Below, in pieces: positions 1-39,574 of a stretch of DNA of 39,574 nt (within the stretch, counting starts at the first letter, position 1; every line of letters starts with the position of its first letter). The position numbers were made by a program, and so were the translations under genes. Source of the stretch: Candidatus Latescibacterota bacterium (GTDB taxonomy: Bacteria; Krumholzibacteriota; Krumholzibacteriia; Krumholzibacteriales; Krumholzibacteriaceae); contig JAHOYU010000104.1 of NCBI GenBank assembly GCA_019038625.1, positions 1 to 39,574 on the forward strand, written 5' to 3'. Below the pieces are notes generated by a model, which did no database searches, was not told where the DNA came from, and worked only from the letters and a program-made list of their open reading frames with translations.

Positions 1-32
1 CATCGCTGGATCTCGGGCTCTTTGTCCGTCAT
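1..32 (-). CDS. Start of an unidentified CDS, cut by the window edge
   Basis: Only the first ten codons are visible (MTDKEPEIQR, then the edge). An ATG at 32-30 is preceded by a strong ribosome binding site (GGAGGG, about 36-43) at good spacing, which is why I call it. It lies just downstream of the broken YgjP-like gene on the same strand. The product cannot be identified from ten residues. Confidence 0.45.
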   Translation of the reverse strand, partial: MTDKEPEIQR

Positions 33-67
33 TTTTCCCTCCTTTACTGAACTCCGATATTAGCATA

Positions 68-379
68 TCATCTGTCCAGTTCCAAAGGGGGACGGTATAC
101 GATCACCTGCATCAGGTATCGTTTGCCCCAGACATAGTGGCTCTCGCGGTCGACAAAGTCCCGCCGCGTCACGCGATCCTGCGCCCGTATATTCTTCTGA
201 TGCTTTTTGATCCAGTCAAGCTTGGAGATGGCGAATACGCGGATACTCTCCATGCTCATATGCGATGGGGCCGAGATACGCACACGGCCTGTCGGAGGAT
301 GGATACTGAGACGAACTCTCTTAACCCTCTTCAGAACCACATCTATCACAATGTCGGTCAATGTGATCTGTTCTGCCAT
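68..379 (-). pseudogene. ygjP: Truncated YgjP/SprT-like M48-type metallopeptidase
   Basis: The 103-residue product (ATG at 379; a TTG at 382 is an alternative) matches the N-terminal half of YgjP/DUF45 proteins: the 'LSIHPPTGRVRISAPSHMS' strand region, 'AISKLDWIKKHQ' and 'RESHYVWGKRYLMQV'. The family is usually about 230-240 residues, with a zinc-binding HExxH helix in the second half. Here the frame stops after 'PPLELDR', so the whole catalytic half is missing and the product should be inactive. In many bacteria this gene sits directly downstream of hsdR of a type I restriction system, and the overlapping upstream remnant fits that arrangement. I infer a decayed restriction locus. Confidence 0.75.
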
Positions 380-462
380 CAATACTCACCCTGCACCTTT
401 ACGGTCAGGAAGATCCGCTCCACCTCGTCCTCATCCTGCGGGATTTTGTACAGGGCAGTATT
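379..462 (-). pseudogene. hsdR: C-terminal remnant of an HsdR-like restriction subunit
   Basis: An open frame without a start codon encodes about 27 residues, including 'ALYKIPQDEDEVERIF', after an in-frame stop at 465-463. Its TGA overlaps the ATG of the YgjP remnant (TGATG), as expected for a translationally coupled pair. Gene order (hsdR then YgjP-type peptidase) and the acidic C-terminal character suggest the last residues of a type I restriction R subunit. The match is from memory of the family and is not verified. The rest of the gene is gone, replaced at about 463-545 by sequence leading into the integron-like array. Confidence 0.4.
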
Positions 463-545
463 TCAGAATGTTAGTGCACAATTGGCTAACCGCCGACAAT
501 AACCAGCGCCGATAAAAGGGTTGAAATTTAGGAAAAGTAACAACT

Positions 546-611
546 TTCTTACGGTCCAGGCAATGAAAGCCGCACAATATTAGGCGTCTGCGTTCATTGC
601 CATTGTTATGC
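546..611 (-). other. Degenerate attC site ending the cassette array
   Basis: Read on the minus strand, the site opens with an intact R''-type box GCATAAC (611-605), right behind the stop of the TIR-GHKL gene. It then has 9-bp perfect inverted arms, GGCAATGAA (603-595) and TTCATTGCC (567-559). The distal box where GTTRRRY is expected reads GTAAGAA (552-546), so it has probably lost function. Its place after the last cassette gene fits the array end. It is less canonical than the other sites because the arms lack clear unpaired bases. Confidence 0.45.
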
Positions 612-615
612 ATTA

Positions 616-1593
616 TCATATCACAGGTAATTCTATTATTACTTTTGTTAACCAAGGCGTGAATTCGTCAGATTTGCCAATATTTCTTTTTAAAGGCATG
701 CTGCCGATGGCTATTTTTCCTGAATGCTTTTCGACTATCTGTTTTGTGTTAAATAATCCTATGCCTAATCCGGATTTGTCAAACATCGCAGCTTGACTAC
801 CCCTGTACCCTTTTTGGAAGATGCGCCTAACTTCAAAATCTTCAATAGGAAGGCCCACATTTTCAATTTCTATTTGTACGCATCCTTTCTTTCTAAATGG
901 ATTTATAACCACTGTAGAATATATGCTTTTTGCCACTTTGAAGGTATACTTTATTGCATTATGGAATATGTTCATAAATGATAAAGAAAGCGCTTGATCG
1001 TATCCATCCGATAAGGAAAACATCGAATCCTTATGGTTTTTAAGTATTAGTTTAATATCTCGCCGCTTTGCATAGTAATCAATATTTTCCATTGTTCTCT
1101 TCAACATACTTATTATATTTACATTTCCTGGTGGCTCTTCGGTATCGTATTCTTGTGATAAAGGGGGGGAATCTTTGTCAATTTCTCCTTTATTTAGTTT
1201 TATTATCTCCGCCATCCTCATTACACCAATATGCCAATCCGGATATAGCATTATGGGTGCAATTTTCTTGAGTTGGGGTTGTGTGGGATCAGAATCGTCC
1301 AGTTGTCCGCGAATTATTTGCCCTCCTGCATGTTTCTTTTCTATAATTCTTAAGGCCTCGTTAATTTCATATTTTGCGTATCTGCCATTATGAACAAAGT
1401 CTCTTGAAACAAGAGCAATTATTGTATCAACCTCCCTCAGTCCCCTTGCAACATATAAAGGCCAATCTTTCTTGCCATATGACTTTTCTACGTCAATCCA
1501 AACTGAAAATCCTATATTTTCCAGATCTGATTTGAGTTTTAGTGCACTATTTTCATTTTCTCTTGCGTACGAGATAAAAAGCTCGCTTCTCAT
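616..1593 (-). CDS. TIR domain fused to a GHKL (histidine-kinase-type) ATPase; candidate defence protein
   Basis: The product has 325 residues. Residues 1 to about 135 form a TIR domain: it opens 'LFISYARENE', and the conserved helix has E76 in 'RYAKYEINEAL', the position of the catalytic glutamate in NAD-cleaving TIRs. After a linker (136-165), residues 166-325 form a GHKL ATPase with N box 'NIFHNAIKYT' (208-217), G1-like 'ENVGLPIE' (244-251) and G2 'GLGIGLF' (275-281). I see no phosphoacceptor HisKA helix, transmembrane segment or receiver partner, so it is unlikely to be an ordinary sensor kinase. It occupies a single cassette followed by an attC. Coding sequence is AT-rich relative to the chromosome to the right. 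An NADase triggered by the ATPase module is inferred, by analogy with TIR defence proteins. Confidence 0.8.
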   Translation of the reverse strand: MRSELFISYARENENSALKLKSDLENIGFSVWIDVEKSYGKKDWPLYVARGLREVDTIIALVSRDFVHNGRYAKYEINEALRIIEKKHAGGQIIRGQLDDSDPTQPQLKKIAPIMLYPDWHIGVMRMAEIIKLNKGEIDKDSPPLSQEYDTEEPPGNVNIISMLKRTMENIDYYAKRRDIKLILKNHKDSMFSLSDGYDQALSLSFMNIFHNAIKYTFKVAKSIYSTVVINPFRKKGCVQIEIENVGLPIEDFEVRRIFQKGYRGSQAAMFDKSGLGIGLFNTKQIVEKHSGKIAIGSMPLKRNIGKSDEFTPWLTKVIIELPVI

Positions 1594-1615
1594 TCTTTTA
1601 CCTAGTTTTTCTTTT

Positions 1616-1714
1616 GCTTAACGTTGGCTTCACCTGCAAGCGTGGCTGGCGCGGCCTGTGCGCCAGCACAAGACGTGACAGGCGCGATTGTCAGTGTGCA
1701 AGCTCTTGTTATGT
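1616..1714 (-). other. attC recombination site (99 bp) after the anticodon-nuclease-like gene
   Basis: The core boxes are ACATAAC (1714-1708) and GTTAAGC (1622-1616) on the minus strand. The arms GCTTGCACACTGACA and TGCAGGTGAAGC pair over 12 bp once three unpaired bases on the first arm (G, A, A) are left out; such extrahelical bases are the hallmark by which the integrase reads attC polarity. A second inner hairpin (CTGGCGC/GCGCCAG) fills the long variable tip. It lies 33 bp after the stop of the upstream gene, as usual for a cassette. Confidence 0.72.
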
Positions 1715-1747
1715 GTAATTCTATATTCCGCTGTCTGCTTCTCAAAG

Positions 1748-3916
1748 CTAATTCCGTGACATCTGGCTGTAGTGATCGGAATACCCCGTCTTCTCAAACA
1801 CCAAACACAGACCTTCCTTGAAGGAATCGTAATCAAATTCTTTCAGATCAAATATGTTCTGCCCCAACGAATGTGACTCACGATTAACGTAGCGACAGAA
1901 CGCCTGGTACTTGGTGTCCTGTAGTTCAGGCATCTGGAATACGTTGTTCAGGTCTTTCCTCTTTACGAAGTTGAAGAAGTACTCAACGATGTTTCTCATA
2001 CAATTGGCAAGCAAGGCAGGTGGTTGGCTGGAATCGTTGACGACCTCCCAATACGACTGGTAGTCGTTCTGAATTTCTTCGTACTTCATATCCAGTATCT
2101 GACTGCCTACGGAATTCTTCACGATACGGAACAATTTCTGCGTACTCTTTCGCCGTTCGTGATTCGGGTCTGTCAACTCGTAGAAGAAATACAAACTATG
2201 CGTTAGAACAAAGACCTGTGTGAAGCGCCTAGACTGAAAGAACAGGCGTTTAATGAGCTGTCCCACATTGAAAATGTAGATATGGGACAGGCTAGAAATC
2301 GGATCATCAATCACAGCTATACGTTGCGTCGCGGTATCATCCGCACTGAGTCGGCCCACGCAGAGCTCGCAGAAATAGAGAAAGCTGATGATCATCTTTT
2401 CGCCTTCGCTCAGGGTATGGAAAGCATCATCAGTTTGGCTGGAACGCACTATTCGGTACAGCCTGTCTGAGTGTTTGCTAATTCTGAAGTCTTCAATTCC
2501 GAGATCAAGTAATCCGGCATTGATGTTCTCTATTGCCTGATCAATGTTTACGGTCTCTTTCTGAACTGCCGATATGATCTTCTTCTGCGCACCAATATGA
2601 TTCTCAAGCACTACTGTTTCTTTTTCCAGAACTCCCGTCTTGCTCTGTGCGTCTTCGCTATCCTGCGAGTACCGCGATATCGTCTGGTCGTACTGCCATC
2701 GCATCAACTGCCAGAACTGGACTTTCAACGCTTCCAAGGATGCGTCTCTGTCAGCAATCTTCGCGTTGTGCTTCCGAATGCGAACGTTGACGCGATCCAT
2801 TGCATCATTGAATGCATCGAATGCAGGCATGGAATCATCTAGCGTTGTTCCTGTACGCGGGTTCTTGAGTTTGTCCTGAATCCTCCGGGCATTACCTTCA
2901 AGCAACTGAACGCAATCACTATAAAGCTTCTCTATCTCTGCTTTGGATTCCGCTGCAAATACGTGGGTGGTGTATTCCGAAGCACTGGGCAAGCTTTCGA
3001 TTGCAGCGCGGTACGCTGTTTCGAGGCCGACAAGAGTTGATACGGCCTCCATATATTCTTGGTCAAAATACTCCGTGATGTTTTCAACTAGCACCGAAGT
3101 GATTGTGCGCTCCTGGCAGAACGGGCACAGGCTGCCTTGGCCGTCTATTTCCGCTGGCAGATATTCGAGTCCCTCCTTCACCCAGTCCGAGTTCTCAAGC
3201 TCCTTGATTAGATCTGCTACAACACTGTCATCGTTGCCGACGATTGCTTTGCTGAGCAGCGTATGTGACTCTACAGAGCGTTGAGAAAACGTGAGTTTTG
3301 GGAGCTCATCTAGAGGCAGAGCGGCTGTGTCCTGCAGGGTCTCGACATCCTTCTTCAGTTTAGGGATGTCTACACTGGGCTCGTCGTTGGGTTTCGCGAG
3401 TGACAAGACATGGGAGAAGAGTTTTCCCTTTTGGCCTTTGAGGCCGTCCAGACAGTACTCAAGCACTCGATCGCCGCCGCAATAATTGGTCTTGATCTTC
3501 CAGATCTCATCTACGGCGTTCTGCTTCTGTCTATCAAAGTCGTCTTGGGCTTTAGCCTTCTCTTCTTGCTTCTTGAGAATGGATTGCTCAAGACCGTCTA
3601 GTTGTGTCTGGGCCAAGGATATCTTTTCCTCTGCCGCTTTGTTCTCTTTGGAGAGACTGAATATTCCCTTTAGGCTATCTGCTTCGTAGAAATGTTCTCG
3701 AATGAACGACTGATTATATACGAGAATGGCGTTCGTCGATTCGGGATTTATTTTGCAGTCCCCGAATCTCGGGGCGTCCGGTTTGTAAAGGAAGTCAGAG
3801 ACTATTGATTTGCCGGTTCCGTTCAGTCCATAGATCAGATTGACTTTCTTGTCAGTTGTGAGAGAGGTCAGCGCTTTATAACTTGCGACCTTCGACATTT
3901 GTATCTCTGCAATCAC
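1748..3916 (-). CDS. PrrC/RloC-like ABC-type ATPase with putative anticodon-nuclease C-terminus
   Basis: The 722-residue product starts at GTG (3916) behind GGAGG. It has the AAA_13 layout: Walker A 'GLNGTGKS' (30-37), coiled-coil arms at about 95-135 and 385-465, a zinc-hook-like 'CPFC' (264-267), ABC signature 'LSEGEK' (502-507), Walker B 'IAVIDDPISSL' (533-543) and an H-loop His573. The C-terminal region carries R641-x3-E645 ('RNIVE') and H682 ('NRESHS'), which resembles the Arg-Glu-His catalytic set of the PrrC/RloC tRNA anticodon nucleases; the E-to-H spacing is slightly longer than in PrrC. The zinc hook points to the RloC branch. The likely role is abortive infection: sensing DNA damage or phage inhibitors and cutting a tRNA. 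It forms one cassette with its attC. tRNA cleavage is inferred, not shown. Confidence 0.78.
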   Translation of the reverse strand: MIAEIQMSKVASYKALTSLTTDKKVNLIYGLNGTGKSIVSDFLYKPDAPRFGDCKINPESTNAILVYNQSFIREHFYEADSLKGIFSLSKENKAAEEKISLAQTQLDGLEQSILKKQEEKAKAQDDFDRQKQNAVDEIWKIKTNYCGGDRVLEYCLDGLKGQKGKLFSHVLSLAKPNDEPSVDIPKLKKDVETLQDTAALPLDELPKLTFSQRSVESHTLLSKAIVGNDDSVVADLIKELENSDWVKEGLEYLPAEIDGQGSLCPFCQERTITSVLVENITEYFDQEYMEAVSTLVGLETAYRAAIESLPSASEYTTHVFAAESKAEIEKLYSDCVQLLEGNARRIQDKLKNPRTGTTLDDSMPAFDAFNDAMDRVNVRIRKHNAKIADRDASLEALKVQFWQLMRWQYDQTISRYSQDSEDAQSKTGVLEKETVVLENHIGAQKKIISAVQKETVNIDQAIENINAGLLDLGIEDFRISKHSDRLYRIVRSSQTDDAFHTLSEGEKMIISFLYFCELCVGRLSADDTATQRIAVIDDPISSLSHIYIFNVGQLIKRLFFQSRRFTQVFVLTHSLYFFYELTDPNHERRKSTQKLFRIVKNSVGSQILDMKYEEIQNDYQSYWEVVNDSSQPPALLANCMRNIVEYFFNFVKRKDLNNVFQMPELQDTKYQAFCRYVNRESHSLGQNIFDLKEFDYDSFKEGLCLVFEKTGYSDHYSQMSRN

Positions 3917-3941
3917 AAATGCTCCTCCATTGATTCAGAAC

Positions 3942-4013
3942 ACATAACGACTAAAATCACCTGTTTTTGTGGAGCGCAGCGGAATAAAAGTCAGGTGCAT
4001 TTTATTGTTATAC
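3942..4013 (-). other. attC recombination site (72 bp) after the Gabija-like pair
   Basis: The core boxes on the minus strand are GTATAAC (4013-4007) and GTTATGT (3948-3942). The arms AAAATGCACCTG and CAGGTGATTTT pair perfectly over 11 bp when one G is left unpaired, the classic extrahelical G of the L'' arm. The tip is about 28 nt of unpaired sequence. The site starts 26 bp after the helicase stop codon and ends 26 bp before the next start. Confidence 0.78.
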
Positions 4014-4039
4014 AATTCACGTTTAGGCACTCAACCTTC

Positions 4040-5917
4040 TCAAATATCTATGATTTCGTCATCCTCAAACCACCCTGCATTCTTCAAGTGGGTGGTTACC
4101 TTCTCCTTTTCGACTGTGTACGCCACGATGGCCAGGCTGTTTTTGGTCCGACTGCATGTGACATAGAATAGTCGTCGTGTCCTGTCGACAGCTGTTTCTT
4201 TCCCATCTGCGAGATTCCTCTGATCAGTTGATGTTGGTTCTTTCGCTCCGAATAGCTTGTCGTAGCTAAACATAAATCCGCGAGCTTCGTTATCGTCCAA
4301 AATCACCATCACACGCGGATACTCCAATCCTTTGATTCCCTGATGGGTCCCAAATGGAGATTCATCCGAGATATATTGGACATAGGATTTCAGTTGGCTA
4401 AATGGAGCGGTAAGAGCCTTGTCCCATGCATCAATGCTTGGATCGTGGGCAGATTCAGCGGGATCATCAGCATCACTCTCATCTTCTGCTGAATCCGGTC
4501 GAGATATGACAGGTGCAAATACGTCAGGTATGGCAAGCAGCCCGATAGCCGCAATTGCTTTCAGAACAGCTATCAGGGATGGATCGTTGTCGTCGTCCCA
4601 CAGGGTAAAGAGCGATCTTACAGTATCGTCGGCTTTGTGGATCTCATCCATTGGCGATTTGCTGAGTTTCAGTGTGTCAGCGGATACAAGCGGGGATTTC
4701 TTGACAATTCGCGCAACAGCAAATCTATCCGCTGATTGCAGTGCCGTTACCAGAGGAAGCACCTTCTGCGCGAAAAACGGAATACCGCTTAATGTTCCAT
4801 CAAGCAATCCGGTCTTGAACTTTGCAACTTGATAGAGCGGTTCGAAGAAGTCACTAAACCCACCTCGCCTCGCGGCCATGTGATGCTCAAGCGTGAGTGT
4901 CTTCACTTCTCTATTCTCTCCAAACCACTGATTGTCTGATGTGACTTCAGCCATCCTTCTGGCAATCTCTGATTCGACAGCGGTCTTGTTGGTCTCATCA
5001 CCATCTTGCACAAGGAACAGTCGGACAAATCCCTCTGAAGCATCTTCTCTTGGCTCCTGTGCTTGCCCATCTGCTTCGGCTCTGATCGTGTTGATGAGCC
5101 TTACGATGCGCTTTGGGCATCTATGGTTGATAGTAATAGCAGGCTTTGCCCAGTCATCTGGAATTGCTTTCGCGATACCCGTTTTCCCGTCTGAATATAT
5201 TCGCTGCATTTCATCCCCGAAGAGAGCCAAACAGAATTCCTTTGAATGCTCTTGCTGAACGGCAAGAAACGCATCGATCAAATCCTTCTGGGTGTCTTGA
5301 ACTTCGTCAACAAGCAGGATCGGATACTTGCGAATCAGAATTCGCTGCATCAGCAGCTTATCTGCAAGAAACGCAGTCGAAATACAGATGACTTCTGTGT
5401 GATTCAGTGAGTTCTTGCCGATGTTGTCGCCATTCGGATTGTAAGCGAAGTACTTGATTGTATCGAGACGAGCCAACCGCGCCTTCTTCTTCTCGATCTG
5501 TACAACACGATCAGCAGAAGCCTTACCAGCTCTGCCCTTTCGCTGCTTTTCTTCGAGGTCGCTGATTTGGGTTGTCAGATTGTGATCGAGCCACTCGCGA
5601 ATATCGTCATGATATGATCGAATCAGTTCCCAAGCAAAGCTGTGAATAGTGGATATTGAGAATATCGGATCGTAATAGGTTCGGTGCTTGATCTCATCAC
5701 ATGCAGCATTCGTATACGTGATGACGCCAACATTCCGACCGGAAAGACGGAAAGACTGGCCATGCTTCTCGCGAAACTTCTTCATTGCTTCAACAACGGC
5801 GCGCGTCTTCCCAGACCCGGCACCGGCAAACAGGAATAAACTCCTGGGATTATCCAGACTGAGACAGTTCGCCATGACATCGGCGAGCTCAGTGGTCTGC
5901 GCGGCAGGATCAGGCAT
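4040..5917 (-). CDS. UvrD/Rep-type superfamily 1 helicase, GajB-like (Gabija-type defence)
   Basis: I start the gene at ATG 5917 (MPDPAAQ...), 625 residues, because GGAGG lies 6 nt upstream and the ATG overlaps the preceding TGA by 8 bp; the open frame extends to 6001 without such a site. The motifs are those of a 3'-5' SF1A helicase: Walker A 'AGAGSGKT' (31-38), Ia 'VITYTNAACDEI', II 'LLVDEVQD' (202-208), III 'FGDEMQRIY' (233-241), IV 'INHRCP' (263-268), V 'THQGIKGLEYPRV' and VI 'RLFYVTCSRTKNSL'. Translational coupling to an OLD-family nuclease makes this the Gabija arrangement (GajA+GajB). It is longer than typical GajB (about 500 residues), so it may belong to a divergent class 2 OLD/UvrD branch. 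Confidence 0.85.
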   Translation of the reverse strand: MPDPAAQTTELADVMANCLSLDNPRSLFLFAGAGSGKTRAVVEAMKKFREKHGQSFRLSGRNVGVITYTNAACDEIKHRTYYDPIFSISTIHSFAWELIRSYHDDIREWLDHNLTTQISDLEEKQRKGRAGKASADRVVQIEKKKARLARLDTIKYFAYNPNGDNIGKNSLNHTEVICISTAFLADKLLMQRILIRKYPILLVDEVQDTQKDLIDAFLAVQQEHSKEFCLALFGDEMQRIYSDGKTGIAKAIPDDWAKPAITINHRCPKRIVRLINTIRAEADGQAQEPREDASEGFVRLFLVQDGDETNKTAVESEIARRMAEVTSDNQWFGENREVKTLTLEHHMAARRGGFSDFFEPLYQVAKFKTGLLDGTLSGIPFFAQKVLPLVTALQSADRFAVARIVKKSPLVSADTLKLSKSPMDEIHKADDTVRSLFTLWDDDNDPSLIAVLKAIAAIGLLAIPDVFAPVISRPDSAEDESDADDPAESAHDPSIDAWDKALTAPFSQLKSYVQYISDESPFGTHQGIKGLEYPRVMVILDDNEARGFMFSYDKLFGAKEPTSTDQRNLADGKETAVDRTRRLFYVTCSRTKNSLAIVAYTVEKEKVTTHLKNAGWFEDDEIIDI

Positions 5918-8165
5918 TCTTGGCCTCCGTTGTTGCGGAGGCCAGGAAATCCTGTTTTCTTTCAGCCAGTTTGACTTCCAGCCATTCAAGCCCTTCAGCA
6001 ATGTAGGCTGGAGGCTTCAACTCGCTTGGCTCGGTAAGATAGAGCAATTCCAAAGCCATCCCGGCTTTACTCCCTGCCCCTAAGCTGTTGAACATCTCAT
6101 TTGCGGCTTCGGGCAAAGTGGGTTTATCAAGGGCTTCTGCAAGCTTCTTCAGTAGGCCTGTGGGGGCCGAATATCCCCGGAACAATTCCAGATTGGTCAG
6201 AGCCAACGAATCTTCAAACGTGTACGGAATGGTTTCTTCTTCAGTAGAGTCATACTTGTACTTGAGCATTATCGGACATTGATAAGCTACCCTGATCTGC
6301 TCATTGTCAGACTGCTTGTCATCGTTGGAACAATCCAGGATTTCATCCAGCGATTGCTTCTTGGGAAGCCATTTCTTAAGTGTGGCATTGCCAGTTCGAT
6401 ACTTCTTGCCCCGTTCGGGAAATATCTTTGCAGTGCCGGTCTCACCGATTGAATCCAAATCCGTGATCACAAGCGAAAGAAGGCCCAGTGTTGCAAGGAG
6501 TGGTTTCAAGCGGTGTGCGTGACTGCCGCCAATCTCAAGCAAGGAGATATAGCTTTGATCCAGCTTCTTGAATCCATTCTTTATGAAATGCGGAACCAGC
6601 ATTCGTTCCGCCGATCCTTCGACAAGAATGGCCGCATCAGCAAAGAATAGATCACAATGCGTCGACTTGATGTAGCGTGTCGCAAATTTCGATGTCTCTG
6701 AAGTACTCCCGAACGTCTTGGAGAGATTCACAACAGTCGCGGAAGGTATCTCTCCTTTCTGCGCTGCGGGTTTGCGCCGAAAATAGCGCAAGCACGTAAA
6801 ATCCAACTCGTGCGCTATATGCGATGAATGCGTGCTGACAATCATCTGAGTATTGAGCTGAGGCCCTGCGAGTTTTGCATGGTTGCGCAGCACCGCATAA
6901 GCCCTCTTGATAAATACCTGCTGAACCTGCGCGTGCAGGTGAGCTTCCGGCTCTTCAATGAGAACAATGTGAAGCGGCTCGATAATGGTCTCATCACCGC
7001 TCTGCTTTCTTGCCGCTTTGCCAACCCGCATCCATTCGTCCCTGAACCGAATCAGGCTGAATACCATGGAGATAAGGTTCTGATACCCCAACCCGTTATA
7101 CTGTTCCGGTAGCGACAAGGCGGCGGTGTCGACACCTTCGGGCAGAACATCAAACTGAACGGCGGCCTTGTGGTCCAAGGTGTCAACAGCACGGAGTTCG
7201 CTGGTCAGAGAAATACGCGGGTCGCTGAAACCCGGATAGTTCAAGCCCTCAAGTTCGCCAATTGCAGGCTTGAAACTTGTTCTTAGCTTCTCGTCAAATA
7301 TCGCCTTTGCCTCTTCGATGGCTTCCAGGGCTTCAATATCGCTGGCATCTGGAGAGTCTGAAGGATTCAAATGCTTGGTGAAATATTGCCGGAGCTGAGT
7401 GGACAAGCTCGCAAATGTGCCCCGTGACTCATCTTCAGTGGTGGGATCTGAGAATCCCCTTTGGGCCGTGATAACGTCAATCTTGAAGAGACCGTCAAAT
7501 GGGTCCCGGTCCATCGGTTCACTGTCAGCAGGAAGCGGCTGGGGTCTAGCCACTCCTTTCTCTGGATCACAGCATTTCGCAGGGTCCAGGATGTACGCCT
7601 TTACCTCAAACTGTTCTCGAAGAGTCCTGTCCAGGAAATTGCGCATTGATCCCGGCCATAAGGATAATCTGCGCTTCCCTTTTGATGAATCGGATGGTTC
7701 GGTGTCTCGGGCCGCTTGATAGGCATCGCGAAAGTCTTTGTACAGCTTTTCAATGTTAATAGGGGCGAATACCAGCCGGACACCGAGTTTCTGCTTAGGT
7801 GTCCAGTCAAGTGTTGGGAGCAGATGAATAACATGGTGGATATCCGCATCAGCGGCATTAAGCCAGATATCGATGGATGGCAAATACGGCAGCCATTGTG
7901 CGAGGGTAAGGTCTGGCAAAGTGTCGTCGTCTGCACTTACCCAATGTGTGCCGATTTGATTGATCTGCGACCAATTCGACAGAGTGAAGTCCGTGGTTGC
8001 GATATTGTTGCGACGGTGCTTCTTGAGGAACAGACTCATCGAATCTATCGCGGAGGTCTTGCCGCTATTATTCGCGCCGACCAGAATCGTTTCCTGTGAA
8101 GCAATTTCTACCCTGCAGGATTTGAGTTTGCGGAAGTTCTGGATCTCAACAAAATCAATGTTCAT
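5910..8165 (-). CDS. OLD-family ATPase/TOPRIM nuclease, GajA-like (Gabija-type defence)
   Basis: ATG at 8165 (MNIDFVEIQNF...) is chosen over the in-frame upstream start at 8228 because GAGG lies just before it and upstream codons run into the attC. The 751-residue product has an N-terminal ABC-type ATPase with Walker A 'GANNSGKT' (30-37), Walker B 'HIVLIEEPEAHLH' (399-411) and 'MIVSTHSSHI' (441-450). A TOPRIM nuclease follows: 'ILVEGSAER' (513-521; E516, E520) and 'VITDLDS' (566-572; D569, D571). Family members are DNA endonucleases controlled by nucleotide binding. The following helicase gene overlaps it. Canonical GajA is about 580 residues; this one has extra sequence between the ATPase halves and after TOPRIM. 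Assignment to OLD nucleases is firm, Gabija membership likely. Confidence 0.85.
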   Translation of the reverse strand: MNIDFVEIQNFRKLKSCRVEIASQETILVGANNSGKTSAIDSMSLFLKKHRRNNIATTDFTLSNWSQINQIGTHWVSADDDTLPDLTLAQWLPYLPSIDIWLNAADADIHHVIHLLPTLDWTPKQKLGVRLVFAPINIEKLYKDFRDAYQAARDTEPSDSSKGKRRLSLWPGSMRNFLDRTLREQFEVKAYILDPAKCCDPEKGVARPQPLPADSEPMDRDPFDGLFKIDVITAQRGFSDPTTEDESRGTFASLSTQLRQYFTKHLNPSDSPDASDIEALEAIEEAKAIFDEKLRTSFKPAIGELEGLNYPGFSDPRISLTSELRAVDTLDHKAAVQFDVLPEGVDTAALSLPEQYNGLGYQNLISMVFSLIRFRDEWMRVGKAARKQSGDETIIEPLHIVLIEEPEAHLHAQVQQVFIKRAYAVLRNHAKLAGPQLNTQMIVSTHSSHIAHELDFTCLRYFRRKPAAQKGEIPSATVVNLSKTFGSTSETSKFATRYIKSTHCDLFFADAAILVEGSAERMLVPHFIKNGFKKLDQSYISLLEIGGSHAHRLKPLLATLGLLSLVITDLDSIGETGTAKIFPERGKKYRTGNATLKKWLPKKQSLDEILDCSNDDKQSDNEQIRVAYQCPIMLKYKYDSTEEETIPYTFEDSLALTNLELFRGYSAPTGLLKKLAEALDKPTLPEAANEMFNSLGAGSKAGMALELLYLTEPSELKPPAYIAEGLEWLEVKLAERKQDFLASATTEAKNA

Positions 8166-8212
8166 GTGGTTACCTCGGTTTCCCCGTGTCGCATTGGGAA
8201 ATAGCCTTATTT

Positions 8213-8272
8213 GTATAACGGTTGACATAACCGGCCCGCTGAAAGCGGGTCCGGTTCATGGAGTTGTTAGGC
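8213..8272 (-). other. attC recombination site (60 bp) after the two-helix membrane protein gene
   Basis: On the minus strand the boxes are GCCTAAC (8272-8266) and GTTATAC (8219-8213). The arms CATGAACCGGACCCGCT and AGCGGGCCGGTTATG form a 15-bp stem with a 3-nt loop once one G and one A on the first arm are left unpaired. That asymmetric pair of extrahelical bases is typical of attC and fixes its orientation as the same as its neighbours. The site begins 11 bp after the stop codon of the upstream gene. Confidence 0.85.
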
Positions 8273-8283
8273 GGCATGATCGT

Positions 8284-9186
8284 TCATGCGTCTTCCGCCA
8301 TCTGATCGGCCCATGGGAAGCGTCTCTGCTTCCTTTCTTCAAGGAACTCAGCTACCACTAGATCAACACCTTCCTCGAATAGAAATTGCCGGACCGGACG
8401 TTCACTTGCTGCCATCGCCTCTTCCTTGGATACGGAAACCACCTCCACACCAGGGCTGAACTCTTGTAGAACGGATACGACACGATCAACAATTTCTAGG
8501 TTCTGCTCGCCATGGATGACGTAAAGCACACCGCAACGCGACTGGTTCCGCCATTTTGCCAGATATTGATTAGCCGGCCAGCCCACAACATTAGTATTGA
8601 ATCCATGCGTTGCGAGTCCTTTCGCGATATCTTGAGCTGCATCCCACGCCTCATCGACTGTATCCATCCCCGCCACCTCAATCATGAATTCTCCGTTTTC
8701 CGTAAATGTGACTTGTTCGGCTTCGACGGCAGCTATTCTGGAGTCACGAACTTCCTGATCTGATGCTTCTTCGGGTACAGAACCAACTCTAGAAATCAGC
8801 CTTTCCATCTGTTGCTCTACCGCATCTATGCGAGCGACTTCAGCATTTGACCGAATTGCGACGCTCGAGCGCAGGTTCGCGAGTTCCGCGGGCACATCTG
8901 ATCCAACAAGTTCTATTTTATTCGTCATCGCGCGAACATATGTTCCTACATCAACTGTAGTTCCGAACTCGGTGGGCGGGTAAAGGACGTAGGGTCTAAA
9001 CCAAAGTATCAGAAAGAAAGCAATAGCGACCACGCTGGGAAACGCGATCGCGAAAACAGTCAATGCGACTTGGACATTTCCAGTCGCTTGGGTGACTGCT
9101 ATACCTGTGACAACCTCCGTCAGCGATAGGAAAAGAGAGATCACCCAAAGGGGTGTCATTTTATTGTCTTTGCGTGTTTCTGCCAT
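8284..9186 (-). CDS. Two-helix membrane protein with coiled coil and unknown alpha/beta C-terminal domain
   Basis: The 300-residue product starts behind a strong GGAGG. Two N-terminal membrane helices are visible (about 12-31 and 40-63), then a polar region, a probable coiled coil (about 100-160, rich in A, E, R, V and I) and an alpha/beta domain (about 165-265) with two similar halves ('AWDAAQDIAKGLATHGFNTN' and 'GVLYVIHGEQNLEIVDRVV'). The C-terminal domain faintly recalls the LytR_C fold, which I would not assert. The tail is charged. I do not recognise a family. It is a lone cassette between a DUF6236-like gene and the Gabija-like pair, so a membrane-acting defence role is possible but only inferred from context. 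Confidence 0.8.
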   Translation of the reverse strand: MAETRKDNKMTPLWVISLFLSLTEVVTGIAVTQATGNVQVALTVFAIAFPSVVAIAFFLILWFRPYVLYPPTEFGTTVDVGTYVRAMTNKIELVGSDVPAELANLRSSVAIRSNAEVARIDAVEQQMERLISRVGSVPEEASDQEVRDSRIAAVEAEQVTFTENGEFMIEVAGMDTVDEAWDAAQDIAKGLATHGFNTNVVGWPANQYLAKWRNQSRCGVLYVIHGEQNLEIVDRVVSVLQEFSPGVEVVSVSKEEAMAASERPVRQFLFEEGVDLVVAEFLEERKQRRFPWADQMAEDA

Positions 9187-9207
9187 TCCCCCTCCTTACC
9201 TAGTGCC

Positions 9208-9267
9208 GCCTAACGTTGCTAATCAGCCGCGCGGTTTTTTGCGTCGGCTGAATTAGTTTTGTTAGGC
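9208..9267 (-). other. attC recombination site (60 bp) after the DUF6236-like gene
   Basis: This is the most canonical site of the window. The minus strand reads GCCTAAC (9267-9261) ... GTTAGGC (9214-9208), perfectly complementary outer boxes. The arms CTAATTCAGCCGACGC and GCGCGGCTGATTAG pair over 14 bp with exactly two unpaired bases (T and A) on the first arm. The box starts 2 bp from the stop codon of the upstream gene. Confidence 0.9.
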
Positions 9268-9269
9268 CC

Positions 9270-10379
9270 TTAGATTATTCCCCATTCCTGAGCATGGTAA
9301 AGATAGGAAAACTCACTTCCTCTTAAGGCTGCTCTTTTTTTATTAAATTCACTTACTAGATAATGTCCCACTTCAATTGCACCCACCAAGGTCAGACCTG
9401 GTATTGTCCATTCAAGTGGAAGATCAGCAATTTTCGTCGCTTGGTCTGCAACTAATCCAGCCGTTCCCCATAAGGTAGGGGATTTGACATTTACAATTGT
9501 TTTTAAACAACCTGTGGCTGTCTCAATACCAGATTCTTTCATTAATTCAGTCAGTTCACTTACACCTAATTCTATATTTTCTTTAAAACCAGCTAAAACT
9601 TGGTTTACTATGTTTTTGTTTTCCGAATCGGATAAATCTCTATGAAATTGATCAAGGCTTGAACGAAAATTTAACAATGCCATCCTATTTTTGTTGTTTT
9701 CTTTGAAATCTAATATATCCGCGATAGAAACATCTTCGCGAGGAATTGGAAGGCTGTTTTTGAATTTGACATCCAAACACGAGAATCCTTCATTTAAGCT
9801 TGGAGACTTGAATACCAATCCTTCATAAATGTTAAGATTTGTTCCAGGCATAGTGTGATTAATATCAATATCAGCTAAGTATTTTGCTAATAAGGCCATA
9901 TATAAAAGACCTGTATTATTTTCGAAACGGTACCACTCCCCCTCACCTTCCCATTTTTTTGCTAAACCATTTCTCTGGAGCCAATCAAAAAGTCGATTAG
10001 ATACCTTGTCATGATGTATTTTTGAATTATAAAAACGCTTTTTGTTTTTTGGAACCAATTTTTTAAATGATTCGGATTTCACAATTATTTTAATTTCTTC
10101 AAAAAATTCGTCATGTTTTTCAAAATGGTTTTCTAATTTAAGAAAATTATCTGGAGGAATTGGCCTGAAAACATTCTTATCAAAAAGATATTCTATGTCA
10201 GGAGAATAGGGTATTACTGGCTTCGTTTTGTCGGTTTCATAATCATATTTTAATGGTACAATAGATGCCAACTCATCCCAATACAACAATGCTTGCTTGA
10301 GCCATGACCCTTCAGGAAGTGCTATAGTGGGATAATAAAGAATCGTTCGATTAATCTTGGTCTTATCTTTTCCTATCAT
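9270..10379 (-). CDS. DUF6236-like protein of unknown function, first cassette
   Basis: The 369-residue product opens 'INRTILYYPTIALPEGSWLK' followed by 'ALLYWDELASIVP', which I recognise as the signature start of DUF6236-type proteins. No catalytic motif, signal peptide or clear transmembrane helix is seen, although a glycine/alanine-rich hydrophobic stretch near the C-terminus ('GTAGLVADQA', 'IPGLTLVGAIEVGHYL') could form an amphipathic or membrane-inserting segment. A GGAGGATAAA ribosome site precedes the ATG. Coding sequence is strongly AT-rich (runs of A/T, many AAA and AAT codons) compared with the surface-protein genes next door, a sign of foreign origin. It lies closest to the attI-like site and would be the best expressed cassette. 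Its role is unknown. Confidence 0.75.
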   Translation of the reverse strand: MIGKDKTKINRTILYYPTIALPEGSWLKQALLYWDELASIVPLKYDYETDKTKPVIPYSPDIEYLFDKNVFRPIPPDNFLKLENHFEKHDEFFEEIKIIVKSESFKKLVPKNKKRFYNSKIHHDKVSNRLFDWLQRNGLAKKWEGEGEWYRFENNTGLLYMALLAKYLADIDINHTMPGTNLNIYEGLVFKSPSLNEGFSCLDVKFKNSLPIPREDVSIADILDFKENNKNRMALLNFRSSLDQFHRDLSDSENKNIVNQVLAGFKENIELGVSELTELMKESGIETATGCLKTIVNVKSPTLWGTAGLVADQATKIADLPLEWTIPGLTLVGAIEVGHYLVSEFNKKRAALRGSEFSYLYHAQEWGII

Positions 10380-10415
10380 TTTATCCTCCCTTGAGGAGTT
10401 TTCTCAATTCAACTT

Positions 10416-10434
10416 GCCTAACACACTCTTAGGC
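10416..10434 (-). other. attI-like simple core site upstream of the first cassette
   Basis: On the minus strand the site reads GCCTAAG, a 5-nt spacer AGTGT, then GTTAGGC, i.e. two inverted 7-bp integrase boxes. No long hairpin arms are found beyond it, unlike the attC sites. That is the layout of the simple site of attI, where the right box is the GTTRRRY crossover point and the left box is degenerate. The first cassette gene begins 37 bp downstream. It could instead be a decayed attC from a lost upstream cassette. Confidence 0.55.
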
Positions 10435-10555
10435 TGCTTGAAGTTATATTTATCAAATCACTCATATACATCTATGAATCCGATTGTATGTCCTTAATGC
10501 GTCCCTTGGTTGCTTGGAAAGCAAATAGTATCACAATGATAGTGTTTTTTCACTA

Positions 10556-10584
10556 CTTAAATTTGATTTAATGCGAAGTGTCAA
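10556..10584 (-). promoter_or_regulatory. Pc-like promoter reading into the cassette array
   Basis: TTGACA (10584-10579), a 17-bp spacer and TTTAAG (10561-10556) on the minus strand form a good sigma-70-type promoter. It points at the attI-like site about 120 bp downstream and the first cassette gene about 175 bp downstream. Integron cassettes normally depend on such a Pc promoter. An imperfect palindrome (TTACGCCA/TGGCGGTAA, 10592-10612) lies just upstream and could be an operator. Confidence 0.45.
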
Positions 10585-10720
10585 ATATAGTTTACGCCAG
10601 CATTGGCGGTAAGAATCCTTGCAGTTAGTGCAGGATAAGTCCATAGACAGTAGTATTTGTGAACCGAGACAGGGTATGGCAATTTGCCTTCTACTTTATA
10701 TTGAGAGAGGGGGAAATGCC

Positions 10721-10811
10721 ATCAGCCTCGTCGCGAGATTCCGCAGCACGCAACACTTCAACAAGAGCAAGGAGGGGGATTTATCAGTCTCATCGCGAGA
10801 TTCCGCAGCGC
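10721..10811. repeat. Pair of 29-bp direct repeats, offset by 62 bp
   Basis: Copies at 10721-10749 and 10783-10811 share 26 of 29 positions (core TCGCGAGATTCCGCAGC). Each is preceded by a purine-rich G run (GAGGGGG type) at a similar distance, so the repeating unit is probably longer. They lie about 90 bp beyond the 3' end of the 1,330-residue surface protein gene. Two copies with a 33-bp gap are too few for a CRISPR. Confidence 0.7.
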
Positions 10812-10898
10812 ACCATCTGTAAAGCTGAATATTGAAAGATGTTCGTGGCGCGCGAGGACTGCTTGAGCAGAAAGGCAAGATCCCATGCCCTGGCGAGG

Positions 10899-13800
10899 CT
10901 ACCGTACCCGCACCCTGTACACAACCCTGCCCTCTTCCCCCGGAGCAAGACTGAACGGCGCCTGCCTTGAGAGCAACACCCGAAGCGTAGATGTCCCCGC
11001 ATCGAACATCCCCTCATCGGCATCGAGCGGATCAGCAGTGAGATAGAAGCTGATGCCACTGCGTACCCATTCGATATCGTTGCCAGGGCCGAAGGCATCG
11101 GGTACAAGTTCAACGGCTGGGGAGACAGGATCGATGATAACTATCTCCAGGACATCATCGAGTCCCGGATTGGAGAATATGATCGTATAGGTCACGATAT
11201 CGCCCGGACGCGCAGTAACCAAGTCGACTTCTTTAACGAGATTGAGTATACCGCTCGAACTGGACAGCACAGTCAGCTGATCGGTGACCGAGGCGGCCGT
11301 CGTGATAGCTGTACCCGAAAGTGTCTGGTACAGGGTTATTACTGCCATTCCCGTAGTCCCCGCTGGTACGGTCGCGGGAACGAAGATCCTGACGATTACG
11401 GTAACCATATCCTGTCCCGGAACAGCCGGATCGAGGTCGAGGTCTGCCGAAGTGAGCAGCACGTCTCCCACATCGAAGAGTCCGTCACCATTAACATCTC
11501 TGTACCACACATCGGCCCATCCGGCGGGCAGTGATATCCCGACCGAAGCCTGTCCGGCAGTACCTGCTGTTATCATGTGTGGAAGATCGATGAATCCCCC
11601 CGCGGGGCCGTTACGGACGAGCGAAGGAGCGATCACCGAGATCATAACGTCTGCAAAATCTATAAACACAGTATCCCCGGCCGCAAGAACACCAGCCGAG
11701 ACAGTATCTGGACTGAGGCTGATCATCCCGGAAGGGGTCGTTGAAATCACGTCACGAAGCAGGCCTGCCGGGATCTCGAAAAGATATGACCCATCGGCGC
11801 CGGTTGCCATATTGTACGGAGTCGATGGATCGGTCACTGTCACATTCACTCCCGGCCATCCTGGTTCTCCAACATCGTAGACACCGTCATGGTCCGCATC
11901 ATCAAAGACACGCCCCACGATAAAGGCCGAAGTGATAACTTCCAGCTCGACGCTGTCCTCGAGGTCACGTGAAAGAGCCCTTCCATCGAGGATCAGGTTT
12001 GTCCTTGCCGCGGCCGTAGCCGGTATCGAGACTCTTACCGTATAGGCGATGGAATTTCCCGGATCGATGACCGGAGTCTCAAAAGGCGACGCGTGGTCGA
12101 CCAGACCGTCAAAGATCATCACGGAGCCCACCGGCCATCCAGCCGGATCGTTCCATGTCACTTCGAACGAGTCTGGCGCGCCGCCCCTGTTAAAAACTTC
12201 AAGGATCGCGGTGACCATAGTGGCCGGCGATCCGAAGATCATTGCCGTTCCTCCGCCACCTGACCCTGCGGGCGCGGTCACGAGCGCCCCGTCGCCATCG
12301 ATGACCAGATCGACCTGCGGAGGCGGATCGATATGTACGTTCGCTATTATACTTTCGACATTGGTCGGATCGACTGTAGAAATAACATCTATTATATATG
12401 CGTAGTCGGATGGCAGGGCGCTCTCGGGAATCGTTACCTGGAACGAATAAAGTCCCGAAGTCCCACCCGCGATCACAGGTGTGGTCCACGGTGAACTATT
12501 ACCCGCAAGAAGGGCCATCCATCCCGGAACGCTGTTCCAGTTCAAAGTATACGCCTCCGGGTCGCCACTCTCGTTCTGAAGTTCGACGGTGAAGACGATA
12601 GTCCTGCCGCCGATGGTGGCCTGAAGCGAGCTTCCCCCGTCACCAAGGCCAGGTGTACCGAAGATATCATCACCATTGCCGTCGATCAGAGCATCGACAA
12701 GATACTGATAGCTTACGACCACCCGTCCCAGGACACTGTCGACGAAATATCGTTTATTCGATTTCATGCCGTCGACGATGATGTCGAATGTGCCCCCGGT
12801 GCAAGTCAGGGGAACGATGACCTGGAGAATGAAATCGCCTGCCGAGCAGTTCGTCGGAGAAAGTCCCCCGTCGAACAACACTGTCCACCCCGCAGGGGTG
12901 TTCCACTCGATATCGAAGGTATTCGCCCCACCCTCGTTCTCCACGGTCACGAGGAAATTGATCGTGTCGCCCGGGTTGGCCAGCGCCAGCGAACTTCCTC
13001 CAAGCCCCGTTCCAAGAGGCCCGTATGTATCTGCTCCGTTCCCGTCTATCATCAGGTCGGTCTCGTTCCCCGACGCGACCGATATGCCGGCCGTCACACT
13101 TTCACTTATCCTGCTGTCGGTCATCGAGACAGCATCGAGTATCGATACAAATGTGTTGAATGCGGCATTCCCGGGAATCGTGACCGCGAGTGTATAATTG
13201 ACCTGCGAACTCACACCCAACTCAGGAGTAGTCCATGGGAAAGCGTGATCTGTCGTCCCGTCATTTATAACCGCGGACCAGCCTCCGGTCGGTTGGGTCC
13301 AGTCAAGGGTGAATGAATCTGGGATGGAGCCCTCATTCTGGAGAATGATCGGGAAAATTACCGTATTGGACTGCTGCCCCGATATGGTGGAGCTGCCACC
13401 GAGACCGGCGCCTGTAAGATCGATGATATCGTCTCCGCTTCCGGCGATGACTATATCGACTTTCGGAGCTATGACACGTGTGACCGCGGTCACACCATCT
13501 TTTCTCAAGGTATCAGAGATCGACGATGCGTAGACGAGCGTCTCGTAATCCCCTCCCGACATCGAAAGCGGAATAATCGTTCTCAGAGTAAACGAGGCCG
13601 TACCACCAGGACTCAGCGCCGCTGTGGTGAACATCCCCGTGTAGGTAGCAGCACCATAAACGATCTCGGCTGTCAGAGGCGTTTCAGGAGAGAACCATAC
13701 CCTGAACGAGTCGGTGACTATCCCTGAGTTCATCAATTCCACATCATATTCCACTGTCGCGCCGACTCCTGACTGAAGGAATGAGATGCCTCCGCCTCCA

Positions 13801-14888
13801 TCGGGGTCGATCACTCCAAATCCATTCGCGTCTATCGCAAGATCTGTCAGATAATCAGACGGCACTACATTCGTCACGAGCGATACGCTGTCGAACCTCA
13901 GTCCGAATGAAGTCGATACTGCATCGAGTATCGTCGTATATCCAGCGACTGATTCACCCGCAGGAATGGTCAGACTGACCGTCGCCTGTATCGACGCTCC
14001 TGAAGGTATCGAGGGGGTCGTCCAGGGCAGCGGATAATCTGTGCCGCCGTAATTCAGCACGGCGATCCAGCCGGCGGGGAGTGAAACGGATAGGGTGTAG
14101 GAGTCGACATCGAGACTTTCGTTCTCGACATCTATCAGGTAGGACACCGTTTCACCCGCCTCGCCACTGCTGGAAGAACTGCCTCCGCCTCCCGTACCGG
14201 GATCCGCGAAGAGGTCGTCACCATTACCGTCGACGATCAGGTCGACATATTTCGAATAGATCAGAGACACGTCATCGATGAATGTCCACGTCTCGAAAAG
14301 ATTGTCGTAAGTGTTTTCCTGCCGGAAATGGATCCTGACAGTCTGTCCGGCCCATGGCGACATATCGAAGCCGCCAGGCCCGATCCAGCCGCTGTCCTTG
14401 AACTGATTGTTCCATTCGTCGAATGAGAAATTGACCACGGTCGCGAGAACATTGTCCGAGAGATCTCGCACTTCCACTATGAACGGATCGTAGTTGACTC
14501 CATCGTACCCCTGCTGCCTGAATCTAAAGAAGAGACTGGCTGCAGAGACGTTGGCAGGGATGGTCACGTCATGATACATGAAACCATGCCTGTTCCGGCG
14601 CTGGGTAGTGTACTTGAATCCAAGCAGGGCCGAGTAATTACCCGCGTACGGCAGATCGAGCGCGACCATGTGGTCGGCCCAGCTGTCGTTTGTGCCTCCA
14701 TTGTTATTACCGCCACTATGGACCCACTCGGAAGTGAAGCTGCCTGTCTCGAAAGTACCGCCAACTATCAGTTCGCCGGCGGACAGGGCGCCTGGAACAA
14801 GCGCGCAGACAAACGCGGCAAGGAGTATCGCCAGCGTGCTCACCTTCTGGAACATCCCCGTAAATTTATTTTCATTTCTTTTTGTCAT
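10899..14888 (-). CDS. Large secreted protein with six DGNGDD-headed repeats, SdrD-B-like and DUF11-like domains
   Basis: The open frame extends to a TTG at 14909 that overlaps the previous stop. I favour ATG 14888, about 1,329 residues, because AGGA lies 6 nt upstream. Numbering below is from 14909. A signal peptide ends near residue 44 ('GALSA'). Residues 45-220 form a jelly-roll-like domain. Six repeats of about 122-133 residues follow, each starting with a 'VDLxIDGNGDD'-type line near 220, 353, 483, 615, 737 and 865, followed by 'GxGGGGSS' and an Ig-like fold. Near 980-1060 is an SdrD-B-like domain ('GRVFDDADHDGVYD'), and the C-terminus is DUF11-like ('NLVKEVDLVTARPGDIVTYT'). The acidic lines may bind calcium. 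It ends without a sorting domain or barrel, so its anchoring is unclear; coupling to the barrel protein upstream suggests they work together. Confidence 0.8.
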   Translation of the reverse strand: MTKRNENKFTGMFQKVSTLAILLAAFVCALVPGALSAGELIVGGTFETGSFTSEWVHSGGNNNGGTNDSWADHMVALDLPYAGNYSALLGFKYTTQRRNRHGFMYHDVTIPANVSAASLFFRFRQQGYDGVNYDPFIVEVRDLSDNVLATVVNFSFDEWNNQFKDSGWIGPGGFDMSPWAGQTVRIHFRQENTYDNLFETWTFIDDVSLIYSKYVDLIVDGNGDDLFADPGTGGGGSSSSSGEAGETVSYLIDVENESLDVDSYTLSVSLPAGWIAVLNYGGTDYPLPWTTPSIPSGASIQATVSLTIPAGESVAGYTTILDAVSTSFGLRFDSVSLVTNVVPSDYLTDLAIDANGFGVIDPDGGGGISFLQSGVGATVEYDVELMNSGIVTDSFRVWFSPETPLTAEIVYGAATYTGMFTTAALSPGGTASFTLRTIIPLSMSGGDYETLVYASSISDTLRKDGVTAVTRVIAPKVDIVIAGSGDDIIDLTGAGLGGSSTISGQQSNTVIFPIILQNEGSIPDSFTLDWTQPTGGWSAVINDGTTDHAFPWTTPELGVSSQVNYTLAVTIPGNAAFNTFVSILDAVSMTDSRISESVTAGISVASGNETDLMIDGNGADTYGPLGTGLGGSSLALANPGDTINFLVTVENEGGANTFDIEWNTPAGWTVLFDGGLSPTNCSAGDFILQVIVPLTCTGGTFDIIVDGMKSNKRYFVDSVLGRVVVSYQYLVDALIDGNGDDIFGTPGLGDGGSSLQATIGGRTIVFTVELQNESGDPEAYTLNWNSVPGWMALLAGNSSPWTTPVIAGGTSGLYSFQVTIPESALPSDYAYIIDVISTVDPTNVESIIANVHIDPPPQVDLVIDGDGALVTAPAGSGGGGTAMIFGSPATMVTAILEVFNRGGAPDSFEVTWNDPAGWPVGSVMIFDGLVDHASPFETPVIDPGNSIAYTVRVSIPATAAARTNLILDGRALSRDLEDSVELEVITSAFIVGRVFDDADHDGVYDVGEPGWPGVNVTVTDPSTPYNMATGADGSYLFEIPAGLLRDVISTTPSGMISLSPDTVSAGVLAAGDTVFIDFADVMISVIAPSLVRNGPAGGFIDLPHMITAGTAGQASVGISLPAGWADVWYRDVNGDGLFDVGDVLLTSADLDLDPAVPGQDMVTVIVRIFVPATVPAGTTGMAVITLYQTLSGTAITTAASVTDQLTVLSSSSGILNLVKEVDLVTARPGDIVTYTIIFSNPGLDDVLEIVIIDPVSPAVELVPDAFGPGNDIEWVRSGISFYLTADPLDADEGMFDAGTSTLRVLLSRQAPFSLAPGEEGRVVYRVRVR

Positions 14889-14905
14889 CTTCATTCCTGT
14901 GCTCT

Positions 14906-17900
14906 TCAATCATGGAAATGCTCAAGTATCTTCTCGTTAAATTTCATCTTCATCCCGAAGTGGAATCCACTACGGTTAAAATCGTTTATCGGTGCATCGG
15001 CGTCCCTGTGTCCGCCGAAATCGTATCCGCAACCTACCCAGACGTTCTCCGCTACGACCCGCCCGAGCTGCAGTCCGCCACCGAACCGGACCGTGCCGGT
15101 CTCGCTCTGGTGTACTATCCTCGAGGCAAAGGTGACATCCCACTTGCTGCCTATCTTCCTTATCGCCTGAAGCTGATAGAGGAAACTGGCGGTGGAGGCC
15201 GTATAAGATTTAAAGGTGTTCTTCACCCACCTGCCCCCCAGCTTACCTTCAAGTTCCCAGCTTCTGCCGAGCAGATAGTTTGCTTCGGTCATTATCATCA
15301 GATTCTTGTCGACAGCGCCGGGGTGAGCCGGGCTGTTCTTTTCATACGTGGTCTTCATCAGAGAGAACAGGGTCAGAGGCCCGGCGTCCTTCGGCCTGAA
15401 TGAAAGACCCAGCGTTCCATTACCCTTTACCCTGTCGAGTTCGAGTTCCTCGTTCGAGTACCAGAGATCACCCTTCAAAAGTCCCGCCCATCGCATTCCT
15501 ATCCTTCTCAGGCCCGCGAGGCCGAGGAGATGCTTTATCCTGTCCGGCTCGAACCTGACCTCGTAATCACCCTTCAGCTTGTAGAGATTTTCTTTCGGCG
15601 TATAGATCCATCCGGTCGCGAGCGCTGTGAAATCATCCGTAGCGACTCCCGTAACGGTGGAGGTCTTCTCGGCGGTAAATGTTCCGCTTAGATCCTTGCC
15701 CAGCCTGAACCTGTTTTTGAGTCCCATGACGGCCTGGCCGCGTTCTCCACTGACCGCGCCTTCCATCCTGTATCGCGAGTACATATTCAGATCATCTGTC
15801 AGGTTCGATTCGACACCGAGTTGTGTCAGATGTCTCGCCCCCGAACGTCTGCCGCTTCTGTATTCATGTTTGAACGTTCCGCTGATATGTCTCCACAACT
15901 TCTGCGACAGCCTCGCCTGGATGCGGTTCGGATATTCGTCGACTTCCTCACCGGCTACTTTCTGGTCGACCTGAAGCTCGGCCTTCGTCCCGTCCTTTTC
16001 ATATGCTACCGACCCGAGCCACAGCGCGGATGTCTGGCTGCCGTCGCGGTCGTCACTGTGAGAGGCCCCTGCAAAACCTGTGCTGGCCGAGAACTCTTTC
16101 GACCTGCGCACTCCACGGATATCCAGGTATCTCTTCTCTTCACTCAATTCCCGGAAATCGTGCATGAACGTCCTCATGACGATCGAATATTCCTTGCTCA
16201 GTCCCCAGTCGAGATCGATGCCGGTCTTCATGCTGCCAAGTTCCGTCTTCCCGCCTGTGAACGACGGGTTAAAGAAATCACTGTCTATATTCCTGTAATA
16301 TGTATTCCATTTGACGCCGCAGCTGTGCCTGCCGAGCAGCCTTATCCTGAAGGCGTCACCGCTGCCGAGCAGGAACTTTTTGCTGTGAGCATACTCACTC
16401 TCTATCGACACTCCTGGCAGGAGTCGCCCTGAAAGATCGATGCCGATAATAGACGATGTCTCGCTTCCCTCTTCCTCGAGTATCACCGTAGCTCCGGTCT
16501 TCAGGCTGTCGGTCAGGTCGAATGACGAACGTATCCCGTATATGAAATTCACATCCTCTATATCCCGGCACTCGTAGCTGATCACTATCATAACGGGATT
16601 GAGATCCATGTCGACAGAGGCGACCGGCTCCTTGAACAGTATTGAACCGTCCATATAGTTGATGTCGTAATCCCTGCCGTACTGCTTGTAGTCCACACGG
16701 ACGATTGTTTCCGGCCTGTAACGGTCCCTCACCTCTATCCGGATCTTTTCGCTGTTCTGAATAAGTGGATAATGACCGAGGAAATAGAAGCCGCTTGTGC
16801 CGTCGGCCCTGATCTCTTCCTGGAAGGTCGCCTGGTCGGTCCTGGTCACGAATGACTTTACTTCACCCTTCGAGTGTCTGAACTCTCCCCTCAGCCCGTT
16901 GAAGGTCCTGTTGTAATTTGTGAATTCCCCGCCGCCGAGCGCGGTCTCGTAATCACCGAACATCGCGCTGTATTTCCTGTGATCCATCTTTATATAGGTC
17001 CCGCTTCTCGACGCGGAATTGAACTTCAGTTCGCTGGCATCCCCGTAGACGGGATATGGTTTTTCGGGGTCTATCCGGCCAAGAAGCCTGTCCTCGCGAA
17101 CGGGCCTCGAATCGATCGACAGGGTCATCAGGTGTCCCGTTGCCACTTCGCCCTGACCGTAGAGAGAGAACTTTCCTTCCACGTAGAGCCCGTCGTGATG
17201 GCGGACTGCCGACCGGTCGGTGCTTCCCGTTCCGGAAAGGCTGCTGTATCCAAGATCACCCTCGCCGTAACCGAAGAGGAACCAGTCTCTCATGGGCGAG
17301 TCGTATGATATGCCACATGTCGCTGAAAGATCGTCTATGTTGACGCTTATTTTTTCCCGGCGTGGATCCCTCGACGGCGGCAGTTCGAGTCTCACTCTTC
17401 CGTCCTTCGTTCCGGCCTGCACTCCCTGCTGATGCGGATTGACATCCAGCCCGGAGATCAACTCGTCAGGCCCGGTCACGTTCACAAAGAGGCCGTCTCT
17501 GACAGGAAGTCCCGACTTGTCGTTGACCAGGAATACGATCTCAGGCGAGCTTGTACCATCGGCCTGCACCCGGACCTTCTCTCTCTCGGCAACTATGCCT
17601 GCGGGGCGGCCCGACAGATAGACATGGCGCACACAGACGTTCTTTTCTCCGTGGCTCCTGCAGACGACAAGGATATCGTTTCTTCCCTCGACGATCTTCA
17701 CATCGTAGAAGATATAGCCGATAGTGCCATTACCGACATCTATCTGCTTTTGCCCGATCTTTTCCCTTCCGACCGGGATATTGTTTACATATAACTCGAC
17801 CGATGATGCAAGCGGAGACAGCACCTCAATATCTATCTTGTCTCGCATGGTGAATATATGACCCTCATCGGGGCCTACTATCTCCGCACAGATGCCTGCA

Positions 17901-20749
17901 TCGTCGGCGAGTGAATAAGTCTTTTCCGTCGTGTCCGGCCGGCTCAGGATCGATGGGATATCGGGATCGCCCTGATCATATCCTTCGGGAGGATTGACCT
18001 TGATCTCGACACGCCGGTTTGCTGCGCGACCCTCTTCTGTATCGTTGGATGCGATCGGGCTCCTTGAGCCGTACCCCATGTAATCCATTATCTTGTCGTC
18101 TATCCCGTTCATCCTGAGGACCTGAAAGACGGACCTCGCCCTTGCGAGACTCAGTTCGAAATTCGAAGGATATTCCGCAGTGTTTATCGGGACATTATCC
18201 GAATGGCCCGAGATCGAGATCGTCCAGTCGGGATGTTCCATGATCCAGAGGCCCAGAGCGGCGACTTCTCTGATCGGGATCTCTTCGAGGATCGCTCCTC
18301 CCGGCTCGAAATGGCTGCTCGGGAAAGTGATCGCTCTGTATCCGTCGAAATCTGTGGCGTCGGACTCCTGTGGGTCGTCGGCGGCTACTTCGTCATCCAG
18401 CGCAGAACTATCCGCGGCAGAACTGCCCGCGGCATCGCTGCCACCCGGAAGCTGGCCACCCGTATTGTTCAACGCACTGCCGGCAACCACCGGACCCGAG
18501 CCTTCGATGGCGGCGAAGGAATCGCCCCCTGTCTGTCGCGTAACAGACCGAAGAGGGAAATCGACCCGGCGATTACCTGACGGTGCAAGATCTATAAGAT
18601 ACTCTCCACTGATCCCGAATCCGAAATAGCCGGCCTCGCCGGTCTCCAGAGAATCGGGTAGTGTCTTGGGATCTACTCTGAGTACATGCCTGCCTTCCAG
18701 GACGGAAGGTATCGAATATGAACCTGTGGAATCTGTCACAGCGTACGTACCGTTCTCCATGAATACGGAGACTCCGCGCACACCTCTCTCTTTCGCTGAA
18801 GGGATACCGTTATTATCGGTATCGAGGAAGACTCTCCCGAACAGAAGGCCCTTCCTCGAAAATATTCCTTCGATTATCCTGATCGACGCCACAGCAGGAC
18901 CGTCCGATGTCCTCTCACCGAGAGTGGAGACACCGAACACCCATGCCATGCTGACGATCTCGTCACGTTCCTGCCCGGCCTTTACAGCGGCCCTGAAGAT
19001 CACTTCCTTCTTTTCGCCCGGGCCGAGCGAACCGAGTTCCCACCGGAATGTATTGCCGTTTATCTCCGGCTCCTCGCTTCCCCCTGCGTAGCCCAGTCCC
19101 GCTGAGACGCTCTCGACCAGCATGATGCTGTCGACTGTCGTCTCTTCGGTCATGTTTTCGATAGTGACGATATAACTCAGTATGTCGCCGACCATGGCAT
19201 TCGGTTCCCTGATCGACTGCTTCACCGAAAGAAGAGGCATGTCGCTCTTCACCAGCACATCACGGACACCGTTTCTCGACGATGGATCCACCAACGATCT
19301 CGATTCGATAGCGAACTCAAGCTCGCGCCCCTGGAAAGAGCGGAATCTCTCCGGCGAGGCGCTGAGCCTGAGTCCCACCGTTCTCGACCCGCCGCTTTCC
19401 ACCGGGCCGATATCGGCAATGAACCTTGTGTCGTGATCGAGAGGACTGCCGGATCCATCGACGAACTCTAAATCCCAATCGCCGGGAATGACCGTTGAAT
19501 CCGCAAGCACGACCTGCACTGTGTCGATGAAATTGCTGGTACTCCTGACCTCGTGCCAGAAAGTACATGTCGTGTCTGTGGCACCGAGCGCGATCACTAT
19601 CCTGTCCTCGAGGCTTCCCTCCTCGGCGTCGGGATTGCCGAGGGGCCCCATGAGCAGGCTGCTGACCTGCAGGACAATGACAGTGATCTCGTTCGAATCG
19701 AGGGTGTAGAGCTGAGCATCCCCGCCGGTATATTCGGTGGATGCAGCATTGAAGATATCTCCCCACTCGTGGTCGTCACTGACTCTCACCGCAAAGGAGA
19801 AGAACCCGTCAGCTCCCGGCGCCATAGTGGCGAGGCTCAGACGGATGCCTTTCACCCTTTCCGCCGGAGGGGCGATCTCCACCCAGGCCTGTAGATCGAT
19901 ATCGAAATACTCCACCAGGCCAGTCAGCGATGAGAGGAACGATCCGGTGACATACTCAGTGCCTTGCCCCATACCTGTATAGTCGATAAAGTCAGTGATG
20001 ACTATATCGGAGGCCGCACGTTCACCGGCATTCTCAAAGTTCAATGTCCAGGTGACGATCTCGCCTGGTGGCACATCGGGCCTGTCAGACTCGATCTGGA
20101 GCGAGACTCTTGCTTCATCCCGGGTGACGATGCGGACTACGTTGTCCCTGTCGACGAGTGAAGTATCACCGGCCGACCTTGCCGTAAGATCGAGATGAGC
20201 CGTCTCTCCACCAGTCAGGCCGGGAGGCAGCCCGGCTGAAAGGATGAGAGAGACAGTCTCCGCGATCTCAAGCGGGCCGACCTCGGTCACTACATTCTCC
20301 CCGATATCTATCTCCCCGTCCGAGTCGACGTCGAGATAGACCATCACGTTTTCTGGAATGAAGCCTGAGGGTGAGATAATATCTATGGTCAAAGCGAAGA
20401 TGTCCCCGGCATTGCCGGTGTTTCCCAGTGTGAACGGGAATGTCACCGTCTCCCCGGAAAATGCCGTCTCCTCCGCCGCGGGGGCAAGTGCGGTGCCGTC
20501 GGGCAGAAGGATCGGGCCGAATACGGGGATAACGCCTGTGGACACTTCGTTGGAATATGCGATGTAATGGTTGCCGGACGTCTCATACGACACCATCGAT
20601 CTTGCTGTGATCGATGTTCCGGCTGGAGTGCTCTGCGCGTAGGCGGGCGCGACAGAAAAAACCGGTATCAGGACGAGCAGGAGCATAAGGATCGCTCCCA
20701 TCCCGGATATCCGGTCTTTACAAATATTATTCAAAACTACTTTTTCCAC
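14906..20749 (-). CDS. Giant outer-membrane protein: Ig/DUF11 repeats, SdrD-B-like, OmpA-like domain and C-terminal barrel
   Basis: I prefer GTG 20749 (SD GAGG about 7 nt upstream), 1,947 residues; the open frame starts at 20767 and numbering below uses it. A signal peptide ends at about 45 ('PAYAQ'). Ig/DUF11-like domains fill about 50-630. An SdrD-B-like domain spans about 640-740 ('LFGRVFLDTDNNGIPSAKE'). A low-complexity Ser/Ala/Asp linker precedes an OmpA-like peptidoglycan-binding domain at 815-925 ('ISGHSDNVPINTAEYPSNF', 'LSLARARSV', 'GRAANRRVEI'). From about 1180 to the end are alternating amphipathic strands ending 'GFHFGMKMKFN', read as an outer-membrane barrel. The order repeats-OmpA-barrel in one chain suggests a wall-tethered surface channel or anchor. 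Its TGA overlaps the next gene (TTGA). Confidence 0.82.
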   Translation of the reverse strand: MEKVVLNNICKDRISGMGAILMLLLVLIPVFSVAPAYAQSTPAGTSITARSMVSYETSGNHYIAYSNEVSTGVIPVFGPILLPDGTALAPAAEETAFSGETVTFPFTLGNTGNAGDIFALTIDIISPSGFIPENVMVYLDVDSDGEIDIGENVVTEVGPLEIAETVSLILSAGLPPGLTGGETAHLDLTARSAGDTSLVDRDNVVRIVTRDEARVSLQIESDRPDVPPGEIVTWTLNFENAGERAASDIVITDFIDYTGMGQGTEYVTGSFLSSLTGLVEYFDIDLQAWVEIAPPAERVKGIRLSLATMAPGADGFFSFAVRVSDDHEWGDIFNAASTEYTGGDAQLYTLDSNEITVIVLQVSSLLMGPLGNPDAEEGSLEDRIVIALGATDTTCTFWHEVRSTSNFIDTVQVVLADSTVIPGDWDLEFVDGSGSPLDHDTRFIADIGPVESGGSRTVGLRLSASPERFRSFQGRELEFAIESRSLVDPSSRNGVRDVLVKSDMPLLSVKQSIREPNAMVGDILSYIVTIENMTEETTVDSIMLVESVSAGLGYAGGSEEPEINGNTFRWELGSLGPGEKKEVIFRAAVKAGQERDEIVSMAWVFGVSTLGERTSDGPAVASIRIIEGIFSRKGLLFGRVFLDTDNNGIPSAKERGVRGVSVFMENGTYAVTDSTGSYSIPSVLEGRHVLRVDPKTLPDSLETGEAGYFGFGISGEYLIDLAPSGNRRVDFPLRSVTRQTGGDSFAAIEGSGPVVAGSALNNTGGQLPGGSDAAGSSAADSSALDDEVAADDPQESDATDFDGYRAITFPSSHFEPGGAILEEIPIREVAALGLWIMEHPDWTISISGHSDNVPINTAEYPSNFELSLARARSVFQVLRMNGIDDKIMDYMGYGSRSPIASNDTEEGRAANRRVEIKVNPPEGYDQGDPDIPSILSRPDTTEKTYSLADDAGICAEIVGPDEGHIFTMRDKIDIEVLSPLASSVELYVNNIPVGREKIGQKQIDVGNGTIGYIFYDVKIVEGRNDILVVCRSHGEKNVCVRHVYLSGRPAGIVAEREKVRVQADGTSSPEIVFLVNDKSGLPVRDGLFVNVTGPDELISGLDVNPHQQGVQAGTKDGRVRLELPPSRDPRREKISVNIDDLSATCGISYDSPMRDWFLFGYGEGDLGYSSLSGTGSTDRSAVRHHDGLYVEGKFSLYGQGEVATGHLMTLSIDSRPVREDRLLGRIDPEKPYPVYGDASELKFNSASRSGTYIKMDHRKYSAMFGDYETALGGGEFTNYNRTFNGLRGEFRHSKGEVKSFVTRTDQATFQEEIRADGTSGFYFLGHYPLIQNSEKIRIEVRDRYRPETIVRVDYKQYGRDYDINYMDGSILFKEPVASVDMDLNPVMIVISYECRDIEDVNFIYGIRSSFDLTDSLKTGATVILEEEGSETSSIIGIDLSGRLLPGVSIESEYAHSKKFLLGSGDAFRIRLLGRHSCGVKWNTYYRNIDSDFFNPSFTGGKTELGSMKTGIDLDWGLSKEYSIVMRTFMHDFRELSEEKRYLDIRGVRRSKEFSASTGFAGASHSDDRDGSQTSALWLGSVAYEKDGTKAELQVDQKVAGEEVDEYPNRIQARLSQKLWRHISGTFKHEYRSGRRSGARHLTQLGVESNLTDDLNMYSRYRMEGAVSGERGQAVMGLKNRFRLGKDLSGTFTAEKTSTVTGVATDDFTALATGWIYTPKENLYKLKGDYEVRFEPDRIKHLLGLAGLRRIGMRWAGLLKGDLWYSNEELELDRVKGNGTLGLSFRPKDAGPLTLFSLMKTTYEKNSPAHPGAVDKNLMIMTEANYLLGRSWELEGKLGGRWVKNTFKSYTASTASFLYQLQAIRKIGSKWDVTFASRIVHQSETGTVRFGGGLQLGRVVAENVWVGCGYDFGGHRDADAPINDFNRSGFHFGMKMKFNEKILEHFHD

Positions 20750-20807
20750 GGCGCCGCCTCGCAACATGGATACAACAACTACGTCTCTTCAATATTTTCA
20801 GCCCACA

Positions 20808-20831
20808 GGCGGGGGGACAATGCCCCCCGCC
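20808..20831. terminator. Very stable GC hairpin between two surface-protein genes
   Basis: GGCGGGGGG and CCCCCCGCC form a perfect 9-bp stem with a 6-nt loop, 14 bp after the 900-residue protein gene ends on the minus strand. There is no clean T run after it, so it may be an intra-operon attenuator or RNA-stabilising stem that sets a ratio between the two genes. Confidence 0.5.
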
Positions 20832-20844
20832 CATGGTGTATCAA

Positions 20845-23547
20845 CTATTCAGCTATGATCCTGACGATGAATCCGACACCGTCACCAGTACTGTCTCCGC
20901 CAGCCAGCGTACCGGTCAGGGTCCACCTGACGTTGGTCACGTTGGCATCGAAGTTTACGGGGGCTCCGCCGCCACCGCTTACCGGTACATGGACCCAGGT
21001 CGTGCCATTATCATCGGAGTATTCGATGTTGATGGCAGTGATGCCTACAGCGAAAGTACCTATGACTGCTGATCCTACGCGGTACTGTGTCCACGCGGGA
21101 ATGGCGTCGTAGAGAACGATCGTCGAGAGATCACCCGTACCTACGTTAGCGTAATCCGTTCTGTAGGTAAGTTCGACACCCGGAGCCTGGTTGCCCACCG
21201 GAGTGACAAACTTGGTCAGAACGAGATTGCCGGCCACGATAGTCGTGACGTCTGTAGCCGTATCGACTGCTCCGAATGCGCTGCCAGTGACAGTGATCAC
21301 ACCGGTCTCGACCGTACCCATGGCGACTCCGCCGGGGATCGAGATCTGTACGATGATGTCCTGGGTGGCGCCTGAGACCAGTACGACCGAGGCGATCGGA
21401 TTGTTGGCCAGATCGAAATACGCGTAGCTCCATGCGTTGGAACTTACAGCGCTGAGCAGGAACGTCTCGTCGACGTTACCTGTGTTAGTCACGGTGTGCT
21501 GATAACGGACCGTTCCGCCAGCTGTCGCTGTTCCGTTACGATCAGGAACGATGGTAACTGAGGGGGCATTGTTTATGGTTACCGTGTTCGCGATCTCATC
21601 GAAAATAGCGGGGTTGCTGGCTGAAGTAGCCCTGAAGGTGGTGCCGTTAACACCCGGGACCTCGCCTGCTGGTACATCGACACGCGCTATGAGGTGAACC
21701 TCTACGCCTGCCAGGACCGGACCGATAGCCGCTATCGGAGTGAGTTCCGGAACGTCCAGCACACCATTGTCGTTTGTATCTTCATAATAGGTGACGGTCC
21801 AGCCTGCGGGGAATGTGGCCGACAGCGCGAAGTTGTCGGTCGATCCACCGGAGTTGATCACGTCGAGAGGGAAGTCCACGGACAGGCCGGGGTCGGTATT
21901 GATATTCACGACCGCGTTGTTCGTTCCGGGAACTCCATCGTAGTTACCTATATCGAGAGCAGCGGGGCTTACCGCAGTGATCTCGTCATTGGTCTGGTTG
22001 AATACCGTGGGGTCGTTCGCTGAGATAGCGTTCACGACCGCATTGTATGGTCCACCCGCAACGGCCGTACCGGGGACAGCTATCCTCACGATAAAGTCTG
22101 CCGTGTTGCCGGGGTTGATCGTACCGACATCGACGATGCCGTCAGCGCCCGAATCGGAAAGGGGCGTGACACCGTCCATGCGGTAGAACTGTACCGTCCA
22201 TCCGCCAGGGATCGTCGAGGCGCCGTCGAGCTGAATATTGATCTCATCAGCAGCGTTGCCATCGTTGCGAACGGTATTGATAAAGTCTACTGTCGAGTTC
22301 GCGTATGCGAGGGCGACAGCCTGAAGGTCGTCGTTGTACAACGGGGGCGTACCGGCTCCCGGAGTACCGTTCGGGCCGACGAGTACGACAGCGAGGCCGT
22401 TTACGTTGACCTGGTTGTTGTTCGTCGTGACGATAGTCGGATCCGGGGTGCCGGGGTTGTTGTCGACAAACGCGACATCGGCACTGTTGTTGACTATCCC
22501 GGAAGGCATCGTCAAAGGCACGGTAACATCATAGGTAAGGCTGTACGCCTGACCGACTACGAGGTCGCCGTTCATGATATATGCGACACCGATGTCGCCG
22601 GCAGCTGCCGAGGTCGACCATGCCCAGGTCTCCGGTGATCCGGCTGTCGGGCTTCCTGTGGGCAGGTATAATACCGTTCCACCTGCGGGAGCTCCAGCGG
22701 GGGCTCCGGCCAGTGCCAGCGGAAGGCCGCTTGAAGGATCGATCGGAATGATGTCATAAACGAGAACGCCTGTAAGGCCGACCGTAGCTACGGTCACACC
22801 GTTAGCGTCCTGCGTACCAACGTTCGAACCTGTCACCGAGTAGGTGATAGTGTTGCCAGGATCGACATTCGCCGGAAGGCCTGAAAGAGCAGCTGTAAGC
22901 GAAGCATCCGACACTACTGTAGTCAGGTGATAATTACGCGTATCTATCTGGGCTCCGTCGCCGACAGAAGTCGCCTGCAGTCCCACATACGCCAGTTCGC
23001 CGGCCGCGGCCGTCGGGGGCACCTGGTAGGATACGAGCAGGTTGACCGTCGTCCCCGGATTTACGGGGCCGAGGTTGCCGGGTACGCCGCCTGCGGAAAT
23101 GGCTGGCTCTCCGCCATCGAGCACGCCGTTACCGTTCAGGTCGTGATAGATCGTAATATCGCCGAGGCCGATGACCATCGACGAGCTTACCGCGTCCAGA
23201 AGCGGTTCGATCGTAAAGTCATCAGCGTCGTTTCCCGTGTTGGTCAGGTTGTAACTGAAATATACAGTCTGACCGGGAATCGCGGTCTGTGAAAGGGCCG
23301 GAGTCACTGGCGGGGTCTCGCCAGAGTCGTCCGGAAGCACCGACACGCCGTACACTGGAAGTACGATCGTGGTGACTTCATTTGAAGTCGTGGTGTAGGT
23401 ATTGCCGACTGCATCCTGGAACGTGGCCGAGGCCTGGTTCCTGATGGTCGTGCCGGCTGGTGTCTGTGCCTGCGCGGTCGCTGCTGTCAGCGTCAACGCA
23501 AGCACCAGGACTGGTAAGGCCAGCCCCATGAACTTTTTCAGCGTCAT
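20845..23547 (-). CDS. Secreted 900-residue Ig-repeat (DUF11-like) surface protein
   Basis: A clear signal peptide (KK, then LALPVLVLALTLTAAT, cut near AQAQ at 27) leads into Ig-like repeats rich in Gly, Asn, Thr and Val. Its first 50 mature residues ('TPAGTTIRNQASATF', 'SNEVTTIVLPVYG') are clearly paralogous to the start of the giant barrel protein ('TPAGTSITARSMVSY', 'SNEVSTGVIPVFG'). Two acidic lines ('DLNGNGVLDGGEP', 'DTNDNGVLDVPE') look like calcium-binding loops. The C-terminal domain is DUF11-like ('NLVLTKFVTPVGNQAPGVEL') and ends 'VGFIVRIIAE' without an anchor. It is probably a secreted partner or subunit of a surface layer built with the neighbouring proteins; this is inferred. Confidence 0.8.
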   Translation of the reverse strand: MTLKKFMGLALPVLVLALTLTAATAQAQTPAGTTIRNQASATFQDAVGNTYTTTSNEVTTIVLPVYGVSVLPDDSGETPPVTPALSQTAIPGQTVYFSYNLTNTGNDADDFTIEPLLDAVSSSMVIGLGDITIYHDLNGNGVLDGGEPAISAGGVPGNLGPVNPGTTVNLLVSYQVPPTAAAGELAYVGLQATSVGDGAQIDTRNYHLTTVVSDASLTAALSGLPANVDPGNTITYSVTGSNVGTQDANGVTVATVGLTGVLVYDIIPIDPSSGLPLALAGAPAGAPAGGTVLYLPTGSPTAGSPETWAWSTSAAAGDIGVAYIMNGDLVVGQAYSLTYDVTVPLTMPSGIVNNSADVAFVDNNPGTPDPTIVTTNNNQVNVNGLAVVLVGPNGTPGAGTPPLYNDDLQAVALAYANSTVDFINTVRNDGNAADEINIQLDGASTIPGGWTVQFYRMDGVTPLSDSGADGIVDVGTINPGNTADFIVRIAVPGTAVAGGPYNAVVNAISANDPTVFNQTNDEITAVSPAALDIGNYDGVPGTNNAVVNINTDPGLSVDFPLDVINSGGSTDNFALSATFPAGWTVTYYEDTNDNGVLDVPELTPIAAIGPVLAGVEVHLIARVDVPAGEVPGVNGTTFRATSASNPAIFDEIANTVTINNAPSVTIVPDRNGTATAGGTVRYQHTVTNTGNVDETFLLSAVSSNAWSYAYFDLANNPIASVVLVSGATQDIIVQISIPGGVAMGTVETGVITVTGSAFGAVDTATDVTTIVAGNLVLTKFVTPVGNQAPGVELTYRTDYANVGTGDLSTIVLYDAIPAWTQYRVGSAVIGTFAVGITAINIEYSDDNGTTWVHVPVSGGGGAPVNFDANVTNVRWTLTGTLAGGDSTGDGVGFIVRIIAE

Positions 23548-23565
23548 TGCCGATCACCATCCTTC

Positions 23566-23583
23566 TGCCCTCTTTGGAGGGCA
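23566..23583. promoter_or_regulatory. Small leader hairpin before the 900-residue protein gene
   Basis: TGCCCTC/GAGGGCA form a 7-bp stem with a 4-nt loop, about 19 bp upstream of the start codon. A second short stem (CCCC/GGGG near 23603-23616) lies just before it. Together they could control readthrough from the 163-residue gene. Confidence 0.35.
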
Positions 23584-23646
23584 TTCCATCTAATTAAACT
23601 CCCCTGCATCGGGGCACTAAATACCAGAATCAGGAATTTCGGCCGT

Positions 23647-24138
23647 CTACTTTACCTGCACGCGGTAAGAGACTTTGATTTCCTGCCCTGCGTCCAGCGA
23701 ACCATCGATCGACCACTTGATATGAGTGATCATTTCGGGTCGGGCGACCTTCATCTCTACGGTGCCGTCCTTTCGAACGACCTCGTACATCACCGGCGCC
23801 TGGTGATACGTCTCACCGTCGTCGATGCTGAAAATGGTGCTCATCCCTTTGATGTCGCTTGCAGTTTTCTCAAGATAAACCGTGCCGGAAGGAACCGGGC
23901 CCACGAGGCCGATCCCGGACGCGGAAGAATCACCGGTATTGCTGTACCGGAGCGTGTACTCTACCATGTCCTTTGGATATACCTGTTCAGCCGACACTGC
24001 GATCTCACGGTTTTCCTCATCCATGACGATGCGGTGTGCTACCATCTCACCACTGAGAACCGGGCCCTCAGCAAATGCGGATGTCGCTCCCGCGGCCATG
24101 ATTATGAGAAAAATCGCAGCCGAAAGACTCCGTCTCAT
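23647..24138 (-). CDS. Small secreted DUF11-like protein, first gene of the surface cluster
   Basis: The product is 163 residues. ATG at 24138 follows AGGAGG by 9 nt. A signal peptide ends near residue 23 ('TSAFA'). The mature part is one DUF11-like Ig domain: 'YPKDMVEYTLRYSNTGDSSA', 'PVPSGTVYLEKT', 'DDGETYHQAP', 'MITHIKWSIDGSLDAG', ending 'VSYRVQVK'. The same closing pattern, with a 'VRW/IKW...AG' strand near the C-terminus, occurs at the end of the 900-residue protein downstream, so these are related modules. It could be a minor subunit or cap of the same surface structure. No enzymatic motif is visible. Confidence 0.78.
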   Translation of the reverse strand: MRRSLSAAIFLIIMAAGATSAFAEGPVLSGEMVAHRIVMDEENREIAVSAEQVYPKDMVEYTLRYSNTGDSSASGIGLVGPVPSGTVYLEKTASDIKGMSTIFSIDDGETYHQAPVMYEVVRKDGTVEMKVARPEMITHIKWSIDGSLDAGQEIKVSYRVQVK

Positions 24139-24161
24139 CTATCTGTCCTCCTTTTTCCATT

Positions 24162-24213
24162 CCTCCAGCCTGATGGGTCCACAAAGTGGTTGTCGAGGCA
24201 GACTACCTGGAGG
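24162..24213 (-). promoter_or_regulatory. Structured 5' leader of the surface-protein cluster
   Basis: CCTCCAG (24162-24168) pairs with CTGGAGG (24207-24213), enclosing a small hairpin CCAC-AAA-GTGG (24179-24189). The structure sits about 25 nt before the start codon of the 163-residue gene. It matches no riboswitch class that I can recognise. Confidence 0.35.
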
Positions 24214-24299
24214 CTATGGTTAATGAATCGCGGCCCGGATTTCACAGGCCGCTGTAACTCCTACGAGCAGCCGAGAGCGCAAGGGGTGTTCCAAATGAT

Positions 24300-24356
24300 G
24301 GGACTTTAGTCACAGAATCCAGGGTCAGACAATGCCGGGGCCAGGACTAAAGTCCC
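24300..24356. repeat. 12-bp perfect inverted repeat with 33-bp loop
   Basis: GGGACTTTAGTC (24300-24311) and GACTAAAGTCCC (24345-24356) are exact complements. The pair lies in the gene-free stretch 24139-24538, between the surface cluster and the small lipoprotein gene. It could form a long hairpin or mark the ends of a small repetitive element. Apart from this pair, the leader structure and the terminator, I see nothing else in that stretch. Confidence 0.6.
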
Positions 24357-24444
24357 GAAACTTCAGGCAGGCTAACAGGTTTCATAAGATGGAAAATAAG
24401 TAAGGATGGGGAACAACGGGGAACCAGAAGGAACAACCGGACAT

Positions 24445-24469
24445 AAAAAAGCCCCCCGAAGGGGACTTT
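24445..24469 (-). terminator. Rho-independent terminator after the YHS-like lipoprotein gene
   Basis: On the minus strand AAGTCCCC, loop TTCG and GGGGGCTT form a stem followed by TTTT. It lies about 70 bp beyond the stop codon of the 88-residue lipoprotein. Confidence 0.8.
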
Positions 24470-24538
24470 GGTCTTGCTCTGTGCGAAGCCTTTCGCAAAA
24501 TGCGAGATTCATTCAACCTTCAAGGCTGAGAACCCGGA

Positions 24539-24805
24539 TTAATCCTTCTTGAGATACCTTTCGGGGTCTTTCATGAAGGCTTCCATGTTTTCCTTGGAAT
24601 TGAAGTTGTATTCCATCTCCTTGTAGATATAAGAATAGCTCGATGAAACGACATCTACCAGCTTCTGATCGACAGGATCGACCAGGGAACCGCCGCCGAC
24701 TTTCGTCTCTGTTTGAAGATTCTTGTCGCCCTCTGACTGATTGTTGCTGCAACCCAGCGACGATACAAGCATAACTGCAAGTAATACTACGAGGATCCTC
24801 TTCAT
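24539..24805 (-). CDS. Small lipoprotein with a YHS-like domain lacking the metal-binding cysteines
   Basis: The 88-residue product has a lipoprotein signal with lipobox 'SLGC' (Cys19). After a polar linker the C-terminus reads 'YNFNSKENMEAFMKDPERYL', which follows the YHS pattern (Y-x-F-x-S...F-x-x-(D/N)PE-x-Y). In canonical YHS domains the strand carries 'FCS' and another Cys that bind metal; here they are replaced (FNS), so metal binding is doubtful. GGAGGT precedes the ATG. Promoter and terminator flank it, so it is probably transcribed alone. Confidence 0.72.
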   Translation of the reverse strand: MKRILVVLLAVMLVSSLGCSNNQSEGDKNLQTETKVGGGSLVDPVDQKLVDVVSSSYSYIYKEMEYNFNSKENMEAFMKDPERYLKKD

Positions 24806-24860
24806 CTAACTACCTCCATCTATCAGGATTATTACCATTCGATTTTTCCTTTGCATGGCG

Positions 24861-24889
24861 AAGATAACAGATTTGAGGATTCGGGTCAA
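24861..24889 (-). promoter_or_regulatory. Promoter for the YHS-like lipoprotein gene
   Basis: TTGACC (24889-24884), a 17-bp spacer and TATCTT (24866-24861) lie on the minus strand, about 55 bp upstream of the start codon. Confidence 0.45.
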
Positions 24890-24952
24890 GTATCCTCATT
24901 CCCAGTCCTTCACTGCCAGCGATGCACCCTGAAACTGCTCAAATGAACATTA

Positions 24953-27358
24953 TTATTTAAGCAATATCATCTTTTTTGTTTCCACAAAGCTGCCAGCAGA
25001 AAGTTTATAGAAATAGACTCCGCTCGCTGCTTTAAGGCCGTCAACCGTTATACCATCCCACTTCTCGTCGTAGTGCCCTGCAGGTCGGAATTCCTCTACG
25101 ACTACCCTGACCAGTCTTCCTGCGGTGTCGTATACCCTGAGCGTCACGTGCGAGCTGCTCGTCAGTCCGAATTTTATGGTCGTCGAAGGGTTGAAGGGGT
25201 TCGGATAATTCTGCGAAAGATAACTCGCCCGTGGTGCCGGAGGATCGTCGCCGGTGATCTCGCCAGGCACCAATGTGATATATCCACTCTCGTTCCCATT
25301 CTCGTCGATCGCCGAGAGCTTGTACCAGTAGTCCTGCTGCCAGTCCCAGCTACCATCGAACCAGGATTCGGTTTCAGGTGTTGCAACGAGATTGCCTGCA
25401 CCCGGTGTGAAAATCTCGCTCGTGCTGCGGTAGACAGCATAATACCAGAAGTCGTTCTCCGTGTTCTGGTCCCAGCTGAGCTGGATCCCCGCCGGGGACT
25501 GCGACTGTTCTCCTGCCAGCCCGAGCGGCGGGGCAGGAGCGAGGTTATCGACCGAGTATCCGCTGTCAGGCTCGCTGACATACCAGACAAAAGGGTCGAT
25601 CGTATGCGCCGTGACTATATAGACATTGTAAGGTATGCCGTACGAGGACGAATCCGCAAGAGTGACCGCTCTGAATATATATTCGCTGCTCTGCGCGGCA
25701 TCGAATGAGCCGACCAGCTCCCAGGTACCCGCCGGTATGGCTCCGGTCGGAGCAGTGAGCAGGAAACGTTCTTCGCCGGATTCGACGATCAGGTCTTCAG
25801 TCTGGGATGCGTCCTGTGAGAAAGCCGCAGCCATCAGGGATGGCGCCCCGTCCACTCTCTGCCATACGTCGTATCTCGTGACCGGGACGATCCGTTGATC
25901 GAGATCGTCGTATTCGGAAGAAGTTACAGTCAATCTGACCGCGCCGCCCTGGTCGGCGGGTACGTCTGCGACCTGTGTGATCGCCGGGTCGGGCACAGGG
26001 ATGACGCCTTTGTAGCCGAAAGACTGCGCATATATGCCATCGCCGAGCGTCACCTGGTTATCTCTCATCGTCGCAAAGAGACCTCCCGCACCGTCATGGC
26101 AGAAATCCCATCCGCCTCCGGACCCGCCCGGCACATGTCCTAAATACAATCCGCCGGCTGCCCAAATGGCTCTACCATCGGCATCGAGCTTCTGTCCCGC
26201 GAGACCTTCGTCCCATCTCAGATCACGCCAGGCGATAATACAGCCGCCGCCGGACTCGAGGAGCACGTGGTCGAGCTGATGTTCGACATCGTGGCCGACA
26301 AGGATGCCGTTTGTCGTCCAAAGTGGGAAACGGAACTTGTCGACATGCTGCGCGTAGATCTTGGAGATACCATCGTCACGTTCGTCTGCCCAGGCGATAT
26401 ACGCGCCGCCCCTGCCGTCTGAGAGGATCTCGGGATCAAGCTGGTTGCCGAATCCCTGGCATATAAAAACGGAGCTCGACCACAGGTAGTTTCCCCCGGC
26501 ATCGATGCTGTGTGCTCTTATATCCGTGAACCCCGAACCATATTTCCATGCCACGACCACGCCATCGAAGGCGTCGCCCGCAATGACAGGTTCGGTGCCG
26601 TCACGATAGTCTCCGTCGAGCTCCACGCCGTCGCCCAGCCAGACGGCGCCCGACGGGTAGACACGCTGCACGAAGATATAACCCGAGTCGTTGTTGTATG
26701 CTACGAAGGCCCCTCCCATACCGTCACCAACTATATCGGGGTTCTGATGGTCGCCGCATACTATCGCGCCATGTCCGGAGACTTCATCCCAGGAAAGATT
26801 CCCCTCAGAGTCGACTCTCTGGGCATAAATATAGCCCCCAGTTCTAAAAGCTGTCACAAAGCCGCCCAGTCCGTCAGGAGCGGCTACGATCGAATATGGC
26901 CCGATGCCGCCTGTTACCTCCACTCCCAAAGAGCCCCAGAGAATGTTTCCACCGGAGTCGAACCTCTGCGCCCAAATCTCTCCTGATAACGTGCAGACGA
27001 TTATCGCGCCACCCTCGCCGTCGCTGAATAGCTCCAGCAAATTATATTGTCCGTCCTCGGAGACCGGAATCCCGTCTGTCGTCCAGTATAGGGTCCCGGA
27101 GCCGTCGACCCTCTGGGCGTAGATCGTTGTAAATGAGTTGCGATCGTCTTCCCACACTACAAATGAACCGCCCGCGCCGTCTGTTACTATATGAGGCGAT
27201 TCTCCGCCACCCGGGCCAACGTAGACGAGGGAACCGTCAGGGAGCCAAGCGGCATCGGCCTGAACTGGTGACAGAATAACAGGCAATGCAAGTGCGAGTG
27301 TCAGGACGGAATAAGTGCATATTATGGAAATAACCGGAAGCAAGCGGGCGGCTTTCAT
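24953..27358 (-). CDS. Secreted propeller-like repeat protein with FnIII and FlgD-like C-terminal sorting domain
   Basis: The 801-residue product starts behind AGGAGG. A signal peptide ends near 'VQADA' (about 36). Residues about 40-460 repeat the pattern 'DGxGGxxVxWxD...IYAQRVDxxGxxxW', consistent with a beta-propeller-like fold. A fibronectin-III-like domain lies at about 610-695 ('GIQLSWDQNTENDFWYYAVY'). The last roughly 95 residues are the FlgD-like domain with 'NYPNPFNPSTTIKFGL', 'GRLVRVV' and 'ASGVYFYKLSAG', ending 'MILLK'. Such domains in FCB bacteria are C-terminal sorting signals of type IX-like secretion. The protein is probably displayed or released; its ligand is unknown. This domain is the best lineage clue in the window. 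Confidence 0.85.
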   Translation of the reverse strand: MKAARLLPVISIICTYSVLTLALALPVILSPVQADAAWLPDGSLVYVGPGGGESPHIVTDGAGGSFVVWEDDRNSFTTIYAQRVDGSGTLYWTTDGIPVSEDGQYNLLELFSDGEGGAIIVCTLSGEIWAQRFDSGGNILWGSLGVEVTGGIGPYSIVAAPDGLGGFVTAFRTGGYIYAQRVDSEGNLSWDEVSGHGAIVCGDHQNPDIVGDGMGGAFVAYNNDSGYIFVQRVYPSGAVWLGDGVELDGDYRDGTEPVIAGDAFDGVVVAWKYGSGFTDIRAHSIDAGGNYLWSSSVFICQGFGNQLDPEILSDGRGGAYIAWADERDDGISKIYAQHVDKFRFPLWTTNGILVGHDVEHQLDHVLLESGGGCIIAWRDLRWDEGLAGQKLDADGRAIWAAGGLYLGHVPGGSGGGWDFCHDGAGGLFATMRDNQVTLGDGIYAQSFGYKGVIPVPDPAITQVADVPADQGGAVRLTVTSSEYDDLDQRIVPVTRYDVWQRVDGAPSLMAAAFSQDASQTEDLIVESGEERFLLTAPTGAIPAGTWELVGSFDAAQSSEYIFRAVTLADSSSYGIPYNVYIVTAHTIDPFVWYVSEPDSGYSVDNLAPAPPLGLAGEQSQSPAGIQLSWDQNTENDFWYYAVYRSTSEIFTPGAGNLVATPETESWFDGSWDWQQDYWYKLSAIDENGNESGYITLVPGEITGDDPPAPRASYLSQNYPNPFNPSTTIKFGLTSSSHVTLRVYDTAGRLVRVVVEEFRPAGHYDEKWDGITVDGLKAASGVYFYKLSAGSFVETKKMILLK

Positions 27359-27431
27359 GATTTCCTCCTGTTGGTGGCTTCTGTATATGTCGTAGATCTA
27401 TTCCCTCAGAAATGACTGATCGGATGCGGTC

Positions 27432-27460
27432 ATTATAGCATAGATGGGAGGGTGATTCAA
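27432..27460 (-). promoter_or_regulatory. Strong promoter for the sorting-domain protein gene
   Basis: TTGAAT (27460-27455), a 17-bp spacer and a perfect TATAAT (27437-27432) lie on the minus strand about 75 bp before the start codon. Confidence 0.6.
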
Positions 27461-27524
27461 GCAGGGGCCCAAACGCCGGCCTGGCCAGAACGACGGCCAA
27501 AGCCCCAGGACAATCCTGAAAGTA

Positions 27525-28127
27525 TCAGATGACCGATTCTATGACTTCGTGTTCTATCAACACTCCTACTATGTCGACGATCTCGGGCAGGACTTCGGTG
27601 TCGAGCCCCGCTTTCGTCGAGATCTCATCGATAGTCATCGTTTCAGCGCCGGGGAAAGGAAGGTGATATAGAAACCGACCCTGGTGCGAAGTGAGATTGA
27701 TCCTGTGTTCTTTCCTGTCCCGGCCCTCACCCGACCAGATGACTACGTTGCTGATCGCGTCTCCGCTTCGGGCAGTGGTGAACTTCACCCGGGAGTTCTT
27801 TTTCTCCCTAATGCCACCCTTGCCCTCGCCAGCCCCCACTTCTTCGACGATAGACTGTAGATCGATCTTCATCTCCAGCGATCCGACAGCGAGAGAGTAC
27901 CTGAAATAGGGGCGTTTTCTTTCATAGACTTCCCTGCGCGAAATGATCCCGAGAGATTCCATCGATTCGAGAAAATCCTGGGCCGTGTTGATGTGGATAC
28001 TTACCCGCGAAGCTGCCTCTGAAGCAGAGACATCCCTGTAACTTGCCAGGAGCCTGAACATATCCATGGCATATTCCTTCGAAAGGTAATATCCGAGTTT
28101 TGAAGCCTTTTTGAAATCGTCTATCAT
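27525..28127 (-). CDS. Winged-helix transcriptional regulator (ArsR/TrmB-like), 200 residues
   Basis: The N-terminal 75 residues form a winged helix: 'AMDMFRLLASYRDVSASEAA' leads to the recognition helix 'HINTAQDFLESMESLGII' and the wing 'ERKRPYFRYSLA'. The middle (about 75-130) is charged and flexible. A second small helical domain ('MTIDEISTKAGLDTEVLPEI', about 165-185) could be another degenerate HTH. It starts 10 bp after the stop of the upstream membrane-protein gene, so the two form an operon. The effector and targets are not evident. Confidence 0.7.
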   Translation of the reverse strand: MIDDFKKASKLGYYLSKEYAMDMFRLLASYRDVSASEAASRVSIHINTAQDFLESMESLGIISRREVYERKRPYFRYSLAVGSLEMKIDLQSIVEEVGAGEGKGGIREKKNSRVKFTTARSGDAISNVVIWSGEGRDRKEHRINLTSHQGRFLYHLPFPGAETMTIDEISTKAGLDTEVLPEIVDIVGVLIEHEVIESVI

Positions 28128-28137
28128 TTTTTTATTC

Positions 28138-28953
28138 CTACGAAAACCAGCCGGTCCTGACTTTGTTCAGCCTGTCGATGATCCTTGTCTCCTGCCTGCT
28201 CGTATGCATTTCCAGAAACTCCACAAACAGGTCGCCGAGTGAAGCGCAGAGCTTGTCAAATTCAAGATCATCCCTGTATTCATAATAATCATCCCGGGAG
28301 ATATTCACCGACACCTTGCCTTCGAAATCAAAACAGACCCAGCTGTCCCGAGAGATATCCCTGCCCGGATTCCAGAGATGAAAGAATTCTTTTCCCATCC
28401 TGATGATGACGAAATATATCCTGTCACTCTCACGGTGCGGCAGCACGATGAGGTGCCGGCCACAGAAATCAGCGAAGCCCGAGATCTCGTTCCTGGAATA
28501 TTCGACACTGCCGGATGGCCTGGGCCTTTCGGTAAATCCGTTTCCGAGCCTGTCGACCGGGTCTGCAGCCAGCTCGAGCAGTTCACGCCCTCTCCATTTG
28601 ACCTTTTTTGTCACCATCACATAGATCAGCCAGGCGATAAATGGAAGGGTCGCCGCCCGCATTATTTCGTACACCGAACGGTCAGGCAGGCCGAACACAC
28701 TCCCCGGAATGCTGGCCAATGCGACCGTCCCCATGGTGAGATAGCAGGCAGATGCCAGATATCCAATTGACCTGGTCCTGAAAAATGACGAAAATGACAG
28801 AATTGAAAAGGACAGGAACACCATCGTAACGAACCACGCCATGCTATCACGCCCGAATATCATTGCCATCAACAGGCAGCCCGCGAGCGTAAAGAATGCT
28901 GGCAACAGCCCCGCGATAGACCTGTCCGGCTTGAGTTTACTATATGCGTTCAT
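28138..28953 (-). CDS. Four-helix membrane protein of unknown function, paired with the winged-helix regulator
   Basis: The 271-residue product has about four membrane helices in its first 120 residues (near 14-32, 38-57, 63-82 and 95-112), then a soluble cytoplasmic C-terminal half with 'FCGRHLIVLPHRESDRIYFV', 'FEGKVSVNISRDDYYEYRDD' and a charged final helix. I do not recognise the family. It is the first gene of a two-gene operon with a helix-turn-helix regulator, read from a strong promoter at 29054-29026. A membrane sensor working with the regulator is possible, on context alone. Confidence 0.7.
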   Translation of the reverse strand: MNAYSKLKPDRSIAGLLPAFFTLAGCLLMAMIFGRDSMAWFVTMVFLSFSILSFSSFFRTRSIGYLASACYLTMGTVALASIPGSVFGLPDRSVYEIMRAATLPFIAWLIYVMVTKKVKWRGRELLELAADPVDRLGNGFTERPRPSGSVEYSRNEISGFADFCGRHLIVLPHRESDRIYFVIIRMGKEFFHLWNPGRDISRDSWVCFDFEGKVSVNISRDDYYEYRDDLEFDKLCASLGDLFVEFLEMHTSRQETRIIDRLNKVRTGWFS

Positions 28954-29025
28954 CAGCGACCCTTTCGTCTAACAATCCTGAAACCCCAGTCCAACAAAAC
29001 AAGATACATACTTCTTATATTTTGT

Positions 29026-29054
29026 AGTATATAATTATTGCACTATTTTGTCAA
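29026..29054 (-). promoter_or_regulatory. Promoter for the membrane-protein/regulator operon
   Basis: TTGACA (29054-29049), a 17-bp spacer and TATACT (29031-29026) lie on the minus strand, in a strongly AT-rich divergent intergenic region, about 75 bp before the start codon. Confidence 0.6.
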
Positions 29055-29077
29055 GGGGGAAAAATCATTCTTATATA
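29048..29077 (+). promoter_or_regulatory. Candidate promoter for 6-phosphofructokinase
   Basis: TTGTCA (29048-29053), an 18-bp spacer and TATATA (29072-29077) lie about 75-105 bp before the coding start. Its -35 box overlaps the -35 box of the divergent promoter on the other strand. Confidence 0.35.
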
Positions 29078-29150
29078 AATTTTTTACAATTTCTGCCGAA
29101 TACTATACTATAACCGGTACCGCAATATTTTTGCGAAGAAAGGAACAGTA

Positions 29151-30317
29151 GTGGTGACAGCTGTAAAGGAGAAAAAGTCGATGGTGAAGAAAAAGGCTGC
29201 GAAACACAAGATGCCCGACCCGAAAAAGATTAAGAATGTAGGCATTCTCACAGGCGGCGGAGACTGCCCGGGCCTCAACGCTGTGATTAAGGGACTCGTC
29301 CGCAACGCAGCCTATGCTTACGGGTGGAAGGCCACCGGTATAGAAGACGGATTCGACGGACTTCTCGACTGCAGGGGACACAAACTCACCCCGAAAGAGA
29401 TGTCAGGATTGCAGCTCAAGGGCGGCACGATTCTCGGCACGTCGAACCGCGGCAATCCACTCAGTTATCCTGTAAAAGAAAACGGCAGGACATATAACAA
29501 GGACGTGACCCCGGAGATCGTAAAAAATATCAAAAAAATGGGGATCGACGTCCTCGTAGCCGTCGGAGGCGACGGAACGATGAAGATCGCCCAGGCACTC
29601 TTTGAAAAAGGTGTACCCATAGTCGGCGTTCCGAAGACGATCGATAACGATCTCGACGTGACAGATGTCACCTTCGGCTTCAACAGCGCCGTCACTATAG
29701 CTACCGATGCCCTCGACAGACTCCACACGACCGCGGAGAGCCATCACAGGCTCCTTGTCCTGGAAGTCATGGGGCGCGACTGTGGATGGATCGCCCTGGA
29801 GGCAGGCATCGCCGGTGGAGCCGATGTCATACTGATGCCTGAGATCCCTTTCGATATCAATGTCGTCTGCGACCATATCCAGGCCCGCAAGAAACGTGGA
29901 AAAAAATTCAGCATTGTGATCATCGCCGAGGGGGCCTATCCACAGGGCGGCAGAAAAGTATATGAGAAAGAACCGGGCGCCGACGGCACTCCGGGAAGAC
30001 TCGGTGGTATAGGCCGATGGGTGGCAGAAAAGATAGGACTTCTGGCAAAGATGGAGACGAGGGTGACCGTGCTGGGGCATGTCCAGAGAGGCGGTACCCC
30101 GACGACATACGACAGGATCCTCGCGATGCGTTTCGGCGTAGAAGCGGCAAACCTGATCGCCCGGGGAGAATATGGCAGGATGGTCTGCCTGAAGGGCCGG
30201 GAGATCAAGTCAGCCAACATCAAAGCAGCAGTCAAGAAACTCAAGAGGGTCGATCCCGACGGGCAGATGGTAAAGACGGCTGAGGCACTCGGAGCATCGG
30301 TGGGCCGCCCGGAGTAG
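29151..30317 (+). CDS. pfkA: 6-phosphofructokinase
   Basis: Phosphorylates fructose 6-phosphate in glycolysis, in the cytoplasm. The product is 388 residues from GTG 29151 (SD AAAGGA); ATG 29181, behind AAGGAG, is an equally good start and would shorten a Lys-rich N-terminal extension. Motifs: 'GILTGGGDCPGLNAV' (31-45), 'VAVGGDGTM' (137-144), 'PKTIDNDLD' (161-169, catalytic Asp165), 'EVMGRDCGW' and 'GHVQRGGTP'. The residue matching E. coli Gly104 is Gly142, which favours ATP, while Lys162 replaces Gly124 as in the PPi-enzyme clade. That Gly/Lys combination is known from actinobacterial ATP-dependent enzymes, so ATP is the more likely donor. It is transcribed alone. Confidence 0.93.
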   Translation: MVTAVKEKKSMVKKKAAKHKMPDPKKIKNVGILTGGGDCPGLNAVIKGLVRNAAYAYGWKATGIEDGFDGLLDCRGHKLTPKEMSGLQLKGGTILGTSNRGNPLSYPVKENGRTYNKDVTPEIVKNIKKMGIDVLVAVGGDGTMKIAQALFEKGVPIVGVPKTIDNDLDVTDVTFGFNSAVTIATDALDRLHTTAESHHRLLVLEVMGRDCGWIALEAGIAGGADVILMPEIPFDINVVCDHIQARKKRGKKFSIVIIAEGAYPQGGRKVYEKEPGADGTPGRLGGIGRWVAEKIGLLAKMETRVTVLGHVQRGGTPTTYDRILAMRFGVEAANLIARGEYGRMVCLKGREIKSANIKAAVKKLKRVDPDGQMVKTAEALGASVGRPE

Positions 30318-30347
30318 GTGGGACGACTGTGGTAGTCCCTCTTCCGG

Positions 30348-30878
30348 TCAGTTACGGCGTCCAAGGGCAAATCTGTAGGATGGCGCGAAATATATGATAA
30401 GAGCCGACAAGAGGAAGACCGCGTCCTCAAGTATCTTTTTCCAGGCATAGGTAGCGCCAAAACCACACCCGCAATCGAAATAAACATCCAGGAACGGTGT
30501 CCCCTCACCATTCATTATATCGAACGTCCTGTATATGACTACCCCAATGAACACCACGTTCAGAACGACAAAAATGAAAGCTGAACCCCTCATAAAAAAC
30601 CCGGTCAGCAGGGAGATGCTGCAGATTATCTCTATCCATGGCAGCACGATCGCCATGATGTAGAGGAGCGGGCCGATTCCGAGCACCTTGTACATCCTGA
30701 TCTCGTCAGCGAACATCAGGGGTTTGCCGGCCTTCTGAAAAGCAGCGTAGATGAAGAAGGCAGCGAGGAATATCCGGCATAGCAGGACCACATAGTCCTT
30801 CCAGCTGGCCGGCCCATCCCGAAAGTCACCCTTCACCCCGAAAACACCATTTCCGCTTATGTAATCCATCATCGCCAT
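30348..30878 (-). CDS. MauE/DoxX-like redox-associated membrane protein
   Basis: The open frame starts at 30947, inside the upstream gene; ATG 30878 (MAMMDYISG...), 176 residues, just after the rhodanese stop, is more likely. About four membrane helices are seen ('YVVLLCRIFLAAFFIYAAFQ', 'LLYIMAIVLPWIEIICSISL', 'AFIFVVLNVVFIGVVIY' and a C-terminal one). Between the last two is 'YFDCGCGFG', the Cys pair typical of MauE-like members of the DoxX superfamily. Homologues often sit beside rhodanese or thioredoxin-like proteins and are thought to move reducing equivalents across the membrane. Here the upstream neighbour is a rhodanese, which fits. The substrate is unknown. Confidence 0.75.
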   Translation of the reverse strand: MAMMDYISGNGVFGVKGDFRDGPASWKDYVVLLCRIFLAAFFIYAAFQKAGKPLMFADEIRMYKVLGIGPLLYIMAIVLPWIEIICSISLLTGFFMRGSAFIFVVLNVVFIGVVIYRTFDIMNGEGTPFLDVYFDCGCGFGATYAWKKILEDAVFLLSALIIYFAPSYRFALGRRN

Positions 30879-30898
30879 AACAACTATAATTCGTCCTT

Positions 30899-31402
30899 CT
30901 ATTGGTCGTGCATACCGGTCTCGAGAGGAAGTCCAGCCTCGACCCAACCCTCGATCCCACCCCTGAAAACAGAAATCTTCCTGTAACCGAGGGCGAACAA
31001 CTCTCTCGCCAGCAACTCGGAGTCATCACAGTACGGACCGGTACAGTAAATTGCAAATTCCTCATCAAATGAAAGATATGGAGTGACTCTATCCACATAT
31101 CTCCCGAACTCGAAGTAGTCGAGAAGTATCGCTCCTGGAACATGACCCTGTTCATAATCCGCGGCTGTCCTCGAATCAAGTACGATCCCTCCCCCATCGA
31201 GAAGCGACCTGAACTCATCGACCCCCACTATCTTTATTCCCTCGACCTCCTCCGTCTGGAACCCCTCTATCACAGGGACCCCATTCATTTTCCTGAACGG
31301 ATTTATTCCGTTCTCGGAAAACGCATTGAACGTAAAGGCCGTGACGACGGAAATCGCCGTAATGATGATCGCCTGAATTATTCCATATCTGATCCGTTCC
31401 AT
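30899..31402 (-). CDS. Membrane-anchored rhodanese-like protein
   Basis: The 167-residue product has one N-terminal membrane helix (about 7-27, 'IIQAIIITAISVVTAFTF') and a rhodanese domain: 'GIVLDSRTAADYEQGHVPGA', 'EEFAIYCTGPYCDDSELLAR', 'GYRKISVFRGGIEGW'. The active-site Cys is in 'YCTGPYCDDS', a loop with a second Cys, unlike the simple CxxGxR type, which could allow a disulfide. The domain should face the periplasm if the helix is an uncleaved anchor. The downstream MauE-like gene follows after about 20 bp, so they form an operon of sulfur or redox character. Family assignment is firm; role inferred. Confidence 0.82.
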   Translation of the reverse strand: MERIRYGIIQAIIITAISVVTAFTFNAFSENGINPFRKMNGVPVIEGFQTEEVEGIKIVGVDEFRSLLDGGGIVLDSRTAADYEQGHVPGAILLDYFEFGRYVDRVTPYLSFDEEFAIYCTGPYCDDSELLARELFALGYRKISVFRGGIEGWVEAGLPLETGMHDQ

Positions 31403-31545
31403 AGGCTAGAATATATATCCAGACTCTCTCGAATGCAACCCGTCCCGGGACTTCATTCTTCCAGCAACCGGATCTTCCAGAAAACCCTACACAATCTTCA
31501 CCATCTGCAATTATACTGACTGTCCGGAAAGGAAGACTGGTATTT

Positions 31546-32556
31546 GTGAAACAGCTTGAAAAGAACGTCATTCCAGCGGCTGAGGAGATCATCTCGTCTC
31601 CGTTCTGCTTCAGGGCGGTTCTGCCGGGGAATATTCATGTTCCCGGTATCATCGTGCAGGAAAAAGAGCCGTCCAGATCAGGCCCCGACGATCTCGAACT
31701 GATCGAATCGATTCGGACTCACGGGATCATCGAACCACCTCTCATCATCCGCAGAGACGGTGAAAACTGCATCGTCACGGGGCACCGGCGCCTCGCGGCG
31801 GCAGCAGCTGCCGGCCTGACCGATACAGACATGCTCGTCATGGGCACGGATATTCCTGAAGACACTGTTCCTGCCGGGATCCTGAATATATGGCTCGAAT
31901 CAGCCAGAGGGGGAACAGTTCTCTCCGAACTGGAGAAACTCCTGCTCCTGTCCAGGGCGAAAGTCCTTGCGGGACCGGATCTCGAAGATCTTATGCCCAT
32001 ACTGTCAGATGTATTTGGACGGGATATCAATTCGACTTTCGCTGAAAAGCTTCTTACCCTTCTGGATCTGACGCCCCCTGTAAGGACTGCTTTACACAAC
32101 GGCAGGATGAGGACAGGTGATCTCCTGTCTCTCGGTTCACACTCTTCGATCGACATCGACGTGGCCGCCGGGTTGCTACTTGGTGAAAAGATGAGCCGTG
32201 GAGGGATGAAGAAGGCCATCAAGCTGATTCTGTATCTTGCCGACCAGCATGGAACGGAATGGAAAAATATCCTGGTCTCTTCCAGCGAATCGACCCCGCC
32301 TCTGGCAGTCCGGCTTGGAAAAGCCTGTTATCCGCATCTGGAAAAGGACACGACGGAGATCGTGAGAATGATTGACAGCATCGGCCTCCCTGAAGAAGCC
32401 TCGATCAATCCGCCTGACAACCTCGAGGGTGGAAGTTACTCCCTGAATATCAGGATACGTGACGAAGCACGGTTTTCTGTGATCCTGGAAAAACTGTCCT
32501 CCGCGCTTTCAGCCGGCAGGATAGAAAGACTGTTGAAAATTCTTAAAGGAAAATAA
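31546..32556 (+). CDS. Orphan ParB/Srx-fold domain protein
   Basis: The 336-residue product starts at GTG 31546 behind an AAAGGAAG-type ribosome site. Residues about 25-100 match the ParB N-terminal fold: 'LELIESIRTHGIIEPPLIIR' and box II-like 'VTGHRRLAAAAAAGL' (GxRR type, part of the CTP-binding pocket in ParB). A helical region (about 130-215) could be a ParB-like HTH segment. The C-terminus is unfamiliar. There is no parA next to it and no parS-like repeat was noticed, so it is probably not the chromosome partition protein; ParB-fold proteins also include regulators and nucleases. Its function is unknown. Confidence 0.72.
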   Translation: MKQLEKNVIPAAEEIISSPFCFRAVLPGNIHVPGIIVQEKEPSRSGPDDLELIESIRTHGIIEPPLIIRRDGENCIVTGHRRLAAAAAAGLTDTDMLVMGTDIPEDTVPAGILNIWLESARGGTVLSELEKLLLLSRAKVLAGPDLEDLMPILSDVFGRDINSTFAEKLLTLLDLTPPVRTALHNGRMRTGDLLSLGSHSSIDIDVAAGLLLGEKMSRGGMKKAIKLILYLADQHGTEWKNILVSSSESTPPLAVRLGKACYPHLEKDTTEIVRMIDSIGLPEEASINPPDNLEGGSYSLNIRIRDEARFSVILEKLSSALSAGRIERLLKILKGK

Positions 32557-32558
32557 AA

Positions 32559-32620
32559 GGGGATGCGTGTGGGGCTGAGCGTTCCGGGTTTACAACGTTC
32601 AACTTAATTACCGCATCCCC
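32559..32620. repeat. Inverted repeat between convergent genes
   Basis: GGGGATGCG (32559-32567) and CGCATCCCC (32612-32620) are exact complements around a 44-nt loop, starting 2 bp after the ParB-like gene and ending 45 bp before the end of the TPR lipoprotein gene. It may act as a bidirectional terminator, although no strong T run follows. Confidence 0.5.
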
Positions 32621-32664
32621 TGTATATAGATACGCATTTGCCGGCTCTAAAGTTCCTCAAAAAA

Positions 32665-34179
32665 TCAATATCCGGCGGCTTTCCAGTCACCGACCTTCTT
32701 TCTGAGCCTCGCCGCGTCAGGATCGTTCGGCACATACTGCAGATATACCTGATAGACTTCCAGAGCTCTTTTAAACACCCCGGCGTTCTCGGCCAGGCTA
32801 CCCAGTTCCTTGTAGACCCATGGCATATCCCTGATCACCCTGTCCTCGTCCATCCTGATCAGTTTTTCCAGAGTGATCGTCATCATCGGCACGTTATCCA
32901 TACCCTTGTACGCCTGGTACATCACCGTTCTGAGGGCAAAATCTTTCGGCCTCTTTGTACCTATGAGCTCAAGATATGTCAGCGCGTTGTAAAAATCACC
33001 CGCGTTGAAAAAGAATATCCCTTTCTGATAATCGAGTTCATCTCTGTTGATCAGCTTGCTGAGTCCGGAAGAGGAAAGTATCTGCTCCCCGGCCTCCACC
33101 TTTCCGCTCACAGCCAGCACCCTGGCCAGCTGAAAGAATCCCCGCAGATAAGTCGTGTCGATATCGTAGGCGCTGAAGATCGATTCGACAGCAGCCTCGC
33201 CGTCTCCATTGAATCCCTGCGCAACCGCGAGGGAAAAGAAAAGCCCGGCGTCACCGGGGCACTTCTCGGTGAGAAGGCCGTAAAGAGCTATGGCCCTTTC
33301 ATAGTTGCCTGTAATCAGGGCATCTTCAGCTTCGAGCATCATAGTGTACTTCTGGGGCAGGGCTCCCTCGAGTATCGAAGGGTCTCCCATCACCTCGGTG
33401 ATGACTCCGCCGAAGAACCTCAGATCGTACGGGATGGCCCCACTTACCGACCCGAGATTAATTGAAACCTGGGATGTCGGAATGTTCTTTCGCTTCAATA
33501 CGCGCAGGAAATCGAGCAACACTCTGGTCCCCATCCTGCCTTCAGGGTCCTGTGCCTTCTGTCCGAGGAAGAAACCAAGATCAATATCGATAATCGCAGT
33601 TTCCTTCGGTCCGATTTCGAGATCCTCGAGATTGGAAAAAGTGACCGGAATTCCGCTTATCGTACCATTCACATGCTTTCCGTCAGATACGAGGTCTTTA
33701 AGATCATCCTTCGTGTAGGGTCGTTTTTCGTAAAGCACTCGCTTTAGATTCTCCACAGTACCGATGCCGATGGACTGCTTTGCGGGAAGGACCCATATGA
33801 CCCTTTTAAAAAGTCCCGCCTTATGACCCAGGTTTATAGTCCCGCCCTTCTCGATGAAGCTGGCGATCTGATCGACGACAAGGACGTTCTTTCTCTTAAG
33901 GTGATCTGCCGCGTTCTTGATCGTCTCCCTGTAACTCGCGGGAAACACTCTCATATCGTCCGAACTGTCGATATGTATCAATACGTCCGCCTTGCTGTCA
34001 GCTATCACCCACGACTGCAGCACTTCAGAGTTCGTCTCGGAACGAGAAATCTTGTTTATCGGTTCGTTCAGGACTATAGGCGATTTTCCACTACAACCGG
34101 CCAGCAGCACAAACAGCAATACCGGCAGCAATCTCATCGCGGACAGTCTGTCTCTATTCCCGAATCTTGCCGAATTCAT
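32665..34179 (-). CDS. TPR-repeat lipoprotein
   Basis: I choose ATG 34179 (GGAGG 5 nt upstream), 504 residues. A lipoprotein signal 'LLPVLLFVLLAGC' gives Cys29. Residues about 35-270 form an alpha/beta domain ('DVLIHIDSSDD', 'NVLVVDQIASFIEKGGTINL', 'ETAIIDIDLGFF', 'ISINLGSVS'-like strands). The C-terminal 230 residues are helical TPR-like repeats ('MMLEAEDALITGNYERAIAL', 'GIFFFNAGDFYNALTYLELI', 'AGVFKRALEVYQVYLQYVPN'). Such proteins usually scaffold envelope complexes. The N-terminal domain recalls outer-membrane lipoproteins built around a flexible alpha/beta core, but I do not recognise a named family. Confidence 0.72.
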   Translation of the reverse strand: MNSARFGNRDRLSAMRLLPVLLFVLLAGCSGKSPIVLNEPINKISRSETNSEVLQSWVIADSKADVLIHIDSSDDMRVFPASYRETIKNAADHLKRKNVLVVDQIASFIEKGGTINLGHKAGLFKRVIWVLPAKQSIGIGTVENLKRVLYEKRPYTKDDLKDLVSDGKHVNGTISGIPVTFSNLEDLEIGPKETAIIDIDLGFFLGQKAQDPEGRMGTRVLLDFLRVLKRKNIPTSQVSINLGSVSGAIPYDLRFFGGVITEVMGDPSILEGALPQKYTMMLEAEDALITGNYERAIALYGLLTEKCPGDAGLFFSLAVAQGFNGDGEAAVESIFSAYDIDTTYLRGFFQLARVLAVSGKVEAGEQILSSSGLSKLINRDELDYQKGIFFFNAGDFYNALTYLELIGTKRPKDFALRTVMYQAYKGMDNVPMMTITLEKLIRMDEDRVIRDMPWVYKELGSLAENAGVFKRALEVYQVYLQYVPNDPDAARLRKKVGDWKAAGY

Positions 34180-34321
34180 ATCTTCCTCCATCATAGTTTG
34201 ATGTTACTCCTCTATCGGGAATCCCCGCTACCGGTCAGAACATTGGTAACAGATCCTCCCACTTTTTGAATATTTAAAGTATACTACAATCCAGCCGAAA
34301 AAAAGATAAGAATACGGATTC

Positions 34322-34351
34322 TTGACATACGCTACCGGCCAGCGGTAATCT
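34322..34351 (+). promoter_or_regulatory. Promoter for phosphoglycerate mutase
   Basis: TTGACA (34322-34327), an 18-bp spacer and TAATCT (34346-34351) lie about 65 bp upstream of the start. The spacer contains a small palindrome (CCGGCCAGCGG). Confidence 0.45.
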
Positions 34352-34414
34352 TTCGAGAAGAGATCCTGTCGTTTGCCACGCTGAAAAAAACTCATGAACC
34401 CGAGGAGACAGCAA

Positions 34415-35620
34415 ATGTTTCGCAGACTCGTCACGAATAACGGCTCCAGAATCATCTTTCTTGTATTGGATGGCCTTGGGGGAATAAGAAACGACGAATT
34501 CCCGATGACGGCTCTGGAAGCGGCTTCCACTCCCAACCTCGATGCCCTGGCCGCGGACGCCGCCTGCGGGAGATCCCTGCCAATATCGATCGGCGTAACA
34601 CCGGGGAGCGGCCCCGCGCATTTCGCCCTGTTCGGATATGACCCTCTCGCTCCGGAAAACGACGCGGGCCGGGGAGTGGTCGAAGTAACCGGTGTGGGAT
34701 TCGACGTTCATGATGACGACGTGGCTGTCAGGGGCAATTTCGCGACTATTGACGAGCACGGGGTTCTTACGGACCGCCGGGCAGGAAGGATACCCCACAC
34801 CGAAGGTATCAGAATATGCGGGATGCTGTCTGACAATATACGGGAGATCGACGGAGTGGAGATCATCGTAATGCCCGTTCGCGAGTACCGTTTTGGCCTT
34901 GTCCTCAGGGGCGAAGGCCTCTCTGCCGATGTCGCCGAGACCGACCCGCAAAAGACCGGACTCAAACCTCTGCGGCCCAAAGCCATGAGCTCTGCTGCAG
35001 AGAGAACCGCGAGTATACTCGACAAATTTGTCAAAAAAGCGACGGAGGTCCTCGCGGACGAACCCGCGGCCAGGACGACTCTGATGAGAGGAATCTCGAA
35101 AAAACCGTCCATCGAACCTTTCAACTCAAGGTACGGACTGAAGGGCGCGGCTGTTGCGGCATACCCGCTTTACCGGGGCGTCGCCAGACTCTGCGGCATG
35201 GATCTTATCGATACTGGGTTCAGCCCGGCGGAAGAATTCGAGACCGTGCGTTCGTCCTGGAACGGTGGCCACGATTTCTTTTTCATCCATATCAAGAAGA
35301 CGGACTCTTACGGTGAAGACGGAAACATCGAGGGAAAAAGAAAGGTCATCGAAGAAGTAGACACGGCCCTTCCCATACTGCTCGACCTGAAGCCCGATGT
35401 CATCGTCGTCACTGGTGACCATTCAACGCCCTGCGCGATGAAAAGCCATTCGTGGCATCCTGTGCCATTCCTTATAAGGTCGGATACCTGCAGTAGAGAC
35501 GATGTGGAGACCTTCAGCGAAGCGGCTTGCGACAGGGGTTCCCTGGGTGTATTTCCTGCCGCCTCTATAATGGAACTCGTTCTCGCAAACGCGGGACGCC
35601 TGAAAAAATACGGGGCGTAG
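34415..35620 (+). CDS. apgM: 2,3-bisphosphoglycerate-independent phosphoglycerate mutase, archaeal type
   Basis: Interconverts 3- and 2-phosphoglycerate in glycolysis/gluconeogenesis. I start at ATG 34415, with AGGAG 7 nt upstream; an in-frame ATG at 34394 lacks a good site. The 401-residue product belongs to the ApgM branch of the alkaline-phosphatase superfamily: metal-binding 'FLVLDGLGG' near the N-terminus, the phospho-accepting Ser in 'GVTPGSGPAHFALFGYDP', 'HIKKTDSYGEDGN', 'VIVVTGDHSTP' and 'SWHPVPFLI'. These give the Asp/His ligands of two metal ions. The length is normal (about 400). It is convergent with the lipoprotein gene downstream. It is the second glycolytic enzyme in the window, not linked to pfkA. 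Confidence 0.92.
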   Translation: MFRRLVTNNGSRIIFLVLDGLGGIRNDEFPMTALEAASTPNLDALAADAACGRSLPISIGVTPGSGPAHFALFGYDPLAPENDAGRGVVEVTGVGFDVHDDDVAVRGNFATIDEHGVLTDRRAGRIPHTEGIRICGMLSDNIREIDGVEIIVMPVREYRFGLVLRGEGLSADVAETDPQKTGLKPLRPKAMSSAAERTASILDKFVKKATEVLADEPAARTTLMRGISKKPSIEPFNSRYGLKGAAVAAYPLYRGVARLCGMDLIDTGFSPAEEFETVRSSWNGGHDFFFIHIKKTDSYGEDGNIEGKRKVIEEVDTALPILLDLKPDVIVVTGDHSTPCAMKSHSWHPVPFLIRSDTCSRDDVETFSEAACDRGSLGVFPAASIMELVLANAGRLKKYGA

Positions 35621-35671
35621 CTGACCGGCAGAAAAACACATGAAAACGCTGGATAACTTAGGGGCTCGTGC

Positions 35672-37066
35672 TTATTCTATAAAACTCATCCGCCCGATTA
35701 CCGCTTCCATATCGCTCATATTGACGATTTCCTGACCGCGGTCGCCTCCGGCATCTGTAGAGAGCTTGATCGCCCAGACCTTGCCGTCATGTAAAAACAT
35801 CATCCATTCCCAGAGACCGGTGCCCCTCCGCCCCGAACTGGAGCCATACCCCCACCGCCCATAAGCGGCAAGCGCCCGGTATTGGCCGACCTGCAACTCC
35901 TCCGACCCGGTGATTTCCATCTCGAGCTGTTGATTTTCTACCAGAAATCTCGTTACCCGGTCATGGATATCCTGGAGAATGATATCGACACGGTTTGTTC
36001 CCCCCCAGGTCACCTCCAGCTCCGAATATCCGACCTCCGAGTTTGAAGTCCACATGATACGCCCGCTCAGCGCTTCCCCCGAACCTTCCTTAACCTCGAA
36101 TCCTTCAGGAAAGTCCAGCTTGAATGAGGGCGCGACGACATCGAATGTATATTTCCTGTAAACAGCCTGGAGATTGAACGGGACCATGTTTCCCTGCTTG
36201 TACCCTTCCATTCCCGGCAGGACCGTCCCGGTGGCTGCTTCCGAGAGAGTTGTGCCTTTCCGGATCGCGTTCTTTCCTGTCTCGATCACAAGGTCGATAT
36301 AGGCCTGCTGTTTTTTTAATATGTCCGCGGCACACACCATCCCCTGGCCGGGAACGACCCTGTCTATCCCCGTTGTTGCCAGCCTTCCCAATATGGCCTT
36401 CCAGTTGTCGTAGTCAACGCCCTGGTCGCTCATGTTAGGATGATAGTCGTTACTGACAAGACCACCTGTAAAAATGGTCCGCGTCTTCGGCACGGTAACG
36501 AAGATATCGCCGGCGGTATGCCCCGGTCCATCATAGTAGATCTCGGCCGAGATCCCGCCGAGGTCTACCAGAGTACGCCCCAGGACAATAGAATCTGGCA
36601 GAGCCATCTTTACGTTGACCAGTTGCCTGTAAGCCTGGGACTTCTGGTCACGGTAGTATGAGAGATAGATCGGTGTATATTTTTCTATATCGTCCCTCGT
36701 CTCGCGAGTAGAGATGATGGTCGCTCCGAGCTCCGCGAAAACTGAATTACCCCAGGTGTGGTCGGGATGATAGTGCGTATTGACCACGTATTTCACAGGA
36801 AGATCTGTGATCGACCGGATCGTCTCAAGCAGTTCCTCCGCCAGTTCGGGCGTATACCTTGTGTCGATCACCATTACTGCTTCCGTGCCGACGATGAAAC
36901 CCGAGTTTGCTCCGAGTCCATTTGCCGCATCCGGTCCCGGCGCTATCCACGCATAAACACCGTCAGCTACTTTTACGAGGCCGGTCTTTTCGAGATCCCC
37001 GTCCGCGCATCCGGACACGATCAATACAATCGATAGCGCCATGCAGGCGATCATCTTTTTTATCAT
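35672..37066 (-). CDS. Metallo-beta-lactamase-fold hydrolase lipoprotein
   Basis: I choose ATG 37066 (GGAAGG about 9 nt upstream; lipoprotein signal 'MALSIVLIVSGC' follows), 464 residues. The MBL fold spans about 35-290: 'GFIVGTEAVMVIDTRYTPE', zinc motif 'NTHYHPDHTWGN' (HxHxDH), 'GPGHTAGDIFV' and 'VPGQGMVC'. This layout (quinoprotein-relay/subclass B-like, with 'TGGLVSNDYHP') fits periplasmic hydrolases of unknown substrate rather than true beta-lactamases. The C-terminal roughly 130 residues form an extra domain ('SGRIMWTSNSEVGYSELEVT', 'GRWGYGSSSGRRGTG') that I cannot place. The lipobox puts it on the periplasmic face of a membrane. Confidence 0.82.
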   Translation of the reverse strand: MIKKMIACMALSIVLIVSGCADGDLEKTGLVKVADGVYAWIAPGPDAANGLGANSGFIVGTEAVMVIDTRYTPELAEELLETIRSITDLPVKYVVNTHYHPDHTWGNSVFAELGATIISTRETRDDIEKYTPIYLSYYRDQKSQAYRQLVNVKMALPDSIVLGRTLVDLGGISAEIYYDGPGHTAGDIFVTVPKTRTIFTGGLVSNDYHPNMSDQGVDYDNWKAILGRLATTGIDRVVPGQGMVCAADILKKQQAYIDLVIETGKNAIRKGTTLSEAATGTVLPGMEGYKQGNMVPFNLQAVYRKYTFDVVAPSFKLDFPEGFEVKEGSGEALSGRIMWTSNSEVGYSELEVTWGGTNRVDIILQDIHDRVTRFLVENQQLEMEITGSEELQVGQYRALAAYGRWGYGSSSGRRGTGLWEWMMFLHDGKVWAIKLSTDAGGDRGQEIVNMSDMEAVIGRMSFIE

Positions 37067-37204
37067 TCCCGGGTTGCCTTCCCCGGCCCACTTATGGGCC
37101 GCATTGATTCTTTTCAATCAGTTCGATCAGCGTATCGCGATTGTAATTGATAATATTCCATCAATTCAATCAACCAGATATAGATTATAAGGGAGAATGA
37201 GAAA

Positions 37205-37237
37205 TAAGTAAACGGGGACGACATATGCCGTCCCCGT
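37205..37237 (-). terminator. Rho-independent terminator after thioredoxin
   Basis: On the minus strand ACGGGGACG (37237-37229) and CGTCCCCGT (37220-37212) form a 9-bp stem with an 8-nt loop, followed by a T-rich tract (TTTACTTATTTC). It lies about 35 bp after the trxA stop. Confidence 0.8.
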
Positions 37238-37270
37238 GATTGATCGAATAACACTCCTGCAGATCGGATC

Positions 37271-37600
37271 TCAGGCGAGAGCCTTGTCTATCCACTCCAC
37301 AAAATAGTCTTTCGGCGCCGCGCCCGATATTGAATCGACTACCTCTCCAGCCTTGAGCAGTTTCAGGGTCGGAATGCTCATGATACCATACTTGATCGCG
37401 ACATTCTTGGCCTCGTCGGTATTGACCTTGACGAATTTCACCTTGCCGTCGTAATCGTCGGCAAGTTCCTCTATAATCGGGCCGATAGCCTTGCAGGGTC
37501 CGCACCAGGGAGCCCAGAAATCCACCACTACGGGGATCTCACTATCGACGACTATTTCCTGAAAATCGTTTTCACCTACATGTACTACTTTGTCACTCAT
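37271..37600 (-). CDS. trxA: Thioredoxin
   Basis: Cytoplasmic disulfide reductant. I start at ATG 37600 (MSDKVVHVGE..., 109 residues) because AGGAGG lies 7 nt upstream. The active site is 'WAPWCGPCK' (Cys-Gly-Pro-Cys), the cis-Pro loop is 'IMSIPTLKLL', and the normal thioredoxin length is kept. The start overlaps the stop of the ArsR-type gene by 8 bp, so the two are co-translated. Co-transcription with a cysteine-containing ArsR regulator suggests induction by metal or oxidative stress, which is an inference. Confidence 0.93.
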   Translation of the reverse strand: MSDKVVHVGENDFQEIVVDSEIPVVVDFWAPWCGPCKAIGPIIEELADDYDGKVKFVKVNTDEAKNVAIKYGIMSIPTLKLLKAGEVVDSISGAAPKDYFVEWIDKALA

Positions 37601-37928
37601 CTTCATTCCTCCTGTCGCTCTGGTTGCTTCCACACATACCCAGGCATTTAAGCACACTTATGACATTTTTTTCCTTGAGCCTGTAATATACCTTCGGTAC
37701 ATCTTTCCTGCGCTCGACGATGTCGTTGAGCCGGAGATTCTTCAACTGCTGCGAGACCAGCGATTGTTTCAGGCCAGTATGAGTACAGATATCCGAGACA
37801 GTCAATTCGCTTTCCGAGAGTACATTGACTATCCTCAGTCTGGCAGGACTGGCAAGGACCTTGAGCATCTCCGCATATCGGTCTATCTCGGCCTCTGACA
37901 GTGTTCTTTTTACGTTTTCACAATCCAT
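37593..37928 (-). CDS. ArsR/SmtB-family winged-helix repressor
   Basis: ATG 37928 (MDCENVKRTL...) gives 111 residues; an in-frame ATG at 37949 is the alternative. The fold is typical: 'EMLKVLASPARLRIVNVLSE', recognition helix 'ICTHTGLKQSLVSQQLKNL' and wing 'VERRKDVPKVYYRLK'. Cysteines occur at the N-terminus (DCEN), in the helix preceding recognition (ICTH, near the ArsR-type metal site), and in the C-terminal tail (KCLGMC), so a thiol-based metal or redox sensor is plausible. It probably represses its own operon: a near-perfect palindrome overlaps its promoter (37957-37988). trxA overlaps its stop codon. Confidence 0.88.
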   Translation of the reverse strand: MDCENVKRTLSEAEIDRYAEMLKVLASPARLRIVNVLSESELTVSDICTHTGLKQSLVSQQLKNLRLNDIVERRKDVPKVYYRLKEKNVISVLKCLGMCGSNQSDRRNEDE

Positions 37929-37956
37929 GGCTCTCTCTTTTCTCTGCACATTGTTA

Positions 37957-37988
37957 TATTAGTATATATTAATATTATACTTTGTCAA
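37957..37988 (-). promoter_or_regulatory. arsR-trxA promoter with overlapping ArsR-type operator
   Basis: On the minus strand TTGACA (37988-37983), a 16-bp spacer and TATACT (37966-37961) form a strong promoter about 35 bp before the arsR start. The 18-bp palindrome TATTAGTATATATTAATA (37957-37974; 16 of 18 symmetric) covers the -10 box and half the spacer, the expected place and style for an ArsR/SmtB operator. Confidence 0.65.
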
Positions 37989-38107
37989 TAGAGTTTTGAT
38001 GTTTTTTTATAACCTGTTATATATCAAGCCATTACACCTTGCTGTTCCATCGTCAGGAGGATCCTCTCGACTCCCGGCCTGCCCCCCCATATGCGCTCCC
38101 ATTCTTC

Positions 38108-38136
38108 TTGACAACCTGCCTGACTATAAATAGAGT
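38108..38136 (+). promoter_or_regulatory. dapA promoter
   Basis: A perfect TTGACA (38108-38113), a 17-bp spacer and TAGAGT (38131-38136) lie about 85 bp upstream of the dapA start. Confidence 0.5.
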
Positions 38137-38144
38137 CCAGTTGT

Positions 38145-38171
38145 GGGATGCAGACGATTGTCCAGCATCCC
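38145..38171 (+). promoter_or_regulatory. Leader hairpin upstream of dapA
   Basis: GGGATGC (38145-38151) and GCATCCC (38165-38171) form a 7-bp stem with a 13-nt loop in the transcribed leader. It does not look large enough for a lysine riboswitch and is not followed by a T run, so any regulatory function is uncertain. Confidence 0.35.
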
Positions 38172-38223
38172 CGCCAGGTCATCGGGCCTGTCTTTCACGG
38201 GCTGTGTTTAAGGAGGTCGGGAC

Positions 38224-39123
38224 ATGTTGAAAGGGCTCTATATTGCTCTCGTTACACCTTTTAACGAGGATAGTAGCCTGAACGAGGAGAAATTGCGCGA
38301 ATTGGTCCGCTTTCATATCGAAGCAGGCACCAACGGGTTGGTGCCATGCGCCACTACAAGCGAAAACCCCGCGTTCTCCTGGGAGGAACATTTCAGGATC
38401 ATCGAAATCGTCGTCGAAGAGGCCGCCGGCAGGCTCCAGGTAGTCGCTGGATGCGGGACGAACTCAACGACCAAATCTGTCGCCAACATCATCAAGGCAA
38501 AAGAACTTGGAGCAGACGCCGCCATGGTCGTCACTCCATATTATAACAAACCGACCCAGGAAGGGCTTTACGCTCACTTCATGAAGCTCGCCGACGACGG
38601 TGGATTGCCGCTGATGCTTTACAACGTACCCGGAAGGACCGGCCTGAACATGCAGCCTTCCACAGTCGAAAGAATCTGCGATCACGAGCACATCGTCGCC
38701 ATCAAAGAGGCGAGTGGCTCCATCGAGCAGATGGCTGAGATCATCCATATCTGTGGAGACAGGATCACCCTGCTGTCCGGCGATGATACAATGACACTGC
38801 CTGTCCTCTGTATCGGGGGCAAGGGCGTCGTCAGTGTCGCGGGCAATATCGTACCAAAAGATGTGCTGGCGATGATCGCGGCCTGGGAAAAGAAAGATAT
38901 CGAAGAAGCACGAAAATTACATTACAAGCTCTTCCCTCTCTGCCAGTCAATGTTCATAGAGACCAATCCCATGCCTGTCAAAGAATCGATGAACATGCTC
39001 GGCATGGGCGTGGGCGAGGTGAGACTTCCCCTGGTAGGCATGAAGCCTGAGAACAGGATCAAACTGGCCGGAGCTCTTAATGCTTATGGCCTCGATGTCG
39101 TCAAACCTCCCGCCGGAGCCTGA
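38224..39123 (+). CDS. dapA: 4-hydroxy-tetrahydrodipicolinate synthase
   Basis: Condenses pyruvate with aspartate semialdehyde, the first step of the diaminopimelate/lysine pathway. ATG 38224 follows AAGGAGG. The 299-residue length is normal. Lys161 ('AIKEASGS') is the Schiff-base residue; Tyr133 and Arg138 lie in 'YNVPGRTG'; Thr44-Thr45 lie in 'PCATTSENPAFS', a variant of the usual GTTGES motif that keeps the catalytic threonines. 'MVVTPYYNKP' supplies Tyr107. dapB follows after 24 bp in the same direction, so the two are probably an operon. Confidence 0.95.
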   Translation: MLKGLYIALVTPFNEDSSLNEEKLRELVRFHIEAGTNGLVPCATTSENPAFSWEEHFRIIEIVVEEAAGRLQVVAGCGTNSTTKSVANIIKAKELGADAAMVVTPYYNKPTQEGLYAHFMKLADDGGLPLMLYNVPGRTGLNMQPSTVERICDHEHIVAIKEASGSIEQMAEIIHICGDRITLLSGDDTMTLPVLCIGGKGVVSVAGNIVPKDVLAMIAAWEKKDIEEARKLHYKLFPLCQSMFIETNPMPVKESMNMLGMGVGEVRLPLVGMKPENRIKLAGALNAYGLDVVKPPAGA

Positions 39124-39147
39124 ACGGTCCGAGCCGAAAGGAACGCG

Positions 39148-39574
39148 ATGACAAGGGTAATACTGACCGGAGCCCTGGGCCGGATGGGCAGGATGGTCGC
39201 CGGCGAGATCGCCGGAGATGAGACTCTTTCCGTTTCGAGACTTATCGAAGCGGCCACCCACCCGGGTGTTGGTACCGAAGTCGACGGAATCAGGGTCATC
39301 TCATCTCTCAAGGAGATTATCGAAGACTGTGACCTCGTTGTGGATTTCACCTGCCCTGAAGCGGCCATGGCGCACATCGCCACCTGTGCCGCTGCCGGCA
39401 AGCCCTTCGTCTCTGGCACGACCGGCCTGACGGCGGAGCAGCTCGAAACGGCTATGAATCTCTCCACGAAGATCCCTGTCATGATCAGCCCCAACATGTC
39501 GGCCGGGGTGAACCTTCTTTTCAAGATCGTCCAGGAAGTGGCCGCTGCCCGTCCCGATTTTGACACCGAGATCG
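39148..39574 (+). CDS. dapB: 4-hydroxy-tetrahydrodipicolinate reductase, N-terminal part, cut by the window edge
   Basis: Reduces the DapA product with NAD(P)H. ATG 39148 follows AAAGGAA. About 142 codons are visible: nucleotide-binding 'ILTGALGRMGRMVA', 'DLVVDFTCPEAA', 'FVSGTTGLTAEQ' and 'VMISPNMSAGVNLLFK' are DapB hallmarks in the right order. The C-terminal substrate domain with its His/Lys motif lies beyond the window. Confidence 0.95.
   Translation, partial: MTRVILTGALGRMGRMVAGEIAGDETLSVSRLIEAATHPGVGTEVDGIRVISSLKEIIEDCDLVVDFTCPEAAMAHIATCAAAGKPFVSGTTGLTAEQLETAMNLSTKIPVMISPNMSAGVNLLFKIVQEVAAARPDFDTEI

What the first reader, a model, noticed from the sequence alone, without database searches (positions are those of the whole stretch)
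546..10434. Integrase-less integron cassette array (CALIN) made of large, mostly defence-like cassettes
Five genes or gene pairs on one strand are separated by sites with paired GTTRRRY/RYYYAAC-type boxes and imperfect hairpins. In the four best sites (9208-9267, 8213-8272, 3942-4013, 1616-1714), leaving 2, 2, 1 and 3 bases unpaired on the same arm gives stems of 14, 15, 11 and 12 bp. This is the extrahelical-base signature of attC and gives one consistent orientation. The cassettes are unusually large (about 1-4.3 kb) and at least three encode recognisable defence ATPases, nucleases or TIR proteins, so the array looks like a defence store in a lineage where integrons are little described. Integron cassettes encoding phage defence are known elsewhere; the lineage and the cassette sizes are the unusual part.
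Basis: partly seen in the sequence, partly recalled or inferred. Interest (0 to 1): 0.85.

Follow-up and report, generated by a model that had tools for sequence, protein, structure and literature searches.

The report
Integron defence array lacking its integrase
A little-known bacterial phylum, Krumholzibacteriota, carries integrons almost throughout, and this stretch is a real cassette array without its own integrase that stores whole anti-phage systems, including a two-gene Gabija system in one 4.3 kb cassette, behind a repeated attI-like start sequence.

Summary
The finding holds. Covariance models built without the window recover four attC sites exactly as read (9208-9267, 8213-8272, 3942-4013, 1616-1714; lineage model E 7e-8 to 6e-20), all on the minus strand. 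A weaker fifth lies at 484-611, not 546-606. Shuffled DNA gives 0.03 comparable structures per 10.5 kb; the array has five matches at four sites. The five cassettes (995-4271 bp) carry a TIR-GHKL ATPase, a PDC-S06 AAA_13 ATPase, a complete GajA-GajB Gabija pair, a membrane protein and a DUF6236 protein. The host is Krumholzibacteriota. There, 58 of 80 genomes carry attCs and integrases are common, oriented towards the array, as in Treponema. The host's only integron integrase lies on another contig and lacks its N-terminal third; a sister species has it intact. The array starts at a ~225 bp leader ending in an attI-like core. Related leaders head other arrays in the same genome and the sister species, and homology stops at the core. 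That leader is distinct from the attI beside intI and is the most novel part. Capture and excision remain untested.

The parts
10415..10641 (-). Leader at the array's 5' end, present at other loci of the genus; its inner end is the attI-like core
   Evidence: 76% identity to G001:C155, 81% to own C243, 84% over a 56-bp piece to own C142; homology stops at the core
10416..10434 (-). attI-like core: GCCTAA (10434-10429), 6-bp spacer, G^TTAGGC (10422-10416)
   Evidence: sequence read directly; junction of homology with G001:C155
9214..10421 (-). Cassette 1 (1208 bp, 35% GC)
   Evidence: bounded by G^TT of the leader core and of attC 9208-9267
9270..10379 (-). DUF6236 protein, 369 aa, function unknown
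   Evidence: PF19749 E 1.7e-12
9208..9267 (-). attC of cassette 1, 60 bp
   Evidence: R1 33.7 bits E 1.3e-6; R2 37.6 bits E 7e-8; fold z -5.8; 92.6% identical over 54 bp to an attC near intI in G020
8284..9186 (-). Cassette 2 gene: 300 aa, N-terminal hydrophobic stretches, no family
   Evidence: no Pfam or PADLOC match
8213..8272 (-). attC of cassette 2, 60 bp
   Evidence: R1 42.1 bits E 9e-9; R2 43.5 bits E 2e-9
3948..8218 (-). Cassette 3 (4271 bp): complete two-gene Gabija cassette
   Evidence: G^TT to G^TT distance
5910..8228 (-). GajA, OLD-family ATPase with TOPRIM domain, Walker A GANNSGKT
   Evidence: PDLC00093 E 1.8e-279; PF20469; solved GajA E 7e-7
4040..6001 (-). GajB, UvrD-like helicase (likely start ATG near 5917, overlapping the gajA stop)
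   Evidence: PDLC00111 E 9.7e-241; PF00580
3942..4013 (-). attC of cassette 3, 72 bp
   Evidence: R1 25.1 bits E 2e-4; R2 44.6 bits E 8e-10
1748..3916 (-). Cassette 4 gene: AAA_13 ATPase of PADLOC candidate family PDC-S06, Walker A GLNGTGKS, CxxC motifs
   Evidence: PDLC04886 E 1.2e-256; PF13166
1616..1714 (-). attC of cassette 4, 99 bp, the common long type of the phylum
   Evidence: R2 81.3 bits E 6e-20; 91.6% identical over 95 bp to an attC in G039
616..1593 (-). Cassette 5 gene: TIR domain fused to a GHKL ATPase, 325 aa
   Evidence: PF13676 E 3e-15, PF02518 E 1e-10; PADLOC PDC-M43B E 6e-15
484..611 (-). attC of cassette 5, 128 bp, weakest site
   Evidence: R2 17.6 bits E 0.025; R1 8.8 bits E 3.4
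68..463 (-). 3' flank: HsdR C-terminal tail and truncated YgjP-like gene, probable remnant of a type I restriction locus
   Evidence: PF01863 E 2e-14 for the YgjP part; HsdR part by reading the translation only

Best explanation
A genuine integron cassette array without an adjacent integrase (a CALIN), on the chromosome of a Krumholzibacteriota bacterium. Five cassettes, captured from unrelated sources, stand head to tail behind an attI-like leader; three encode known or candidate phage-defence systems. Each cassette carries its gene or operon upstream of an attC whose bottom strand folds for recombination. Shown: the attC sites, their orientation, the cassette boundaries, foreign composition of two cassettes, lack of phylum relatives for GajA and only a distant one for the AAA_13 gene, the integrase remnant elsewhere in the genome, and recurrence of the leader at other array starts. 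Inferred: that cassettes were inserted at the leader core by the genus's IntI acting in trans before that gene lost its N-terminal third, that the leader supplies expression, that the systems protect against phage, and that the array is now fixed unless an integrase is supplied from outside.
For: Two attC models independent of the window recover the sites; covariation of the lineage attC structure 0.40 against 0.15 shuffled; shuffled array region 0.03 hits against five real matches at four sites; in comparison arrays of the phylum the main ORF lies on the attC strand in 58 of 59 cassettes. attCs near-identical to two window sites occur in other genomes, one of them close to an intI. Cassette GC of 35-51% against 54% for the window's chromosomal part. 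GajA has no relative at E 1e-60 in the 80 phylum genomes; the AAA_13 protein has one, 27% identical, in one genome. PADLOC: GajA E 2e-279, GajB E 1e-240, PDC-S06 E 1e-256. Own intI truncated at C99:29222-29845, 90.6% identical to an intact one in sister species G001. Leader copies: C104 and C142 (each with attCs) and C243 (only degenerate attC-like traces) in this genome, C155 (with attCs) in G001.
Against: No recombination was tested. The fifth site is weak, and the contig ends 480 bp beyond it, so the full array length is unknown. The leader differs in sequence from the attI beside intI, so use by that integrase is unproven. The intI deletion could be an assembly error in a 269-contig draft. 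C142's leader resemblance rests mainly on 56 bp at 84%.
Confidence: 0.86

Rival explanations
1. The array is what is left of a second complete integron: the leader is that integron's own attI region and its integrase, once upstream, was deleted.
For: The leader is about as long as the 268 bp between intI and the attI core in C99 and G001, and ends in a comparable core. In relative G009 an intI lies within about 2.5 kb of the same chromosomal gene cluster that flanks the array.
Against: Leader copies at three or more unrelated loci begin and end at about the same points and none has an intI remnant; repeated loss at the same boundary is unlikely. No second intI type is seen in the two genomes of the genus.
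Confidence: 0.3
2. Cassettes were inserted off-target at secondary (attG-like) chromosomal sites by an integrase in trans, and the leader is just the chromosomal neighbourhood.
For: Off-target insertion by a distant IntI is one of the proposed origins of CALINs (PMC8618304). In the single-contig relative G007, arrays sit about 1 Mb from intI.
Against: A chance chromosomal site would not recur as a ~225 bp conserved sequence at several loci, each breaking at the core.
Confidence: 0.15
3. An ordinary defence island with chance hairpins or transcription terminators between genes.
For: Three of five units are defence systems, and defence genes often cluster.
Against: Independent attC models, orientation, recurrence of two of these attCs in other genomes, and no relatives with the same gene order.
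Confidence: 0.01
4. The integrase is missing only because the draft contig is cut: array and intI are continuous in the real genome.
For: The contig ends 480 bp beyond the last attC, and 269 contigs leave much unlinked.
Against: intI and attI lie at the 5' end of an array, and here the 5' side is continuous for 29 kb of chromosome without intI; the only integron intI of the genome is followed by its own attI and other cassette sequence.
Confidence: 0.04

Closest known systems
CALIN (cluster of attC sites lacking integron-integrase; IntegronFinder 2.0, PMC9024848)
   Same: Several attC sites in one orientation, cassette genes between them, no intI at the locus
   Different: Starts at a conserved attI-like leader repeated in the genome; one inter-attC distance (4.2 kb) exceeds the 4 kb clustering limit stated in PMC9668308, so a search with that limit would cut it into two
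Sedentary chromosomal integrons as defence stores in Vibrio (Darracq 2025, Getz 2025, reviewed in PMC12409362)
   Same: Cassettes encoding anti-phage systems in a chromosomal array
   Different: Other phylum, small array, integrase absent and its gene elsewhere deleted; multi-kb cassettes with a known two-gene system
Treponema chromosomal integrons (PMC3607928)
   Different: Unrelated phylum
Archaeal integrons (PMC9668308)
   Same: attI immediately downstream of intI; most arrays are CALINs in MAGs
   Different: Bacterial host; several orphan attI-like leaders
Gabija defence system
   Same: GajA with OLD-type ATPase and TOPRIM, GajB helicase, adjacent and co-oriented
   Different: Packaged as one integron cassette with its own attC

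Membership tests
attC recombination site | R''/R' boxes (RYYYAAC / GTTRRRY) around an imperfect hairpin with extrahelical bases, on one strand preferentially | tested here: met
   four sites at E <= 7e-8 with R2, three at E <= 2e-4 with R1; minus strand always higher; fifth site E 0.025
attC recombination site | Recombined by IntI as folded bottom strand | not testable with these tools
   needs an excision or insertion assay
CALIN | At least two attC sites | tested here: met
   five
CALIN | Neighbouring attCs within 4 kb (software clustering rule) | tested here: not met
   8213-8272 to 3942-4013 are 4.2 kb apart; by that rule it is two CALINs split at the Gabija cassette, each with at least two attCs. 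The rule is a search setting, not biology
CALIN | No integron-integrase at the locus | tested here: met
   no TIGR02249 match on contig C104
Complete integron | Functional intI with adjacent attI | tested here: not met
   only an N-terminally deleted intI on contig C99
attI site | Core G^TTRRRY at the 5' end of the array where different cassettes join a constant upstream sequence | tested here: met
   leader homology ends at the core in three loci
attI site | Bound and recombined by IntI as double strand | not testable with these tools
   biochemistry needed
Gabija | GajA and GajB adjacent, with OLD ATPase/TOPRIM and UvrD-type helicase | tested here: met
Gabija | Phage protection | not testable with these tools
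   needs expression and phage challenge
Thoeris or other TIR systems | TIR protein with its known partner | tested here: inconclusive
   TIR fused to GHKL ATPase, single gene; PADLOC gives only candidate families such as PDC-M43B

The most novel reading that the evidence does not exclude
The ~225 bp leader is a dispersed landing platform: an attI copy that spreads in the genome on its own, so that one integrase can build several separate arrays in trans, of which this one came to hold large phage-defence cassettes. That would mean integrons can multiply their capture sites without multiplying the integrase.
Probability: 0.3. Interest if true: 0.8.

Novelty: new variant of a known kind. Interest (0 to 1): 0.62.

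Why it matters
It adds a phylum to the known range of integrons: Krumholzibacteriota is not in the 2021 list of integron phyla (PMC8618304), and no open-access paper searched mentions both words. It shows that complete multi-gene defence systems of over 4 kb can be single cassettes, a size at which a 4 kb attC-clustering limit breaks the array, so surveys may undercount defence in integrons. The repeated orphan attI-like leader offers a testable route by which integrase-less arrays arise, a question usually left at three proposed alternatives.

Tried and rejected
Pattern search GTTRRRY...RYYYAAC in the genome: 23 places on each strand against 74 in its reversed control, so useless alone, and it was aimed at the wrong box order for attC. 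Rfam: no match at the gathering threshold in the window. GajA and TIR relatives in viral contigs: none; TIR relative in plasmids: none. A simple attG empty-site junction (leader joined to the 3' flank): not found in fetched loci; it is a weak test, since few relatives share the locus. Similarity between the leader and the C99 attI: none beyond chance. Consensus promoter in the leader on the array strand: none found, though TTGACA is conserved in the leader copies.

Full report
What was checked. The window is the whole of contig C104 of a 3.78 Mb, 269-contig genome. Six genes on the minus strand, in five units, lie between 616 and 10379. An attC model (R1) was built from 16 attCs of class 1 integrons on named plasmids and run over the window without filters. 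It ranks 8213-8272 first (E 9e-9), then 9208-9267 (1e-6) and 3942-4013 (2e-4); 1616-1714 and 484-611 follow at chance level. A second model (R2) came from 38 attCs of relatives, with no window sequence. Its structure covaries (score 0.40, shuffled 0.15; 104 cells with a change on both sides, shuffled 34). It gives E 6e-20, 8e-10, 2e-9 and 7e-8 for the four sites and 0.025 for 484-611. R2's members were first picked with R1, so the two models are not fully independent of each other; both are independent of the window.

Specificity. In the other 29 kb of the window neither model gives a convincing match. A plain scan for boxes plus stem finds only array sites; 60 shuffles of the array region average 0.03. 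The 1616-1714 site is 92% identical over 95 bp to an attC in G039, and 9214-9267 is 93% identical to one near intI in G020. These two are therefore recurrent attCs, not local hairpins.

Cassettes. Measured from G^TT to G^TT they are 1208, 995, 4271, 2326 and 1132 bp (the first corrected from the 1213 printed, where the core G was taken at 10427 instead of 10422). In 61 comparison intervals from relatives and from other contigs of the host the median is 862 bp and the largest 2772 bp. Three of five cassettes match PADLOC families (Gabija, PDC-S06, TIR-GHKL). About five of 54 comparison cassette proteins do at E 1e-8, counted by distinct family names because the tool does not list members. Fisher p is 0.015 to 0.022: suggestive only, because numbers are small, the comparison side had a stricter cut-off, and the array was chosen because it looked defence-rich.

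Host. Comparison genome G054 is identical over 11,989 bp to JAKLEB010000004.1, Candidatus Krumholzibacteriota RA.bin123, and the search tool places the host in the same class. Across the 80 held genomes of the phylum, 58 have attCs at E <= 0.001, 39 of 46 among the better ones; E-values of these models are rough, but most best hits are below 1e-10. Of 58 relatives, 27 have an IntI above the curated cut-off, while none of 14 control genomes does. In at least a dozen genomes the attCs lie 3' of intI on the same strand (for example G054, G049, G020, G007, G030, G046, G052), the arrangement described for Treponema (PMC3607928).

The host's integrase. The only TIGR02249 match above the cut-off is C99:29222-29845, which lacks about the first 113 residues and is 90.6% identical to an intact IntI in the sister species G001. 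Downstream, C99 and G001:C157 are homologous for 268 bp up to ...CCCGAAATATTG^TTAGA, then differ entirely: that junction is the native attI. Other attC-bearing contigs of the host include C59, C142, C74, C40 and C207, with mostly unknown cassettes.

The leader. Window 10415-10641 matches G001:C155 (76%), where a different array follows; two attCs are seen there, and a partial type IIG restriction-methylation gene (E 1e-152) follows the second. It also matches host C243 (81%), which has only degenerate attC-like traces, and G001:C102 (partial, no array). The head of the C142 array matches over 56 bp at 84% (E 6e-10; alignment better than 1000 shuffles) and also ends at a G^TTAGG core. Except for C243/C102, which share neighbours, the contexts differ: surface-protein cluster in the window, ExbD-type genes in G001:C155. 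Alignments end at the core, as expected if cassettes differ behind a constant attachment site. The core GCCTAA-GAGTGT-GTTAGGC has inverted boxes with a 6 bp spacer, resembling attI1 (from memory).

What is inferred. That IntI put the cassettes there, that the leader is used as attI, that it drives expression, and that these systems defend the cell. Two readings of the leader, mobile attI or attI of vanished integrons, are both open.

Verdict. It is a CALIN in a phylum for which I found no integron report, with two unusual traits: a complete Gabija system as one 4.3 kb cassette, and a repeated orphan attI-like leader.

Noticed in passing
G000:C99:29222-30160 (L005, L014): N-terminally deleted intI with its native attI 268 bp downstream; the contig ends just inside the first cassette, and the sister's contig C157 also ends on that side.
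   Followed up: yes
window 10588-10612; copies in L194, L206, L207: The leader copies share an imperfect inverted repeat (TTACCRCCA...TGGTGGTAA) followed by a conserved TTTGACA; possibly a terminator or operator before a promoter.
   Followed up: no
window 68-463: HsdR tail and truncated YgjP-like gene next to the last attC: a broken type I restriction locus appears to border the array.
   Followed up: partly
window 10684-10871: Two copies of a short repeat (TCGCGAGATTCCGCAGC...) that also occur in G001 contigs C26 and C151.
   Followed up: no
window 10899-27358: Cluster of very large DUF11/SdrD-like surface proteins with OmpA and T9SS sorting domains, syntenic across the family; in G009 an intI lies about 2.5 kb from it, and in G007 the intI and a short array adjoin its other end.
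   Followed up: partly
L063 10877-11905: A probable IS110-family transposase lies antisense within the array next to intI in G007, the only opposite-strand main ORF among 59 comparison cassettes.
   Followed up: no
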